DNA from: an uncultured Planctomycetota bacterium
GTDB taxonomy: Bacteria > Planctomycetota > Brocadiia > CAIUPP01
Assembly: GCA_903901045.1 (NCBI GenBank)
Contig: CAIUPP010000010.1
Span: 62,001 to 126,000, forward strand
DNA length: 64,000 nucleotides
Reading direction: 5' to 3'
A program made the position numbers and the translations under genes. This document shows positions 1 to 64,000 of the stretch, piece after piece (position 1 is the stretch's first letter; every line of letters begins with the position of its first letter). The notes under the pieces were generated by a model. The model was given only the letters and a program-made list of their open reading frames with translations. It searched no databases and was not told the origin of the DNA.

Positions 1-701
1 GCGCGCCGCGCGGCCTCCAGCGCGCCGCGCCGGCTTTCATCGAGAATGCGCGCCGCCGCGGGGTGGCCGGGGTGCATCTCCAGAATCTCCTGCGCGTGGT
101 CCCCCGCGCGGAGGAAATCCGCCTCCTTCATCGCGCCCGCCGCGCGCCAGAGCGCCCAGCCAACCCGCGCCCTGTCCAGCAGCGGCACAGCGCCATCCGC
201 CTTCTCGTAGTGGACATCCCGCCCCTGAAGCTCGCGCTCGATCAGCATCAGCAGCCGCGCCATGAAGTAGTCGGAATCCGGCAGATTGGCGGGGTCCAGT
301 TTCAGCGGAGCGGAAGCCTCCCCATCCTCCCAGTCGTTCAGGAGCGCCAGACCCCGCGCGAGGTCGTTTTCCGGGCTCAGGCTCAGCACGCGGGCGAACT
401 CGCCGCGCGCGGCGGCGTGGTCCGCGCGGTCGAACTGCACGCGCCCTGCCATGAGGTGAAACGCGGGGCTGTCCGGGCGCGCATCCAGCGCTCTTTGCAG
501 CGGAGGAAGCGCCTCGTCGAACTGCCCCATCTCCGTCAGCACAACGGCGAGGTGCAGGTTCGCCACGGCATGCTCCGGCGACAGGCGAACCGCCTCCGTC
601 AGGCACTCCAGCGCCTGCTCCGGCCTGTGCGCAGCCTCCAATTCAACCGCCCTGCGCACCAGCCCATCGACCGCTTCAACGCCCTGTTCCTGCGTCTCCA
701 A
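1..701 (-). CDS. TPR-repeat protein, C-terminus cut by window edge
   Basis: The reading frame stays open from a TTG codon at 701 to the left edge, giving at least 233 residues. The TTG start is chosen because a GGAGG ribosome binding site lies five bases upstream. The protein shows repeated helical TPR pairs, for example the segment beginning HRPEQALECL and the one reading GQFDEALPPL. No signal peptide or membrane segment is visible. TPR proteins act as protein-protein scaffolds; no partner can be named here. The small membrane-anchored protein upstream reads the same way and may be co-transcribed. Confidence 0.72.
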   Translation of the reverse strand, partial: METQEQGVEAVDGLVRRAVELEAAHRPEQALECLTEAVRLSPEHAVANLHLAVVLTEMGQFDEALPPLQRALDARPDSPAFHLMAGRVQFDRADHAAARGEFARVLSLSPENDLARGLALLNDWEDGEASAPLKLDPANLPDSDYFMARLLMLIERELQGRDVHYEKADGAVPLLDRARVGWALWRAAGAMKEADFLRAGDHAQEILEMHPGHPAAARILDESRRGALEAARR

Positions 702-720
702 GAACGCCTCCGATCGAAAG

Positions 721-1173
721 TTATTTCTCAAATATTGGCGAAGGCGGGGACACCCTGTCTGACTCCGGCCATGGGTTCAGTACGTTGAGGCTCTTCCCCG
801 TCGATACGCTATCAGTACCAGCAGGGTTTGTCAAAAGAGTGCCTTCTTTGAGTTTCGCTGAGACCTCCGGCGGCAGTCCGGTCAGTTCCGTCCAGTAGAC
901 TACGTATCGCGTCCTGTCTTTGCTCAAACGGATGACGCCGAAAAGGTCCCCAGACTCCAAGTACGCACGGGTCGGACTGCAGCCCACGAATGTTGTCCAC
1001 GAGGCGCTGTTCACTTGTCCAAGCGCGTTCGCCTTTTTCAGAAAGTCCTCTGCGGAAACGTGCCGGATACTGGTCCCCGCACAACCGGCCAGGGAGATGC
1101 ACGACAGAATGAACCCAACCACTGCGCAGGACACACCTGCGATAATTACGGTCCATTTTCTCATGCGAGCCAC
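721..1173 (-). CDS. Small membrane-anchored hypothetical protein, possible lipoprotein
   Basis: This 150-residue protein is not recognised as any named family. It starts at GTG 1173, four bases after a good AAGGAGAG site. Residues about 9-30 form one hydrophobic segment ending in LAGC, which resembles a lipobox, so it may be a lipoprotein facing the periplasm. The rest is soluble and mixed alpha/beta in character, with a YVVYWTEL segment. It sits just upstream of the TPR gene on the same strand, 19 bases apart. Confidence 0.6.
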   Translation of the reverse strand: MARMRKWTVIIAGVSCAVVGFILSCISLAGCAGTSIRHVSAEDFLKKANALGQVNSASWTTFVGCSPTRAYLESGDLFGVIRLSKDRTRYVVYWTELTGLPPEVSAKLKEGTLLTNPAGTDSVSTGKSLNVLNPWPESDRVSPPSPIFEK

Positions 1174-1194
1174 ATGACTCTCCTTGAGGTTGCG

Positions 1195-1239
1195 CTATAG
1201 CTCAAACACAATCCCCGCATACCCCGCGGCGCGCCGGTG
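1195..1239 (-). pseudogene. Decayed duplicate of the 3-prime end of the MEMO1-family gene
   Basis: Read on the minus strand this stretch encodes RRAAGYAGIVFEL followed by TAG. The intact gene just upstream ends in DRAVGYAGLVFEK and a stop. The nucleotide match is also clear: CTCAAACACAATCCCCGCAT at 1201 against CTCAAACACAAGCCCCGCAT at 1338. It is a short tail-only remnant, most simply left by a local duplication or a recombination that replaced the gene end. Confidence 0.55.
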
Positions 1240-1252
1240 CTCGCAGTTTCAA

Positions 1253-1273
1253 CTGTCGACAAATTGTCGACAG
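1253..1273. promoter_or_regulatory. Perfect 21-bp palindrome
   Basis: Two 10-base arms, CTGTCGACAA and TTGTCGACAG, flank a single A. It lies between the end of the MEMO1-family gene and the small membrane protein gene, about 80 bases upstream of the latter's start. There is no T tract, so it looks like a dimeric repressor operator rather than a terminator. The regulator is unknown. Confidence 0.4.
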
Positions 1274-1331
1274 TCCAACCCCGTCCTCGGTTTTCATGCG
1301 GACTTTCATCCTGAACCAGTTCCGCCTCCCG

Positions 1332-2207
1332 CTATTTCTCAAACACAAGCCCCGCATACCCCACAGCGCGGTCCGGCTCTTCTTCACCCATCACATCCGC
1401 GCTGGTGATGTACTCCAGCAGACGCCCGCGCCGGGCGCCGAGGGCGCGCGCGGCGGCCACGGCGGCGGCGAGCGCCCCCGCGCCGCAGGCGTTGTGATGC
1501 TCCTCCGCCTCCGGCACGATCTGCTCCGCCCTCAAATCCAGCGCAAGCTGAATGACGCGTTGGTCGTTCGCGCGCATCCACGGCATCGCCTCGGCGGGCT
1601 CGCCGCGGAACGTAAGCCCGTACCCCATCCCGTAGTGAGTCAGGTCCGTGCTGGCAACGGCCACCACGGCTGTTTTCTCGCGCGCCATCACGGCGGCCAC
1701 GACCTCCCCCACACGCGCCGCCTCGGCGGTCGGCGGGACGGCGATCGGCAGAATGGTCGCCTGGGGGGAGAGCGACTGGATAAATGGAATCTGCACTTCG
1801 ATGGAATGCTCCCCCTCGTGCGCGGCGGCGGATGAGAGGATCACTCCCCCCGATTCCTCCAGGATGGCGGCGGCGAGCGCTTCGTTGACCCCCACCGCTC
1901 CGAGCGGGCTGCTCCATGCCCCCGAGGGGAAGAGCGAGGGCCCGCGCACGCCGTGATGGTGGACCGCGCCGAAGAGGATGTACGTCGCCGGGGCCGCGCG
2001 TTCGGCGAGCGAAACGAAGACCTTGGCGGCCGTCGGGCCGGAGAAGACCCAGCCGGCATGCGGAACCGCCCCCCCCACCAGCGCCCCGAGGTCCGAGGGA
2101 GACTTATAGCCGCCGACCGCTTCCCGGACGGCGCGCGTGAGTTGCGCGGCGGAGCCTTCGTAGAACTGCCCCGCCACCACGGGCCGGCGGAGTGCCTTCT
2201 GCTTCAT
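1332..2207 (-). CDS. MEMO1 family protein (AmmeMemoRadiSam system protein B type)
   Basis: This 291-residue protein belongs to the MEMO1/AmmeMemoRadiSam B family, metal-binding proteins related in fold to extradiol dioxygenases. Visible hallmarks are PHAGW around residue 49, the motif HEGEHSIEVQ at 130-139, STDLTHYG and a CGAGA segment near the C-terminus. A longer open frame continues upstream, but the start is placed at ATG 2207 because that ATG overlaps the stop of the preceding membrane-protein gene in an ATGA. In other genomes this family travels with an AMMECR1 protein and a radical SAM enzyme; neither is in this window. The biochemical role is not established. Confidence 0.85.
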   Translation of the reverse strand: MKQKALRRPVVAGQFYEGSAAQLTRAVREAVGGYKSPSDLGALVGGAVPHAGWVFSGPTAAKVFVSLAERAAPATYILFGAVHHHGVRGPSLFPSGAWSSPLGAVGVNEALAAAILEESGGVILSSAAAHEGEHSIEVQIPFIQSLSPQATILPIAVPPTAEAARVGEVVAAVMAREKTAVVAVASTDLTHYGMGYGLTFRGEPAEAMPWMRANDQRVIQLALDLRAEQIVPEAEEHHNACGAGALAAAVAAARALGARRGRLLEYITSADVMGEEEPDRAVGYAGLVFEK

Positions 2208-3208
2208 CCCTGCCTCCCCGCCTCCGCGGGCGCCGGTGCGGCGGCGTCGGCAAAGTCCCCCATCGCCAGCAAGGCCTGAATGTGGATCACGAGCGCGACG
2301 CCGAGGAAAACATAGCCGCTGTTGCCGGAGAAACCATGCCCAGCGATGACGGCGGCTGTTCCGTACAGGATAAGGATCGCCTGCGAGAGGCTCAGCGCCA
2401 CGGCGCGCTTCCTGAGCCCGAGCCGCAGGAATCCCAAGGCCGGCCAGAGGAGAACCTCCGGGCGCAGCGCGGGGCCGGGCGCGCCATCGTCGTCGCTCGG
2501 CGGCGGCTCGATTCCCAGCAGCTCCGCACGGCTGTTGTTCTGGGCCTGCTGTTGGAGCAGTTTCATCGCGCGCTCGCGCCCGTCGCGGGAGGCCAGCCGG
2601 CATTCCCTGAATCGCCCCAGGACGCGCTTGAGCGATTCCCGCTCATACAGGCACAACGCCTGCGCGAGGAACTGGAGCGCTGATGTGGAGGGCCGGTCGG
2701 GGGATTTTCCTCCGCCGAGGGAGAGGCACATGGCGTTCACGTCATCGCGGGTTTTATCGCAAGCCGCCTGCCAGGCGTTTTCGAGATTCTCCGCATCCTG
2801 CGGTCCCAGCGTGAGCAGCGCCGCGAGGCTGAGATAGCCCTCGTTGCCGCGGAGAATGCGCCGCGTGGCGAGTTTCGCGTCCTTCGGGGAAGCGCCCGTC
2901 GCGCGCGCCGCCGCGGCGGCAATTTCCCCCTTTCCCGGCATCGCCATGAGCATCGGGCCGTGAAAATGCTCGACGACCGAGGCAATGACCCAGCGAACCA
3001 CGTACATGGCAATGAGCAGGCCGGCGAGTTGGACGGCGATGACGGCCAGCGAGGGGAAGGAGACCACCAGGATCGCGCCGCCGAACGCCAGCACGCTCCA
3101 GCCGAAAGTGTAAAGCACCCGCCGGAGGAGGCGCGACGAGGGCTCCACGATGCACTGCCCCATGGCGAGCAACAGCAGGACTGCAAGGAGTTCAACCGCG
3201 TGCTGCAT
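2204..3208 (-). CDS. Multi-pass membrane protein of unknown function
   Basis: The 334-residue product has about three N-terminal membrane segments (within residues 5-75), a long soluble middle rich in helices (about 85-240) and two C-terminal segments (about 265-315) before an Ala/Pro-rich tail. No family is recognised. It is translationally coupled to the MEMO1-family gene by a four-base ATGA overlap, so the two probably act together or at least are made in fixed ratio. Confidence 0.7.
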   Translation of the reverse strand: MQHAVELLAVLLLLAMGQCIVEPSSRLLRRVLYTFGWSVLAFGGAILVVSFPSLAVIAVQLAGLLIAMYVVRWVIASVVEHFHGPMLMAMPGKGEIAAAAARATGASPKDAKLATRRILRGNEGYLSLAALLTLGPQDAENLENAWQAACDKTRDDVNAMCLSLGGGKSPDRPSTSALQFLAQALCLYERESLKRVLGRFRECRLASRDGRERAMKLLQQQAQNNSRAELLGIEPPPSDDDGAPGPALRPEVLLWPALGFLRLGLRKRAVALSLSQAILILYGTAAVIAGHGFSGNSGYVFLGVALVIHIQALLAMGDFADAAAPAPAEAGRQG

Positions 3209-3259
3209 AAAGCTCTTGACCTTTCTCTTCAGGTGCGGCCACCGAGCGCACCAAGGTGG

Positions 3260-3354
3260 CGCGGGTTATCCAACCCGCGAATATTATGCGTTTCTTCCGC
3301 TTCCCTCTTTCCCGCGCTTGCGGCGCGGGACGCGGACTTGATAGTCCGCGCTAC
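3260..3354. repeat. Cluster of short REP-like palindromes
   Basis: Three hairpins lie side by side in the gap between two minus-strand genes: CGCGGGTT/AACCCGCG at 3260-3279, a CCCGCGC/GCGCGGG stem near 3311-3330, and GCGGACT/AGTCCGC at 3332-3349. A degenerate relative of the last one occurs inside the dnaE2 coding sequence near 23905. They are probably dispersed repeats that may also stop transcription downstream of pilT. Confidence 0.55.
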
Positions 3355-3367
3355 TTACGGCTTCGCC

Positions 3368-4465
3368 TCAGCGCATGCGCAGGTCGCCGCCGCGGACGAT
3401 GCCGCGCAGTTCCATGCGCAACTCCTCGGGGCTGTCGGCCGCCGCCAGCGCTTCCTCCTCGGTCACGACCCCCTCGTCGATCATCTGCTTCAGCGACTGC
3501 CCGAAAGTCTGCGTCCCGAAGTAGGCTCCGTCCCTGAGCGCACCGGGAATCTGGCGCGTCTTCCCCTGCTGCAGCAGCTCGCGCACCGTGGGGGTGCCGA
3601 TGAGCACCTCCACCGCGGGCATGCGCCCCGCCCCCGCGCGCAGCCGCAGCAACCGCAGGCTAATCGCCCCTTCAAGCACCATCGCCAGTTGCATCCGGAT
3701 GAGTTCCTGCAAATGCGGCGGGAAATAGCCCATGATGCGTTCGACCGTCTGCACGGCGTTGACGGTGTGCAGCGTGCTCAGGACGAGGTGCCCCGTCTCG
3801 GCGGCGTTGATGGACGCCTCCATCGTCTCTCGGTCGCGCATTTCGCCGATCAGGATCACATCCGGACTCTGGCGCACGCAATGCTTGAGGCCGGAGGCGA
3901 AGGATTGCGTATCGAGGCCGATTTCCCGCTGCTCGATCATGGAGAGCTTGTCCTCGTGGACGAACTCGATCGGGTCCTCGATGGTGACGACGTGCTTGCG
4001 GAAGTTCGTGTTGATGTAATCCACCATTGCGGCGAGGCAGGTGGACTTGCCGCTGCCGGCGACCCCGGTGACCAGCACCAGCCCGCGCTGGCGCGCGCAG
4101 AGTTTCTTGAGCTGCTCGACGGGGAGGTGGAGGTCGTCCAGCGAGGGAATCTTGCGCGGGATATGGCGGAACACGAAGCCCGCGAGCGCGCGCTGCCGGA
4201 AGGCGTTGACGCGGAACCGCCCCACGCCGGCGAGTTCATACGCAGCGTCCGCCTCGCCATCGTTGTCAAAAGCGGCGCGGTCGCGCTGGTCGAGAACGGA
4301 GCCGAGGAGGCGCGTCATATAAGCCTTGTCGAGCGGCGCGGCGGCATCCCCCGCGAGATGCCGGAGATTGCCATCGACGCGGATCGCCGGGGGCGCGCCG
4401 GTTTTGAGGAACAGGTCCGAGGCGCGTTCCTTCACCATCAATTCCAGCAGCGCGTTCAGTTCCAT
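3368..4465 (-). CDS. pilT: Type IV pilus retraction ATPase PilT/PilU family
   Basis: This 365-residue hexameric ATPase powers pilus retraction at the inner membrane in twitching motility and DNA uptake. The N-terminal PAS-like domain (about 1-100) precedes the ATPase core with Walker A GVAGSGKS (134-141), an Asp box around TIEDPIE, Walker B in VILIGEMRD and a His box STLHT. Length matches PilT/PilU. The start ATG follows GGGAGAAACC. No other pilus gene adjoins it, so PilT versus PilU cannot be settled. The preceding 270 bases carry dispersed repeats. Confidence 0.92.
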   Translation of the reverse strand: MELNALLELMVKERASDLFLKTGAPPAIRVDGNLRHLAGDAAAPLDKAYMTRLLGSVLDQRDRAAFDNDGEADAAYELAGVGRFRVNAFRQRALAGFVFRHIPRKIPSLDDLHLPVEQLKKLCARQRGLVLVTGVAGSGKSTCLAAMVDYINTNFRKHVVTIEDPIEFVHEDKLSMIEQREIGLDTQSFASGLKHCVRQSPDVILIGEMRDRETMEASINAAETGHLVLSTLHTVNAVQTVERIMGYFPPHLQELIRMQLAMVLEGAISLRLLRLRAGAGRMPAVEVLIGTPTVRELLQQGKTRQIPGALRDGAYFGTQTFGQSLKQMIDEGVVTEEEALAAADSPEELRMELRGIVRGGDLRMR

Positions 4466-4550
4466 GGTTTCTCCCGATTCTTCCCAATGACAACGTCAGT
4501 GTACTGCCGGGCTGCGTTCAGCGCAATGGCGCATATCCTAATTGCGAAGT

Positions 4551-4652
4551 CATTGCGAGGAGTTCCCCGCAACGCGGGGGACGACGCGGCAATCTTCCAT
4601 ATTTTCGTACTCCGTTGGGAAGTCCACAAAGCCGGGGGCGGCTGTGCCACAT
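4551..4652. repeat. Compound dispersed repeat (CATTGCGAG and GGCTGTGCCACAT types)
   Basis: Two short repeat units lie in tandem: CATTGCGAGG...GGCAATCTTCC at 4551-4598 and AGCCGGGGGCGGCTGTGCCA from 4630. Both units recur 650 bases away at 5280-5367 in the opposite orientation and swapped order. No gene is seen in 4466-4736. Confidence 0.6.
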
Positions 4653-4736
4653 GCGGCTCAGCTTTCTGTTGACAGGCCGTCGGGGGGATGATAGAAGGCT
4701 GGCTTGGCAAAGTAATGATCACTCTGGAATTGGAGC

Positions 4737-5159
4737 GTGAGTCCCCACGCTTCCATATTTCTCCTATTTCCTGTTTGCGACGGAGTTGCATACGTGAGCG
4801 GCCAATGGCCATCGCACAGAGTTCTCGGACTTACGAGCGGAATGCTAATAGCCATCGGCTTCGTTGGCCTGTGGCTCTGCAAGCATGTCCGGGAGCATCA
4901 GGGCATCACCGAGACTCAGTTCATGCAGACGGCGAGCGGAGGGGTTGCGGTCTGGTCGCTCTCGGCCTGTTTCGTCCTGGGGTTGCTCATTCTTTTCCCC
5001 ACTGCTCTCTATCTTCAAAGGCGAGCAGGCGTTCCGCTCCCTGGGCCGAACGTGCCCGGATGGGCTGCTCGGCCCTTGAGAATTGTAATGATTCTTGGAG
5101 TTTGCCTGCTGCTAATCATTCTTCTTGGCGTGGCAATGGCCAGTTTGTTTCATAAGTGA
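4737..5159 (+). CDS. Small three-helix membrane protein, unknown function
   Basis: The frame gives 140 residues from GTG 4737, but no clean ribosome binding site supports that start, and ATG 4839 (a 106-residue product) is an alternative. Hydrophobic segments lie at about 35-48, 71-93 and 113-136, linked by a basic loop after the second. Codon use in the last 100 residues looks coding. It is isolated between repeat blocks and is the only plus-strand gene in the first 12 kb, so it may be a recent or marginal gene. Confidence 0.5.
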   Translation: MSPHASIFLLFPVCDGVAYVSGQWPSHRVLGLTSGMLIAIGFVGLWLCKHVREHQGITETQFMQTASGGVAVWSLSACFVLGLLILFPTALYLQRRAGVPLPGPNVPGWAARPLRIVMILGVCLLLIILLGVAMASLFHK

Positions 5160-5279
5160 CCACGACGTGCAAGGCACAGTACCTACCCAGACAAGCCTCC
5201 TTCAATAGCCCCACAAGCGCGTATTTTCTCGACTCTTCTGTTGGCCATTTCCGTTATGGACAACGCTCACGGGAAACTT

Positions 5280-5367
5280 GAAGATTGCCACGGCCTTCGC
5301 TGCGCTCGGCCTCGCAATGACAATGGATGAATGGCATCTTATGTGGCACAGCCGCCCCCGGCTGTGC
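5280..5367. repeat. Second copy of the compound dispersed repeat, inverted
   Basis: GAAGATTGCC...CTCGCAATGAC at 5280-5321 and the GTGGCACAGCCGCCCCCGG unit near 5343 are reverse complements of the units at 4551-4652. The pair frames the small membrane protein gene at 4737-5159. Confidence 0.6.
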
Positions 5368-5375
5368 TGCATGAG

Positions 5376-7364
5376 CTACGGCCCAGGATTCACCCATGTC
5401 GACTCCGGCGAGAAGCGCCACCCCTGGTCGAACCACCCCGCGCAGAGGACGCCGTTGGTGGGGAAGAGCGTCTTGTCCTCGACTGCGTCCTTCGTGAAGA
5501 CAATGAAATCGGGCTGGAAGTCCAGCTTGTGATTGACGGACAGGCCGGCCCCCCAGGGCACGCCGTGCACGATCAGGACGTACCGCCTGGGGTTGAGCGG
5601 GTTCGGGTAAATGCACTCCACGCCGTGGTCGGCTATCGGGAAATGGTGCGGGCCGATAACGTAATCCCCCTGCTCGATCTTCAGCGGCAGCTTGTCCGCT
5701 ATCCGGGCAAACAGCTTGTTGGTGGCGGGTGTGCCGCAGATAATCAGGTTGTAGTCGGCAATATCTTTCTCGCTGACTTTCGAGTCGGCGCGGATGGGGA
5801 GCGGGCCGACTTTGAAAGCGCGCCAGTTGGACATGGCGTGGGACAACTCCTCGTGCGCGGCGGGAAGGGGCATGACGCAGCACCCCGCCCACTCCAGCAG
5901 CAACCGGGAAGCGTTGAACAGGTCCACCGACGCTCCATTCACGGAGGTGTCCGAGGGATAGACGATCAGGAACGGCCCATTGAACACATCGCGGATGGGG
6001 CCGCACATCCGGGCGCTCTTTCCGCCGGGCTCCGGGGCCGGGCCAAGTGTGACGACGAGCGCTCCATCCTCGCGCAGCGCGGGTTTCACATCCTTGCCGT
6101 TGACGGTGAGTTTCAGTCGCTTCGGGTCCGTCAGGGTGGGGATGGAGGGGCCGAGAACGACTTGCGCGGCGTTCTCCACTTTCAGATCGATGGCGTTGCG
6201 GCCGCTGACGGCGGCGTCGAGAGCCGCCATGCGCCCCCAGGTCTGAATCGACTCGATTTTCGCCCAATATGCGCCGGGGTACTTCAGCGTCATCGTGCGG
6301 AAGCTGATTTTCTCGGGCGGCTCAAGCACGCGGGCGGTTCGAAGGCATTCCAGGAACTTCGGGTGCGTGAAGCTGGGGCTCCAGGCGTCGTTATGCCCCG
6401 TGTCGGGAAGCTCGACGAACTGCACGTTCTGCCCCAGTTGCTTCAGCCGCTGCTCCAGCCGCTGCGACTGCCCGATTGACACGAGCGAGTCGTGCCCGCC
6501 GTGGAAGATCAGCACGGGGACATGGAGCAGGTTCGGGAGCAGTTCGCGCGCGTAATCGGCGTCGATCATCCCCTGCTTGAACGGGGGAAGGCTTTCCTTC
6601 TCCACGTTGACCCACTGGTAGTAATCGGCGCGCCCGGCGATGCCGATGAGGGCGGCGAAGCGGTCGGGATAGTGGCAGGCGATGGAGTACGCGCCGGAGC
6701 CCCCCATGGAGGCGCCGGACATGATGATGCGCCGGGGGTCCACGTTGTAATCGCGGCGGGCATACTCAATCGCCAGGAGAACGTCGGTCTCGCCGACCCC
6801 CATGAATTCCGTGTTGCGGCGGCCGAAGGGGAGGAGGAGAATCACCCCCTCCTTCTCGCAGACCTCCTGCAGGGTGGGACTGTATTGGAGGTCGATCCAG
6901 TTGGACGCGTCCAGCTCGGGATGGTAGCCATGCAGGAAGATCAGCAGCGGCCAGGTGCGCTTCGGATCGTAGTTCGTGGGCACGTAGAGCAGGTACGGCT
7001 CGGGGGAGCCGTCCATGGGAGCGATGTAGGCGCGCTCCTGGAAGCCGACGCCCGGCTCCACGCGGCGCTCCCCCCGCTCCAGCGACGCAATCGCCTTCTC
7101 CGCCTCCGCAAGGGATTTGTCGGTCTCTCGCGCCGTGTCGGTCCAGTAGGAGGAAACCCCGGCGATCTTGCGGAACGCCAGCCGGGCCTGCGCCAGTTGG
7201 CCGGGGCCGAAGCGCTCCGCCGGAGAAATCTGCTCCTCGGCGCGCGCCAGACGGGTCAGAAGAGCGTCGGTGCGCGCCTGGGTGGTCAGGGCAGGTTCGT
7301 CCGCGGCAATCGCGCAGGCGGCGAATAGGATCAGCGCCGCCGCGGGGATGAACGCAATGCGCAT
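5376..7364 (-). CDS. Secreted alpha/beta-hydrolase (prolyl-oligopeptidase/esterase-type)
   Basis: The 662-residue product starts at ATG 7364, where the upstream gene's stop and this start share a base in TGATG. Residues 1-21 form a signal peptide. A helical spacer (about 25-100) leads into an alpha/beta-hydrolase domain with the nucleophile in SGASMGGSG (Ser219), acid in HGGHDS (Asp292) and base in DTGHNDA (His324). LIFLHGYHPE supplies the oxyanion region. A second domain of about 330 residues follows and resembles the C-terminal halves of large secreted esterases. A periplasmic or extracellular carbohydrate esterase or peptidase is likely; the substrate is unknown. Coupling to an O-antigen-ligase-like gene suggests a glycan substrate. 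Confidence 0.75.
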   Translation of the reverse strand: MRIAFIPAAALILFAACAIAADEPALTTQARTDALLTRLARAEEQISPAERFGPGQLAQARLAFRKIAGVSSYWTDTARETDKSLAEAEKAIASLERGERRVEPGVGFQERAYIAPMDGSPEPYLLYVPTNYDPKRTWPLLIFLHGYHPELDASNWIDLQYSPTLQEVCEKEGVILLLPFGRRNTEFMGVGETDVLLAIEYARRDYNVDPRRIIMSGASMGGSGAYSIACHYPDRFAALIGIAGRADYYQWVNVEKESLPPFKQGMIDADYARELLPNLLHVPVLIFHGGHDSLVSIGQSQRLEQRLKQLGQNVQFVELPDTGHNDAWSPSFTHPKFLECLRTARVLEPPEKISFRTMTLKYPGAYWAKIESIQTWGRMAALDAAVSGRNAIDLKVENAAQVVLGPSIPTLTDPKRLKLTVNGKDVKPALREDGALVVTLGPAPEPGGKSARMCGPIRDVFNGPFLIVYPSDTSVNGASVDLFNASRLLLEWAGCCVMPLPAAHEELSHAMSNWRAFKVGPLPIRADSKVSEKDIADYNLIICGTPATNKLFARIADKLPLKIEQGDYVIGPHHFPIADHGVECIYPNPLNPRRYVLIVHGVPWGAGLSVNHKLDFQPDFIVFTKDAVEDKTLFPTNGVLCAGWFDQGWRFSPESTWVNPGP

Positions 7365-8803
7365 CAGGCCCCCCTCTTTGGCAAGGCAGGCTGTGGGGCC
7401 GGCGTCAGCGCGAACGCCAGGACGAGCGCGGTGGTTATGCCCACGCCCCGCACGAGGGGATCGGTGAAGACTCCTCCGACGAGGAAAGCGGCCAGGCTGC
7501 CGAGGACGCCGGCCGCCAGCCCGCGGTCGAATGAGGAGCGCTCGCTGAAGCAGGCCAGCGCGGCGGAGCGTCCCGCGCGCAGAAGCATCCAGCCGAACAG
7601 CAGGAGGAATGGCACCCCCACGCCCGCCCCCCACACCATATAGAAGCTCAGCGCGTCGGGCTCCATGAGGTTCTTCGCGTACTTCGGCATCTCGCCATAG
7701 TAAGGCCCGACTTTCTGCTGGTACGCGCCCGTCCCCACGCCGACCCATGGATTCTGCGACATCATGTTCAGCGCGACTTGCCACTCCTGATAGCGCTGGC
7801 TCCACTTCCACGCATAATCGGCTTCGTCGGGAATCTCCCCCGGCGACTCTACGGGCTGGCGCTCCATGATCCGCGCGCTGAGCGCCCTGCGCTTCGCGCT
7901 GAGGCGCTGCTGAGCGTCGGGGATCACTTCGTTGAACACCCCGTACGGGTCCGACGTGCGATAGAGCGCGACGGAGTCCAGAAGCACGTCGCTGTTCCTG
8001 CGGGGCAGATGCGGGAGCAATTGCGTGCAGAGCAGGAGCAGAGCGAGCCCCGTGGCGAGGAACCGGAAGCCGCCACGCAGCGCCGCGACGACCAGCAACC
8101 CGGCGCAGAGCGCGAGGAACGGCCCGCCGGCGAGGATGACGCAGAGCGCGCCGAGGAGCATCAGCGCCACGATGGCGCGCTGCCACCAATTATTGGAGAA
8201 AATCGCCACCCCCCAAATGAGCGGCAGTGCCAGCGCAAGGAACATGCCAAAGGTGTGGCGATCCGCAAACTTCGACCCAACCACCGCTGTGACCGGCCCG
8301 GAGGAACGGTACTGCATCAGCGCGGCGGCGACTGCGGCAACCACGGATAGCGCCAGCACAAAAAGCGCCCAGCGCCGCACCCGCTCGGAGCGGAATGCCT
8401 CCGCGAAGACCAGGTAGGCGACCAGGAAGTACTCGCAGAATTGAAGAATTTCCTTGAAACCGGATTTCGCCGCATTGCCGCAGGGAAGCCCCTCCCCTCT
8501 CGTTCGCCAGAGCAACGCCGCCAGCGACAGCGCCATCCATGCCGCAGCGAGGAGCGGGAGGGTGATCGGCGGCCATGAGAAGTCGAGCCGCCCGATGCGC
8601 CGGAAGATCCAGAGCAGGAAGCCAACCCCCAGCAGCAGGTCCGCCAGGGAGACGTACATCGTGGCGGAACCTTTCGGCCCGTGAAGGATATTGCACGACG
8701 CCTGCGTTCCGTGCACGAGCAGGGCGAAGAGAGCGATCCATTCCAAAGCGCCGGGCTTGCAGCCGCGGCCATCCCGCACCTCCAAAGCGGCAGGTTCGAT
8801 CAC
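7364..8803 (-). CDS. O-antigen ligase/polymerase-like membrane protein
   Basis: This 479-residue protein has about 11-12 membrane segments and a long periplasmic loop (about 265-360) containing WQVALNMMSQNPWVGVGTGA, the hallmark of the Wzy_C/WaaL-type superfamily. Members join or polymerise lipid-linked glycans on the periplasmic face. The start is GTG 8803 after AGAGGAGAG. It is the first gene of a tight pair with the secreted esterase. Ligase versus polymerase cannot be decided from sequence. Confidence 0.78.
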   Translation of the reverse strand: MIEPAALEVRDGRGCKPGALEWIALFALLVHGTQASCNILHGPKGSATMYVSLADLLLGVGFLLWIFRRIGRLDFSWPPITLPLLAAAWMALSLAALLWRTRGEGLPCGNAAKSGFKEILQFCEYFLVAYLVFAEAFRSERVRRWALFVLALSVVAAVAAALMQYRSSGPVTAVVGSKFADRHTFGMFLALALPLIWGVAIFSNNWWQRAIVALMLLGALCVILAGGPFLALCAGLLVVAALRGGFRFLATGLALLLLCTQLLPHLPRRNSDVLLDSVALYRTSDPYGVFNEVIPDAQQRLSAKRRALSARIMERQPVESPGEIPDEADYAWKWSQRYQEWQVALNMMSQNPWVGVGTGAYQQKVGPYYGEMPKYAKNLMEPDALSFYMVWGAGVGVPFLLLFGWMLLRAGRSAALACFSERSSFDRGLAAGVLGSLAAFLVGGVFTDPLVRGVGITTALVLAFALTPAPQPALPKRGA

Positions 8804-8865
8804 GCGCTCTCCTCTCTTGCGAAGAATATAATCCGACTCCGGCTGCCAGGTTTCCTATGGGCTTG

Positions 8866-9324
8866 TCACTGGATGCGGCACGGGCCGTTCTTCTCGTATT
8901 CCGTGATCTTGCCGATGCGGCGGCTGTGGCGGCCCCCTTCGAAGGGGGTTTCGAGCCAGAGTTTGATGATCAATTCAAGTTCGGGATTTTCCGCGAGCCA
9001 TTCGCCGATGCAGAGGACGTTCGAGTCGTTATGCGCCCTGCTCGCGCGCGCGGTGCCCAAGTCCCAGACCACGGCGGCGCGCACCCCGCGCACCTTGTTC
9101 GCGGCGATGCTCATGCCGATGCCGGTGCCGCAGATGAGAATGCCGCGCGCCACCTCGCCACGGCTGACAGCCTCCGCGACGCGAAAGCCGAAATCCGGGT
9201 AGTCGGAGGACTCGTCGGAGACGGCCCCCATCTCGACCAGTTCATGTCCCAGCTTGGCGAGTATCGACTTGAGCTTTTCGGTGAAGATGCGCCCCCGGTG
9301 GTCCCAGCCGCCTGCGATTTTCAT
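8866..9324 (-). CDS. rpiB: Ribose-5-phosphate isomerase B
   Basis: The enzyme interconverts ribose-5-phosphate and ribulose-5-phosphate in the cytoplasmic pentose phosphate pathway. The 152-residue length is normal for RpiB. Visible features are the N-terminal GGWDHRG segment, the active-site strand ILICGTGIGMSIAANK with its cysteine, and RAHNDSNVLCIG with the phosphate-binding histidine. The start ATG follows GGAAGGATTCC. It lies 13 bases after the tsaC stop, so the two are probably co-transcribed, a common pairing in several phyla. Confidence 0.93.
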   Translation of the reverse strand: MKIAGGWDHRGRIFTEKLKSILAKLGHELVEMGAVSDESSDYPDFGFRVAEAVSRGEVARGILICGTGIGMSIAANKVRGVRAAVVWDLGTARASRAHNDSNVLCIGEWLAENPELELIIKLWLETPFEGGRHSRRIGKITEYEKNGPCRIQ

Positions 9325-9337
9325 GGAATCCTTCCCT

Positions 9338-9973
9338 TCATTTCTGCCCGGAAATAGCGCGCGCGATGCGATCGCGGGAGATCGCCCCCTCGCGCAGAAG
9401 CGCCCACTTCCGACGCCATACCTTGACGACGGAGGAAGGCCTGCCGCGGCCGACCGCCCCGCCGTCGATAATCAGCGTTAGTCTATCACCAAACAGCCGC
9501 GCAATCTCCTCCGCGCGCACCGCGGGCGCTTCCCCGGAGCGATTGGCGCTGGTGGCCAGCAGCGCCCCCCCGAGCCGGCGAGCGATCGCGCGGGGAACCG
9601 CGTGGTCCGGCACGCGCAACCCCTGCCACTTGCCCCGCACATCCCTGACCACGAGCGTGAGCGGGCCGGGCCAGAAGGCCTCGGCCAGGCGGCGCGCCGC
9701 CTCGGGCATGTCCGGCGCCAACTCCAGCGCTTGCGGCACGCCGGCAAGCAGGAGTTGAAACGGCTTGCCGGGTTCTCGTCCTTTCAAAGCCGTCAGCCGC
9801 CGCCGCGCGGCCGCGTCCCCCAGGCGGACGCCGAGGCCATAGACGGTTTCGGTCGGAAACGCCACCACGCCCCCCGCGCGCAACGCATCCGCCGCCCGGC
9901 CCGCAGCGCAGACGAGGGAGGAAGGGATGACCGGCGTCGGCTTTGCATCTGCCTTTTTGCGCAAGACAAGCAC
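9338..9973 (-). CDS. tsaC: L-threonylcarbamoyladenylate synthase (TsaC/Sua5/YrdC family)
   Basis: This 211-residue YrdC-fold enzyme makes threonylcarbamoyl-AMP from threonine, bicarbonate and ATP, the first step of the t6A37 tRNA modification. VVAFPTETVYGLGV, the KGREPGKPFQLLL loop, WPGPLTLVV and LLATSANRSG are all family signatures. It has no Sua5 C-terminal domain, so it is the short TsaC form. GTG 9973 gives the longest product; TTG 9964 has a better placed AGGTG site and cannot be excluded. It lies upstream of rpiB in an operon. Confidence 0.92.
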   Translation of the reverse strand: MLVLRKKADAKPTPVIPSSLVCAAGRAADALRAGGVVAFPTETVYGLGVRLGDAAARRRLTALKGREPGKPFQLLLAGVPQALELAPDMPEAARRLAEAFWPGPLTLVVRDVRGKWQGLRVPDHAVPRAIARRLGGALLATSANRSGEAPAVRAEEIARLFGDRLTLIIDGGAVGRGRPSSVVKVWRRKWALLREGAISRDRIARAISGQK

Positions 9974-10031
9974 CTATATAAAGATCATGCGTCGGCGGGG
10001 ATTATAGCGCAAATGATGACGAGAAGCTGTT

Positions 10032-10120
10032 TTGCTCTGTCGAAATCATCCCGGTTGGCAGGCCGGGCCGGTGGGGACACAATACTTTCCAAAGGAAAGT
10101 TTTGTGTCCCCACCTCGACC
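10032..10120 (+). repeat. 89-bp palindromic repeat, copy A
   Basis: It begins TTGCTCTGTCGAAATCATC, passes a GGTTGGC/GCCGGGCC hairpin, then the main palindrome with arms GTGGGGACACAA and TTGTGTCCCCAC around a TTTCC/GGAAA core, and ends CCTCGACC. Copies B (16189-16276, inverted) and C (21165-21253) are nearly identical. The gap 9974-10253 holds no gene; another imperfect inverted repeat around TCGAATGACGAA lies near 10165-10245. Confidence 0.85.
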
Positions 10121-10253
10121 CGAGCCAGTCGAGGGGCTAGTCCGCGCCACGTGCCGAGTTTTGAAACAGCTTCGAATGACGAAGCCCTGAGGGGGAAAGA
10201 ATACCGAAACCGGCATCGGGGCTTCGCCATTCGTCATTCGAGACCGCGCTTGC

Positions 10254-11408
10254 CTATTGCCCCGCCCCATTGTCAGCAGCCGGCGTGGCTGTCGGCGCAG
10301 GCGCGGTTTGAGCCCCCATCTGATTCAGTGCATCCTGGGCGCGCGGCGCGTAGGTAGTCTCCGGGAAATCTTTCAGGATCCTCTGATAGAGCTCGGTCGC
10401 TTCCGGATTGTGTTCCTGATTGCGCAGACTTTCCGCCTGGAGGAACAGCGAGCGGCTGTCGCTTTCAGCCTCCTGCTTCTTCAATCCTTCGACGACTTTC
10501 GGGTCGTTGTTCAACTGCTCAATCTTATCAGCGGCCTCATGCGAGGCGGCGGTCTCGGGGTACTTGCGCGCGGCAAGCCGGTAACGGCGCATCGCACTGA
10601 CGTAATCACCTCGGGTCAGAGCGGCGTCGGCGAGCGTCATCTCCTTGCGCACCTCCTGCTCCCGAAGTTCCTTCCCCACCACCGGGTCGGCGGCGAGTTT
10701 CTGATAGTGATCCTTGAGGTCGGGGACCATGTCCTGAAGATCGTCATACGCCGTAAAGTAATCGTTGAGCTTGGCGAGGGTGTCGGTCGCATTCCCGGCG
10801 GCGAGCAGCTTGTCCGCATCGATCAGCATATCGCCGGCGGACTTCAGTATCTCCTGCTGTTTCTTCTTCGCCTGATCCACGCTGGCGGCGTCGCAGAAAT
10901 CCTTCTCCTTCTGACCTGCATTGACGATCTGCGTGTAGATGGCGTAGGCTTTCGCGGGGTTCTTCTGCGTGGCGAACGTATCGGCCTGTTTCAGCATCTG
11001 CGTCGCCACCTTCTTCCACTCCGCCTGTTTGTCCGCCTTGATCAATGCGTCCATGCCTTCGAGCTTCTTGCGCGCCTTCACGGTATTGCCGGTGTTGAGC
11101 TTTTCATCGATCTTGCGGGTGGTGACCAGGTCCCCCTTGATCTCCCACTGCAGGTACGTCAGGTCGACCGCGTCCTGGTAGCTGGAGCGCGCCCGGTTGT
11201 AATCCTTGTTCTTCAGGTACTGGTCCCCATCCCGCACCAGTTGCGCTTCGCGCTGGATGGCCTGATTCTTCCAGCGCAGGTTGTCGTTCTGCGCATTCTG
11301 ATACGCCAATTGGGAATTCACATCCAACTGGATCGTTGCGGCGCAGAGGGGCAGGGAACTCAGAATGCCAAAAGCCAGCAGGAGACCGGCGAAGCGCTTG
11401 CGGACCAT
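10254..11408 (-). CDS. Secreted TPR-repeat protein
   Basis: The 384-residue product starts at ATG 11408 after GGGAGATGTAAT. The first 24 residues form a signal peptide ending in LCAA. The remainder is almost all alpha-helical, with TPR-like pairs and a final unit containing ATELYQRILKDFPETTYAPR, as in YbgF/BamD-type periplasmic proteins. A proline/alanine-rich tail closes it. A periplasmic scaffold or envelope role is likely but unproven. It stands alone between repeat-bearing spacers. Confidence 0.72.
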   Translation of the reverse strand: MVRKRFAGLLLAFGILSSLPLCAATIQLDVNSQLAYQNAQNDNLRWKNQAIQREAQLVRDGDQYLKNKDYNRARSSYQDAVDLTYLQWEIKGDLVTTRKIDEKLNTGNTVKARKKLEGMDALIKADKQAEWKKVATQMLKQADTFATQKNPAKAYAIYTQIVNAGQKEKDFCDAASVDQAKKKQQEILKSAGDMLIDADKLLAAGNATDTLAKLNDYFTAYDDLQDMVPDLKDHYQKLAADPVVGKELREQEVRKEMTLADAALTRGDYVSAMRRYRLAARKYPETAASHEAADKIEQLNNDPKVVEGLKKQEAESDSRSLFLQAESLRNQEHNPEATELYQRILKDFPETTYAPRAQDALNQMGAQTAPAPTATPAADNGAGQ

Positions 11409-11499
11409 ATTACATCTCCCTCTTGCGGAAGCAGTGACTCCCCTTGAACCATTATAGCCAACCAGCGCGACAGTTCTCAATCATTTTTGCCGCCGCCGC

Positions 11500-12012
11500 T
11501 CAGGCGAACTTCTCGTAGGAGACCAGTTCGGCCAATTCCTTCCGCGCCCGGGGAGCGGGATGCTCGGCGGGATAGCCCATCGTGAGGAGGTTCACGACGC
11601 GCACCTCCGCGGGGATTCCGAGAATCTCCTTGACCTCCGGCTCCGAAAAAGCGCAGACCCAGCAACAGCCGAGTCCCTCGGCATGCGCCTGAAGCGTCAT
11701 GTGGTCCACCGCAATCGCCACGTCCACGGGATACGAAAGCTGCCCGCAGCGCATGGTGTAGTCGGCCAGGACGCCGCAGGCGACGATGACGATGGGAGCC
11801 TGCGCAACGAAAACCTGGTTCCCGGCGGCTTTCATCAGCTTCTCGCGCGTCGTTTTGTCCTTGACGATGATCAGCTTCCACTCCTGCATATTGCGCGCGC
11901 TCGGGGCGAGGCGCGCCGCCTCCAGCACGCGCAGCAGCTTCTCATCCTCCACCTGCCGGCGAACATACGTGCGGATGCTCCGGCGATCCTTGATGGCTTC
12001 CAAAATGTCCAT
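11500..12012 (-). CDS. Nitroreductase-family flavoprotein
   Basis: This 170-residue protein has the nitroreductase fold: RRSIRTY near the N-terminus for FMN phosphate contact, LAPSARNMQEWKLIIV for the FMN ring, and GLGCCWVCAF for the dimer and cofactor interface. Such enzymes reduce nitroaromatics, quinones or enones with NAD(P)H, or act in specialised roles; the natural substrate cannot be read. It diverges from argC, with a 284-base spacer between them. Confidence 0.85.
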   Translation of the reverse strand: MDILEAIKDRRSIRTYVRRQVEDEKLLRVLEAARLAPSARNMQEWKLIIVKDKTTREKLMKAAGNQVFVAQAPIVIVACGVLADYTMRCGQLSYPVDVAIAVDHMTLQAHAEGLGCCWVCAFSEPEVKEILGIPAEVRVVNLLTMGYPAEHPAPRARKELAELVSYEKFA

Positions 12013-12234
12013 GAACGCGCTCCTTGGTTGAACCAGCGTTCATGCTAGCACCGGGTCGGCATGGACGCAATATTCCAACCCACCACCGCCCCCGCACCAC
12101 GCCGGCGTCTGGCTCATTTTTGCGCGGCAAAAATGTGCCTGACCCTTTCCCGGCACGAATCGGGCAAGCGCCTCCTCGCACCGGCGCAAAGCAGCGCGGC
12201 CCTGCCACCGCGTGCAGGCCCAGTGTTGCCAATA

Positions 12235-12263
12235 TTGTGAGGCGCCGCCCTTTCTGATATATT
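12235..12263 (+). promoter_or_regulatory. Sigma70-type promoter of argC-argJ
   Basis: TTGTGA at 12235-12240 and TATATT at 12258-12263 are separated by 17 bases. The predicted transcript would start near 12270, about 27 bases before the argC ATG. Confidence 0.65.
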
Positions 12264-12296
12264 CGCTCCGATAGTGAGAACTTGGAGGCGCCTGAT

Positions 12297-13310
12297 ATGA
12301 TACGCGTTGGAATCCTCGGCCCCACCGGCTATGCCGGGCTGGAATTGATCCGCATTCTGCTTCGCCACCCGAACGCCAGGATCGTATATCTGGGCGCGCG
12401 GCGGGAGGAGCGGCCGCGCATCGATGATATCTGGCCCATCCTGAAGAACCGCATCAGCCTGCCCTGCTCTTTGATCGGGCAGGACCCGATGCCGGAAATG
12501 GATGTCGCGTTCCTTGCGCTGCCGCACACGCTGGCGATGAGCCACGTGCCGGAAATGCTCGCGCGCGGCGCCAAGGTAGTGGATATCAGCGCCGACTACC
12601 GGCTCAAGGACCCCGCCGCGTTCAAGAAATGGTACAAGGTGGATCACACCGACGCCGCCAACCTGCCGCGCGCGGTGTACGGGCTTTGCGAACTGTTCCG
12701 GAAGGAGATCGCGGGGGCGGAACTCATCGCCAACCCCGGCTGCTACCCCACCGCCGTCACTCTGGCGCTGGCTCCACTGCTCAAAAAGGGCCTTGCGGCG
12801 CCGGGACGGATCATCCTGGATGCGAAATCAGGCGTCAGCGGGGCCGGGCGGGAACCGAAGGCGGAGCTGCATTTCCCCGAGGCCAACGAAAGCATCACGG
12901 CGTACAAGGTCGGCGTGCATCAGCACACCGGGGAGATTCTCCAGACCGCGGAACGGCTCGCCGGGCGGGACGTCGACGCCCTGTTCGTCCCGCACCTGAT
13001 CCCGATGGACCGCGGCATCCTGGCGACCTGCTATATCCCCCTCGCCAAGGCGCTGACGACCGACGAGATCAAGAAGGTCTATGGCGATTTCTACAAGGAT
13101 GACTTCTTCGTGCGTGTGCGGATGAACGACACGATCCCGACGACGAAGCAGGTGTTCGACACGAACTTCTGCGACATCGCGGTGCGCGGCGTGGGGGAAA
13201 CGGCGGTGGTCGTCGCATGCATCGACAACCTCATCAAGGGCGCCGCCGGGCAGGCGGTGCAGAACATGAACATCATGCTCGGCCTGGATGAATCGGCCGG
13301 GCTGGTCTAA
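12297..13310 (+). CDS. argC: N-acetyl-gamma-glutamyl-phosphate reductase
   Basis: ArgC reduces N-acetylglutamyl phosphate to the semialdehyde with NADPH in arginine synthesis. The start is ATG 12297 with GGAGG eight bases upstream; an in-frame TTG at 12282 lacks such a site. The 337-residue product has the Rossmann motif GPTGYAG (8-14), the catalytic cysteine in NPGCYPT (Cys149) and the HQHTGEI segment with the catalytic histidine. argJ follows after six bases, so these two arginine genes form an operon. Confidence 0.95.
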   Translation: MIRVGILGPTGYAGLELIRILLRHPNARIVYLGARREERPRIDDIWPILKNRISLPCSLIGQDPMPEMDVAFLALPHTLAMSHVPEMLARGAKVVDISADYRLKDPAAFKKWYKVDHTDAANLPRAVYGLCELFRKEIAGAELIANPGCYPTAVTLALAPLLKKGLAAPGRIILDAKSGVSGAGREPKAELHFPEANESITAYKVGVHQHTGEILQTAERLAGRDVDALFVPHLIPMDRGILATCYIPLAKALTTDEIKKVYGDFYKDDFFVRVRMNDTIPTTKQVFDTNFCDIAVRGVGETAVVVACIDNLIKGAAGQAVQNMNIMLGLDESAGLV

Positions 13311-13316
13311 GGAACC

Positions 13317-14537
13317 ATGGGAATGAAACCAACTGGCGGAGGCGTGGTGGCGGCCAAGGGGTTCCGGTGCTCCGCCGTGGGCGCGGGAATCAAGGTGCGG
13401 AAGGACGCGCTGGACCTGGGAATGCTCCTGAGCGACCTCCCCGCCACAGCGGCGGCGATGTTCACAACCAACCGCGTGCAAGCGGCCCCCGTGCGGCTGG
13501 ACCGGGAACTCGTCGCGACCGGCAGGAAGTTGCGCGGGGTGGTGGTGAATGCCGGAAACGCCAACGCCTGCACCGGCGTGAAGGGAACGCGCGACGCGGC
13601 CGCCATGGTCGCGCTGGCCGCCGCCTGCACCGGCTCCCCCAAGGACACCTTCCTCGTGGCCAGCACGGGGATCATCGGACGCCCCATGCCAATGGCCAAA
13701 GTGACCGCGGGGATCAAAGACGCCGCGGGGCGGCTGGGCCGGAGCAAGGAGCATGCCCAGGGCTTCGAGCGCGCAATCATGACGACGGACCTCGCTCCCA
13801 AGAGCGCCGCAGTCGAGTTCCTCATCGGCGGGCGCAAGGTTCGGCTGGGGGGCTCCTGCAAGGGCTCCGGCATGATCGCTCCGAACATGGCGACGATGCT
13901 GGCCTTCCTCACTACCGACTGCGCAATCAGCGCCCCCCTGCTGCGCAAAGCGCTGCGGGAAGTCGTGGGGACGACTTTCAATTGCGTGACGGTGGATGGC
14001 GATTGCAGCACCAACGACAGCGTCCTCCTCCTGGCAAACGGCGCGGCGGGCAATCGGCCCATCCGTTCCGCTGGGAGCGCATACAACGCCTTCCGCGCCG
14101 CGCTACTGCACGTGTCCGAAGAACTGGCAAAGGCCATCGCGCGCGACGGCGAGGGAGCGACGCGGTTCGTCGAGGTGCGCGTCATCGGGGCGCGCCGCGA
14201 GGCGGACGCTCTGCGCGTGGCCCGCTCCATCGCAAGCAGCCCGCTGGTCAAGTGCGCCATCAACGGCGGCGACCCGAACTGGGGCCGCATCATCTGCGCC
14301 GCGGGTTACTCCGGCGCGGAAGTGAAGCCCTCGAAGCTGCAGCTTCGCATCAACGGCGTGCTGCTGTTCAAAGGCGGAATGCCGACGCGCGTCGCGCCGG
14401 AGAAGCTGCACGCCTGCATGAAGCCCAAGGAAATTCTGATCCATCTGGACCTGGCGCAGGGGAATCGGCGCGGCCGCATCTGGACCTGCGATTTCTCCAG
14501 GGAGTATGTCAACATCAACGCGGATTACCATACCTGA
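13317..14537 (+). CDS. argJ: Bifunctional glutamate N-acetyltransferase/amino-acid acetyltransferase
   Basis: ArgJ transfers the acetyl group from N-acetylornithine to glutamate, recycling it in arginine synthesis, and some members also use acetyl-CoA. The 406-residue precursor contains the autocleavage motif MATMLAFLTTD, with the scissile bond before Thr193, which becomes the catalytic N-terminus of the beta chain. The STGIIG and GGDPNWGR motifs are also present. It lies directly after argC. Confidence 0.95.
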   Translation: MGMKPTGGGVVAAKGFRCSAVGAGIKVRKDALDLGMLLSDLPATAAAMFTTNRVQAAPVRLDRELVATGRKLRGVVVNAGNANACTGVKGTRDAAAMVALAAACTGSPKDTFLVASTGIIGRPMPMAKVTAGIKDAAGRLGRSKEHAQGFERAIMTTDLAPKSAAVEFLIGGRKVRLGGSCKGSGMIAPNMATMLAFLTTDCAISAPLLRKALREVVGTTFNCVTVDGDCSTNDSVLLLANGAAGNRPIRSAGSAYNAFRAALLHVSEELAKAIARDGEGATRFVEVRVIGARREADALRVARSIASSPLVKCAINGGDPNWGRIICAAGYSGAEVKPSKLQLRINGVLLFKGGMPTRVAPEKLHACMKPKEILIHLDLAQGNRRGRIWTCDFSREYVNINADYHT

Positions 14538-14538
14538 C

Positions 14539-14946
14539 ATGAAACAACTGAACAGCCTGGAAAAACGAGACCTGCTGGCCTCCCGCAAGTTCGACCCCGC
14601 GACGATCCTCGCGTATGCCGAGGAGTATTTCGCGCACGAGCGGTTCGGCGAGGCGTTCGAGTTCTATCGCAAGATCGCCGACGCGAACGGCGTCCTGAAG
14701 GTCAAGCGGGAAGCTATCCGCGTCGGCGACCCGGAGACGCTCTGGCGAATCCAGCAGTACGATGGGGCCCAGGTGGCGGAGGGGGATTGGATCGCGTGCG
14801 GCGACAACGCCATGCAGGCGGGGAAATACCGGTCGGCGGCCTACTGTTTCGAGCGCGTGAAGCAGGAAGCGAAGCTGGCCGAGGCGCTCCGCGCCATCAG
14901 CCCTGAATCAGCGACTCCATCTCCGCTATCACCGCAGCCGAACTGA
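14539..14946 (+). CDS. Hypothetical helical protein downstream of argJ
   Basis: The 135-residue product begins at ATG 14539, one base after the argJ stop, and is probably read from the same transcript. It is predicted helical, with two short TPR-like hairpins (FGEAFEFYRKIAD and KYRSAAYCFERV), and has no membrane segment. No family is recognised. Its 3-prime end overlaps the convergent glycosyltransferase gene by 50 bases. Confidence 0.62.
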   Translation: MKQLNSLEKRDLLASRKFDPATILAYAEEYFAHERFGEAFEFYRKIADANGVLKVKREAIRVGDPETLWRIQQYDGAQVAEGDWIACGDNAMQAGKYRSAAYCFERVKQEAKLAEALRAISPESATPSPLSPQPN

Positions 14947-15844
14947 CGTCGGCGATGCTCCCCCCTGCCGAGGGAGCGAGCGCTTTCACCTTCGAGGCCA
15001 GGGGACGCCAGACCGCCGGATCCGTCGGCCCGAAAATCACGACCGTCGGCGTCCGCACCGCAGCAGCAATGTGCGCGAGGCCGGAATCATTCCCCACAAA
15101 CGCCTCGCACCGCTCCAGCAGCGCCGCCACGCGGGCCAACGGCTCATCCCGTATCACGAACATCTCGACGTTATTCAGCAGCGCGCTCAACTCCGCCACC
15201 GGCTGTTCATCCGCCGGGCCGGCGAAGAGAAGCACGTTCCCCTTCCGCTTGATCCAATGCCGGATGAGCGCAGCGTATCCCTCGACCGGCCAGTTCTTGG
15301 CGGCCGAGCCGCTGCCCGGAGCGACCCCCAGCAACGGCGACGCGCCCGCGCCCGTAACTCGCAGATAGCGCTCGCACCAGCCGCGGTCGCGCTCGGACGG
15401 GTACAGGTGCGGCTCGATCCACTTCATCGACAGGCCCGCGCGCTCGCACTGGCCGGCGACAAACTCGACGGCATGCACCGCGCCGCCGGAGGGAGGCATC
15501 GGGTTGATGGCCAGCAACTGCTTCACCCCGGCAACGCGAAGGTTCTCGCGCATCGTCCCGTCGCTGTCGGGCCATACGCAGATCACGCGGTCGAACCCGC
15601 GCAGATATTCCAGCTCCGCCGCCGCGAGGGAGGAATCGCGCGAGAACAGCGGCGCCCATTCCGGGCCGTCCACACGGCGGACCGCGCCGGCATGACGCCG
15701 CCCCACCGCCAATTCCGCGATGTGGGGATAGCCCAGGATGTGAATCTCCACATCCGGCTCGCACCCCCGCAGGCTCTCCATAATCGGCAGCGTCAGGACG
15801 AAATCCCCGATTGCGCCGCCGCGAATCAGCAGTTGTCTCGACAT
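14897..15844 (-). CDS. Glycosyltransferase family 9 (heptosyltransferase-like)
   Basis: The 315-residue GT-B enzyme resembles ADP-heptose:LPS heptosyltransferases of the cytoplasmic membrane face. The N-terminal LLIRGGAIGDFVLTLP loop and the C-terminal GNDSGLAHIAAAVRTPTVVIFGPTDP segment that binds the nucleotide-sugar are both clear. The start is set at ATG 15844 because GGAG lies eight bases upstream; ATG 15871 would add nine residues. It is monocistronic and convergent with the argJ operon. The exact donor sugar is not known. Confidence 0.85.
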   Translation of the reverse strand: MSRQLLIRGGAIGDFVLTLPIMESLRGCEPDVEIHILGYPHIAELAVGRRHAGAVRRVDGPEWAPLFSRDSSLAAAELEYLRGFDRVICVWPDSDGTMRENLRVAGVKQLLAINPMPPSGGAVHAVEFVAGQCERAGLSMKWIEPHLYPSERDRGWCERYLRVTGAGASPLLGVAPGSGSAAKNWPVEGYAALIRHWIKRKGNVLLFAGPADEQPVAELSALLNNVEMFVIRDEPLARVAALLERCEAFVGNDSGLAHIAAAVRTPTVVIFGPTDPAVWRPLASKVKALAPSAGGSIADVSSAAVIAEMESLIQG

Positions 15845-15929
15845 GGCATGGTCTCCGCACCTCCATTTCACGTGAAGCGGGAGGTCATTGTCAAGTCCGG
15901 CTGAAGAGACTGACTTGTGGAATGTGCAG

Positions 15930-15949
15930 CGCGGGCTTCAGCCCGCGAA
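15930..15949. repeat. REP-like hairpin
   Basis: GCGGGCT and AGCCCGC arms around TC form a compact hairpin upstream of the GT9 gene. The 15845-16144 stretch otherwise shows no gene. Confidence 0.4.
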
Positions 15950-16144
15950 AATAAAGTGCGCCGCCAACCAGCCCTGAGATTGCTTGCGGTGAGCATGCCG
16001 AATCCGTCAAATGGGCGGCGGTGCTTTGGCTTCACGTGGGCGCGGGCTTCTTTGCAGGAATGACCGGGGCGGCGGGACACCATTAGAACTTTTCTCGCTG
16101 GGCATCCGAATGCCGGCGAGGGACGTAACGGCTTTGATTGTGGC

Positions 16145-16276
16145 TTGCTCTGTTGAAACCATCGTGACAACGTGTCGTTCTTCGCTTGGTCGAGGTGGGG
16201 ACACAAAACTTTCCTTTGGAAAGTATTGTGTCCCCACCGGCCCGGCCTGCCAACCGGGATGGTTTCAACAGAGCAA
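16145..16276. repeat. 132-bp element with 19-bp terminal inverted repeats, contains 89-bp repeat copy B
   Basis: The left end TTGCTCTGTTGAAACCATC (16145-16163) is the exact reverse complement of the right end GATGGTTTCAACAGAGCAA (16258-16276). Positions 16189-16276 are the 89-bp repeat in inverted orientation. Copies A and C show only one of these ends clearly, so this copy looks like the complete MITE-like form. Confidence 0.75.
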
Positions 16277-16327
16277 TTGTGGCTGTCTAAAATCGCAATG
16301 GGGGACGGGGCAGGGGCGCTACTGCTC

Positions 16328-16873
16328 CTACGGACGTTCGACAGCGAAGACTGTTATGGGGAGCGACACTCTCAAGCTATAGTTGTACGCGATAATATAC
16401 AGGTCATCTTCTGTTCCGAAAGCCCTGTCAGGACCAGCCGAAGTGATTATCCCGCCTTTAGAGGAATAGCGGAGAGGAGTTCCCCAAGGATCGATCAGCG
16501 ATACCTTCGCCTTTGGGTCACGTGCATTTGCGTAATCAACGAAGTCCTCGATACGCAAAATGCCGCCGCCCGAGCGGTGAAAGCAGTCGCGGTAAACCTC
16601 CGCCAGACGACAGATCTGCCGCTTAGCCCGCGTGACTGGTGAGGAATACCACTGCCAGAAAGTGACGCAAATAGCCAAGTTAATCGTCACAGCCAGCAGT
16701 AGAAGCACAAGCACAACGGGCGTTAGACGCCGTTGCTTGCTGGGACCCGTAGTCCGAGGTGTTCCCGGGACACTCGACTCAGGTGGCCGCAAATCGTTTG
16801 CCAATCCGGCTGCCTTCCCTTCAAGTCTTCGGGTTGATTCAGGCCGCGTGAACCCAAGGCGCACTGTTACCAC
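16328..16873 (-). CDS. Membrane-anchored protein with pseudopilin GspG-like C-terminus
   Basis: The 181-residue product starts at GTG 16873. A hydrophilic N-terminal arm of about 50 residues leads to one membrane segment (about 51-72). The C-terminal domain contains IDPWGTPLRYSS and SAGPDRAFGTEDDL, the calcium-loop signature of type II secretion major pseudopilins. The short prepilin leader with G/E cleavage site of true pseudopilins is missing. It may be a stand-alone membrane protein using this fold. No secretion genes adjoin it. Confidence 0.62.
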   Translation of the reverse strand: MVTVRLGFTRPESTRRLEGKAAGLANDLRPPESSVPGTPRTTGPSKQRRLTPVVLVLLLLAVTINLAICVTFWQWYSSPVTRAKRQICRLAEVYRDCFHRSGGGILRIEDFVDYANARDPKAKVSLIDPWGTPLRYSSKGGIITSAGPDRAFGTEDDLYIIAYNYSLRVSLPITVFAVERP

Positions 16874-17354
16874 TTCATTCTAGCCTTGCGTGGCAGGGTG
16901 TCAAGCGTTCTCTGCGCTGACGTTGCTGTTAGGGTGACAGCCGCGTCGTTGCGGCCTGCCGGGGGGAAGTGGAAGGGGATCGCAAGGGGGAACCGCTGGG
17001 GCCTCTGCGGTTTCCCCTTCACAATTATCGGAGCACACTCTCCATTTGCCGATGCCTCAACCCGGCAAAGCGCCGCCACGAATTACCCGGAATTTCAGGG
17101 ATACGCCCTATTGCCTCCCGCACCCCGAACGTTCTAGAATACAGGTGGAGAAGGAAATCGAGATGGAATTTGGGAACCTTCTGCCCCGTTCGAAACGGAA
17201 GTGCTTTGACCAAATACAACGTCCAGGGGACGCGGTCGGGCGGAATTGATTAGCCGCGCGCCCGTCACCCGCCCATATCAAATGGGTTCAGAGGACACTT
17301 CCAACCCGGCGGCGGCGGAAGGTTCTTTTTTTGGCATGCACCCGTCCTGCGCTG
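16874..17354. other. Non-coding stretch with no gene seen
   Basis: Several short open frames exist on both strands but none has both a ribosome binding site and a recognisable product. No repeat family of the window is obvious here. The operator-like array at 17355-17390 follows. Confidence 0.4.
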
Positions 17355-17390
17355 AACCTTGCGAAGGTTAGTACGAACCTTCACAAGGTT
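17355..17390. promoter_or_regulatory. Nested double palindrome upstream of rarA, probable operator pair
   Basis: AACCTTGCGAAGGTT (17355-17369) and AACCTTCACAAGGTT (17376-17390) are two near-identical palindromes spaced exactly 21 bases apart. The join between them is itself symmetric around GTAC. There is no T tract. It looks like a binding array for a dimeric regulator, about 120 bases before the rarA start. Confidence 0.5.
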
Positions 17391-17509
17391 TGTTCTATTC
17401 ACACCGCGCCGCGCCACACGGTCTTCCCCTTTCTTGCGCACCGCGCGGGGCATGTGCGATAATCGCGCCGTTGTCACGCCTGATCCGATTCCGCGAAAGG
17501 CTATGCGTC

Positions 17510-18859
17510 ATGTCGCTGTTCGAGGAAGAGCCCTCCCTGGACGAAACACCCGCCCACGCGCCGCTGGCGCTGAGGATGCGGCCGCGCACGCCGGAGGAAT
17601 TCGTCGGGCAGGAGCATTTCTTCGGGCCGGGCAAGCTCCTGCGCCGGACGCTCGAGGCGGACCGCCTGGCCAGCGTGATCTTCTACGGCCCCCCCGGCAC
17701 CGGGAAGAGCGCACTGGCGCATATCATCGCCCTTCACACCCACGCGCACTGGCAGATGCTGAACGCCGCGGCAAGCAATGTGCGCGAGGTGCGCGAAGCG
17801 ATCTCCGCCGCGCAGGAACGGCTCGCGAAACACAACCGGCGCACCGTCCTGTTCGTGGATGAACTCCACCGCTTCAATCGCGCCCAGCAGGACGTGCTCC
17901 TGCCCGACGTGGAGCGCGGCACGGTGATCCTGGTGGCGGCGACGACAATGAACCCGTTCTTCGCCATCAACTCCCCCCTGCTCTCCCGCTCGCAGATATT
18001 CGAATTCAAGCCGCTGACCCCCGAGCAGATCATGTCGCTCCTGCGCCGCGCGGCGGCGGACGCGGAACGCGGGCTGGGCAAGTTGAATATCGATCTGCAG
18101 GAGGAGGCGCTGAAGTACCTCGCGACGCTCTGCGACGGCGACGCGCGCCGCGCACTGAACGCGCTGGAACTGGGCGTCCTTTCCGCAACCCCCGGGCCGG
18201 ATGGGAAGGTGGTATTCGATCTTGCGCTGGCGGCGGAATCCATCCAGCGCAAGGCGATTGTCTACGACCGCGACGATGACGAGCATTACGACACCATCAG
18301 CGCCTTCATCAAGAGCCTGCGCGGCTCCGACCCGGACGCCGCCGTGTACTGGTTGGCGAAGATGATCGAGGGAGGAGAGGACCCGCGCTTCATCGCCCGC
18401 CGCATGGTGATTCTGGCCTCCGAGGACATCGGCAACGCGCAGCCGATGGCGCTGGTCCTGGCGACCTCCGCCATGCAGGGCTGCGAATTCGTGGGGATGC
18501 CGGAGGCGCAGATCATCCTGGCCGAGGCGGCAACCTACCTGGCCTGCTGCCCCAAGAGCAACGCGAGCTACATGGCCCTGTGCAAAGCCCAGGAGGATGT
18601 CCGCGAGGGTCGCACGCTGCCGGTGCCGGAGCATCTGCGCGGCACGGGCTACAAGGGCGCCGAACGCCTCGGCCACGGGCAGGGCTACAAGTACGCCCAT
18701 GATTTCAAGGGACACTGGGTGGACCAGGAGTACATCCCCACAAGCAAGGTATACTACGAGCCGACGGATATCGGCGCGGAGAAGCAGATCAAGGAGCGGC
18801 TGGAGGCATGGAGAAAGGCGAGGCAAGACGGCTCGTCCGGGAAGCTGTCCGGGGAATGA
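17510..18859 (+). CDS. rarA: Replication-associated recombination protein A (MgsA/WRNIP1 family AAA ATPase)
   Basis: RarA acts at stalled replication forks together with SSB. The 449-residue protein starts at ATG 17510; an upstream in-frame start lacks support. Walker A is GPPGTGKS (60-67) and Walker B VLFVDELHRFN (113-123). An arginine-finger segment and the C-terminal tetramerisation domain (from about 260, with KSLRGSDPDAAVYWLA and GHWVDQEYIP) are complete. The nested palindromes upstream suggest specific regulation. Confidence 0.93.
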   Translation: MSLFEEEPSLDETPAHAPLALRMRPRTPEEFVGQEHFFGPGKLLRRTLEADRLASVIFYGPPGTGKSALAHIIALHTHAHWQMLNAAASNVREVREAISAAQERLAKHNRRTVLFVDELHRFNRAQQDVLLPDVERGTVILVAATTMNPFFAINSPLLSRSQIFEFKPLTPEQIMSLLRRAAADAERGLGKLNIDLQEEALKYLATLCDGDARRALNALELGVLSATPGPDGKVVFDLALAAESIQRKAIVYDRDDDEHYDTISAFIKSLRGSDPDAAVYWLAKMIEGGEDPRFIARRMVILASEDIGNAQPMALVLATSAMQGCEFVGMPEAQIILAEAATYLACCPKSNASYMALCKAQEDVREGRTLPVPEHLRGTGYKGAERLGHGQGYKYAHDFKGHWVDQEYIPTSKVYYEPTDIGAEKQIKERLEAWRKARQDGSSGKLSGE

Positions 18860-19377
18860 CGTCCGGTCAGCGGCGGCGCGCGTCCGAAGAGATCATGCGG
18901 CGCGTTCTGCAACTGCCGGAATGCGCGGCCGCCGGGGTGGTGATGGCATTCCTGCCCCTCCCCGATGAACTGGACACGCGCCCCCTGCTGGCGCAGTTGA
19001 TCCGCATGGGCAAGGAGGTCTGCGTCCCGCACACGCTGGTGAAGGAACGCCAGATGGTTCCCGCGCGGCTGCGCGACATCGCCGCCCTGAAGAGCGGAGA
19101 GTACGATATCCCCGAACCGGTCGCGCTGGAGCGATGCGAGCCGGCCACCATCGACCTGATGATCGTTCCCGGGCGCGCTTTCGATAAGGAGGGGAACCGG
19201 TTGGGGCGCGGGGGTGGCTTCTACGACCGCTTCCTCGTCCAGGACGCCCCCCGCGCCGTGCGCTGCGGGGTCTGCTTCTCCTGCCAACTCATCGAGTCCG
19301 TGCCGCACACGGATACGGATATCCCGATGGAGATCATTGTCACTGAGGCGGAGATGATTCGCACGAAGGCCCGCTGA
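18808..19377 (+). CDS. 5-formyltetrahydrofolate cyclo-ligase
   Basis: This 189-residue enzyme converts 5-formyl-THF to 5,10-methenyl-THF with ATP. The signature GRGGGFYDRFL near residue 134 and the N-terminal basic KGEARRLVREAV helix identify the family. It overlaps the 3-prime end of rarA by 52 bases, so the pair is translationally linked. Confidence 0.9.
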   Translation: MEKGEARRLVREAVRGMTSGQRRRASEEIMRRVLQLPECAAAGVVMAFLPLPDELDTRPLLAQLIRMGKEVCVPHTLVKERQMVPARLRDIAALKSGEYDIPEPVALERCEPATIDLMIVPGRAFDKEGNRLGRGGGFYDRFLVQDAPRAVRCGVCFSCQLIESVPHTDTDIPMEIIVTEAEMIRTKAR

Positions 19378-19452
19378 CGCCGGAACCGGGCAGGGCAATG
19401 CCTTTCCCCACGGCGCGGCACATCGGCAGTCGCATCGATAAGTCACACCCCC

Positions 19453-19481
19453 TTGACACGATACGACATACCGGTGAAAAT
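19453..19481 (+). promoter_or_regulatory. Candidate sigma70 promoter of the NqrF-like gene
   Basis: A perfect TTGACA (19453-19458) is followed after 17 bases by GAAAAT (19476-19481). The gene starts 33 bases further on. Confidence 0.5.
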
Positions 19482-19513
19482 CGGAACGTAAACCGAGTTA
19501 AGCTCCGGATGCC

Positions 19514-20533
19514 ATGATGCCCGACTACGGCGATTGCGTAATCAACATCAACGGCAGGCGCGAGATCACCGTCAAGGGGGGCGCGTCGCTGCTTGCGACT
19601 CTGCTGGGGCAGAAGATATTCATCCCCTCCGCATGCGGCGGGCGCGGCGGGTGCGGGTACTGCAAGGTGAAGGTCAAAGAGGGCGGCGGCCCGATCCTCC
19701 CGATTGAGAAACCTCACCTGACCGCCGAGGAGCTTGAACAAGGGGTGCGACTCGCCTGCCAGGTGAAGGTCTGCAACAATCTCTCCGTCGAAGTGCCCGA
19801 GGAACTGCTCAACGTCCACGCGTACCGCGCGACGGTCGAGCGCATCACCGACCTGACATACGACACGAAGGAGTTGCGGCTGAAGTTGATTGAGCCGGAG
19901 AGCATTTCGTTCACCGTCGGGCAGTACATCCAGCTCAAAACCCCCAAATACGAGGGGAATGCAACCCCCGTCTTTCGCGCGTACTCCATTTCTTCTCCCC
20001 CTTCGGAAAGCGGGGTCGTGGAACTGATCGTCCGGCTGATTCCGAACGGCATATGCACCACGTGGATCTTCCAGCACCTGAGAGAAGGACAGGAGGTGCG
20101 TTTCAACGGCCCGTATGGAACCTTCGGGCTCAGGCAGACGGAGCGCAGGATTGTCTTCATTGCCGGGGGCAGCGGCTTTGCGCCGGTCAAGGCGATAATC
20201 CAGGACAACCCCGCGGAAATCAACCGGCGCACGGCGAAGTTCTTCTTCGGAGCCAAGTCGGTCAGGGACCTTTTCCACGTCAAGCTGATGCAGGACATCC
20301 ACGCGCAGTACCCGCGGATCGAGTTCATCCCGGCGCTCTCGCTGCCGAACCCCGGGGATGTGTGGGTCGGCGAAGAAGGGCTCATCACCGAGGTCGTCGA
20401 CCAGCGCCTGCCCGACGCTTGCGCCACAGAGTTCTACCTCTGCGGCGGTCCGGGGATGATCGACGCCTGCATCGCGGTGCTGCACAAGAAGGGCGTGACG
20501 GACGATTTCATCTTCTTTGACAAATTCGTGTGA
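19514..20533 (+). CDS. Soluble NqrF-like [2Fe-2S]/FAD NAD(P)H reductase
   Basis: The 339-residue protein has an N-terminal plant-type ferredoxin domain (ACGGRGGCGYC near 40 plus a later LACQV cysteine), an FAD domain with RAYSISSPP (FAD-binding RxYS) and an NAD domain with GGSGFAPVK. The ferredoxin and linker regions resemble NqrF of Na-pumping NADH:quinone reductase, but the membrane anchor is absent and no nqr genes are nearby. The FAD region also resembles the E3 reductases (AscD/RfbI) that serve CDP-3,6-dideoxysugar synthesis. It likely feeds electrons to a partner iron-sulfur enzyme. A small gene follows with a 14-base gap. Confidence 0.8.
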   Translation: MMPDYGDCVININGRREITVKGGASLLATLLGQKIFIPSACGGRGGCGYCKVKVKEGGGPILPIEKPHLTAEELEQGVRLACQVKVCNNLSVEVPEELLNVHAYRATVERITDLTYDTKELRLKLIEPESISFTVGQYIQLKTPKYEGNATPVFRAYSISSPPSESGVVELIVRLIPNGICTTWIFQHLREGQEVRFNGPYGTFGLRQTERRIVFIAGGSGFAPVKAIIQDNPAEINRRTAKFFFGAKSVRDLFHVKLMQDIHAQYPRIEFIPALSLPNPGDVWVGEEGLITEVVDQRLPDACATEFYLCGGPGMIDACIAVLHKKGVTDDFIFFDKFV

Positions 20534-20547
20534 GACGGGGAAATGCC

Positions 20548-21021
20548 ATGAAGCAAGCGCCGGATTGGAGTGTCGTGCAGGAGCGCATGCGCCCGGGGCG
20601 CCTGACGCGCGATGGCATGCTCGGCAATGACGCGCGCCCGCCGGCAGAGATCATTGACGCGGACGCGGCGGCGCTGGCGCGAGCAGGAGTCACCTGCCGG
20701 GAGATCGCGGAGCGACTGCACCGCATCACGGAGCTCGCCCGCAAGGCGCTGGGCAACCCCGTGGAGATCGCGCCGGCGCTTGAGGCATGGATGGAGGAGG
20801 GAATGGGACGCATGTCCTGTCCCTTCGGCGACCCCGGCCGCTGGCCCAAGGCCGTCACCTACCTGCGCCACCGCCCTACCGGCCGCCTCCTCCAGTGGAG
20901 CGACCTGGGCATCCACATGATCGAGGAGCATGGCTTCTTCGAGGGGAAGGGCTCAGCCTTCAGGATCCAGCCGGAGGAGATCATGGGGCAGATCGACGTC
21001 AAGCACGCGGACGAATCCTAG
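20548..21021 (+). CDS. Hypothetical protein paired with the NqrF-like reductase
   Basis: The 157-residue product starts at ATG 20548, preceded by GGGGAAAT. It is soluble. The N-terminal half is helical (AEIIDADAAALARAGVTCREIAERLH) and the C-terminal half contains a CPFGDPGRWPKAVTYLRH segment and a HMIEEHGFFEG segment. No family is recognised. Its tight spacing after the reductase gene suggests a shared function, perhaps a substrate-specific partner. Confidence 0.6.
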   Translation: MKQAPDWSVVQERMRPGRLTRDGMLGNDARPPAEIIDADAAALARAGVTCREIAERLHRITELARKALGNPVEIAPALEAWMEEGMGRMSCPFGDPGRWPKAVTYLRHRPTGRLLQWSDLGIHMIEEHGFFEGKGSAFRIQPEEIMGQIDVKHADES

Positions 21022-21057
21022 AGCGCTTTAACGTTCCATGCCTACGGCGCTGTGTAG

Positions 21058-21077
21058 GGGCGCAGCATGCTGCGCCC
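21058..21077. repeat. REP-like palindrome GGGCGCAGCATGCTGCGCCC
   Basis: This is a perfect 20-base palindrome in the spacer after the hypothetical gene. A degenerate relative lies inside dnaE2 at 21949-21968. It may also terminate transcription. Confidence 0.6.
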
Positions 21078-21164
21078 ATCAGGCGACCGGCCTGCCGAGG
21101 CTAGCGCTCCTCGCCACTATCGCACATTGTAGCCATGAAAGCCTAAAGTGCTCTAGAACCGGTT

Positions 21165-21253
21165 TTGCTCTGTTGAAACCATCCCGGTTGGCAAGCCGGG
21201 CCGGTGGGGACACAATACTTTCCAAAGGAAAGTTTTGTGTCCCCACCTCGACC
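21165..21253 (+). repeat. 89-bp palindromic repeat, copy C
   Basis: It starts TTGCTCTGTTGAAACCATC and ends CCTCGACC, differing from copy A at only a few bases. It sits in the 468-base spacer before dnaE2. Confidence 0.85.
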
Positions 21254-21409
21254 GTGAAACCGGCCCCGGCGAGTTCCGATCCTACAGGGTGTGCGTCCCC
21301 CCTTTTGAGCCACAACAGGTTGCCGATTTCCCTCGGAACGGGGCTATGAAAGAACTCTCCCGAGCGTAGGCCTCCTGTCAGTCTAACCTGTTATTATCCC
21401 GCAAGTTAT

Positions 21410-21462
21410 CCAAAAGGCTGATTCTCAAAGTTGACTCAGCCGCCTTTTGGTGTTAGTACTAT
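21410..21462 (+). promoter_or_regulatory. Inverted repeat overlapping a candidate dnaE2 promoter
   Basis: CCAAAAGGCTGA (21410-21421) pairs with TCAGCCGCCTTTTGG (21436-21450) with a two-base bulge. TTGACT at 21431-21436 is a candidate -35, with TAGTAC at 21454 (17-base spacing) or TACTAT at 21457 as -10. The stem covers the -35 region, so it may be an operator for damage-inducible control. Confidence 0.35.
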
Positions 21463-21489
21463 GTTTGGTATGTCTTAGAAAGAAGTTCC

Positions 21490-24400
21490 ATGCCCCACCG
21501 ATTTGCCCATCTGCATCTTCACACCAACTACTCACTCCTCTCCGGAGCCAGCCGCATCGAGGAGATCATCCACCGCGCCAGGGAACTCCGCTTCGACGCG
21601 CTGGCCATCACCGACACGAACGGCCTCTACGGCGCGATGGAGTTCTATCGCCAGGCGCGCGAAGCGGGAATCCGCCCGATCATCGGCGCGCAGATCGAAA
21701 CCGACTCCGCGCGCGCCCTCTGTCTGGCGCGCGACCGCGAAGGGTATGCCAGCCACTGCCGCATCGTGACGGCACGCCACCTTGCCGGGAAATTTGACCT
21801 GGCCGGGACGCTCGCGCGGAATCAGCGCGGCATCTTCATCCTCACCGACTCCCCCCCCTTGCTGCGGCGGCTGGATGGGAAAATCGACCCCGCCTCCCTC
21901 TTCCGCGAAATGAATCGGTTCGGCGAACGATGCCATGTCCCGTACAAGGGCGCAACATGCTGTGCCCCCGCCAACCTCGCGCATATCCCCCCCGTGGCGA
22001 CCAACGACGTCCATTTCATTCATCCCAGTCGCCATGAACTGCACCGCATCCTGACCGCGATCCGGAAAAACAAATTGCTCGTGGAGGTCACCCCCTCCGA
22101 AGTAGTTCATCCCGAAGCCTGGCTCAAGAGCGCGGCGGAGATGGAAGAACTTTTCGACGACGCAGAAGGCCGCCGGGCGATGGAGAACGCCGTGCGAATC
22201 GCCGATGCCTGCCGTCTGGAAATACAGACCGGAAAACCGATCTTTCCCCGCTTCTTTACACTGCCTCACATTCCACCGGAAGTGGCCGGACTGACGCCCC
22301 CCGCCGCCCTGCGCAAACTGGCGCTGGAAGGTGTGAACCAACGGTACCGCCCGGCATCCGCCGCCGCGCTGCAACGGATGAATTATGAGCTGGAAATCAT
22401 CGAAAAGCTTGGGTTTTCCGAGTATTTTCTGATCGTCTGGGACATCGTGAACTTCGCCCGGCGCAGCGACATCCCCATCGTCGGGCGCGGCTCGGCGGCC
22501 AACAGCCTCGTGGCGTACGCGCTGGGCATCACCCGCGCCGATCCGATCTCCAACAGCCTCCCGTTCGAACGGTTCATGAATCTCTCGCGCAGCGATTGCC
22601 CGGACATCGACCTGGACATCTGCTGGCGTCGGCGCGACGAAGTGCTCAAGTACGTCTATGACCGCCATGGCGACGATTGCGTAGCGATGGTCTCCAACTA
22701 CAACACCTTCCAGATGCGCTCCGCCTTCCGCGACGTAGCGCGGGTGTTCGGGCTGGCCATCCCGGAAATCAACCGCCTCTGCGCAAAACTCCCCTCCTAT
22801 TCCGCCGGCAGCATCCGGGAATCCATCGCCACCTTGCCGGAAGCGCGCGATTTCCCGATCGACCGGGAACCGTACCGCACCATCGCCGCGCATGCCGAGT
22901 CCCTGGACGGATTCCCGCGCCACCTCGGCGTTCACATCGGCGGCATCGTCATCGGCGACACACCGCTGACCGATTACCTCCCGCTGGAGCGCGCGACCAA
23001 GGGGCTCGTGATTTCTCAATATGAGATGCACGGCGTCGAGGCCATCGGGCTCGTGAAGATCGACCTGCTGGGCCACCGCTCCCTCACGGTGATCCGCGAT
23101 ACGGTGGATGCGCTGGAGAAACGGATCGGCGAGCGGCTCGATCTGGAAACGATCCCCGACGCCGACCCGCTGACGGCGGCTATGCTGAGCGAGGGCCGCA
23201 CCATCGGCTGCTTCCAGATCGAATCCCCCGGGATGCGCAGCCTGCTGAAGATGATCCGCGCGGAAAACCGGCTGGATGTCATCCACGCACTGTCGCTCAT
23301 CCGGCCGGGTCCATCGGCCAGCGGCATGAAAGAGCGCTTCATCCGGCGCCGGCTCGGCGAAGAACAGGTCGCCTACGACCATCCAGCCCTAAAAGATGTA
23401 CTCAAAGACACTTATGGCGTCATGCTCTTCCAGGAGGATATCCTCAAAGTCACCGCCGCCGTCGCCGGTTTCAGCCTAGAAGATGGCGACGCGCTGCGCC
23501 TGGCCATCTCCAAAAAGCGTTCGCCGGAGCGCATGGCCGCCCTGCGCGACCGGTTCATCCAGGGGGCGATTGCGCGCGGCACACCTCCGAAGACCGCCGA
23601 TCAGATATGGGAAGCGATCCAGAATTTCGCCGGCTACTCCTACTGCAAAGCCCACGCAGTCACCTACGGCCATATCGCCTACCAGGCCACCTTCCTCAAA
23701 GCGCACCACCCGGCCGAATTCATGGCCGCGATGATGGCCAACCAGGGAGGGTTCTACGAAATACGCGAGTACCTGGAAGAAGCGCGCCGGCTGGGGGTGG
23801 CCATTCTCCATCCCGACGTGAACCTGAGCGAAATAAGCCCCGTCGGGCGCGGAGAACCGGGGGAAAAGTGGCGCGCGTCATCCCCCCCCCGCGCGGATGA
23901 CCTCGGACTCGATACTCCGCGCCACACCGGTTCCATCCGCATCGGCCTGGGACAGGTGAAAGGAATCTCGCAGCGCGCCGTCGCCTCCATCCTGCGCGCG
24001 CGAACCAAACGCCCCTTCGCCAGCGTCGAGGATTTTTATTTCCGCACACAGGTCAACGACTCCGAAGCGGAAGCCCTGATCCGCTGCGGCGCGCTGGGAG
24101 GCTTCGGCCGCACGCGGCCGCAACTGTTATGGGAAATGCGGCTGCTCTCCAGCAACGTGCGCCGCTCCTTCCAGGGGGAGATGGCCGCCGGGTTGTTCGC
24201 GGAGGCGCCGGAGGAAAAGCCGGACACCCCCCGCGAAATACCGGATCTGCCCGAATACCCGGTCGAGAAACGAATCGAATTGGAGCAGGAAATTCTGGGA
24301 TTGGCAGTCACCGATCACCCCCTGCGGATATCCACCCGGGAGATGGGGCGGCGCGACGTGGTCCCCTCCAACCAGCTCGAACGCAACGTCGGGCGGCGCA

Positions 24401-24639
24401 TCACCATCGCCGGCTGGCTGGTCACCACGCGGCGCGCCGTCACCAGAGACCAGCAGTACATGAAATTCCTGACGCTGGAGGACCGGTTCGGCACCGTGGA
24501 AGTGATCCTCTTCCCCGACGCGTACCGGCGATTCGGCCACCTCATCCGCAGCTATGGCCCCTACTTGGTGCGCGGAAAAGTGGAACTGAACCACCGCTCC
24601 ATCGGACTCACGGCGGATTGGCTGGCGCTGGGGAATTGA
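21490..24639 (+). CDS. dnaE2: Error-prone DNA polymerase III alpha subunit (DnaE2/ImuC type)
   Basis: The 1049-residue protein is a C-family DNA polymerase. It has an N-terminal PHP domain (HLHLHTNYSLLSGASRIEE), the palm with catalytic PDIDLDI (371-377), finger and helix-hairpin-helix regions, and an OB-fold near the C-terminus (about 975-1045). The PHP metal site is altered (ITDTNG instead of ITDHG). The length and lack of the C-terminal tau-binding tail match DnaE2 rather than replicative DnaE1. No imuA/imuB genes adjoin. Two low-homology inserts (about 150-163 and 785-815) overlap repeat-like DNA. Confidence 0.87.
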   Translation: MPHRFAHLHLHTNYSLLSGASRIEEIIHRARELRFDALAITDTNGLYGAMEFYRQAREAGIRPIIGAQIETDSARALCLARDREGYASHCRIVTARHLAGKFDLAGTLARNQRGIFILTDSPPLLRRLDGKIDPASLFREMNRFGERCHVPYKGATCCAPANLAHIPPVATNDVHFIHPSRHELHRILTAIRKNKLLVEVTPSEVVHPEAWLKSAAEMEELFDDAEGRRAMENAVRIADACRLEIQTGKPIFPRFFTLPHIPPEVAGLTPPAALRKLALEGVNQRYRPASAAALQRMNYELEIIEKLGFSEYFLIVWDIVNFARRSDIPIVGRGSAANSLVAYALGITRADPISNSLPFERFMNLSRSDCPDIDLDICWRRRDEVLKYVYDRHGDDCVAMVSNYNTFQMRSAFRDVARVFGLAIPEINRLCAKLPSYSAGSIRESIATLPEARDFPIDREPYRTIAAHAESLDGFPRHLGVHIGGIVIGDTPLTDYLPLERATKGLVISQYEMHGVEAIGLVKIDLLGHRSLTVIRDTVDALEKRIGERLDLETIPDADPLTAAMLSEGRTIGCFQIESPGMRSLLKMIRAENRLDVIHALSLIRPGPSASGMKERFIRRRLGEEQVAYDHPALKDVLKDTYGVMLFQEDILKVTAAVAGFSLEDGDALRLAISKKRSPERMAALRDRFIQGAIARGTPPKTADQIWEAIQNFAGYSYCKAHAVTYGHIAYQATFLKAHHPAEFMAAMMANQGGFYEIREYLEEARRLGVAILHPDVNLSEISPVGRGEPGEKWRASSPPRADDLGLDTPRHTGSIRIGLGQVKGISQRAVASILRARTKRPFASVEDFYFRTQVNDSEAEALIRCGALGGFGRTRPQLLWEMRLLSSNVRRSFQGEMAAGLFAEAPEEKPDTPREIPDLPEYPVEKRIELEQEILGLAVTDHPLRISTREMGRRDVVPSNQLERNVGRRITIAGWLVTTRRAVTRDQQYMKFLTLEDRFGTVEVILFPDAYRRFGHLIRSYGPYLVRGKVELNHRSIGLTADWLALGN

Positions 24640-24678
24640 AAGCAGCGGCGCCCGTCGCAAACGCCGCTGGAAACACAA

Positions 24679-24712
24679 ACAGGCCCATCACGCCTGAGCG
24701 TGACGGGCCTGT
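24679..24712 (-). terminator. Terminator hairpin for tRNA-Asp, possibly bidirectional
   Basis: AGGCCCATCACG and CGTGACGGGCCT form a 12-bp stem with a G-T pair around a CCTGAG loop. On the minus strand it is followed by GTTTGTGTTT. It can also stop plus-strand transcription from dnaE2. Confidence 0.75.
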
Positions 24713-24718
24713 GAACAA

Positions 24719-24795
24719 TGGCGACCCCGACCGGATTCGAACCGGCAACATCCAGATCGACAATCTGGCACTCTAACCAATTGAGCTACGGGGCC
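24719..24795 (-). tRNA. tRNA-Asp(GTC)
   Basis: The full cloverleaf is present, including an encoded CCA end. The acceptor GGCCCCG pairs with CGGGGTC (one G-T). The anticodon stem CCAGA/TCTGG holds loop TTGTCGA with anticodon GTC. The T arm reads CCGGTTCGAATCCGG. Confidence 0.96.
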
Positions 24796-24857
24796 CTATT
24801 TTGAACTGCGCCAAGTCAGAACCGCGCGCAGCCTAATGCCCTACCGACCTGCGTTGG

Positions 24858-24886
24858 ATTTTACCACCTGCCAAGCGAGTTTGCAA
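24858..24886 (-). promoter_or_regulatory. Promoter of tRNA-Asp
   Basis: On the minus strand TTGCAA and TAAAAT are separated by 17 bases. The transcript would begin about 55 bases before the mature tRNA. Confidence 0.7.
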
Positions 24887-24909
24887 CTGACTGAGCGGGC
24901 TACCACACA

Positions 24910-24938
24910 TTGACGTAACGCGGCATGCCCGCTATAAT
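24910..24938 (+). promoter_or_regulatory. Promoter of tRNA-Pro
   Basis: TTGACG and a perfect TATAAT are separated by 17 bases. The predicted start is near 24945, 14 bases before the tRNA. This is the strongest sigma70-type promoter in the window. Confidence 0.85.
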
Positions 24939-24958
24939 CAACCACACGCCTGCGAAGT

Positions 24959-25036
24959 CGGGGCGTAGCGCAGCTTGGCTAGCGCGCCAGACTGGGGGTC
25001 TGGAGGTCGCGGGTTCAAGTCCCGCCGCCCCGACCA
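24959..25036 (+). tRNA. tRNA-Pro(GGG)
   Basis: Acceptor CGGGGCG pairs with CGCCCCG, followed by discriminator A and encoded CCA. The anticodon stem CCAGA/TCTGG holds loop CTGGGGG with anticodon GGG. The T arm reads GCGGGTTCAAGTCCCGC. Part of this gene is repeated at 57516. Confidence 0.96.
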
Positions 25037-25044
25037 GTTGAAGA

Positions 25045-25100
25045 ATAGACGGGCCTTGACCCAGCAAACGCTGGAATATCAAGGCCCGTCTATCTGTTTT
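25045..25100 (+). terminator. Terminator of tRNA-Pro
   Basis: ATAGACGGGCCTTGA and TCAAGGCCCGTCTAT form a perfect 15-bp stem, with a small CCAGC/GCTGG hairpin in the loop, followed by CTGTTTT. Confidence 0.85.
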
Positions 25101-25180
25101 CACGGGCGAAGCTTGGGGCAACTCGGCGACTCAACGGGCGAGCGGCGCCCCACGGCGCGAAGGTCGGAGTTATCAGCGGT

Positions 25181-25210
25181 TATCTACAGATATCTACAGT
25201 TACCTACATT
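25181..25210. repeat. Three tandem 10-bp units
   Basis: TATCTACAGA, TATCTACAGT and TACCTACATT follow each other with a 10-base period, one helical turn. They lie 80 bases after the tRNA-Pro terminator. The stretch 25101-25487 contains no gene. Confidence 0.5.
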
Positions 25211-25487
25211 CTTACAACACAGAGGTCAGGACGGGGGTCAGTGACCAGCCCCCAAAGAATGTACCAATCATAATGTTAGAGCCAGGGGATGTTGACGTCA
25301 ACTCCTTCCACCTCTCTTCCCATAATCAGGCATAGAGTGTAACATTACGCGTGAGTTCATTTAGGAGTCGAGGCGATTTCCTTTGCCTTGTGGACTGGTG
25401 CGCGTGGCCCTCTTCTTACTCCCTTTATGAAATGGAGTTATGGCCTACGTTTCATCTTCAGACTTCTCGGCCACAAGGAGCTGCCAA

Positions 25488-26453
25488 ATGTTTGACGTCT
25501 ATTTCTATGAGGCCTTCCATGAGGAATCCGCCGCCATGCGGCGTTGTCTGCCAAACGATGTGCAGGCGGGTTTCACTCCGAAGACGATTCAGGAATCGAA
25601 TGACACGGAACCTCCGGCGTCGGTCATCAGCGTCCGCACACAATCGATTTTGCCAGTAGAATGGGCCAACCGCCTACGCGGCATCCTTACGCGCAGCACC
25701 GGCTATGACCACATCATTGATTTTCGCGTGCGCAGCGCTCGGCGACTCGCTGCCGGCTGGCTTCCGCTTTATTGCAGCCGCGCCGTCGCGGAACACGCGC
25801 TGATACTCGTGATGGCTTTGCTGCGGCGGCTGCCGCTCCAGATGCGGCAGTTCCATAGTTTCCACCGCGATTCAATCACCGGGCGCGAGTGTCTCAACCG
25901 TCGACTACTGGTCGTGGGCGTCGGCAACATCGGGGGCGAGACCGTCCGTCTGTCACAGGCCATGGGCATGGAAACGCGGGGTATTGACTTGGTTCGCAAG
26001 CATGACTTCGTGAACTACACGACGCTCGAAGAATCTCTTGGGTGGGCGGAGGTGATCGTCTGCGCGATGAACTTGACGGCTGAGAACCAAGGGTATTTCG
26101 ACTACGCGACCCTGAAGAATGCCCGCGCAGGTCTGGTCTTCGTGAATATCTCGCGGGGTGAATTATCGCCGTCGTCCGATCTCCTGCGGCTCATCAATGA
26201 GGGGCATCTGGGTGGGATAGGGCTGGATGTCTACAGCCATGAGAGCGAACTGGCCGTTGCCTTGCGCGGAAACCGCTCCAGCGCCGATCCCAAAGTGCAA
26301 GCCGTTCTGGCCCTGGCTCAACGCCCGGACGTTCTGCTCACTCCGCATAATGCTTTCAACACCGAGGAATCCGTCGAGCGAAAGGCCGCTCAGAGCGTCC
26401 AGCAGATCGCGCATTTCCTGCGGCACGGGACGTTCCTCTGGCCGGTCCCGTAG
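25488..26453 (+). CDS. D-isomer-specific 2-hydroxyacid dehydrogenase
   Basis: The start is ATG 25488 because AAGGAG lies nine bases before it; a longer frame from 25440 has no such site. The 321-residue NAD(P)H enzyme has the Rossmann motif GVGNIGGETV, the catalytic Arg in NISRGEL, the acid near SHESE and the His in PHNAFNTEES. It interconverts a 2-oxoacid and its D-hydroxyacid. The substrate is unknown. It is convergent to the glycan operon and the only plus-strand gene in that region, so a link to 2-oxoacid supply for the ThDP enzyme is possible but speculative. Confidence 0.82.
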   Translation: MFDVYFYEAFHEESAAMRRCLPNDVQAGFTPKTIQESNDTEPPASVISVRTQSILPVEWANRLRGILTRSTGYDHIIDFRVRSARRLAAGWLPLYCSRAVAEHALILVMALLRRLPLQMRQFHSFHRDSITGRECLNRRLLVVGVGNIGGETVRLSQAMGMETRGIDLVRKHDFVNYTTLEESLGWAEVIVCAMNLTAENQGYFDYATLKNARAGLVFVNISRGELSPSSDLLRLINEGHLGGIGLDVYSHESELAVALRGNRSSADPKVQAVLALAQRPDVLLTPHNAFNTEESVERKAAQSVQQIAHFLRHGTFLWPVP

Positions 26454-26526
26454 CATTCCCCCAGCCATTCCGCTATTTCAAGGAACTGCGGATCGGAAAC
26501 CCTTCGTTCGCCGGCCCCGATCCGAT

Positions 26527-28347
26527 CTAACGGCCCCCCGTGAAATCATCAGTCGTCCTATGGAAATCCTTCCGCTCAAAGACCAGCACTTGGCCCGCAT
26601 AATCGGTGGTTCCCCACGCGAAGTGTTTGAGGAGCACGAAGTTTTTGTCCACGTAATCGCGGAACGGCTCGCAATCGGGACGACTGCGCAGGTCGTAATA
26701 CTCTAGGAAGGTGACCAGGAATCGCACATTATAATCACGGTTCCAGAGTGCGATCGTGTCGCGCTGCATGATGGGGTCCGGGGAGTGTTCGCGAAGCGAA
26801 TCGCCGATCGCGCGCGGATTGCACTGGGTTCTCCCACGCCATCGGGCAGGCAGGTCGCGCCAGCCGCCGTAAAGCGTCATGATCGGATTGCCCACCACGG
26901 CCACATCTTCGCCGGGCTGGAGCCGCGAACGCACCCATTGCGCCATGTCCGTTTCCATTGAGGTCCGAATAAATGGTTCGGGATAGGTGGCGCGGCGCGT
27001 CCAGAAAGGAAGCAGCGCACCAAAGAGCCCCAGCGCCAGGACCAGCCCCCCCAGCGCACGAACGGGGCCGGGCAGCGCACGGCGCGTCATCAGCGCTAGG
27101 GCGATGGCGGCGGTTAGGCCTGCGCCCAGGACGGCCATCGTGCTGGCCAAGGCGCGCAACGACGTGGCGATCGGCGCGGCCTTCCATACCGCAAAGACGG
27201 CGGCGGCCAAGCGGTACTCTGCCAGCGCCAGAAGTGCCGCCACCAGTCCCAGCGCAATGAGGCAAGCCGCCGCCGCCCCGGCGCTCGGGACCAGGCGCGA
27301 CCTGAGGCGGTACAGAAGCGGCAGTCCGGCGCTCAGGAGCGCGGCCGCACCGAAGCCGGCCACGATCGCCACGGCGGGAGCCCACGGCAAGAGGTAGTGA
27401 TCGGCTGCCTGATAGTGCAGCACGAAGAGGAACATCGCCTGACCGGCGAGCCACATCAGCGGCGTCAGCATGCGACGGTCGCGCCGCCAGAGCGCCAGCA
27501 GCAGCCCGGCGGCGGCGAAGGTGGCGAGCCATTGGGTGGTCCACGCGGTGCGCAACAGATACACCCCCTTGATGACGGGGCCGCCTATGTGCGACACACC
27601 CTGCCCCGCCTGGCGCAATTCCAGGTTCAGGCCGAAGAGGTTTTGCCACATCTCCCGGACGCTGAACGGCTGAGGCGCGACAATCAGGAGGATGGCGGCC
27701 ACGCAGCCCAGGCAGAACAGGGCCACGCGCGGCAGGTTCGGCCGCCAGTTCAGCGTCCAACGCGCCTCGCGGTCCATGAACAGGAGCATCAGGCCGAGCA
27801 CGGGGAACATGGCCACCAGCGACTGCTTGCTCATCAGGCCTGCACCCAGGCAGGCCCCTGCCAGAAGGCACAGCGGCGCCCAACGCTGGCGCGCCGTCAT
27901 CCCCCACAGCAGCAGCGCCACGGACCAGGTGGCGAAGAACGCGTCCAGGGTGCTGGAATGCAGTTCGCGCGCGTACATTACGCTGAGCGGATCGAAGGCC
28001 AGCAGCGCGGCCCCTGCCAGGCCGGCAATCGCGCCGAAGAAACGGCGTCCGATCCAGTACACCGCCAGCACGCAAGAGGCCGAAAGGAGCGCCATCAGCA
28101 CTTTTGACGCCAGAACGAAGTGCGTCGGAAAGGCCTGAAACAGCCAGGAGGAGAGCATGAACTTGACCGGAGGTTTGTTGCTGTAGATATCTTCGTACAG
28201 CACCTTGCCTTCGGCCACCGCCACCCCCCGGAGCAGAATGCTGGCAGTGTCGACATCGGTGCCGAGGGACACCGTGGCCAGCCGGACAGCCAGGGCGCCG
28301 CAGAAGATCAGCAGAAGGAGCAGACGGATTCGCGACTCAGTAATCAT
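26527..28347 (-). CDS. GT39/ArnT-like membrane glycosyltransferase
   Basis: The 606-residue GT-C enzyme has about 11-12 membrane segments. The first loop carries DVDTASILLRG and EDIYSNKPPVKF, the PMT/ArnT-type catalytic region facing the periplasm, where it would move a sugar from a polyprenyl phosphate to an acceptor. A C-terminal soluble domain (about 470-606) follows. It is the last gene of the rfb-type operon, so it is the likely final transferase of that pathway. Confidence 0.8.
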   Translation of the reverse strand: MITESRIRLLLLLIFCGALAVRLATVSLGTDVDTASILLRGVAVAEGKVLYEDIYSNKPPVKFMLSSWLFQAFPTHFVLASKVLMALLSASCVLAVYWIGRRFFGAIAGLAGAALLAFDPLSVMYARELHSSTLDAFFATWSVALLLWGMTARQRWAPLCLLAGACLGAGLMSKQSLVAMFPVLGLMLLFMDREARWTLNWRPNLPRVALFCLGCVAAILLIVAPQPFSVREMWQNLFGLNLELRQAGQGVSHIGGPVIKGVYLLRTAWTTQWLATFAAAGLLLALWRRDRRMLTPLMWLAGQAMFLFVLHYQAADHYLLPWAPAVAIVAGFGAAALLSAGLPLLYRLRSRLVPSAGAAAACLIALGLVAALLALAEYRLAAAVFAVWKAAPIATSLRALASTMAVLGAGLTAAIALALMTRRALPGPVRALGGLVLALGLFGALLPFWTRRATYPEPFIRTSMETDMAQWVRSRLQPGEDVAVVGNPIMTLYGGWRDLPARWRGRTQCNPRAIGDSLREHSPDPIMQRDTIALWNRDYNVRFLVTFLEYYDLRSRPDCEPFRDYVDKNFVLLKHFAWGTTDYAGQVLVFERKDFHRTTDDFTGGR

Positions 28348-28425
28348 ACGCTAATGACTCCAACGCTCATGATTAGGCGGAAAGCAGCAAGTTCGGCGAA
28401 CACAAATGGGCCGAATTGTCTCATG

Positions 28426-29472
28426 TCACGCCGCCTTGGGTGACCGGTGCCAGCGGATGGTGCGGGCGATAGCTTCGTCCAACCCAATGCCTTGGCGCAA
28501 ACCTAGTTCCGTCCGGGCACGTCGCGTGGAAGGAACGTAACGAGGCGCAGGCACGCCAAGTTCGGGCGCGCGGGCGATGCGCACCTCGGCGGGTGGCACG
28601 ACGGCACGACTGATGGCCTGCGCCAGATCGGCAATACGGACCGCCTCCTCCGAACCGACATTGTATGGCCGGCAGAAAACACCACGATGCAGGATTGTCC
28701 AGAGCCAGATGGTCAGGTCCGAGGCATACAAATAGGAGCGCCAAGGGACGCCATCACCTTTAACCTGGATCGGTACGCCACGCAACACGTCGCGGATAAA
28801 GTTCCCCGCCGCGAATTGCGCGTCCAACGGGAGATATGGCCCGACGAACGTGAAGCACCGAGCGATTTTCACGTCGAGCCCCCCTTCACGAGCCGCCTGC
28901 GTGCAGAGGCTCTCAGCGGCGCGCTTGCCCTGAGCATACGCCGAACCGTGGTCGGTCAACGCCGGCGCGCAGGGATACTCCTCGGGCAGGTGCGTCAGAT
29001 CCGGCGACTGGAGGCCATAGACTGCGCCGGAGCTGGTCAGCAGCAACTTCCCGGCCCCGCAGCTTCGAGCGAACTCCAGTGTGCGCCGCGTCCCCTCAAC
29101 GAGTGTGTCGAACACGGGCGACAAAGGGGCACCCGCGCGCTCCGGGGACTCGGCGGCGGCGTGGATGATATGGGAGAAGCGCTCGTTCGGAAAGGCAAAG
29201 TCGCGCACGTTACCTGCGTGCAGGCGCACCGACGGGTGGCCGGCCAAATGCGGTGCCTTGCGCGAGAAGACGTCAGGGGCGCGCGTCAACACGGTCACCC
29301 GAACACCCAAACCCAGTTTCTCCTCGGCCCAGAGGAGGCTTTCCAGCAGCCAACAGCCAAAAAATCCCGTCCCCCCGGTAATGAAGAGTCGCGCCCCGCA
29401 CAATTCTTCCCACAGCGGCCGCGTCTGTCGCAGGATATCATCGAGATCGGAGGCCAGCGGGTTAGGGGTCAT
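28426..29472 (-). CDS. NAD-dependent sugar-nucleotide epimerase/reductase (SDR)
   Basis: This 348-residue extended SDR has the cofactor motif TGGTGFFG near residue 32, LTSSGAVYG with the catalytic Ser, and YAQGKRAAE with the Tyr-x3-Lys pair. It overlaps the rfbH stop by four bases (ATGA). Following rfbF, rfbG and rfbH, it is expected to act on the CDP-4-keto-3,6-dideoxyhexose or on its branched product. It is similar in layout to the SDR at 34301-35353, so two successive reductions or epimerisations are possible. Confidence 0.82.
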
Positions 29473-30782
29473 GGGCGGCAGAACCTCCGGATAGTCGCAA
29501 CCACGTATTCGATCATCTCCCGGGTCAGCCCAGGATAGACGCCGATCCAGAAGGTGCGATTCATAATAAGGTCAGCTGTCTGTAGCGGGCCGACACTGCG
29601 GATGTGGCATTTGTCGTAAGCCGGCTGGCGCGTTAGATTCCCGCCAAAGAGCAGCCGCGTGCCGATGCGCCGACTCTCCAAGTGCAGGATGAGCGCGCGA
29701 CGGTCGAACGGGGCTTGTTCGCGCACCGTCAGCGGGAAGCCGAACCAGCTCGGGCGCGATTCCGGTGCCGCTCCGGGTAAGACGAACAGGTCGCCCAGGC
29801 TCCCCAGCGCCTCGCGCAGGAATGTGAAATTGTTCAGCCGCGCCTCGATGAACCGTGGGAGCTTCTCCAACTGAGCCAGTCCGACAGCAGCCTGCATGTC
29901 GGTCATTTTGAGGTTGTAGCCGACATGCGAGTAAACGTACTTGTGGTCGTAGCCGAACGGCAGCCCGCCAAATTTCTGTCCAAATCGCCCGCCGCAGGTG
30001 TTATCGCGCCCGGGATCGCACCAGCAATCGCGCCCCCAGTCGCGGAAACTGACCACGAGCCGCCGCAACGCGTCGTCGTGGGTCAGGACCGCACCTCCCT
30101 CCCCGGTGGTAATGTGGTGAGCTGGGTAGAAGCTCAAGGTGGCCAAATCGCCGAAACTGCCCAGCGGCTTTCCACGTAGCGTGGAGCCGAGAGCGTCACA
30201 GCAGTCTTCGATCATCCAGAGTCGATGCCGCCGGCAGAAGTCACGCACCGCCTCGGCGTCGAAAGGATTGCCCAGGGTGTGGGCAAGGATAACCGCACGC
30301 GTGCGATCTGAAAGCGCGGCGTCGAGTTGCGTCAGGTCGGCGTTGTACGAAGGGAGCACGGCGTCGATGAATACCGGGATGAGACCGTTTTGGAGAACTG
30401 GGTTGACGGTCGTGGGGAATCCAGCCGCGCAGGTAATCACCTCGTCCCCGGGTTGTAGCCGCCGCTCCCCCAACGCCGGACTGGTCAGGCAGGCCAATGC
30501 TAAGAGGTTCGCGGAAGAGCCGGAGTTGACCAGGATGGCATAGCGCGCCCCGGCCGCGCGGGCCAGTGCCAACTCGAAGGCATCGGCAAAGCGCCCGGTC
30601 GTCAGCCAGAAATCGAGGGAGGAATCCACAAGGCGGCAGACCTCGTTGGCGTCGAAGACGCGTCCGGCCACAGGGATCGGGGTCTGCCCTGGAATGAATG
30701 GCTTTGAGGCGAACGCTTGGGAGACGTACTCCGTCACGAGGTCGAGAATGCGCCGGCGAAGGGCATCGGATGGGTCAATCAT
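29469..30782 (-). CDS. rfbH: CDP-6-deoxy-L-threo-D-glycero-4-hexulose-3-dehydrase (E1)
   Basis: This enzyme removes the C3 hydroxyl of CDP-4-keto-6-deoxyglucose using PMP and a [2Fe-2S] cluster. Two diagnostic features are visible. The usual PLP lysine of the aminotransferase fold is replaced by His in [14 protein letters not shown] (about 218-230). The cysteines C195, C253, C255 and C263 match the CX57CX1CX7C cluster pattern of RfbH/AscC/DdhC. The 437-residue length is normal. Its electron donor (E3, RfbI/AscD) is absent from the operon. It overlaps the rfbG stop by eight bases. Confidence 0.93.
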
Positions 30783-31773
30783 GCGCCAGGAACTCCCGGT
30801 ACCAGTGGATGGTCATGCGCATCCCGTCCTCCAAGCGACACAACGGCGACCATTCCAGTAGGTGCCGCGCCTTGGCGGCGCTGAGGTATTGGCGCGGGAT
30901 TTCGTTGGACGCCTCGTTGCGAATCTCCGGCTGGAGCGGCGAGTCCATCAGGCGCAGCACCAAGCGAACGATGTCGAGCACCGTCATCTCCTTCTCATAG
31001 GAGAAGTTGAATGCCTCTCCCCGCAGTTCGGGCTGCCGGGCTAGTTGTTCGGCCAGGAGCATGTAGGCAGCTGCGCCGTCCTCGACGTACAAGTAGTCAC
31101 GCACCAGCTTGCCATCAGAGCGAATCACCGGCGCGCGCCCGCGCAGGATGGAGCGGATCGTCCCTGGGACGATCCGCGACCAGTTCAGGTCTCCCCCCCC
31201 GAAGAAGTTGCCGCAGCGCGTCACGGCGATTGGCAGGCCGAAGCTGGCCGCGTAAGACTGGGCGATCAGATCGGCACAGGACTTGCTTACGTCATACGGA
31301 TAGCGCCCGCGCAACGGAGCGGCCTCGTCGTACGGAAGCGTCTCGTGGCTGCCATACGCCTTGTCGGAAGACGCCAGCACAACGTGCTTAACGCGCGGGC
31401 TGCGGCGGCACGCCTCCAGAATGGACCAAGTGCCACCAACGTTCGTTTCGAAGGTGCTGACCGGGTTGGCGTTGGCTACCCCCACGATCGTTTGTGCCGC
31501 CAGGTGGAAAACGGTGTCCGCCTCGTACTCGCCCAGCACGCGCTCCATCAGTGCCTGATCGCGCACGTCGCCGCGCACCACCTGGACGCGCTCGATCATC
31601 CCGGTACGTACCAAGTCGCTGTGCGGGGCCCAGTCGCGCACCAGGCAGACCACGGCGGCCCCTTCCGCCACTAGGCGCTTGACCAGCCACTGACCGAGCA
31701 GGCCGGTGGCCCCGGTCACCAGCGTGGGCCGGTCCTGCCAGAACGGCGATGGCCTTACTTCCAGACTTTCCAT
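30775..31773 (-). CDS. rfbG: CDP-glucose 4,6-dehydratase
   Basis: RfbG converts CDP-glucose to CDP-4-keto-6-deoxyglucose. The 332-residue SDR has [11 protein letters not shown] near the N-terminus, [15 protein letters not shown] and [11 protein letters not shown] with the Tyr-x3-Lys pair, and [16 protein letters not shown], which is typical of CDP-glucose dehydratases. It overlaps rfbF by 19 bases and rfbH by eight, in the usual rfbFGH order. Confidence 0.93.
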
Positions 31774-32531
31774 GGCGCCTTCCCCGTATCCCAGAGGTCA
31801 TTCAGATGCTTGTACTCGCGATAGGTGTCCATCGCATAGAAGAAGCCCTCGTGGCGATACGCCATCAGTTCTCCTTCGCGTGCGAGACGTTCCAGCGGGT
31901 CGCGCTCCAACGTACAGGGATCTTCGCGCAGGTAATCGAAGACGCCCCGGTTGAAGACAAAGAAGCCGGCGCTCATCCAGCCGTCCAGACGGGGTTTCTC
32001 AGAGAAGGTGGTGACGCGCTGCTCCCCCTGGACACTGATCATGCCGAAACGGGAGAGGGGCCGCACCGCCGTAACGGTCGCTAACTTGCCGTGCGATTTG
32101 TGAAAGGCGGCCAACGCACGGATATCCACATCAGCGACGCCATCGCCGTAGGTTACCATGAACGTCTCCTCATCCACGTACCGTTCCACACGGCGAACGC
32201 GGTCACCGGTGAGCGCGTCCGCACCAGTATCGGCCAAGGTGACGTGGAAATCCTGCTCGGTGTGGAAACCGTGGAGGCGGGTGTTGCACTTCGCACCGAG
32301 GCAGATGGTGAAATCGTTGTTCATTGCCTCGTAGTTAAGGAAGTACTCTTTGATGGCGCTGCCCCGGTATCCCAGGGCGCAGATGAACTCGCGAAAGCCG
32401 TGGTGGGCGTATAGCTTCATAATGTGCCAGAGGATCGGGCGCCCGCCTATGTCAACCATCGGCTTGGGCCGGAACTCAGTCTCTTCGCGCAAGCGCGTAC
32501 CCAAGCCGCCGCAAAGAATGATTACCTTCAT
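31755..32531 (-). CDS. rfbF: Glucose-1-phosphate cytidylyltransferase
   Basis: RfbF joins CTP and glucose-1-phosphate to CDP-glucose, the entry step to CDP-dideoxysugars. The start is ATG 32531 with GGAG five bases upstream. The 258-residue protein shows [14 protein letters not shown], the KPMVDIGG segment and [12 protein letters not shown] with the metal-binding Asp. It is followed by rfbG. Confidence 0.94.
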
Positions 32532-32593
32532 CGTAACTCCGCTGAAGAGCGCGCGAAAGGGAACGCTACAACTGATCAATTCAACACTCCATA

Positions 32594-32622
32594 AGGGTAC
32601 CCATATGCCTGTGATAGGTCAA
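32594..32622 (-). promoter_or_regulatory. Candidate internal promoter before rfbF
   Basis: TTGACC and TACCCT on the minus strand are 17 bases apart, about 60 bases before the rfbF start. The -10 is poor. The gap 32532-32904 shows no gene, which fits a separate transcription start for rfbFGH. Confidence 0.35.
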
Positions 32623-32904
32623 GGTGTCGCGCGGGTCGGTAGTTTAGGAGGACACGCCCGCGCAGCATGCAGGGAAAAGGGGCTTGGAGCATTATGTGCC
32701 GCGGGAGGGCCGTTGAGTCAATCGGTAGGGGCTGGCGGCGAAGCACAAGGAATTTCTTGAAGACGTGCATGGAGGGCGTTGAAGGTTGCCAAGGCGCACT
32801 TGGAGGCTGGGCTGCAGCAGCGGCGCGTCGCGCTCGTGGCGGCTGGCCGGCACAGGCGCGTTGGGGGGCGGTTGGACTATCACAATGGCTACGAGCCGAC
32901 TCGG

Positions 32905-33315
32905 TCATGCGCCACCGCAGAAAACGTAACGCCGGTTCAGCAGAAACGTCATCGTGGCAATCGGCAGCAGCAAGATCGCCTGAGCCGCGATAGAATAGAC
33001 GTTGCAAGACAGCAGCAGTTTCAGCCCCCCCAGGTTCAGCAGATAGATGAATGCGTACACGCCGGCGAAACGAGGGATCCGGCGGCTGCCGTGATTGCCG
33101 AAGACAAACGCGCCGTAAGTCTTGAAGTTGAATAACATACCGCAGACTTGGCCCAGCAGCGCCGCCCATGCGTAATGGAGCCCCAGCATGATGAAGAAGC
33201 TGAAGACACCGTACCCGAAGAGCGTATTGATCCCACCCACGACAAGAAAGCGCGCAAAACGGTTCCGGCGCATCGCGCCCAGGCGGTTCATTAGCATAGG
33301 CAGAGGCTTCGTCAT
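32905..33315 (-). CDS. GtrA-like flippase family protein
   Basis: This 136-residue protein has four membrane segments and the GtrA start FLVVGGINTLFGYGVF. GtrA proteins are thought to move polyprenyl-phosphate sugars across the inner membrane. It overlaps the GT2 stop by four bases, reproducing the usual gtrA-gtrB pairing. Confidence 0.85.
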   Translation of the reverse strand: MTKPLPMLMNRLGAMRRNRFARFLVVGGINTLFGYGVFSFFIMLGLHYAWAALLGQVCGMLFNFKTYGAFVFGNHGSRRIPRFAGVYAFIYLLNLGGLKLLLSCNVYSIAAQAILLLPIATMTFLLNRRYVFCGGA

Positions 33316-34271
33316 TCCGTCCCTTCGTCCTCGTCGAAGTTAATGCGCTCTTTCTCGATCACCAGCGGGCGATTGAGCACCTGCGTGTGAATGGCCCCCA
33401 CATACTCCCCCAGAATGCCGATGAAACATAATTGCACCGATCCGATGAAGAAGATACCCACGACCAGCGGAGCAACCCCCAGGACGAACTGGTTCCAGAA
33501 GAGCAGTTTGGCCACCATGTAACTCAGACCGATCACAAAAGAGATACCGGCCAAGAGGAATCCGACCATGGCGGCCAGGCGCAGAGGTATCTTGGAGTGG
33601 CTGGTGATACCCAGCATGGCCATGTCGTAGAGGGTGTAGAAGTTGTTCTTCGTGATGCCCCGCTCGCGCCGAGGCTGAGTGTACTCGATCTTGGCGGGGT
33701 CGAAGCCGACCTCGCTGATGAGGCCGCGGAAGTAGGGATAGGGATCGGGGATGCGCCGCAATGTCTCCAACACTTGCCGGTCGTACAGGCCGAAGCCGTA
33801 GAAATTCGGCGTCAGTTCCACCTCGGCCATGCGGCGTACGAGGCGGTAGTAGAAGCCTCGCGCGGCAAACATCAACGGCGACTCCTTGCTGCGCGTCTTC
33901 ACCCCCATGACGATCTTGTGCCCCTGCTCCCAGCGATTGAGAAACTCGGCGATCAGCGAGGGCGGGTCCTGAAGGTCAGCGACGAAGAGGATCGCCGCGT
34001 CGCCGCGCGCCTGGAGGAGGCCGTAGAACGGGCTGCGGATGTGGCCGAAATTACGGCTGTTCAGGATCACTTTGACGTTGTGATCCTCGCTGGCCAGGCG
34101 GCGCAAAATCTCCTGCGTGCCGTCGGTAGAGGCATTGTCAATGAAGAGGTGCTCGTAGCGGAAGCGCCCGAGCGCAGCGAAGACCTCCTTCACGCGACGG
34201 CACACTTCCTCGACGTTCAATTCCTCGTTATAGCAAGGGGTGACAATGCTGATGAGACGTGTCGATTCCAT
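33312..34271 (-). CDS. GtrB/DPM1-like polyprenyl-phosphate glycosyltransferase (GT2)
   Basis: The 319-residue enzyme has a cytoplasmic GT-A domain with IVTPCYNEELNVEE, DNASTDGT and the DLQDPP metal-binding motif, then two C-terminal membrane segments (about 235-300). It would load a sugar onto undecaprenyl phosphate for flipping by the adjacent GtrA and use by a GT39 enzyme. It lies 29 bases after the SDR stop. Confidence 0.88.
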   Translation of the reverse strand: MESTRLISIVTPCYNEELNVEEVCRRVKEVFAALGRFRYEHLFIDNASTDGTQEILRRLASEDHNVKVILNSRNFGHIRSPFYGLLQARGDAAILFVADLQDPPSLIAEFLNRWEQGHKIVMGVKTRSKESPLMFAARGFYYRLVRRMAEVELTPNFYGFGLYDRQVLETLRRIPDPYPYFRGLISEVGFDPAKIEYTQPRRERGITKNNFYTLYDMAMLGITSHSKIPLRLAAMVGFLLAGISFVIGLSYMVAKLLFWNQFVLGVAPLVVGIFFIGSVQLCFIGILGEYVGAIHTQVLNRPLVIEKERINFDEDEGTE

Positions 34272-34300
34272 GATTACGGCATCCTCCGCGACAACGCGTG

Positions 34301-35353
34301 CTAGGTAGTCTGGTTCCAGGATATCGTACGCTTTATAGCCATGTCCAAATCCGTGCTCAACCCCAAGCTCAATGCGCTGGCACAGAGAGACACGTCGGGA
34401 ACGCGCTTAGATGCCGGCGGCCTGCGCTCGCCGAGAACTCCAAATTCAATCCTCGGCCGACCCGGCACGCAGTCGGCAATTCGGGCGGCGAACTCGGCCA
34501 AGGTGACGCCCCGCGCACTGCCGACATTATACGCCTGTCCGGACCTGCCTTTGACCAGTATGTTCAGGAGCCAGTATGCCATGTCCGAGGGGTACATGTG
34601 GCTGCGGATAGTCTGGCCATCGCCGTGAACTCGAATGGGCCCACCGAGCATTGCGTCGCGGATGAAATCCGTGCCCGCCCACGGCAGGCCCAGCGGCTGA
34701 TACGGTCCGATGAAGGCGAACGGTCGGACGGTGGAGATGATCAGTCGGTGCTCGCTTTGATAAGCCGCACACAGCGTCTCAGCGAACCGCTTGGCTTCGG
34801 GATAGCCAGAACTGACGTTGGCGCAGTCGAGAGAACCACAGAAGGATTCGGAGATAGCGGGCATGTCCCATGGCTGTGTTCCGTAGATCAGCCCCGAACT
34901 GATGTTCAGGAACTTCCGCAGCTGGCTTAGTTGCACGGCGGCAACCAGCATGGCACGAGTGCCGTTCACGATGACGTCAACCGCTCCCACGGGGTCGGAG
35001 GCATGAACTCGCCGGTCTGGGGTCGCGGCTGCGTGGATGATCCACTGCGTCTCCGGTGGCAGGTCCAGAACGGACCGAACGTCCTTCAAGACTACTGTGA
35101 CGTCCTTGCGTGCCGCCAAATGCTCGGCCGTCTCCACAAATCGTCCACACTGCCGCGCCATGAGCGTCACATGCACATTGAAGCCATGCTCGTCATTCAA
35201 GCACGCGATCATCTCGGTCAGCCATGTGCCGACAAAACCGGTGCCGCCTGTGACAAACAGGGCGCTATTACGTAACGGGGCGAGCATCTCCGTTCCACCC
35301 GCCAGTGCCCGGCGACAATCTTCCCGAACGATATCGCGCCGCTTCGACGTCAT
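34301..35353 (-). CDS. NAD-dependent sugar-nucleotide epimerase/reductase (SDR)
   Basis: The 350-residue extended SDR shows VTGGTGFVG near residue 34, a Ser in LNISSGLIYG and a YPEAKRFAE active site. It shares length and layout with the SDR at 28426-29472, and both end in an IRW- or ISW-type tail, so they may be paralogues. It overlaps the aldolase stop by four bases, linking it to the ThDP/aldehyde module. Reduction of a keto group on a branched nucleotide sugar is a reasonable guess. Confidence 0.8.
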   Translation of the reverse strand: MTSKRRDIVREDCRRALAGGTEMLAPLRNSALFVTGGTGFVGTWLTEMIACLNDEHGFNVHVTLMARQCGRFVETAEHLAARKDVTVVLKDVRSVLDLPPETQWIIHAAATPDRRVHASDPVGAVDVIVNGTRAMLVAAVQLSQLRKFLNISSGLIYGTQPWDMPAISESFCGSLDCANVSSGYPEAKRFAETLCAAYQSEHRLIISTVRPFAFIGPYQPLGLPWAGTDFIRDAMLGGPIRVHGDGQTIRSHMYPSDMAYWLLNILVKGRSGQAYNVGSARGVTLAEFAARIADCVPGRPRIEFGVLGERRPPASKRVPDVSLCASALSLGLSTDLDMAIKRTISWNQTT

Positions 35354-36366
35354 TTTTCTTCCCCCTTACGGGCGGCCAATTCTATTGCGACCTCAATGGC
35401 AACGTCTTCCTGTCCGGCAACAACCTTGCGGTTGCCCAGTTCGCGGAAGACTTCGCGAGCATCGACGCCGTACTCCGCGGCCACACGCTCGACATGTTTG
35501 GCGAAGCCGGAGAAGACGCCCGCCAAGCCGCTGGCGATGCTCAAGGAAGAGATCGTCGGGATCTTTGGCATGAGATGGCGTTCCGCCAGATCGGCAGCAT
35601 CCAATATCTTGTACAAATCAACGTCCGTGGAATAGCCCATGCGGTGGAGCACGGCGATCATCACCTCCAGTGGCGTGTTGCCCGCTCCGGCGCCAAGGCC
35701 TCGCGCCGAGCCGTCCAACAACGTCGCGCCCGCCTCAGCGGCCGCCGCTGAGTTGGCCACGGCCATGCCCAAGTTATTATGGCCATGGAACCCGACCGGG
35801 ATGCTCAGGTTCCGAGCGAGAAACCCGATCCGTTCCGACACATCCGCCGGCAAGTACGCACCCGCCGAGTCCATCAGAACCACGGCTTCTGCACCGTACG
35901 ACTCCATCTTCCTGCATTCATTCAGCAGCACCTCCTTGGCGGCCATGTGGCTCATCATCAGCACGCCGTACGCCACCCGCCCCTTCTCTCTCGCATACCC
36001 AATATGCCGTTGCGTAGTGTCGGCCTCCGTGCAATGTGACGCGACGCGGACAACATCGACGCCAGCTTCAATGGCCGGCTTGAGGTTCTTATTAATGGTG
36101 CCGAAACCGGGGATAATGTGCACGCCCAGTTTAGCGTGCTTGAGGACCGCGCGCACAGCCCCGAGCATCGCCAGATCCTCAATGGCGCTTTCACCGACCT
36201 GAAGCGAGGATGCGCCAAGTCCGTTCCCGTGGCCAACCTCGACAATCGCCACGCCTGCCGCGTCGCTCGCCGCGGCATACATGACCATTTGGCGCACGTT
36301 CAGTTGATGGCCCAGTGCATGATTGCCGTCCCGCAGCGTGGGGTCGCTAACGATGATTTTCTTCAT
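35350..36366 (-). CDS. 4-hydroxy-2-oxovalerate aldolase family (MhpE/DmpG-like)
   Basis: The 338-residue TIM-barrel aldolase has DPTLRDGNHALGHQ with the catalytic Arg12 and His20, and the metal-binding HGHNN. The C-terminal domain that contacts the dehydrogenase is retained. In meta-cleavage pathways this enzyme splits 4-hydroxy-2-oxovalerate to pyruvate and acetaldehyde and channels the aldehyde to MhpF/DmpF. Here no ring-cleavage gene is present. It sits between the matching dehydrogenase and a sugar SDR in a glycan operon, so synthesis in reverse, joining pyruvate to an aldehyde, is plausible. Confidence 0.85.
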   Translation of the reverse strand: MKKIIVSDPTLRDGNHALGHQLNVRQMVMYAAASDAAGVAIVEVGHGNGLGASSLQVGESAIEDLAMLGAVRAVLKHAKLGVHIIPGFGTINKNLKPAIEAGVDVVRVASHCTEADTTQRHIGYAREKGRVAYGVLMMSHMAAKEVLLNECRKMESYGAEAVVLMDSAGAYLPADVSERIGFLARNLSIPVGFHGHNNLGMAVANSAAAAEAGATLLDGSARGLGAGAGNTPLEVMIAVLHRMGYSTDVDLYKILDAADLAERHLMPKIPTISSLSIASGLAGVFSGFAKHVERVAAEYGVDAREVFRELGNRKVVAGQEDVAIEVAIELAARKGEEK

Positions 36367-37265
36367 AGGCCCGGTCCGTTCTTCGTCTGGGGAGTGACAT
36401 GGAAATGCTTGCGCGCAATCGCTTCGGCCATGGCAACTGCGGCACAGTCAATGATGTCCAAGTTGCCGGCATACGTGGGAAGGTGGTCTCCACTGCCTTG
36501 GACGCGAACCATAATAACGATGCGGCCGTTCTCGTAGATAGGCGGCACGATGACTTGGTAGCCAGGGACGTAGTCCTGCACCTTCTTTTCCATCACGGCC
36601 ACGGCCGCCCGACAACGCTCCAAGTTCGGCTGGGCAACTTTCGCAAAGAGCGTCGTCTGCATATTGATGCAGGGGTCCGCTGGATTCAGTATCAAAATGG
36701 CCTTGGATCGTCTGCACCCAGAGAGCGCCACAAGGGCCTTTTCCGTAGTTTCCACGTACTCGTCAAGATTGATGCGGGTAGCCGGGCCGGCACTTCGCGC
36801 CGCGATACTGGAAACGATCTCGACGTAGGAAACGTCGCGATGGGACTGCCGGATCGCGCAAGCGAGCGGAATTGCGGCCTGTCCACCGCAGGTCACCATG
36901 TTGATATTGCGCTTCTCCAGACAAGAATCACGGTTCACAGCGGGCACGCACATAGCCCCTAGCCTAGCAGGGGTCATGTCCACCACGATCTTCCCCAGCC
37001 GGTCCAGGATAGGCCAGTGGGTCTGATGGTCTAGCGCCGACGTAGCGTCAAAGACCAAGTCGCAAATGTGCGGCTTTTCGACGATCGCTTCTATTCCGCG
37101 CCAGGAGATGGGAACGCCAAGGCTGCCGGCCTTCGCAAGGCCGGACGATTGGAGGTTCCGCCCGACGAACAAGACGCAGCGGAGCAGGGATGAACGCATT
37201 GTCTTGATCAGCAGGTCTGTACCAATGTTGCCGCTGCCCAAAATCGCCACATTCAGTCTTGGCAT
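36363..37265 (-). CDS. Acetaldehyde dehydrogenase, acylating (MhpF/DmpF-like)
   Basis: The 300-residue enzyme shows the Rossmann motif ILGSGNIGTDLL and the catalytic cysteine in VTCGGQA (Cys126). It interconverts an acyl-CoA and its aldehyde with NAD. It overlaps the partner aldolase by four bases and follows the ThDP gene by five. The pair is the usual channelling complex, but the context is sugar biosynthesis rather than aromatic degradation. Confidence 0.85.
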   Translation of the reverse strand: MPRLNVAILGSGNIGTDLLIKTMRSSLLRCVLFVGRNLQSSGLAKAGSLGVPISWRGIEAIVEKPHICDLVFDATSALDHQTHWPILDRLGKIVVDMTPARLGAMCVPAVNRDSCLEKRNINMVTCGGQAAIPLACAIRQSHRDVSYVEIVSSIAARSAGPATRINLDEYVETTEKALVALSGCRRSKAILILNPADPCINMQTTLFAKVAQPNLERCRAAVAVMEKKVQDYVPGYQVIVPPIYENGRIVIMVRVQGSGDHLPTYAGNLDIIDCAAVAMAEAIARKHFHVTPQTKNGPGL

Positions 37266-37270
37266 CGGAT

Positions 37271-39067
37271 TTATCCCAAAGTATCGCGCACGCAGTTTCG
37301 TTGGTACTCGTCGCGAGGGAGGAATGGAAACATGTCGTCATAGGGCATGGACACCATGCGCCCGTCCTCAAGTTTTCTGGAGGCGACGCGCGGGATCAGG
37401 CGTTGGCTGGATGGCGTCATCACTTCGCAGATAGCGGCGGCTGGATACCGCAGAAACTCTCCAAGTTTGGACTCAAGCTCGGACAAAGCGACGATGCGGA
37501 GGAAGTGGATACCGTAGGCGAACGCGATCTTCTCGAGATCGGGACAACTTAGGCCGGTGGCCTTGTCCACACCGATAAACCGCCCCTCCTGAAAATTCTG
37601 CTGCGTCAGACGGATGAGGAGATAGCCATTGTTGTTGAGGACCACAAGCTTCGCCCGCATGCGGTTCTGCACGATCGTCTGCAACTCCTGCAGGTTCATC
37701 TGCAGCGACCCGTCGCCCGTGATGCAATAGGCGTTCTTGTCCGGTACGGCCGCCGCGACACCGACCACCCCAGGCATATAGCCCATGGTCGAGAGTCCCC
37801 CGGTAATGATGTGGCGCTGGCCGAATTTTACGTTGAATGCTTGCGCATGGACGTGAAAGCAGGAACCCGTGTCAACCACGACCACGGCGTCCGGTGGCAA
37901 GGCGTCGGAAAAAAGACGCATAAAATGATAAGAATTCACGCCTTCCGTCTCATCGCAATATTCCGGCAGGTCTACAGGATACGCTTGTCGCCAGTGCTGC
38001 GTCTGCTCCACCCAACGCGGATTGGCTGGTCGACACCCCCCAAGGACCGACAGGCACTTCTCTAGAAAGTCCCGGGCATCGGCACGCACCGCAATATCCG
38101 GCACGACGGACGGCTTTGCAAGTTCCTGTTCATCAATGTCCACCATGATCTTCTTTGCATGCCGCGCAAAGTCCTGGAAATCGTAGCCTACCAGTCCGAT
38201 ACCCATGCGGCATCCAATGGTCAGCAAGAGATCTGCATTCTGTACCGCGAAATTCGCGGCGCGTTCGCCATAGGTTCCGGGCCTCCCCGCAAACAGAGGA
38301 TGGTCGTGGCCCATCAGGTCCATCCCCAGACGGGACGTCAGCACGGGAATCCCCGTGGCATCCACGAACCGATGAAGGGTGTCAACAGCCCCGGCAAGTC
38401 GGACGCCCGCGCCAGCCAAGATGCAGGGCCGGCGACTTGTCCGGATAGCCTCAACCACTTGCTGTACCTGTGCATCCAGGTTCGGCGTGCCTCCGGGTGC
38501 GACCGGCTCCGGAATATAGCCCGGGAAGTCCTCGGGACAGAACGTCGCACCTTGGATATCAATAGGGCATTCCAGCCACACCGGCCCCACACGCGGCCTC
38601 TTTGCGATGTGAATGCACTTCTCGACCTCGTACCGAACCCGCGAGATATCTTGCAGCATGACCGCGTATTTCGTAACCTGTTGAAATAGCGGCAGGGTGT
38701 TGAATCCTTGGAGAGAGAACTGCCGGGGCCCACGTACCGTCGCCTGGGAGACTTTCGACTGACCGGCCACGATGACGCATGGGGAAGAATCCACATAAGC
38801 ACCTACAACGCCCGTCAGGGTGTTGAGCGCGCCCGGTCCTGCTGTAACATAGGCGACCCCCAGTCGGCCCGTGAGACGTCCGTATGCCTCAGCCGCCATG
38901 GTCGCCGCCTGCTCGTGATGACAGCAAACGTAGCGCTGACGCCCATGCCGCAAGAGCGCGTCCGTCAAGTGCATGATCATGCCGCCGGTGACCAGGAACA
39001 CCGACTCACCACCTGCGTCGTAGAGCTTAGCCGTGATATAATCGGCTACACGCATTCTTGCCGCCAT
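37271..39067 (-). CDS. ThDP-dependent acetolactate-synthase-like enzyme in glycan operon
   Basis: The 598-residue protein has all three domains of the acetohydroxyacid synthase family: the N-terminal PYR domain with catalytic Glu in CHHEQAATMAAEAYGR (Glu52), the middle domain, and the PP domain with the ThDP motif GDGSLQMNLQ...NNN. The start is ATG 39067, eight bases after GAGG. No regulatory subunit or other ilv gene is near. In Yersinia a related ThDP enzyme (YerE) transfers a two-carbon unit from pyruvate to CDP-4-keto-3,6-dideoxyglucose, the very product of the rfbFGH genes in this operon. A similar branch-forming role is inferred. It heads the operon. Confidence 0.82.
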   Translation of the reverse strand: MAARMRVADYITAKLYDAGGESVFLVTGGMIMHLTDALLRHGRQRYVCCHHEQAATMAAEAYGRLTGRLGVAYVTAGPGALNTLTGVVGAYVDSSPCVIVAGQSKVSQATVRGPRQFSLQGFNTLPLFQQVTKYAVMLQDISRVRYEVEKCIHIAKRPRVGPVWLECPIDIQGATFCPEDFPGYIPEPVAPGGTPNLDAQVQQVVEAIRTSRRPCILAGAGVRLAGAVDTLHRFVDATGIPVLTSRLGMDLMGHDHPLFAGRPGTYGERAANFAVQNADLLLTIGCRMGIGLVGYDFQDFARHAKKIMVDIDEQELAKPSVVPDIAVRADARDFLEKCLSVLGGCRPANPRWVEQTQHWRQAYPVDLPEYCDETEGVNSYHFMRLFSDALPPDAVVVVDTGSCFHVHAQAFNVKFGQRHIITGGLSTMGYMPGVVGVAAAVPDKNAYCITGDGSLQMNLQELQTIVQNRMRAKLVVLNNNGYLLIRLTQQNFQEGRFIGVDKATGLSCPDLEKIAFAYGIHFLRIVALSELESKLGEFLRYPAAAICEVMTPSSQRLIPRVASRKLEDGRMVSMPYDDMFPFLPRDEYQRNCVRDTLG

Positions 39068-39496
39068 GCGTTTGTCCTCACGATGGTTCGAAGCGGAACG
39101 GGGAGAAAGAAGCTCGATACACGCTTCATTCCGGGATATGAGGTTCCAGACTCTCCCGTGCAGTATAAACTAGTTGTTCATTTTAGCAGCGAACGCAATC
39201 CAATGTCCATCTACACGGACCGCCCTTAGGCAGGGCATAGAGATGTCAAATCGGAGGCCTTGATCATGCTCATCCCCTTCCATGGCAACTTTTGAGTTTG
39301 ACGAACGGCAGACTCATTGTATGATAGTTTACTGATTTAATCTCTATTTATGGGCCATTCGACGAATACCTTCCTGCATGATCACACGCGTCCGCACTTG
39401 CGGCACCCGGCCCCCGGGCTCATCCCCGTCACAACTGGGTGCATTATGGCTATGATGGCAGGATGTATATTTCGTGCTTCGCCGGGATAGCGCCAC
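39068..39496. other. AT-richer spacer upstream of the ThDP operon
   Basis: No gene is seen. GC content falls clearly around 39150-39190 and 39290-39355. A TATACT near 39170 on the minus strand could be a -10 box, but no matching -35 is clear. Confidence 0.35.
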
Positions 39497-41568
39497 TCAA
39501 TACTGCTCTGCTTGCCGCAATTCCAACAGGAGCGTCTCCGGTCCAAGTCTCTCGCGCAACGTATATTGGCGAAAAGAAAAATACTTGGCAAGGAATGCCA
39601 TGTCGCGCTCAACGATGATATAGCGAACTTGCCCCTTGTCCAACAACTCCTGCACATCACGGGCCTGGCTGATGAGCATGATTTCGTTGGGCGAGAAGAA
39701 CGCATGGCGGAGCAGCTACCGGTCTTGATGTAGAAATAGTTGCTTCGGTTGCTGAGGATGATACAAGGGGTGCGACCAACCAATGACGCCGCACGGAGCA
39801 GCACGGCATCCGTTGGCTGTGGCCGCAGCGATACCGTAATATCGCGCGCGTACCGGACAGCGGCGGGAAAACTCAGACAGAGGTTGAGCACCCCCGCGAC
39901 GATAAATACGGAAAAGGCGATGAGTTGAAGGCGGGCATAAGACCGTCGGGCTGAAAGCCATGAGGATTTCTTCGAGCTCGAACGCATTTGCTGCCAGACG
40001 TCAACGAGGAAGAAACAAGCCTGGACGCCCGCAGGATATGTGGGAGCCAACAGACAATGAATGTGACTTCGCCCCTGGTAGTAAGAGAACGCGCCGAGCC
40101 CGTAAAGAGCGATGAAGAAGTACCATGCGGGGTCTCGGTTGGCAGGGTCACACTTCGCCTGTCTCAAGGAGTAGAAGAGGGCGACGCCATACATCAGCAT
40201 GGCGGGTTGCCACAATTCCCACAAGGGCATCGGCAGCATATTGAACCCGCTGCCGTAAAAGATGGACTGATATTGCAGGGCCGCCACCCAGTCCGGGAAA
40301 TAGCCCGAACGAATCCACGCAAACCACGAGTACGCTGCAAGACTAAGCCCCAGTGCAAGAGAGCCGTACAGAACCAGCATGGCGACAGATCGATAGACGG
40401 CGCGACGTTCCGAACCGAGGGCCCACGCATCGAGCATCATTGTGGCCGTCCAGGCAATGAAGACCACCACGCCGTTGTCCGTGTTCCATAGCACGCTGAA
40501 GCCGGCCATAGCGTATCCGGTCACCAGAAGCCATGGTTTCCTATGAGTAAGGTAGTATGCTGTGAACCAAATGAAGAACATCCCAAAGACGACCCGCAAG
40601 GGAAATTACTGATAGTAAGGCATGAGTTGAGCCGGAGCGGAGAAGAGGCATTGCTCGTTGAAAGGGTGAAACAACCCGAGCAGGCCGGCAAACAGGAAGA
40701 GCGTCCCCAAGGAGCCGTAGCCGCTCTTCTGGCCGATGGCCAGATAAAGCAAGAAGAGCGTTAGAAATGACAAGGCCGCAAAGAAGAGGCTTAGGTGCGT
40801 GAAGCTGATGCCCACGCCCCATGAATACAGGGCCAACACGTAAGGGTAGGCGATCCCATATTGGGATGTGGTATCCACGAGAACCGTGCGGCCGTGCAGC
40901 ACCTGATTCGCAGCCCCCAGCAGCAGGTCGAAGTGATGCCGAACAAAGTATATGTTATTCATCCCTTCGCCCGCTACAAGGAGGAAGGAATAGAAGAGGA
41001 GCATGCCCGCAATGAGCACACCCATGACGGCGGGCCGCGGCGCAGGACGTACCCGAGTGCAGAAACTCAGCGCGAGGGCTAGGGCCAACCCCAGGGGCAA
41101 GAGGAGCCGCATGGAAAGAATTTCGCTCGACCAGAGGATGCGCGCCAGCCAAACAAGGAAAATCAGGCTCAGGCAGCCCAACCACGCCCAAACCGTGTGT
41201 TTATCTTGGTATCGTGACATGAGGGACGGAAAGGAATAGCGAAAAGCCATCGCCCGGAAAATGGCCATGGGCAAGACGATGGCACAAACGATCCCCACAA
41301 GATAAAGCAGGCGCTCCTCCGGCTCCAGCAGAAGACCACCCCCGATATGCGGAAGAAAGAGTTTGGCGATACTCTCATAGTCCGGCGGTGGAAACTTCAC
41401 GAGAAGGTGAATGCCTAAAGCCAGAATAGCATAAGCCGCAATGGCGACAAGAAGAGCGATGGGGATGGCACGGGATTCCCAAGAGACCGTCTCCTTGTCA
41501 TCCTTCAAAACATGAGCCTTGCGGGGCCGTAAAGCGCCACTTTCGGAAGCACGCCGTTCCACGCGCAT
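39497..41568 (-). pseudogene. Broken GT39-like membrane glycosyltransferase
   Basis: Two lesions split one membrane protein of about 690 residues. The first part (41568-40609) has about eight membrane segments and ends at TAA 40606-40608 after LMPYYQ. The same frame resumes at once with FPLRVVFGMFFIWFTAYY and continues to about 39716. There a one-base loss changes frame: past KTG the product should continue LLRHAFFSPNEIMLISQARD and end at 39497. The length becomes a multiple of three if one base is restored. The original role was probably a GT-C transfer reaction like that of the intact GT39 gene at 26527. Start at ATG 41568 is uncertain; TTG 41508 is possible. Confidence 0.72.
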
Positions 41569-41799
41569 CCAGCGACTCCACCATGAACTCTATTGGCCGG
41601 CCATTCGACGGATGGCCTCCTACAAGGCCACGCGCGAACGCAGTTGCGGTTCGCGCTTCGGTCCCGCAATCATAGAAACCGCAAACCGTTAGGTCGAGCC
41701 GATTTTTTGTGAGCCGACCTTGAAGAAGGGAATCCGGTGCACGCCAACCTGTTATCAGCGCGTGCCGGCAGAGGGTGATCCGCGAAATTAACGCCGCAG

Positions 41800-44022
41800 T
41801 TAGTTCTCCCGCAGCGCCGCCAAGAAGATGATGAGCATGAGACCGTACGCGGCGATCAGGCAGGTCCCGACCATCGGAACCACGAACCGGAACGTCACCA
41901 AAGAGGAGCCCGCGGGGACCAGAACCGCCTTGAAACCGTCCAGGGCGCGCAACACCGGGGCCGGCTGTCCGTTGAGGGTCGCCACCCAGTACGGCGCATA
42001 GGCGTCGCTGAGGAACAGGACCGCCGGTTCCGGCGACTCCACCTGCATCTGAACCTCGTTGTAGCTTCTGAAGGTCAACCTGATGTCGCCGGCCGGCAAG
42101 CCGGAAGCTTGTGCGGAAGCCTCGGCGAGCCGGGCGCACACGGCGCGCGCTTCGGCCGATTCGTTCAGGGCCAGCACCGCATCGCGCCGGTTGGAAATGG
42201 CCTCCGCGACATGGCGCTTCTCCACTTTCCCCGATTCGACGGTCTCCGCGTGTTGAAACAGCCGAGCGTAAGGCAGCGCCTCGAACGGCATCCCCGTCCG
42301 GCGGAACGTATCCAATTGCCGCATTCGAAGTATCGTATCCAGGTTTCTTCGAGTCTCTTTCGCCGCCAATCCCACCCCGCCCGGCGCTAGGCGGTCATAA
42401 TCCATGGCGGGCGGATTCATGGTCGTGCGAACGTGCCAATAGGCCACCGAGGAGACGTCCACTGCCGCCAGACACACCAACGCCGCCACCCACAGGCGGG
42501 TGTAGCGCTCGTCCTCCTCCCGCGCCATGCAAGCCAGGAGAACGGCGAACAAACAGGCCGATGCCGCGGCCAACCCCATCAGAGTGTCCACCGGGGGCTT
42601 GTCGCGCAGATACATGATGAATGCGGCGGATAGGACCGTCCAGCCGCCGAAGACCATGAGCAACGCCCAGCGTCGCGCGCGAGCGCCTTCCAGCAGGCTC
42701 TGGATGCCCAACCCGGCGGCCAGAATGAGCAATAGGTTTCCGCTTGCCCGGTACGTCAGGTCCGAGAAATGGTTCACGGAACGCAACAGCGGCACCAACT
42801 CGAAGGCTGGCGAGAAGAAGGGACTGAACGCGGCAAGGGCAAGGATGAGCATGAACAATCCCAACGCGGCGATAAGCCCCTCGCGGAGTGGGGAACGTCC
42901 GGTGATCAGTCCAATCGCCGCCAGCGGTATGCACAGAAGCCCCAGGTAACCATAGCCGTAACTGCCGGCGCGATGGGACTCCGGCAAAAATTGCGGCGGA
43001 AAGGCGTCGCGCTTGGCCATGTAGTTGTCCCACGTGCCAAATGACACTCCCGGAGTGCTCGCGCCCAGGTACTCCAGCGGATTGCCAGGCTTGACCGCCC
43101 AGAGCGGGTAAGCGACGCGCGAATCGGGATCATTGGCCTCTTTAAACTCTACAGCGCGCGTGCCCTCCACGCCCAACGTTCCGCCTTGCCGAAGAGTCGT
43201 CAGGTTGGCTGATGCCGCTACCCCGAAGACCAGTACGCAAACGGCGAATTTCCACAGCGGCGTCGCCGCCCATGCCTGCCGCAGGAGACCGCGAGAGGTC
43301 GCGGGAATGACGGAGAAAACGGCCGCCAGCAGGCAGAACGGGAGCACGGCCACGAAGATGTTGTAGTTGCAACTCAGGCCCAACAGCGAGATCGTAAACA
43401 ACAGCCAGAAGAAGCGCCGACGGTCCAGTTGCCGCAGCCAGTCCATATAAGCGCCCACAAAGAAAAGAGCGTACGCCAGCGGCTCCAGATGATTTGCGTC
43501 GCTCAGATGGGCGATGACCGCTGGAGAAAACGCGGCGATCAGAAGGACGTACACGCGCGCCCATGGGTTCTGCAAGAGGCGACGCGCCATCCCCCATACC
43601 GCAAAGAGAAACAGTAGCGGCACGGCAAACCCGAAGTAGATCACATACAGCGGGAGGAAGTGGGTCAGCATCACTCCGGCAAGCCCCAGCAGCCAGCAGG
43701 CAAAGCCGAATGCCATGAATACGGGACTGCCGGAGTTCCCCATAAGAAGGGAATAGTAGTATCCCGGAAAACCAGCCTGAATATTCGGCAACCACCATGC
43801 CGGCTCCCCAAATTGGTTCAGCGAGTGGAGGTTGTCATGGAACAGGCCATAGCCTGCCTCATTATCATGGTAGAGTTTACCCGCAAAGAAATGGCGATCG
43901 AGGGTTAGGAAGGAGAACATCGCCAGAGCGATGATGCCCAGGATGACCCAGCGGCGTCCGGCCCCGCCCTCTGCCGGCACGGGAACCTCCGCTCGACCCG
44001 CGCCCTTTGCCATCTGTCTCAT
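41800..44022 (-). CDS. YfhO-family multi-pass membrane protein
   Basis: The 740-residue protein starts at ATG 44022 after GAGAGGTGG. It has about 12-13 membrane segments and a soluble C-terminal region (about 555-710) before a last segment. The first periplasmic loop (YHDNEAGYGLFHDNLHSLNQ) and the late SDAYAPYWVATLNGQPAPVLRALDGFKAV type ending are typical of YfhO proteins, GT-C-fold proteins implicated in glycosylation of lipoteichoic acids or other glycans. It ends the second glycan block. Confidence 0.78.
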   Translation of the reverse strand: MRQMAKGAGRAEVPVPAEGGAGRRWVILGIIALAMFSFLTLDRHFFAGKLYHDNEAGYGLFHDNLHSLNQFGEPAWWLPNIQAGFPGYYYSLLMGNSGSPVFMAFGFACWLLGLAGVMLTHFLPLYVIYFGFAVPLLFLFAVWGMARRLLQNPWARVYVLLIAAFSPAVIAHLSDANHLEPLAYALFFVGAYMDWLRQLDRRRFFWLLFTISLLGLSCNYNIFVAVLPFCLLAAVFSVIPATSRGLLRQAWAATPLWKFAVCVLVFGVAASANLTTLRQGGTLGVEGTRAVEFKEANDPDSRVAYPLWAVKPGNPLEYLGASTPGVSFGTWDNYMAKRDAFPPQFLPESHRAGSYGYGYLGLLCIPLAAIGLITGRSPLREGLIAALGLFMLILALAAFSPFFSPAFELVPLLRSVNHFSDLTYRASGNLLLILAAGLGIQSLLEGARARRWALLMVFGGWTVLSAAFIMYLRDKPPVDTLMGLAAASACLFAVLLACMAREEDERYTRLWVAALVCLAAVDVSSVAYWHVRTTMNPPAMDYDRLAPGGVGLAAKETRRNLDTILRMRQLDTFRRTGMPFEALPYARLFQHAETVESGKVEKRHVAEAISNRRDAVLALNESAEARAVCARLAEASAQASGLPAGDIRLTFRSYNEVQMQVESPEPAVLFLSDAYAPYWVATLNGQPAPVLRALDGFKAVLVPAGSSLVTFRFVVPMVGTCLIAAYGLMLIIFLAALREN

Positions 44023-44175
44023 GCGCCACCTCTCCCGTGTCCAAGTTGCAGGCGAACGCTCGGCCTCCATGGGGACGACGGATTATAAACCGCCCCCTGC
44101 CACAGCGCAACCAGCGGCGCGGCTCCCTCTGAAGCACGCACGAGAACCGCCGCAAGGGGTCGTCCTGCGGCCGGT

Positions 44176-45690
44176 TCATTCGACGCGGCGTTGAGGTATC
44201 TCGCGAACGAGCTTGCGCGCCGTCATTTCGCGGATGTGAGCGACCGTCTGGGGGCCGAACTTGCGTTCAATCATCGCCAGGTATGGCGGGTTGACGAAAT
44301 ATCTCTGGAACGCCTCGTCGCGGAAGCGCAGCACTTCCTCTCCGCTGATGTGGCGCGTCGGCAACGGGAGCGAGTCAGCTGAGTACTGCGAGAAACCGCT
44401 CCAGGATTTCGGCAGCGGCCTGCCTTCCTTGACGGCCGTTTCGTACAGCTCGGAGCCGGGATAGGCCATGGCGCAGTTGAAATTGACGAACTCGCAGTTG
44501 AGGTCCATCGCCAGGTCGAGCGTCTCCTGCATCGTCGCCAGATCATCTTCGGGCAATCCGAACATGAAATTGGCTATGACGTTGATGCCAGCCTCCCGGG
44601 TCATCTGGATCACGCGGCACAGGTCGCTCTGATCATACCCCTTCCGCGCATCTTTCAGCACCCGCTCACTGGCGGCCTCAATGCCGAAGGCGAGCCAATG
44701 GACGCCAGCCTTCTTGAGAAGGTCCAGCATCTCCGGCCGCAGCGTGTCCACGCGTGCGTACGCCCAGATGTTGAGATCATAGCCGCGTTCGATAATCCCG
44801 CGGCAGACCCCCTCGACATGCGCGCGGTTGAGGACGAAGATTTCGTCGGCGAACTTGATGTTGCGCACGCCCCAGCCGGTCACGAGGCGGTCGATCTGCG
44901 CCAGGACCGATGGCGGGCTCCAGAGGCGGTAACTATGGACGCCCCGCTTGAACCCAAGCGCGCACTCACCGCTGCGGAAGGGAGCCTGGATGCAGCAGAA
45001 GGTGCAGTGGAACGGACAGCCCAGCGAGGTGTAGAGGGCCGCATAGGGCTGGCGTTTCAGATCGCCGAAGCAGTGCCAGTTGTGCGCGCGATACTTCTCC
45101 ATCGGCAGCAGGTCCCACGGCACGCCAGGCATCTGCTGGTCCAAGTCCATCACCAGGGGGGCCGGCGGCGTGGAGCGCACGGTGTCTTCCTCCCTGTAAT
45201 AAAGATCATGGACATTTTGGAGATCATGGGCTCCGCTCCGGAGCGCCTGGAGGAGTTCCACAATCGTGGCGGGGCCCTCCCCACCGCAAACGAAATCCGC
45301 CGCTTCCTCCTGGAGCGTCCGCTCCGGCAACGCGGCCACGTGCCCGCCGACCAGCAGCACTTTGACCTCCGGCGTCGTTTCCTTGAGTGCGCGGCAGATA
45401 GCCCCGGCCGCCGGCATCACCTGCGTCGAGGCCGATGGGTTGTGGCCATAGACGACGACCACCACCAGACGGGGCGTGAGATGGCGCACCGCCTCGGCCA
45501 CCCTCTCGGGGCCCAGCCCTTCCGCGTTGGCGTCCAGGATTGACGCGGAGAGACCGCGGCGGCGCGCGAACGCGGCCATGAGGCCGGCCCAGATCGGCGG
45601 CTCCACGGCCGTCAGCCCATCCGACAAGCTTTGGTAAATGCGCCGCTGGCTCCCGGGGTTGACCAGAAGCAAGTCCAGAGCCGGACTCAC
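44176..45690 (-). CDS. B12-binding-domain radical SAM enzyme
   Basis: The 504-residue protein combines an N-terminal cobalamin-binding-like domain (about 1-155, with LLVGGHVAALPE) and a radical SAM barrel with CPFHCTFC (Cys225, 229, 232). The usual DxHxxG cobalamin His motif is not evident, so B12 may bind base-on or not at all. Relatives methylate or couple unactivated carbons in lipids and natural products. Start GTG 45690 overlaps the SDR stop by four bases (GTGA). A role in modifying the glycan or its lipid carrier is likely. Confidence 0.83.
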   Translation of the reverse strand: MSPALDLLLVNPGSQRRIYQSLSDGLTAVEPPIWAGLMAAFARRRGLSASILDANAEGLGPERVAEAVRHLTPRLVVVVVYGHNPSASTQVMPAAGAICRALKETTPEVKVLLVGGHVAALPERTLQEEAADFVCGGEGPATIVELLQALRSGAHDLQNVHDLYYREEDTVRSTPPAPLVMDLDQQMPGVPWDLLPMEKYRAHNWHCFGDLKRQPYAALYTSLGCPFHCTFCCIQAPFRSGECALGFKRGVHSYRLWSPPSVLAQIDRLVTGWGVRNIKFADEIFVLNRAHVEGVCRGIIERGYDLNIWAYARVDTLRPEMLDLLKKAGVHWLAFGIEAASERVLKDARKGYDQSDLCRVIQMTREAGINVIANFMFGLPEDDLATMQETLDLAMDLNCEFVNFNCAMAYPGSELYETAVKEGRPLPKSWSGFSQYSADSLPLPTRHISGEEVLRFRDEAFQRYFVNPPYLAMIERKFGPQTVAHIREMTARKLVREIPQRRVE

Positions 45691-46661
45691 AGCGCCCCCC
45701 CCCGCACGCCAGCCTCCGCGCCTTCAAACTTCCGGCGGTCTTTGAGGCGGGCATAGTTGTGCGAATACCACGCCACCGTGCGCCGGATTCCTTTCGAAAT
45801 ATCAGTTCCAATACGGTACTGATACTTGTTGTTCAACTTCTCTACATTCATCATCTTGCCCTTGATGCCGACGTAGCCGCCGGGGTTGAAACGCAAGCGC
45901 CCCTCAAAACCCGCCGCGCGGCAGATCGTCTCCGCCAACTCCCGGATCGTGGTGCCCATGCCAGGCCCGACGTTGACGACGTCCCGGTCCGCACGCTCCA
46001 GCAGGTGCAGCAGGGCCTTGACGAACTCTTCCACATCCATGAATTCGCGCACCTGTGTCCCATCGCCCCAGATCTCGACCTCCGGCAATTTCTCCTGCAC
46101 AGCCCGGACGAATTTCCCTATAAGCGCGCCGGCGACATGGGCCGTCTCCGGATGGAAATCGTCGTATTCTCCGAACATCGTGGCGGGAATGATGTAGCTG
46201 CCATTCAACTTGTACTGGTCATTGTAGGCGCGGACGCCGGTGTAGAGCAGCCGTTTCGTGAAGGCATAGGAATACACGCTGCCATGAATGTCGCCATCCA
46301 GGAACACCTCCTCCGTCAACGAGGCAGCTGCGCTCGGATAGGCGCAACTGGTCCCCACAGCGAGAAACCTGGCCTGCGGCGCAAAACGCCGCCACGCCTC
46401 CAGCGTATGACTATGGATAAGATTATTGACATGGAATTGTTCCGCCGGATGCTTCGCAGGAAAGTCCGCCGCCGCCTGATAGCTTGCCAGGTGAATGACC
46501 GCGCCGACATCGCGATGGCGGGCGAACACGGCCTCCGCCCCCTCCTGGCGCGTCAGGTCGTAGTCCCGCTTGGAAAAGAGGACGTATTCCGTTCCCCGCC
46601 GCCGCAATTCCTCTTGAAGGTGCCGACCGACAAAACCTGTTCCGCCAGTAATTAGAATCAT
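45687..46661 (-). CDS. GDP-L-fucose-synthase-like SDR
   Basis: The 324-residue SDR shows TGGTGFVGRHL at the N-terminus, VGTSCAYP with the catalytic Ser and YSYAFTKRLLY with Tyr-x3-Lys. The pattern is closest to Fcl/GDP-4-keto-6-deoxymannose epimerase-reductases. Here it likely reduces or epimerises a 4-keto nucleotide sugar made in the same operon. A run of nine G lies at its 3-prime end (plus strand 45694-45702). Confidence 0.82.
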   Translation of the reverse strand: MILITGGTGFVGRHLQEELRRRGTEYVLFSKRDYDLTRQEGAEAVFARHRDVGAVIHLASYQAAADFPAKHPAEQFHVNNLIHSHTLEAWRRFAPQARFLAVGTSCAYPSAAASLTEEVFLDGDIHGSVYSYAFTKRLLYTGVRAYNDQYKLNGSYIIPATMFGEYDDFHPETAHVAGALIGKFVRAVQEKLPEVEIWGDGTQVREFMDVEEFVKALLHLLERADRDVVNVGPGMGTTIRELAETICRAAGFEGRLRFNPGGYVGIKGKMMNVEKLNNKYQYRIGTDISKGIRRTVAWYSHNYARLKDRRKFEGAEAGVRGGAL

Positions 46662-46682
46662 AGAGACACCTCAGTTAATGGA

Positions 46683-47684
46683 CTATTTGAGTATCTCACG
46701 TATGCGCGTCGCAATCCGGGCGGACGACGGGTAAAATGCCTTCTCAAGAACCCCGCTGGCGGGCATCGAACATTCCGGGAATGTGAGCCGCTGTACCGGC
46801 CCGCGCAAATACTGGAACCCCTTTTCCGCCACCAGAGCGCACACCTCGGAGGCAAAGCCGCATCGCGGAAAGTCATAGTCGACCACCAGCAAACGCCCGG
46901 TCTTCGCCACCGACTGAAGAATGAGCTCTTCGTCCAGGGGCTTGAGCGTCCGGGGGTCCAGTACCTCTACGTCCAAGTCGTTGTCCTTGCAGGCCGCGAG
47001 CGTATCGATGACGGCGATGGAGGTTGCCACGACCGTCAGTCGATTGCCCTGCCGCACGATATGCCCCTTCCCGATCGGCAGGCAGTACATCTCCTTCGGC
47101 ACGTGACCTGTGTTTTTGTAGAGCCACCGATGCTCGATGAAGATCACCGGATAGTCATCTTTGACGGCCGCAAGGAAAAGGCCCTTGACGTCGTAGGGGG
47201 ACGAGGGCATCATGACTTTCAGGCCGGGAATGTGGGTGAAGAGCGACTGCAGGGTACCGGAATGTTGGGCTCCGGACCCCCACCCGCGGCCGATGACAGC
47301 GCGAATGACCAACGGAACTTTGACCTGCCCCTGAAACATGTACCGCCATTTGGCGACGTAGTTCACGATCTGATCCATCGCCACCATCATGAAGTCCACG
47401 CGGAGATGAATCATGATCGGGCGCAACCCCGAGAGTGCCGCCCCCAAAGCCACGCCTGTCATAGCGTTTTCGGAAATCGGCGTGCCGATGACTCGTTCCT
47501 TGTGTGTCAAGTTCAGCATGGTGCCAAAAACGCCAAACTTATCGTTCGCATCCAACCCGATGGCAAAGACGCGCGGGTCATATTCCATCGCCTGATCAAT
47601 GGCCTCGCCGATCGCCTCTTTATACGTGATGATCCGATCGCCATCGTGCGCTGCATGGCTTTGGGTGATACGACTCCAAGGCAT
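46683..47684 (-). CDS. Pyruvate-dehydrogenase-like E1 beta subunit
   Basis: The 333-residue protein has the transketolase pyrimidine domain (ISENAMTGVALGAALSGLRP, with the ThDP-activating Glu) and the C-terminal transketolase domain. It starts one base after the E1 alpha stop, with GGGAGG as ribosome binding site. No E2 or E3 gene is nearby, so the pair is unlikely to be a normal dehydrogenase complex. In aldgamycin and octose-containing antibiotic pathways, paired E1-like proteins attach a two-carbon unit to a keto sugar; a like role fits this glycan operon. Confidence 0.85.
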   Translation of the reverse strand: MPWSRITQSHAAHDGDRIITYKEAIGEAIDQAMEYDPRVFAIGLDANDKFGVFGTMLNLTHKERVIGTPISENAMTGVALGAALSGLRPIMIHLRVDFMMVAMDQIVNYVAKWRYMFQGQVKVPLVIRAVIGRGWGSGAQHSGTLQSLFTHIPGLKVMMPSSPYDVKGLFLAAVKDDYPVIFIEHRWLYKNTGHVPKEMYCLPIGKGHIVRQGNRLTVVATSIAVIDTLAACKDNDLDVEVLDPRTLKPLDEELILQSVAKTGRLLVVDYDFPRCGFASEVCALVAEKGFQYLRGPVQRLTFPECSMPASGVLEKAFYPSSARIATRIREILK

Positions 47685-47685
47685 C

Positions 47686-48645
47686 CTAAACCTCCCTGAT
47701 CAGTTCGTCTTCGGCGGGGAAAGGGCTTTGCCTGGCGAATTCGACCGCGTCGTCAATCTGCTTCTCGATCCCGCGCGCCATGTCATGAATTGTCTCCGCA
47801 GTCATCCACCCGGCCTCGCTTAGGCGCTGCTCCAATTTGCGGATCGGGCAATCCTTTTCCCGGTCAACCGGATTCCATGGCAGGTCATCGCGCTCGATTC
47901 CCTGATGCTTCATCCAACGCTTCGTTCGGCACTCCAGGAACACGGGCCGCTTCTCCTCGCGAACGCGCCGGATCGCGCGGCCCGCCGCCTCGTGCACCGC
48001 CAGAACATCCGTCCCGTCCACTGAGGAGGCGGGCATGAAGGCTCCGGCGGCGTTCGCCAGTTCCACCGACAGGTGCTCGGACTTCGGCATGACATTGGAC
48101 AATTGGTTGTTCTCGCACAGGAACAACACCGGCACGCTCTTGAGCGCGGCAAAGTTCAGGCTCTCCCAGAAGATACCCGCATCGGTGGCGCCATCGCCGA
48201 AATAGGAGACGGATATCCAGTCGCGCCCCATCTGTTTAGAGGCCAGGGCCGAGCCCACGCCCATCGCGATGCCCCCGCCCACGATCGACGAGGACCCGAG
48301 CATCCCGTGCTCCGGGTCCACCACGTGCATGGAACCGCCATACCCCCGCGAGCACCCCGTTGTCCGGCCATACAATTCCGCCATCAATTTTCTCATGGAA
48401 AGGCCCTTGGCCAGCGCAGGGCCATGCGTCCTGTGCGTGAAAAAAATGGTATCCGCCGGCGTCAGGTGCGCGCAGACCCCCACGGGCGCCGCTTCTTGCC
48501 CGATATGCAGGTGAACCGGCGTGACCATGACATCCGTGGGATAGAGGGTGATGATGCGCTCCTCAAACTGGCGGATCTCACGCATCATCCTCAGCAGTCG
48601 GACGCAGTTCGTGCGATCAGGCAATGCGATCTGCTCGGACGACAT
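47686..48645 (-). CDS. Pyruvate-dehydrogenase-like E1 alpha subunit
   Basis: The 319-residue subunit carries GYGGSMHVVDPEHGMLGSSS and the ThDP motif GDGATDAGIFWESLN...ENN. It starts at ATG 48645 after GGAGG and is followed by E1 beta. Length is slightly short of typical PDH E1 alpha, as in stand-alone acyl-transferring E1 proteins. It lies between the heptose-kinase-like gene and the Fcl-like reductase. Confidence 0.87.
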   Translation of the reverse strand: MSSEQIALPDRTNCVRLLRMMREIRQFEERIITLYPTDVMVTPVHLHIGQEAAPVGVCAHLTPADTIFFTHRTHGPALAKGLSMRKLMAELYGRTTGCSRGYGGSMHVVDPEHGMLGSSSIVGGGIAMGVGSALASKQMGRDWISVSYFGDGATDAGIFWESLNFAALKSVPVLFLCENNQLSNVMPKSEHLSVELANAAGAFMPASSVDGTDVLAVHEAAGRAIRRVREEKRPVFLECRTKRWMKHQGIERDDLPWNPVDREKDCPIRKLEQRLSEAGWMTAETIHDMARGIEKQIDDAVEFARQSPFPAEDELIREV

Positions 48646-48742
48646 GGAAGGCCTCCGGAGAACGATACCGTCTATGAACGTAGCGGAACACGCGTGGCGC
48701 TCTCAGCCGTTGAAGCCGCATCGTTGTTGCCGGCCGGAACAC

Positions 48743-49774
48743 TCAGGCCAGCTTGGCGTCGCGCGCTTCTTCTTGAAGCAGGTACTCACTTTCCGGATCG
48801 TAGAAAATGATGCGGCTGCCGGAGAAATCGAACTTGAAAGGCACATGCAGCAAGTCCTGCATGGCCGCCTTCACACGGTCCTGCCTCTCCGGAGGAACGA
48901 ACAGGAGCAGGAAGCCGCCTCCGCCGGCGCCGGTCAGCTTGCCTCCCAGGGCGCCCGCGGTGATGGCGCGCTCGTAGAGACCATCTAGATGAGGCGTCGA
49001 CACGCGCTCCCCCAAGCTCCGTTTGGCCATCCAGGCCTCATGCAGCAATTCCCCAAAAGCGGATAAATCCCGCTGACTGTTCAGAATAGCGAGGCTCTTT
49101 TCCACCATGGCCTGAATAGCGCCCAATTGCTTTCGCTTATTCTCCAGGCTGCCAACGTAGCTTTCGGCGACCTCAGAGGCCGTGCGCTGAATCCCGGTAT
49201 AATAGAGCATCATCTGGGCGTTGAGGGAGGCCGATCTCGCGGCCGAGATCGTGACGGGATTTACGACGACTTCACCGTTCGCAAGGAAGTTGATCAGGTT
49301 CAATCCGCCGTACGCGGCGCACACCTGGTCCTGGGATCCAACGGTTTCCTTCAGCATTTCCTGCTCCAGATGGATGCTCTCCAGCGCCAGGGCATGCTTG
49401 CTGACCACGGTTCCCTTCAGGGCCTGAAGCGCATTGAGAAGGCCGACCGTGAAAGCCGAGCTCGATCCCATCCCGCTCCGAGCGGGCAAGTCGCCGTCAT
49501 GATGTATTTCGACTCCCCGGGAAATGCCGAGATGCCCAAGCACTGCCCTGACCGCCGGATGAGTGATTTCACTCGCTTTCTGACAGGTCTCGATCTTGGA
49601 ATAAACCACCCGGATGCGGTGATCGAAGAATGGCGGCAGATAGCGGCATGTCAAATAGCAGTACTTGTCAATCGTCGTTGCCAGCACCGCCCCGCCATGC
49701 TGGCGATACCAGACAGGGTAATCGGTCCCGCCCCCAAAGAAAGAGATGCGAAACGGCGTTCTGCTAATGATCAT
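48743..49774 (-). CDS. GHMP sugar kinase (HddA-like)
   Basis: The 343-residue kinase shows RTPFRISFFGGGTDYP, the ATP loop LPARSGMGSSSAF and the C-terminal KLTGAGGGGF. This pattern matches D-glycero-D-manno-heptose-7-phosphate kinase HddA and relatives. Start ATG 49774 follows GGGGAGACGCCGT. The next upstream gene is a matching nucleotidyltransferase, so an anomeric sugar phosphate is probably made and activated here. No GmhA isomerase is in the window. Confidence 0.85.
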   Translation of the reverse strand: MIISRTPFRISFFGGGTDYPVWYRQHGGAVLATTIDKYCYLTCRYLPPFFDHRIRVVYSKIETCQKASEITHPAVRAVLGHLGISRGVEIHHDGDLPARSGMGSSSAFTVGLLNALQALKGTVVSKHALALESIHLEQEMLKETVGSQDQVCAAYGGLNLINFLANGEVVVNPVTISAARSASLNAQMMLYYTGIQRTASEVAESYVGSLENKRKQLGAIQAMVEKSLAILNSQRDLSAFGELLHEAWMAKRSLGERVSTPHLDGLYERAITAGALGGKLTGAGGGGFLLLFVPPERQDRVKAAMQDLLHVPFKFDFSGSRIIFYDPESEYLLQEEARDAKLA

Positions 49775-49789
49775 ACGGCGTCTCCCCAG

Positions 49790-50506
49790 TCATGGCTGCG
49801 CATCGCGGAAGAAACGTTCCGCAATGCGATAGGATTCGGGCGTGCCGATGTCCAGAAAACGGCCCTCGGTCCTGTAGGCGCGAAGACCGCGTGCAATCCA
49901 CTGTGGGAATAGTTCCCGTTCAATCGAGACGGGCCGGCCGGGCGGGATTTTCTCCAGGCGTTTGCGCGACACTAGGTACAACCCGGCGTTGATCCAGCCA
50001 GGGCCTTGGGCGGCGCCTTTCTCCTGAAAGCGCGTCACACGGCCGCACTCGTCAGCAAGCACCTGACCAAAACGAGAGACGTCCGGCGCCTTGCACAGAC
50101 AGAGGGTCGCCTCAGCGCCGCCCTGCCGGTGCGCCGCGATGAACTCTCGCAGGTCCACCTGGCAGAATGAATCACCATTCATCGCGAGGAGCAGACTGCT
50201 TTCGGCCAGGGGCAGCGCGTGGCGCAGCGCGCCGCCGGTGCCCAGCGGCACAGGCTCCGGCGAATAGGCCAAATGAAGCGCCCCATACCGGTCGCCCAGC
50301 GCGTCCTGCACTTGCTCAGCCTTGTACCCGGTACACAGGATGGCGCGTTCAATCCCCGCACTCGCAAGTTGGTCCAACAGATAGGCCAGAAACGGGCGCC
50401 CGTTCACTTCGGCAATGACCTTGGGGCGGTCGGCGACTACGCTCCGCAGCCTAGCGCCCAGGCCGCCCGCCAGGATCAATACGGTGAGCTCCTTCATGTC
50501 ATACAT
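49790..50506 (-). CDS. Sugar-1-phosphate nucleotidyltransferase (HddC-like)
   Basis: The 238-residue enzyme shows LILAGGLGARLRSVV near the N-terminus, RPFLAYLLDQL and LLAMNGDSF with the metal-binding Asp. It is short, as in the HddC and MurNAc-1-P uridylyltransferase groups. ATG 50506 is used; ATG 50497 is equally possible, and a longer frame upstream overlaps the SDR gene in another frame. Together with the HddA-like kinase it suggests a GDP-heptose-type donor, though the sugar is not proven. Confidence 0.82.
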   Translation of the reverse strand: MYDMKELTVLILAGGLGARLRSVVADRPKVIAEVNGRPFLAYLLDQLASAGIERAILCTGYKAEQVQDALGDRYGALHLAYSPEPVPLGTGGALRHALPLAESSLLLAMNGDSFCQVDLREFIAAHRQGGAEATLCLCKAPDVSRFGQVLADECGRVTRFQEKGAAQGPGWINAGLYLVSRKRLEKIPPGRPVSIERELFPQWIARGLRAYRTEGRFLDIGTPESYRIAERFFRDAQP

Positions 50507-50514
50507 GTTTCTGC

Positions 50515-51450
50515 TCAAACATTTCCAAACGCGCTCCGAGGCAGCATCCGGTATCCCTTCAACAACTCCCGAATGCCGTCGTCCAGCGAGCGCTTCGCTT
50601 CGAATCCCGCCTCGCGCAGCCGCTGGTTCGAAACGATGTAATTGCGTTTGTCCGGGTCGGAGCCGAGTTCGCTGAAGTGAATGTAGAAATTCGGCACGTA
50701 TTCCTTGATCTTCAGCGCCAACGCCTCCTTCGACAAGTTGGCCGCGTCCAACCCCACGTTGAACGTCCGCCCGGTCATCCCATCGGCGTGCTCGATGCAA
50801 TGAATGAAGCAATCGGCCACGTCCCGGATATGCACGTAATTGCGCTTAAAGTCCTTCTCGAAGATCACAAGATACCCATCGCTCACCGCCGCGTACGTGA
50901 AGTGGTTCACCAGCAAATCCAGGCGCATCCGCGGGGAGAAGCCGAAGACCGTCGCCAGCCGGAGCGTGATCGCGCGGGGGCTCGCCAGCAGCTCCGCTTC
51001 CGCCTCCGCCTTCGTCTGACCGTAGAGCGAGATCGGTTCCAGAGGCGTCTCCTCCGTGCAGAAGACGTCGCCGCTCTTCGTGCCGTAGCCGCTGTTCGTC
51101 GTCGGGTAGACCACGAGCTGGCTCTTGCTGCGCAGGCGATTGATCCTGCGGACGGCGTCGAGGTTCACCTGCGTGGCCAGCCAGGGGTTGCGCGTGCAGG
51201 CCGGCACCCCGACAATCGCCGCGAGCGGTATGATCACATCGCTGCCCTTCAGCGCCTCGATCATCGTTCTCTCGTCGCGCACGTCGCCACGGACAAACTC
51301 GAATGCCGGGTTCGCGCAGAGGTGGAAGAGCGAACTTTGCCCGTACATCAAGTTGTCGAGCGCCACGACGCGGTATCCCCGCGCTAGCAAATGCTCGCAC
51401 AAGACGGACCCCAGGTATCCCGCAGCGCCGGTGACCAGGACGCGTTTCAT
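50515..51450 (-). CDS. NAD-dependent nucleotide-sugar epimerase/dehydratase (SDR)
   Basis: The 311-residue SDR has VTGAAGYLGSVL, YPTTNSGYGTKSG and YGQTKAEAE active-site motifs. It overlaps the GT2 stop by one base (TAATG) and has a GGAGGATA site. The family covers UDP-glucose/CDP-tyvelose-type epimerases; the exact reaction is not known. It lies nine bases before the nucleotidyltransferase gene. Confidence 0.82.
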   Translation of the reverse strand: MKRVLVTGAAGYLGSVLCEHLLARGYRVVALDNLMYGQSSLFHLCANPAFEFVRGDVRDERTMIEALKGSDVIIPLAAIVGVPACTRNPWLATQVNLDAVRRINRLRSKSQLVVYPTTNSGYGTKSGDVFCTEETPLEPISLYGQTKAEAEAELLASPRAITLRLATVFGFSPRMRLDLLVNHFTYAAVSDGYLVIFEKDFKRNYVHIRDVADCFIHCIEHADGMTGRTFNVGLDAANLSKEALALKIKEYVPNFYIHFSELGSDPDKRNYIVSNQRLREAGFEAKRSLDDGIRELLKGYRMLPRSAFGNV

Positions 51451-52523
51451 TATCCTCCACCTTTTCTGTCAGTGCCCTTCAGCCGCCCGCCATCGCCAAT
51501 CTCTCCGAATCCGATTGTCTCTGCAACAATATAACGGGGTCTGCCTCGAACATCATTATAGATGCGGCCGACGTAGAGCCCCACCGTCCCCAGCGCCACA
51601 AGCTGGATTCCGGCAAGCAGGGAGACCGCGATGATCAGGATCGCGGCGCTTGTCGGGGCCGCTGAGGCAAACAACATTGCGGCAGCGGCTGTTAGCAGCG
51701 CGATCAGCGATCCGGCGCAAAGCGCGAAACCCAGGAGGAGAAAGAAGACGAGTGGCAGCAGAGAGAAAGAGGTCAGGCCTTGCACGAGCGTGCCGGCTGG
51801 GCCGCGCAACCCCTGCAAGTCGCGGAGGAAATTGCGGAAAATGGGGAAATGGCCCTTCCCGCCCGCTCGCTTCTCCCGATGATAGACCACATGTTCCTGC
51901 TGGAAGCCTACCCAGCAAGCCAGTCCCCGCAGGTAGGGGTTGGACTCGCGCAAGCGAAGAATCTGATCCACCGCCACGCGGCTCAGCAACTTGAAATCTC
52001 CCGCCTCCGTCATCAGCGGTATGTCCGAAACGCACCCGATCAACTTGTACGCAATCCGCGTCAGCAATAGCTTGGCCGCTGACTCACCTTCCCGCGATGC
52101 GCGAACGGTATGCACGACACCCGCCCCCCGGCGCCATCGCTCGATCAGCTGCGGGATGACCTCCGGCGGATCCTGCAGGTCCGTGTCCATGTACACGATC
52201 GCGTCCCCTTGCGCATAAGCCATGCCCGCCAGCGTGCACTCGGTATTTCCGAATCGGCGGGAGGTGGTAAGAACCTTGACACGGGCATCGCGCTGCGCCG
52301 CCTCTGTCAGAAGGGAAAGGGACTGGTCCGTCGATGCGTCGTTCACAAAGATCAACTCATAGTCCACTTCCAACGGAGTCAACGCCGCCGTAAGCCGGCG
52401 GAGCAGTTCCGGGACGACCTCTTCCTCGTTCCGAAACGAGAGCACGACCGAGACGCACGACCGGCGGTTTGTTCCCGAAGGCTGCGCCGTTGGCCGGGAC
52501 GCCGGGACTGCAGAATCGTTCAC
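51450..52523 (-). CDS. ArnC/DPM1-like polyprenyl-phosphate glycosyltransferase (GT2)
   Basis: The 357-residue enzyme has VVLSFRNEEEVVPE, VNDASTDQS and the metal-binding DTDLQDPP motif, then two membrane segments (about 260-325). GTG 52523 is preferred because AAGGAAGG lies eight bases upstream; the earlier GTG 52532 is too close to that site. It would make an undecaprenyl-phosphate sugar. With the ArnE/F-like pair just upstream it forms a second carrier-loading and flipping set. Confidence 0.86.
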   Translation of the reverse strand: MNDSAVPASRPTAQPSGTNRRSCVSVVLSFRNEEEVVPELLRRLTAALTPLEVDYELIFVNDASTDQSLSLLTEAAQRDARVKVLTTSRRFGNTECTLAGMAYAQGDAIVYMDTDLQDPPEVIPQLIERWRRGAGVVHTVRASREGESAAKLLLTRIAYKLIGCVSDIPLMTEAGDFKLLSRVAVDQILRLRESNPYLRGLACWVGFQQEHVVYHREKRAGGKGHFPIFRNFLRDLQGLRGPAGTLVQGLTSFSLLPLVFFLLLGFALCAGSLIALLTAAAAMLFASAAPTSAAILIIAVSLLAGIQLVALGTVGLYVGRIYNDVRGRPRYIVAETIGFGEIGDGGRLKGTDRKGGG

Positions 52524-52829
52524 CTCATCCACCTTCCTTTAGTTAGTTCCGCATCGGCTTATTCACCGGCAAGGCCCGTAGTCCCGAAGACTCCTCAAGA
52601 ATGGTCGGAAGCCGGATAGGATACTGCTTTTTGCCACAGGGCGAGCGTGTCCCTGATGAGCCGGGGCCGGTACGATAGGCATCGAGCGCGTCCCCGCCGT
52701 GCGGGGGTGGCCGGCCTGGCGGCTCTTGGAGCCACGTTCGCTTCTTATAATCCCGGCATCACCGGATGTCAAGCGTGCGGCTCGACAGGTGCAAACGTTG
52801 CGATCGGCTCCTCCGCATCCCGCGGATGA

Positions 52830-53201
52830 TCACCACAGAGGAGGCAGGGAGAAGACGATCACCCCCGCTATAATGAGCCCGCAGCCCAGAAGCCGTCTGC
52901 GATCCACCTTCTCCTTGAAGATCAGGCGGGAGAATGTGACTACGAGAACATAATTGGCCGACGACCAAGCTGTCGCCGTCTTGAGGGGAATCTGCTGCAT
53001 AGCATAAACGCAGGCGAGGGTGCCCACGGTAAAGAGGCCATACGCCGCGACGGTCCGCCCATTCAGGAAGCTGGCGAGCCATGTGGGCTTATTGGCGGTC
53101 CCACTCTTCAGAACAAGGTGAGAGAGCGACGTCAGCAGTATCCCGACTCCGAGCGCGACAGCATGTGGATTCAACGGCGTCCAAGGGAGTCCGGCATTCA
53201 C
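52830..53201 (-). CDS. ArnF-like small multidrug-resistance-type flippase subunit
   Basis: The 123-residue protein has four membrane segments and the closing GLIIAGVIVFSLPPLW typical of EmrE/ArnE/ArnF proteins. GTG 53201 is chosen because GAGGAGG lies six bases upstream and the start falls inside the end of the previous SMR gene. It probably dimerises with that neighbour to flip a polyprenyl-linked sugar. Confidence 0.78.
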   Translation of the reverse strand: MNAGLPWTPLNPHAVALGVGILLTSLSHLVLKSGTANKPTWLASFLNGRTVAAYGLFTVGTLACVYAMQQIPLKTATAWSSANYVLVVTFSRLIFKEKVDRRRLLGCGLIIAGVIVFSLPPLW

Positions 53202-53587
53202 CTGAAGCCTCCTCGGGCAACAATCAGGACACCCGCCATGATGATCCCGATGCCGAACGCCTGATTTAGATGAATGACCTCCCCGAACAGCAGACGCGCT
53301 GAAACAAGGTTGATGGCGAATACCAGGCTCATCAACGGGTAGGCGAAGCTCAACGGCAGGCGTCGAAGCACCATCACCCAACAGCAGGCCTGTAGCGCAA
53401 GGCAGGCGATTTGCAGGTGCCACCATGGACAGGTCATGATGGCAAGGTGCGGCTTTCCGGCGCTGCTGAGGCCGGCCTGCTTGGCGCAGGCAGCCGCCGC
53501 GGACTGGAAAATGATGCTCAGGAGCAACCAGGTCCATCCCCGAGGCGCGCGCCGTTGCGTAACAGGTATCCCGTCACAACGCATCAT
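53198..53587 (-). CDS. ArnE-like small multidrug-resistance-type flippase subunit
   Basis: About 129 residues with four membrane segments and a C-terminal GIIMAGVLIVARGGFR. Starts at 53596, 53587 and 53584 are all possible; none has an ideal ribosome binding site. It overlaps the ArnF-like gene by four bases. The arrangement of two unequal SMR proteins in tandem is that of ArnE/ArnF. Confidence 0.75.
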   Translation of the reverse strand: MMRCDGIPVTQRRAPRGWTWLLLSIIFQSAAAACAKQAGLSSAGKPHLAIMTCPWWHLQIACLALQACCWVMVLRRLPLSFAYPLMSLVFAINLVSARLLFGEVIHLNQAFGIGIIMAGVLIVARGGFR

Positions 53588-53618
53588 TCCTAGCATCCTG
53601 GCTGTGTGAAGGAGGGTC

Positions 53619-54635
53619 TCATCGGCGATGCAACGTCTCGACCAGCAACACTCCGGCACCCGCGAGATAAACGGGGAGAAAGGCCACCCAGGAGATGATA
53701 TTGGATGCCAGCGCGCAGCTTTCGGACATGCCCAGGCTGACAAAAAGTGCGTAGTAGGTTACCTGCGTCGCGCCAAATCCTCCCAGCGTCAGCGGGATCA
53801 TCCCGGCCACTTCCACAAGGCACATGACCCACAGGACGCGCAGGAAGCTCGCGTCGGCCCCCACCGCCCAAATCGCCATCAAGAAGCAAACGTTCTCGAT
53901 CAGTTTTCGCGCGAACGTAAGAACCAAGGCCCAACAAACCGTTCCAGGCATAGTCTTGTATGACTCGAACGCCTGCAGGATGTTGCCAATGGCACTGTAC
54001 GCTCTACGGGGCATCCATTTCCAATCTCCCAACCGCTGGTAGGCGCGCGCCAACGACATGCGATGCCCAGTGCGAAGGAAAACCCCCAACAACAGCAGCG
54101 GCGACATGCCAATGATGGCCAGCCAGAGAATGAGTCCCCTTGGTCCAGTCCCCATGGCCGCGTCGAAGGTCAAAGCCACCAGCGCCGTTGAACATGTAGC
54201 AGCAATCTTCAGCAGCGTGTTGACGGATAACGCTGCGAATGCCTGTGCGCGGAGTCCATCCTCCCTGGAAAGCCGGTACCAGGCAATAGCGCCGCCTCCG
54301 ACCGTGCCCGGCAGAAATAGAGAAGCGAAGTTGACTACTAAACAGGTCCGGAAAATCGATCCCCATCCGCCCCGGTAGCCATGAGGGACCATCAGGATTC
54401 CGAGCTTGAGAGCATCCGCAGCGATCGCCGCGAACGCAATGGGCATGGCCGCGGCCACCCAGAACCACTGCACCCCCCGCAGTGTCTCCCACAAACGATG
54501 CGGACCTGTGAGGCACACGATGCCCGTCAGAATGGACAAGACGGTCGCCAGACGAAGCCACCACCACGGGCTCTTTCCTGGAGGCCGCGAGTCGCTTGCA
54601 GGAGAAGTTCCAGTTCGGCAGGACTGATCACCCAC
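53619..54635 (-). CDS. Lysylphosphatidylglycerol-synthase-TM/AglD-like flippase-domain protein
   Basis: The 338-residue membrane protein has about eight segments. The motif SLFLPGTVGGGAIAWYRLSR and the later VEVAGMIPLTLGGFGATQ identify the UPF0104/LPG synthase transmembrane family, often found in glycan clusters. The start is GTG 54635, nine bases after GGAGG, giving an eight-base overlap with the methyltransferase. It has no C-terminal synthase domain, so transport or scaffold activity is more likely than lipid lysinylation. Confidence 0.8.
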   Translation of the reverse strand: MGDQSCRTGTSPASDSRPPGKSPWWWLRLATVLSILTGIVCLTGPHRLWETLRGVQWFWVAAAMPIAFAAIAADALKLGILMVPHGYRGGWGSIFRTCLVVNFASLFLPGTVGGGAIAWYRLSREDGLRAQAFAALSVNTLLKIAATCSTALVALTFDAAMGTGPRGLILWLAIIGMSPLLLLGVFLRTGHRMSLARAYQRLGDWKWMPRRAYSAIGNILQAFESYKTMPGTVCWALVLTFARKLIENVCFLMAIWAVGADASFLRVLWVMCLVEVAGMIPLTLGGFGATQVTYYALFVSLGMSESCALASNIISWVAFLPVYLAGAGVLLVETLHRR

Positions 54636-55392
54636 CCGGCGCCCCCTCCACAGGAGAGGGTTTGCGCGCAATAAGCAGAATGCTACGCATCAACGCCGTG
54701 CGCGTCTTATAGAAGCGCTCCTGCTCGATGAGACCCAAAGTGGCCACAGAAGCCAGACCATCGGGGAAGAACCTCATTGCGGCACCCACCGCCGCGGCGA
54801 CGGGCCCGCAAAATGGGCCATAACAGTACTCCGCGCACAGCACGACGAGCCCCGCATCCGCCGCCATCTGCAGCAGACGTCTGCGCGAGGTCGGAAAGGC
54901 GTGCGAGTACTCGCTGTTCCAGAAATGCTGGCCGCAGGCGAGAATGTCCGGCGCATAAACGACGACCACTCCGTTAGGCTGCGCTACGCGCTTCATTTCC
55001 TCCAACAGGTGCAGTGCCTTCCCGGGATCGGGCATGTGTTCGATGACGCTGCTGGCATAGACGATGGCGGCGGAATCGCTCGCAAACGGCAAAGGTGGGA
55101 CGAACGAACAGACCGCCGTGCCACCTAGCTCACGAATGACACGGCAGACGTGCTCGTTGGCGTCGACGGCTTGATAGCGTTGCACTATCGGCAGACACGT
55201 GGCGGCAAATTCCCCGGTGCCCGGCCCAATTTCTGCAACCGATGAGCGGTCCTGCGCAAAACGGCAAATCTCGCCCCAGTGCATCTGCGCCATGCGAACA
55301 TTCATCTTCTGTCCGAGACGCGTCGGACTACACGCATAGAGTTGATCATAGAACGCCACGTGGTCCCTCCGCCCTGCAAGGTAAGCCGTCAT
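54628..55392 (-). CDS. Class I SAM-dependent methyltransferase
   Basis: The 254-residue protein has the Rossmann SAM motif VAEIGPGTGEFA, the acidic end of strand 2 in YQAVDANE, and YASSVIEHMPDPGKAL, as in Methyltransf_11 proteins. A hydrophobic helix near residue 195 could anchor it. It is first in the second glycan block. O-methylation of a sugar or carrier is plausible. Confidence 0.8.
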   Translation of the reverse strand: MTAYLAGRRDHVAFYDQLYACSPTRLGQKMNVRMAQMHWGEICRFAQDRSSVAEIGPGTGEFAATCLPIVQRYQAVDANEHVCRVIRELGGTAVCSFVPPLPFASDSAAIVYASSVIEHMPDPGKALHLLEEMKRVAQPNGVVVVYAPDILACGQHFWNSEYSHAFPTSRRRLLQMAADAGLVVLCAEYCYGPFCGPVAAAVGAAMRFFPDGLASVATLGLIEQERFYKTRTALMRSILLIARKPSPVEGAPGG

Positions 55393-55491
55393 CCTTTAGC
55401 CCAGTCTCGCGTGCGAATTAGCACTCCGGCTTAGACCTCCACATGCCGGCGCTTCAACAGAACCCGAATTCAACATGCAAGAAGATCGCCC

Positions 55492-55587
55492 ATAGAGACT
55501 GTCGGCGCCAAAGCTTACCGTAGTTTCCAGCTTCCATTCGCCCGAGCGAATTCGCCGTTGAATCTCCCCAACAACATGAGACTCGAC
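55492..55587 (-). pseudogene. Remnant of a small-protein C-terminus
   Basis: This reads VESHVVGEIQRRIRSGEWK, then a stretch ending GADSLY. The C-terminal end of the frame at 56107-56523 reads VQSRVSTELYQRIRTGWWK and ends DGDSLY. The two are diverged copies in the same orientation. No start or stop is preserved at the natural end here. Confidence 0.4.
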
Positions 55588-55710
55588 TTGTGCGCCAGAA
55601 ACATGCACGTGTCCATCGACTTCATGATCGCTGCGTCCGGATCGTCCAGATGCTCCCGGTCATCTGTCGGACCCCTCTTCGGGTTGGTGAGATCGAGACT
55701 TGTCTTTCCC

Positions 55711-55915
55711 TAGCACGTCGGCAACGCGATCTGTACCCCAGCGCACTGTGCGCCCGGAGGTGATTGTACTCCCGCCGTTGCCGTTCCACAAGGATTTGCC
55801 TGAGCGTGCCTACAATTTCCTCGTTTGAGTAGTTCGTCCCGCAACTGTCCGTTGAAGCTCACGATGTGACCGTTCTTTCACAGACTCCCCGGCTCAATGA
55901 AAAACGTTTGGCCCC
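55711..55915 (-). pseudogene. Degenerate IS3/IS481-type transposase fragment
   Basis: On the minus strand the sequence reads FIEPGSL-stop-KNGHIVSFNGQLRDELL, then after a frameshift EIVGTLRQILVERQRREYN and HLRAHSALGYR. That is the C-terminal DDE-integrase core of IS3-like transposases. It has a stop and a frameshift, no start, and no inverted repeats are recognisable. Confidence 0.7.
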
Positions 55916-56106
55916 ATCACCTTGAGCCAATCCTAAATACTGGTACCGGGCGAAGGTGACCAGCGACGTGGGTCTTTTGGCGTATCGTGAACTTGATGAC
56001 GCTTTGGGCATTCAAGTGTACAGCGCCCACATGCACGAGTTGGGGCGAATGCGGCGGTCCCGCGGCATCTCATGGACGCGCATTCGAACAGTTCGTATGC
56101 ATCTCG

Positions 56107-56523
56107 CTAATACAGACTATCCCCGTCCAATCGTGCGTTGATTTCCGCTTTCCACCAGCCCGTACGAATCCGCTGATAAAGTTCAGTGGAAACGCGTGAT
56201 TGCACGTCAGCCGAAGACCCATCGATCTTATTGAGGCAGGGGCCGCATTGTGTACAGACCAGTTGGCAACGCTGGGGGCCAGAAGTGGAGTTGAGGAATG
56301 ATGCTACGGACAAACAGGTCGGACAGAGAGGAACAAGACAGTGAATCTTCCCGGAGGCGTACTGCCATGTCCATAGAAGGCCATTAACCTGGTCGCAGGA
56401 GTATAACTCCTCCCATGGGGGAATGCGTGGTCTTGGTGACCTCGTCAGAATGCTCTGAAACCACATGATTACTGAATTGGCCACAGGAATCCCCTGATGA
56501 TTCACATCGCAATATTCCTGCAA
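56107..56523 (-). CDS. Cysteine-rich small hypothetical protein
   Basis: The frame gives 138 residues from TTG 56523. It includes CPTC and CTQCGPC, which could form a zinc site, and the C-terminal motif shared with 55492-55587. No strong ribosome binding site is seen. It lies among degenerate sequence, so it may itself be decaying. The function is unknown. Confidence 0.35.
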   Translation of the reverse strand: MQEYCDVNHQGIPVANSVIMWFQSILTRSPRPRIPPWEELYSCDQVNGLLWTWQYASGKIHCLVPLCPTCLSVASFLNSTSGPQRCQLVCTQCGPCLNKIDGSSADVQSRVSTELYQRIRTGWWKAEINARLDGDSLY

Positions 56524-56746
56524 TCATAGACATTGCACAGGTGGAATTATCTGTCTACGGAATACGAATGTCAAGTTGACAAAGAATCTCAGCGCGGAAG
56601 GGCGTTTCCATGATTGCCGTAGTCTTTTGACGTCAACCCCAAAACCTGCTTCAGAATGGATGAGAGGAATTTGGTAGCGTTTGGCTTTGGATCAGTAACC
56701 TTGCCTTGAAAGCCAGTTGGCCATGCATAGCTAAAGTGAGAAGCCT

Positions 56747-56776
56747 GCCAGGCCGGCCCTTGTGGGCCGGCCAGGC
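56747..56776 (-). terminator. GC-rich terminator hairpin
   Basis: GGCCGGCCC and GGGCCGGCC with outer TGCC/GGCA pairs form a strong stem around TTGT. It is downstream of the small gene at 56779-56964 on the minus strand and followed by TTCTCAC. Confidence 0.55.
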
Positions 56777-56778
56777 AT

Positions 56779-56964
56779 TCATTCCTTCGCAGGCGACGGT
56801 CTGTCATCTATCGGAGGAATCGATAGGTCACCCTGAACGGCTCCCCGCTCCTGGGCATAGTTCGTTTGGGACGCGCGGCCCGAATTCTCCTGTCGGAGCC
56901 GGTACCAACGTTCGGCGAGTAGTCGCCCGACGAGCGCGGCAAATGTTCTGACGTCTTCGTGCAT
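56779..56964 (-). CDS. Small hypothetical protein
   Basis: A 61-residue soluble protein starts at ATG 56964 with AAGGGATCCC before it. The first half is helical (DVRTFAALVGRLLAERWYRL), the rest polar. The hairpin directly after the stop supports a real transcription unit. No family is recognised. It is divergent from the lipocalin gene. Confidence 0.45.
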   Translation of the reverse strand: MHEDVRTFAALVGRLLAERWYRLRQENSGRASQTNYAQERGAVQGDLSIPPIDDRPSPAKE

Positions 56965-57035
56965 GGGATCCCTTTCGAAGTTCACCCGGCCACAGCAAGA
57001 ACGTTAGGCCGGGTATTCCGTCTGGCGTTCAGGTT

Positions 57036-57506
57036 GTGGAAAGCTTCGACATCCAGCGCTATCAGGGGACGTGGTACGAGATCGCCCGATTGGACCACAG
57101 CTTCGAACGGGGCCTTACCAGCGTATCTGCGACATACACGCCGAGAGATGATGGCGGCATCGCCGTACATAACCGGGGCTATGACCCGAAGAGCGGTCGT
57201 TGGAAGGAAGTCAAGGGCCAGGCCTATTTCGTGGAAGAGCCGACCAAAGGCCACCTGAAAGTGACGTTCTTCTGGCCCTTCTACGGAGCCTACAACGTGA
57301 TCGCCTTGGACCGTGAGGCCTATTCCTTCGCAATGGTCTGCGGTCCAAGCAAGTCTTACCTCTGGATCCTTGCGCGGGAGAAAACACTTCCGGCGCCCGT
57401 CCTGGATGGGCTGATCTCAGAGGCCCTGCGGCTGGGGTTCCAGACCGATGGCCTGATCTTCGTCACACAGGATGTCCTGCCCGACCAAGTACGGCGACTC
57501 AATTAA
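57036..57506 (+). CDS. Lipocalin family protein (Blc-like) without signal peptide
   Basis: The 156-residue product is close to bacterial lipocalin Blc: FDIQRYQGTWYEIARLDHSFERG is its first strand region (GxW and the RLDHSFERG signature), followed by KVTFFWPFYGAYNVIALD and a LWILAR segment. Blc is normally an outer-membrane lipoprotein; here no signal peptide or lipobox precedes the domain. Homologous-looking residues (PSGVQVVESFD) continue upstream in frame, but no start codon is found before a stop, so the N-terminus may be lost. GTG 57036 has only a weak AGG site. Confidence 0.82.
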   Translation: MESFDIQRYQGTWYEIARLDHSFERGLTSVSATYTPRDDGGIAVHNRGYDPKSGRWKEVKGQAYFVEEPTKGHLKVTFFWPFYGAYNVIALDREAYSFAMVCGPSKSYLWILAREKTLPAPVLDGLISEALRLGFQTDGLIFVTQDVLPDQVRRLN

Positions 57507-57515
57507 TGTCACAAC

Positions 57516-57547
57516 GGGTCTGGAGGTCGCAAGGTCAAGGACCGACG
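57516..57547 (+). other. tRNA-Pro-like fragment, possible attachment-site remnant
   Basis: GGGTCTGGAGGTCGC is identical to 24996-25010 in tRNA-Pro(GGG), and the next 17 bases match at 11 positions in register. It lies 10 bases after the lipocalin stop. Confidence 0.45.
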
Positions 57548-57600
57548 GGTCGAGGGCTCAAGTTTCTCCGGGATGAATCTGAAGCGGCGCACACGCTGGT

Positions 57601-58293
57601 TCAGTCGCCAAGGAAGAGACCGCTCAGCCAATGCCGCCCCCAGTGGATGCCCTCGGCCCCGCCCCATACCAGAGCGCTGAAGAAGGCGAGCGTCAGGACA
57701 AAAACCACCAGTGCCGCCACCGCGCAGTATCCATCGCGCTCCATCAGGGCTGCGGCCATCAAAACAACCACCAACGCGGGCAGAAAGTTGGAGAAAGGGA
57801 TGGGCAATGGCAACATGAGCAGGCACCCCGACACCAGAATAATCACGCCGTAGAGATGATGGACGATGCCTTGGTTTACAAGGAACGCGCATCGAGGGCG
57901 TAATCCCCACTCCAAGACGCGGATCATCCTCCGCCCCGCCGCTAGTAGCTTGGCGAAAAACCGGGGTGGAAGAGTCGTGTCCAACAGCCTCGCCGGCAGC
58001 CAAGGCTTCTGCCGCAGGGAAAGGCGGAAGCCGATCAGCGCAATCACCAGCCCGAACGGCGTGGAGAGCCCCGGCAGCGGAATCGGTGTACAGAACGGCA
58101 ACGCCAGAAGGATCAGCAACAGGGTGTAGGCGCGCCCTTGCACAACAGCTACCACCTCGCGCAGGGTCATCGGGCGCGCGCCGAACATCTGGATTAGCCC
58201 GGCCAGTTCCTCGGACAACGGCGGGTACTGGTGTGGTCCGCAATCACTCTCCGTGGCAGGCGGGGTATGGGGCAACAACGGATCGCTCATCAT
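57601..58293 (-). CDS. ExoD-like membrane protein
   Basis: The 230-residue protein has four to five membrane segments and the ExoD features LALPFCTPIPLPGLSTPFG and GLVIALIGFRL near residues 65-90. ExoD proteins influence exopolysaccharide production and alkali tolerance; the mechanism is unknown. It overlaps the next upstream small gene by four bases. Confidence 0.8.
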   Translation of the reverse strand: MMSDPLLPHTPPATESDCGPHQYPPLSEELAGLIQMFGARPMTLREVVAVVQGRAYTLLLILLALPFCTPIPLPGLSTPFGLVIALIGFRLSLRQKPWLPARLLDTTLPPRFFAKLLAAGRRMIRVLEWGLRPRCAFLVNQGIVHHLYGVIILVSGCLLMLPLPIPFSNFLPALVVVLMAAALMERDGYCAVAALVVFVLTLAFFSALVWGGAEGIHWGRHWLSGLFLGD

Positions 58294-58469
58294 GGCTTCT
58301 TGCGGTAGACGTTCAGCCCGACCTTCTCATCCCGTTCGGGGACGGACACGTTGCCCTCACTAGATGCGATGATAATCGTCTTGCCCGAGGACGATGGGCC
58401 GAACTCCTTAGTCAGGTCCACCTTGATCGTCAGGATGTTGCCCTCAACTTTCATGTCCACGTTCTTCAT
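58290..58469 (-). CDS. Small conserved-looking hypothetical protein
   Basis: The 59-residue product from ATG 58469 reads as a compact beta-rich domain with KVEGNILTIKVDLTKEFG and SSGKTIIIASSEGN. The GTG at 58481 has an AAGG nearby and would add four residues. Its stop overlaps the ExoD start by four bases. The function is unknown. Confidence 0.6.
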   Translation of the reverse strand: MKNVDMKVEGNILTIKVDLTKEFGPSSSGKTIIIASSEGNVSVPERDEKVGLNVYRKKP

Positions 58470-58569
58470 GGCTGTTCTCACGTACCTTTCAACTGGTTAT
58501 GCCGTGAACCCTGCGGCGGTCCACGCGCAGAAACGTAGCACACCGGACTGCCAAAGCTCCATCACCTGC

Positions 58570-58776
58570 TTAATCGCTCTCATGCCCATCGAACCCCTGG
58601 AAGACGCCTTGGGCGTATTCCCTGGGGCATGCCTTGATCCATCTGGCAACTTCATCATACCCCATCTCTGCCGCCAGTTGCACAACGACCGGCCTGTCGA
58701 GCATATTCGTGAGGCCGGAATCACGGATGGCGATGATGCCCTTGAGTACTTCGTTCGGCACTTTGATTTTGGCCAT
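58570..58776 (-). CDS. DUF5049-like small protein
   Basis: The 68-residue protein starts at ATG 58776 after AAGGAGACCACC. The pattern ILAIRDTG-like (IIAIRDSGLTNMLDRPVVVQLAAEMGY) and the closing WIKACPREYAQGVFQGF resemble DUF5049, small proteins often carried by phages and mobile elements. It directly follows the integrase gene. Confidence 0.7.
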   Translation of the reverse strand: MAKIKVPNEVLKGIIAIRDSGLTNMLDRPVVVQLAAEMGYDEVARWIKACPREYAQGVFQGFDGHESD

Positions 58777-58795
58777 GGTGGTCTCCTTCGATGAT

Positions 58796-60199
58796 CTAAG
58801 CGCTTGCGGCATCCGTGCCCGTCTTCCGCGCCGCTGTTTCTGAACCGACCACCGGCAACTGGTTGACCGCACCCGCCGTGTCGACCAACTCCAGGTGCTG
58901 GTAGATATTCGTCGTCAGGCGGATATCTGAATGGCGCATCAGATCCATCGCAGTGCGCGGGGCGACGCCGCTGCGCGCCAGCATCGTCCCGAAGGTATGG
59001 CGCAGGCTGTGAATATCCAGCGTTCGACCTCGCTGGTCCTTCTTCTCAATTCCCGCGTATTCCAGGTCCATGTTGAACGCGCGCAGCAGCGGCACGTGGG
59101 CGATCAGCCGCTCCTCGGAGGCCAGGGCTATCGGGCAAGGCTCGCCCTGGCACCGCGCTTCTTCCTGGGCATGAAGGAGCCGGGCAGCGAGATACTGCCG
59201 CAGGTGTCCGACGAGGTTGTCGCTCATCGGCTGGCGTGCGCCTCGGCGCGCCTTATCGAACTTCGCGTGAAGGGTGAGGTGCGGCGGGTTGGCGTCGAGG
59301 TGTACGTCGGCGACCTTGAGGCTCTTGATTTCCGAGAACCGCAAGCCGGTAAACATGGCGATTCTGAAAAACATCGCGTGCGACTGTCCCACCCGGCGCA
59401 TCTTCTTACAGGCGCGCGGGCCGAGGTTGGCGAGCGACTTCCCTTTGTCCTTGCCACGAGTGATCTTCATCAGATTGTGCAGCGGGCGTTCCTCGGCGGC
59501 CTTCAAGAGTCGCCCAATTTCCTCCATAGTCAATGCACGTCGTTCGCGCCGTCTGTCCGCCGCCTCGTTGGCGCGGGGCAGGGCGGCGAAAGGGTTGGCC
59601 AGCAGCCGGGACTCCCGCACACACCAGTTTCCGAACGCCACGAGCGCGATACGGTAGGTGTTCCTGGTGCGCGCAGACATGCCCAGTTCCGCCTGCTTCA
59701 ACAGCCAGCGCTCAGCCTTGACTCGTTCCACGTCGCGCAGGCGCACGAAACCGCAGTCGTTCGCCACGCGCCTGATCGCCTGGCCCGTATTCTGAATATG
59801 GTCGGCGTTGCGTTCGCAGGCGCGCATATGCGTCAGGTAATCCGCGACATGTTGCTCCAAGGACGTATCGGAGTGGACGCTGACATGCGCCTCTTCCCGG
59901 CTGATGATGCCGGCCTTGATCTTCTCGACTTCGGAGATAATGTTGGCCAGGACCTGCCGCGCGGCCTGCTGGTCGCGGCAGCCGGTGGTCACCCGGCGCA
60001 TGACCCCGTCGGCGTCGCGGAAACGAGCGAACCAGTTCTCGTACTGGAATACGACCCGCTTGCCGTCATTCTCCAACTCCCCCACCATGGTCTGTCCCCC
60101 GCCGTCGGTCCAGCGAGCGACCTTCTTCCCCCTGAACATCCCGATCTCCGCACCTTCGGGGATTGGCCGCCTGTACTTCTCCCTGTAAATCGTTGCCAT
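58796..60199 (-). CDS. Tyrosine recombinase/phage-type integrase
   Basis: The 467-residue integrase has an N-terminal DNA-binding part, a SAM-like core-binding domain (about 125-235, TSLEQHVADYLTHMRAC) and a catalytic domain with FTGLRFSE (Arg I), the HAKFDKARR lysine region, HSLRHTFG (His-x2-Arg II), MRHSD and the nucleophile in NIYQHLE. All catalytic residues are present. The start is ATG 60199 after GGAAGG. An excisionase-like gene lies upstream, forming a mobile module. Confidence 0.9.
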   Translation of the reverse strand: MATIYREKYRRPIPEGAEIGMFRGKKVARWTDGGGQTMVGELENDGKRVVFQYENWFARFRDADGVMRRVTTGCRDQQAARQVLANIISEVEKIKAGIISREEAHVSVHSDTSLEQHVADYLTHMRACERNADHIQNTGQAIRRVANDCGFVRLRDVERVKAERWLLKQAELGMSARTRNTYRIALVAFGNWCVRESRLLANPFAALPRANEAADRRRERRALTMEEIGRLLKAAEERPLHNLMKITRGKDKGKSLANLGPRACKKMRRVGQSHAMFFRIAMFTGLRFSEIKSLKVADVHLDANPPHLTLHAKFDKARRGARQPMSDNLVGHLRQYLAARLLHAQEEARCQGEPCPIALASEERLIAHVPLLRAFNMDLEYAGIEKKDQRGRTLDIHSLRHTFGTMLARSGVAPRTAMDLMRHSDIRLTTNIYQHLELVDTAGAVNQLPVVGSETAARKTGTDAASA

Positions 60200-60277
60200 G
60201 GGAGCACCTTCCTTTCTGACCACATGTGAGCCATTTCCGGCCAAGAACATCAAGGGAATTCTGACAATTCCTTGACA

Positions 60278-60517
60278 CTATGTGGCCACGCGAATGGCGC
60301 GTGTCATGCCCTTCCTGCGCGGGTCCGGACAGCCGGCGCCGAGCCACGTCTCGATCTCGGCGCGGTTCCAGCGAACAAGCGCCCCGAGTTTCATTGGCCT
60401 GGGCATCCGGCCAGCATCGGCCAGGCGGCGAACGTGCTGGGTGGAACAGTTCAGAAGACGGGCGACATCCGTAACGGCAAGCAGCGGCGGTGTCATTGGC
60501 TCAGTGTTAGCGGTCAT
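60278..60517 (-). CDS. Helix-turn-helix excisionase/AlpA-like protein
   Basis: The 79-residue MerR/excisionase-type HTH protein contains LLAVTDVARLLNCSTQHVRR and GRMPRPMKLGALVRW, typical of AlpA/Xis. ATG 60517 follows GGAGAGCATC. It probably binds the attachment region and guides the adjacent integrase or controls its expression. Confidence 0.85.
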   Translation of the reverse strand: MTANTEPMTPPLLAVTDVARLLNCSTQHVRRLADAGRMPRPMKLGALVRWNRAEIETWLGAGCPDPRRKGMTRAIRVAT

Positions 60518-60550
60518 GATGCTCTCCAGCAGCAACGTGCAGGAAACGCC

Positions 60551-60624
60551 CTATTTGTTAACTACCGGAGAAACAGGCGGGGTGTGACATCCGAGGGACG
60601 CCACCGCTGGGAGAATCAACGTTT
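60551..60624 (+). repeat. 74-bp direct repeat, left copy
   Basis: It starts CTATTTGTTAACTACCGGAG and ends AACGTTT. The right copy at 62838-62911 differs at about nine positions with no gap. It abuts the excisionase gene. Confidence 0.75.
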
Positions 60625-60699
60625 TATGCGAAGACCTCGAGAAAGTCAGGGCCGACGTCTCTGCTAATCCGGAGCAACGCAGTGGTCGGCGATTTGGGC

Positions 60700-60727
60700 T
60701 TGCGGAACCGTCCAAGAAGTATACAAT
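60700..60727 (+). promoter_or_regulatory. Candidate promoter for the RCC1 protein gene
   Basis: TTGCGG and TACAAT lie 16 bases apart, about 145 bases before the gene start. A second TAGAAT near 60784 is an alternative -10. The 60625-60871 stretch has no gene. Confidence 0.3.
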
Positions 60728-60871
60728 ATCGTCTACAAGGCGCACGGCGGTCATGAGCCGGTTTTCATCCGGGAAATCCCTTGTAGAATGTCGTCGGTAG
60801 CGGCCGGGGGGATGGTACGCCTGTCCCCTACAGACCAGGCCGCGTCGGCCTATCCATAAGGAGAGAATGCA

Positions 60872-62638
60872 ATGCGACGGCATGGAATGCTCCTCTGCGC
60901 ACTCATCGCGTGCTTGTTCTGCGTCGCGGCGGCTGAGACGTTCGCCAACGGAGGCGATTACCTCCTGCTGGCCACGGGGCGGAACGACTTCGGGCAGCTT
61001 GGGATGGGGTACGCTTCCGGCGATCCTGTCAGTCGTTTCACCCGCGTGCCGGACATGAAGAACATGGCCGCGATCTCGGGCGGGTATGTCTTTTCCCTTG
61101 CGCTCGGAGAAGACGGTGTGGTCTGGGGAGCAGGCCGCTGTGCACAGGGCCAGTTGGGGGTTGGGAACAACACGGATATCGACACGTTCGTATCGGACTC
61201 CGTTCTCGCCTCCGTCATCTCCGCCGGAGACGACCACTCGCTGATCTGGAGGAGTTCCGATGGCGCGGTCCTGGCGACCGGCTTTAACGACGAGGGGCAG
61301 CTTGGCCTGGGCGACACGGCCGATCGGAACAGCTTCACGGCGGTCACGATCGGCGCGACGGTCACTGCCGTCTCGGCGGGCGGATACCATTCGCTGGCGC
61401 TGGATGACACCGGGAAGGTCTGGGCGGCCGGGCGAAACACCGAAGGGCAGCTGGGGCTGGGCGACAATGACCGCCGCATGTCGTTTACGCTCGTCACAGG
61501 TCCCACCAATATCGTCGCCATTTCGGCCGGAAGCTATCACTCGCTCTTGCTGGACAGCGACGGCCATGTCTGGGTGGCCGGCAAGAATCTAAGCGGCCAG
61601 CTTGGGCTGCACGACACCGCCAACCGGAACACGTTTGTGAAGGTCCCCGACGACGATCTTGCAAACGTCGTGGAAATCTCCGCCGGCGGGGAACACTCCC
61701 TCGCGCGCCTGAGCGATGGGACGGTCATGGCCACCGGCAACAATAGCCAGGGCGCATGCGGCTTCGGCGAAAACACCAACTGGGCCGATTGGTCCTACCC
61801 CTTGAACGCCACCAACGCCGTCGGCATCTCGGCGGGCTACGTCCACTCGCTGATCTGCAAGGAGGACGGGACCGCCTGGGCGACCGGCGCCAACGGCCAG
61901 GGCGAACTCGGACTGGGGGATACGACGGACCGCTTCGGGTTCACGCAGATTCCCGGCCTTGCGAACGTCGTGGCGCTTCAAGCGGGCGGCTATCACTCTC
62001 TGGCCCTCGTGCCCAAGCACATCCAGGTCACCGCTCCGGCCGCCGCGGGGATCACGATCGAACGCGGGACCACCTACCCGGTGACGTGGGAGTCCGAGGG
62101 ACTCCCCGCCAACGCGAAGGTGAATATCGTGTTGAGCGACGACGTGGGCAACCGCTGGACCCTCGCGGCGGGCGTGCCGAACAAAGGGACGTGGCCCTGG
62201 AAGGTCGGCAGTTGGAAGGCGAAGGGGCAGAGCGTCTATCTCGATTACGGGAACTTCCGCATCGAGATCGGGACCGTGGACGGCCTCAATTGGGATGACA
62301 GCGACAATTCCTTCGCCATAGGCACGGTGGAGTCCCTGTTCGTTGCCGGTCTGAACGACGTGAACGAAGGCACGACCACTTCATACACCTGCACAGCGAA
62401 CTACAACGTAGGGCCGTCCCAGGATGTAACCGCGCTTGTGAAGTGGCGCGCTCTGTCCCGGAACCCGAAGGACCCCTCCCGCTATCAGAGCTGCAAGTAC
62501 GCTGTGATGCAGCCCGGCGGACAACTGATCACCAAGGCCGTCTCGAATGACCAGCAGATCCGCGTCACCGCCGCTTACGGAAACGGGAAAGCGGCCATCT
62601 CCAACGGCAGGGACGTCGCGATCCACGACCTCCCGTGA
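60872..62638 (+). CDS. Secreted seven-repeat RCC1 beta-propeller protein
   Basis: The 588-residue protein starts at ATG 60872 after AAGGAGAGAATGCA. Residues 1-21 are a signal peptide. Seven RCC1 repeats of about 50 residues follow (about 30-380), each with a GxNxxGQLGLGD element and a SAGxxHSLAL element, enough for one closed propeller. A beta-rich domain (about 385-490, with PVTWESEG) resembles cell-surface adhesion-type modules, and a last Ig-like domain (about 495-585) ends the protein. There is no membrane anchor or sorting signal. A surface or secreted binding protein is likely. Confidence 0.85.
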   Translation: MRRHGMLLCALIACLFCVAAAETFANGGDYLLLATGRNDFGQLGMGYASGDPVSRFTRVPDMKNMAAISGGYVFSLALGEDGVVWGAGRCAQGQLGVGNNTDIDTFVSDSVLASVISAGDDHSLIWRSSDGAVLATGFNDEGQLGLGDTADRNSFTAVTIGATVTAVSAGGYHSLALDDTGKVWAAGRNTEGQLGLGDNDRRMSFTLVTGPTNIVAISAGSYHSLLLDSDGHVWVAGKNLSGQLGLHDTANRNTFVKVPDDDLANVVEISAGGEHSLARLSDGTVMATGNNSQGACGFGENTNWADWSYPLNATNAVGISAGYVHSLICKEDGTAWATGANGQGELGLGDTTDRFGFTQIPGLANVVALQAGGYHSLALVPKHIQVTAPAAAGITIERGTTYPVTWESEGLPANAKVNIVLSDDVGNRWTLAAGVPNKGTWPWKVGSWKAKGQSVYLDYGNFRIEIGTVDGLNWDDSDNSFAIGTVESLFVAGLNDVNEGTTTSYTCTANYNVGPSQDVTALVKWRALSRNPKDPSRYQSCKYAVMQPGGQLITKAVSNDQQIRVTAAYGNGKAAISNGRDVAIHDLP

Positions 62639-62645
62639 CGCTTAC

Positions 62646-62684
62646 GGGGACACGATGCTCTCCGCGGGAAAGCATCGTGTCCCC
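62646..62684. terminator. Terminator-like palindrome related to the 89-bp repeat core
   Basis: GGGGACACGATGCT and AGCATCGTGTCCCC form a perfect 14-bp stem, eight bases after the RCC1 gene stop. The outer GGGGACAC/GTGTCCCC arms are shared with the 89-bp repeats. There is no long T tract. Confidence 0.5.
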
Positions 62685-62837
62685 ATGATCATTCATTATT
62701 CCCCCTGTCGCCGCCGTGTATAATCCCCCGCAACGCCTGTTCCCACAACGGAGCTGCCCGGCCTGAAGCGCGTCAATCGCGGTTAAGACCTCTCCGATGT
62801 CGTACCCCTTCCTGGGGCGCCCACAGTGGATCCCAGC

Positions 62838-62911
62838 CTACTTGTTAACTACCGGAGAAACAGGCAAGGTGTGACATCGGAGGGACACCACCGCTGGGGG
62901 AATGAACGTTT
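62838..62911 (+). repeat. 74-bp direct repeat, right copy
   Basis: Same orientation and length as 60551-60624, 2287 bases apart. Confidence 0.75.
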
Positions 62912-63423
62912 GCGCCAGGAGGGTGATGGGGTGTGGAAGACGCTGCGCGTCGCGTCGGCCATTATCGGCCATCGGGCGCATGATGCAGAATAGTGTACAA
63001 TTCCCGCCTCCGCCCCAAAGTTACGCTTGCTCCACCGCACCCCGCATGGATTTGAAAATTCCGTCCTCGGTGCCTTGACACGCCGTCATAATGACGCTAT
63101 TGGCTGTTGTATTATGACAGACTACCTTTCATGCGAAATCACGCCACGTCTACAGCAGGCCATGCGGCGGTTGCCGGTGGTGGTGCTCTCTTCCTTCTCG
63201 CCGCGTGTGGGTGTCCGTGGTCCGTGCCACATCACCGGTTGACCGCAGAATCCACCGTTGCCGTCGCCCGTTTCACCAACGGCGCGATCTGACCATCCCA
63301 ATGCACGCGGATCTTGCCTCCTCGCTGAAGGCGCAGTGAAATGAGAAATATAGTCATGCGTGTATTCTGCGTGCCAGGAGTTTCGCCAGCGCCACTGGAG
63401 CAGGTACGGCTCCAGGTGCCATT
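62912..63423. other. Spacer without a recognisable gene
   Basis: Short open frames on both strands have no ribosome binding site or family match. A GAAATTCC- or AT-richer patch is present near 63090-63140. Confidence 0.35.
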
Positions 63424-64000
63424 TCATCGTACATCCATCCGGAGATCGTTGATGGCCTTTTCCAGCGCGCCAAGGCCAGTCATTATATCCTCGAAGCGCG
63501 GGATCGCTCCAAAGAGCATGCCCCCCATGGCTTGATAATCCTTGCGCAGTTCCGCTTCGTTATACGTCGGCGGCAACAATCGCAGGCTCCCCGGCTTGGC
63601 CTCTTCGTACTTGGCCCACGGACACCGGTAAAACTGCATCTTGAATTGCACCACGTCATGCAGCAGATCAAGCCGGCTCAGCGCCTTGTCTCGAATCGGG
63701 AGCCGACTCAAACGGTACAGATCGTAGTAGTGCCGCGAGTAGCGCGGCGGCAGAGGCTTATCGGCAGTGCGGTGCGCTTCCCGATGAAGGATAGTGGCTT
63801 TTTCCCAGAACGTCCGTTCAACCACAATCGTTCGAACCGTGGTGGACGGCCGGCTGAAAGGCCCAGGGACCTGTTCGGCTGCATAGGGACGAATCTCTTT
63901 TTCCTCGTTGGGCACCCACGCCGCCAAGGGGCCAATCTCCAACCGAATCTGCGGAAGAATCGTTTGCAGTGAGAACGCCTTCGGATAACGGATCAGCACT
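63424..64000 (-). CDS. AbiEii/AbiGii-type nucleotidyltransferase toxin, N-terminus beyond window
   Basis: At least 191 residues are visible and the frame remains open to the right edge, so the 5-prime part is missing. VERTFWEKATILHREAH followed by RHYYDLYRL is the C-terminal signature of AbiEii toxins, nucleotidyltransferases of type IV toxin-antitoxin and phage-defence systems. The cognate AbiEi antitoxin gene would be expected upstream, outside the window. It lies beside mobile-element sequence, as is common. Confidence 0.85.
   Translation of the reverse strand, partial: VLIRYPKAFSLQTILPQIRLEIGPLAAWVPNEEKEIRPYAAEQVPGPFSRPSTTVRTIVVERTFWEKATILHREAHRTADKPLPPRYSRHYYDLYRLSRLPIRDKALSRLDLLHDVVQFKMQFYRCPWAKYEEAKPGSLRLLPPTYNEAELRKDYQAMGGMLFGAIPRFEDIMTGLGALEKAINDLRMDVR

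Follow-up and report, generated by a model that had tools for sequence, protein, structure and literature searches.

YerE-like enzymes, which depend on ThDP, extend nucleotide-activated keto-sugars by a carbon branch, and the described members differ in the donor they take. YerE of Yersinia pseudotuberculosis, the enzyme of yersiniose A, uses pyruvate or 2-oxobutyrate. ErwE of Pectobacterium atrosepticum favours 4-hydroxy-2-oxo acids over pyruvate and acts on the same keto-sugar to give erwiniose (PMC12247030), which has ten carbons (PMC8657720). MMAR_2332 of Mycobacterium marinum, in the caryophyllose pathway, is reported to resemble ErwE in its donor preference (PMC12247030). The side chain of caryophyllose is a six-carbon 1,3,4,5-tetrahydroxyhexyl group (PMC5706390), and its 1,3-diol pattern is what one would expect from donors of the 4-hydroxy-2-oxo acid type. 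JanthE is promiscuous and takes long donors.

Our window, a stretch of 64,000 nucleotides from an uncultured Planctomycetota bacterium, carries an operon that combines such an enzyme with an aldolase and an acylating dehydrogenase otherwise known from degradative pathways. We checked the genes against the list of open reading frames and assigned their families using Pfam and NCBIfam models. All of them are present on the minus strand:

37271..39067, minus strand: YerE/ErwE/JanthE-like ThDP-dependent carboligase, 598 aa, with TPP N/M/C domains
36363..37265, minus strand: MhpF-like acylating acetaldehyde dehydrogenase (TIGR03215, 374 bits, cut-off 282)
35350..36366, minus strand: MhpE-like 4-hydroxy-2-oxopentanoate aldolase (TIGR03217, 384 bits, cut-off 286; PF07836)
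34301..35353, minus strand: SDR1, putative branch-ketone reductase of the Epimerase family, fourth member of the cassette
33312..34271, minus strand: GT2 of the PgfS/ArnC type (PF00535; NF047588 below cut-off)
32905..33315, minus strand: GtrA-type flippase candidate (PF04138)
about 31755..32531, minus strand: RfbF, glucose-1-phosphate cytidylyltransferase (TIGR02623, 335 bits, cut-off 300)
30775..31773, minus strand: RfbG, CDP-glucose 4,6-dehydratase-like (TIGR02622, 214 bits, cut-off 278)
29469..30782, minus strand: RfbH (E1), CDP-4-keto-6-deoxyglucose 3-dehydratase (NF011936, 701 bits, cut-off 423)
28426..29472, minus strand: SDR2 (Pfam match)
26527..28347, minus strand: PMT_2 (GT39-type) membrane glycosyltransferase (PF13231)

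The original prediction, made from the DNA alone, had named every one of these genes, and the reading frames and family models agree with it. It had also described the genes as tightly packed, which holds for most junctions (overlaps of 4-19 bp or gaps within 30 bp) but not for GtrA and RfbF, which lie about 370 bp apart, or for the 78 bp before GT39. The gene set for CDP-4-keto-3,6-dideoxyhexose (RfbF, RfbG and RfbH with its Fe-S site) is present; RfbG scores below its curated cut-off, yet CDP-glucose 4,6-dehydratase is its top-scoring family. In RfbH the predicted CX57CX1CX7C cysteines are indeed intact (C195-X57-C253-X-C255-X7-C263), and the PLP lysine is replaced by His. We identified no dedicated E3 reductase for RfbH.

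Our analysis suggests, with a probability of roughly 0.78, that this operon directs the biosynthesis of an erwiniose-type branched sugar using a donor supplied by MhpF and MhpE. We infer each reaction, the chain length, the stereochemistry and the identity of the sugar in this organism from the genes. RfbF, RfbG and RfbH would make CDP-4-keto-3,6-dideoxyhexose. MhpF would convert acetyl-CoA to acetaldehyde and hand it to its partner MhpE. This aldolase would run opposite to its degradative sense and join the aldehyde to pyruvate, yielding 4-hydroxy-2-oxopentanoate. Decarboxylation of this acid by the ThDP enzyme would then leave a four-carbon acyl anion, which the enzyme would add at the C4 ketone of the CDP-keto-sugar, and SDR1 would reduce the branch ketone to give CDP-3,6-dideoxy-4-C-(1,3-dihydroxybutyl)hexose, a ten-carbon sugar. 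The ten carbons of erwiniose correspond to the same 6 + 4 arrangement. Finally, GT2 could plausibly load the sugar onto undecaprenyl phosphate, GtrA could plausibly flip it, and GT39 might attach it to a surface glycan in the periplasm. The operon holds two SDRs, and SDR1 alone has a role in this scheme. The preference for 4-hydroxy-2-oxo acids over pyruvate is suggested by the linkage of the ThDP gene with MhpF and MhpE. By published description ErwE, also a YerE-like ThDP enzyme, matches this proposed pathway in its CDP-4-keto-3,6-dideoxyglucose acceptor, its 4-hydroxy-2-oxo acid donors and its ten-carbon product.

The ThDP enzyme belongs, by its sequence, to the YerE-like decarboxylases and not to the acetolactate synthases (AHAS). 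Its nearest solved structure is 8rph (412 bits), which we take to be the sugar-branching enzyme JanthE; 5ahk (about 29% identity), presumably PpYerE, scores 239 bits and E. coli AHAS I 233 bits. It scores 348 bits against the AHAS model, under the cut-off of 538, and a separate AHAS is encoded elsewhere in the same genome beside a LeuA-like gene; together with the kinship to 8rph, these results rule out acetolactate synthase as its identity. The Glu of the HHEQ motif and a GDG motif are retained. JanthE has CDG in place of GDG, shares 36% identity with the window enzyme and lies on a separate branch. We found no assayed member of the exact clade in the literature, and the plasmid and viral collections gave only ordinary acetolactate synthases as ThDP relatives, or none.

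To see which genes accompany this enzyme, we surveyed 72 loci that encode a ThDP relative and split them at 58% identity to the window enzyme. MhpF, MhpE and SDR1 adjoin the ThDP gene in all 21 loci at or above this value and in only one of the 51 below it (Fisher p = 3e-17 over the 72 loci, with relatedness ignored), so the grouping of these genes is non-random. SDR1 adjoins MhpE in 22/22 cassette loci, and RfbF, RfbG and RfbH occur with the cassette in nearly every locus long enough to reveal them. The original prediction had suggested a search for an eight-gene set in other genomes; what we found conserved is a four-gene core, ThDP-MhpF-MhpE-SDR1, accompanied by RfbFGH. The same survey rejected GT2, GtrA, GT39 and SDR2 as conserved parts of the system. 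GT2 is sporadic among the loci (it is also present in L130 and L131), the PMT_2/GT39 gene has no match in the surveyed loci, and SDR2 accompanies YerE-like enzymes both with and without MhpE and MhpF. The cassette ranges over archaea including methanogens, cyanobacteria and many other bacterial phyla, a spread that sets it apart from ErwE, and its cultured carriers include Geomonas limicola Red745 and Sulfurospirillum cavolei UCH003.

The MhpEF-linked ThDP enzymes group together on the tree (none of 500 shuffles gave a value as low). The relative L053 falls outside the main clade, and we do not claim a single origin of the linkage on the ThDP tree since three changes are needed to explain it. 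MhpE and MhpF also occur in a second context, found in two Gammaproteobacteria, with a separate JanthE-like ThDP branch, RfbF, RfbG and a dehydratase-type DegT.

An alternative is that the ThDP enzyme adds a two-carbon unit from pyruvate, as for yersiniose, and that MhpF and MhpE merely cleave or balance aldehydes and acetyl-CoA. YerE shares the nucleotide-sugar acceptor and the reaction type, YpYerE favours pyruvate with an identical RfbFGH acceptor pathway (PMC12247030), and many ThDP relatives stand beside RfbFGH without MhpEF. Against it, MhpEF accompanies 21/21 close relatives, and beside ThDP enzymes of other branches it is very rare. The clade also differs from PpYerE at many positions, e.g. 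Q-G for Q-E at 120-121; Q-G is common to the window enzyme and JanthE, with its longer donors, whereas Q-E is present in 50/50 unlinked relatives. We consider a two-carbon branch unlikely.

The supply enzymes belong to the same families as DmpG-DmpF, BphI-BphJ and MhpE-MhpF, with 1nvm as the top PDB match. The score, the retained metal and catalytic residues (R12, D13, H16, H194 and H196) and the DmpG communication domain place the window MhpE in the MhpE/DmpG 4-hydroxy-2-oxovalerate aldolase family, and MhpF retains its catalytic Cys126. They differ from those pairs in the presumed synthetic direction, in their lack of degradative neighbours and in active-site residues. In BphI, Tyr290 is required for strict (4S) control, and shrinkage of L89 admits long aldehydes (PMC3962088); the engineered variants L87N/Y290F and L87W/Y290F invert (4S) to (4R). 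The Tyr290 position is Phe in 25/25 cassette aldolases (Phe285 in the window MhpE, which thus departs from the (4S)-specific degradative MhpE/BphI aldolases) and Tyr in 29/29 degradative-type comparators. The Leu87 position is His or Phe in 23/25, usually His (His83 in the window), versus Leu or Ile in the comparators. Both cassette proteins split from all 29 comparators on the trees, and the cassette MhpF clade has a support of 100. The supply enzymes appear to form a subfamily of their own that many organisms share. A MhpD-type hydratase adjoins MhpE/MhpF in 21/28 degradative-type comparators; our search of the window's own genome, which has a single MhpE, gave no match to one, and this empty result is a weak negative.

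Phe at the Tyr290 position and mostly His at Leu87 mirror the engineered switches in BphI. We therefore propose, tentatively and at odds slightly short of even, that the sugar-linked MhpE is naturally stereo-inverted, that its (4R)-4-hydroxy-2-oxopentanoate would set the configuration of the branch, and that with MhpF it may form a mobile donor module joined to at least two ThDP lineages in bacteria and archaea. C7 of erwiniose probably has the R configuration, as expected with a (4R) donor; we do not count this as evidence.

For the longer branch, the original prediction had pointed to caryophyllose-like sugars. A branch of this type, with at least six carbons, would arise if MhpF reduced a longer acyl-CoA and the donor were longer than 4-hydroxy-2-oxopentanoate. 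The donor preference of MMAR_2332, by its description, and the I195L and other fixed differences of the cassette MhpF from degradative enzymes would agree with such a donor. Yet both enzymes score above the acetaldehyde and 4-hydroxy-2-oxovalerate equivalog cut-offs, the L89 position stays large (all 25 cassette aldolases have Ile, Met or Leu there), and no additional acyl-CoA- or aldehyde-forming gene is conserved. The predicted branch of more than two carbons is thus retained with four carbons expected, and one of six or more is improbable. The generic family annotation taken alone would imply an acetolactate synthase, or mhp-type genes of degradation, placed by chance inside a polysaccharide operon. 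This is extremely unlikely given the separate AHAS, the lack of an MhpD match in the genome, the divergence of both enzymes from the comparators on the trees and in active-site residues, and an adjacency conserved over many phyla including methanogens.

The erwiniose-type reading agrees with the central idea of the original prediction, that anabolic MhpF and MhpE would feed a 4-hydroxy-2-oxo acid to a YerE-like enzyme that branches C4; the conserved cassette, the separate AHAS and the MhpD search without a match are all consistent with it. The pathway had been put forward as a candidate new one, while ErwE is reported to carry out this chemistry for erwiniose (PMC12247030). The sugar type and the branching chemistry are already known, and what our analysis adds is the four-gene core and the Phe/His aldolase signature. 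The cassette suggests, in concrete terms, where the unusual hydroxy-keto acid needed for longer-branched sugars could come from, and would link an enzyme pair of pollutant degradation to the synthesis of cell-surface sugars. It is present far from the organisms with known sugars of this kind, e.g. in methanogens and cyanobacteria. The aldolase may be a natural counterpart to the engineered stereo-switch, which could be of use in biocatalysis and in predicting undescribed surface sugars from genomes.

The original prediction held that MhpF and MhpE prepare a donor with which the ThDP enzyme lengthens the branch on C4 of a CDP-keto-dideoxyhexose. All eleven operon genes that it named are found among the window ORFs on the minus strand (39067-26527), with their families confirmed. 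MhpF, MhpE, RfbF and RfbH exceed the curated NCBIfam cut-offs; RfbG falls below its own, its top-scoring model still being CDP-glucose 4,6-dehydratase. The intact CX57CX1CX7C cysteines ascribed to RfbH are observed as C195-X57-C253-X-C255-X7-C263, the Fe-S pattern, and its PLP lysine is replaced by His. The roles of the two dehydrogenases, SDR1 beside MhpE and SDR2 later in the operon, are predicted from gene position alone. Outside the operon, the window also encodes a 2Fe-2S/FAD reductase resembling NqrF/BenC (19514-20533, plus strand), a conceivable electron donor for RfbH.

The search of 84,980 species genomes for relatives of the ThDP enzyme gave 72 loci. MhpF, MhpE and SDR1 adjoin the ThDP gene in 21/21 loci at 58% identity or above and in one of the 51 below it, the Sphingomonadaceae locus L053 (Fisher p = 3e-17 over the 72 loci, relatedness ignored). 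The gene order is ThDP-MhpF-MhpE-SDR1 or permuted, and nearly all loci long enough to reveal them encode RfbF, RfbG and RfbH. Carriers include archaea (Methanoregulaceae, Methanoperedens) and bacteria (cyanobacteria, Nitrospirota, Geobacteraceae, Elusimicrobia, Actinobacteria, Verrucomicrobia, Bacillota, Campylobacterota). The predicted gene set thus recurs in part: ThDP, MhpF, MhpE and SDR1 do, usually with RfbFGH, but GT2, GtrA and GT39 are not conserved with them across the compared loci. SDR2 accompanies YerE-like enzymes with and without MhpEF alike. Horizontal acquisition is suggested, since the window's genome is alone among 75 of its class in having a close ThDP relative, and alone in a sample of 199 genomes from its phylum in having the MhpE.

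Acetolactate synthase can be rejected as the identity of the ThDP enzyme: the highest-scoring AHAS model reaches 348 bits where the cut-off is 538, the nearest solved structure is 8rph (412 bits, versus 239 for 5ahk and 233 for E. coli AHAS I), and a distinct AHAS gene, adjoining a LeuA-like gene, is present in the genome. We take 8rph and 5ahk to be the sugar-branching enzymes JanthE and PpYerE with the help of a review (PMC12247030), the PDB titles being generic. Residues 120-121 are Q-G in the clade of the window enzyme (37271-39067, minus strand), as in JanthE, and Q-E in 50/50 relatives unlinked to MhpEF; the STMGY-MP stretch near the cofactor (residues 423-432) is one residue shorter in most clade members.

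MhpE keeps all catalytic residues. With numbering transferred from the degradative-type aldolase BphI via E. coli MhpE (R14, D15, H18, L85, Y288), the Tyr290 position is Phe in 25/25 cassette enzymes and Tyr in 29/29 comparators; at the Leu87 position 20 of the 25 carry His, 3 Phe and 2 Leu, where the comparators have Leu/Ile. The comparator set consists of E. coli MhpE, four enzymes of a single Sphingobium genome, and 24 found in a 369-genome sample of one class. Leaving out E. coli, their 4-kb loci hold an MhpD-like hydratase in 21/28 and a ThDP match in 0/28. According to Baker and Seah in their review (PMC3962088), BphI yields the (4S) acid exclusively, Y290F loses stereocontrol, and the double variants L87N/Y290F and L87W/Y290F take the (4R) acid alone. 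The cassette aldolases would resemble a natural version of this engineered switch, which remains a prediction because His and Phe are absent among the residues described at position 87 (PMC3962088). The L89 position, which limits aldehyde length, stays large, and this favours acetaldehyde as the probable substrate.

Directly upstream of the operon is a further sugar module, which has a ThDP system of its own.

Members of the upstream module (44176-52532, minus strand)
48645-46683, minus strand: PDH-E1-like alpha/beta pair, below curated cut-offs
within 44176-52532, minus strand: HddA-like kinase, GDP-fucose-synthase-like SDR, B12 radical SAM protein
within 44176-52532, minus strand: nucleotidyltransferase-like stretch, assigned by reading the sequence

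Alpha/beta pairs of this type attach two-carbon branches to antibiotic sugars (PMC12247030). The locus may accordingly hold the two known kinds of sugar-branching ThDP enzyme together.

The proposed pathway is well supported in outline but of an already known type, because ErwE of Pectobacterium atrosepticum is reported to use the donor that MhpF and MhpE would make. ErwE couples hydroxy-functionalised keto acids, e.g. 4-hydroxy-2-oxopentanoate, rather than pyruvate, to CDP-4-keto-3,6-dideoxyglucose, giving erwiniose; MMAR_2332 (caryophyllose) has a similar preference (PMC12247030). Of the ten carbons in erwiniose (PMC8657720), the hexose supplies six and a 4-hydroxy-2-oxopentanoate-type donor the other four. 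Acetyl-CoA and pyruvate would give exactly this donor through MhpF and MhpE. The likeness drawn to ErwE is one of reported donor and acceptor chemistry. No text linking MhpE/MhpF to erwiniose- or caryophyllose-type sugars was found in the literature searched, key primary papers lying outside that search, and we do not claim priority.

A branch with SH-aLRT 97 separates the MhpEF-linked enzymes from the rest in the first ThDP tree. The second tree, the same set plus two more loci, retains the window clade of 20 with support 100, and L053 shifts position. The cassette MhpF and MhpE each form a single group against degradative-type relatives (support 100 and 77). The L053 set (6220-11761, MhpF-MhpE-SDR) goes with a long-branched ThDP enzyme that shares only 41% identity with that of the window, and could represent a third pairing of independent origin.

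Loci of two small-genome Gammaproteobacteria
L130, 7532-16912: RfbF-RfbG-DegT-GtrA-GT2-MhpF-MhpE with a JanthE-like ThDP enzyme
L131, 7630-17123: the same set

There MhpF-MhpE adjoin a ThDP enzyme grouping with JanthE (support 100), and the ThDP lineages with which MhpEF has been combined therefore number at least two. Their DegT proteins lack the Fe-S cysteines and have His at the aminotransferase Lys position, which we take to be a ColD-type dehydratase feature; because of this resemblance the acceptor is likely still a 3,6-dideoxy-4-keto sugar. The pairing of MhpEF with JanthE-like enzymes suggests that JanthE-type enzymes may naturally take 4-hydroxy-2-oxo acids.
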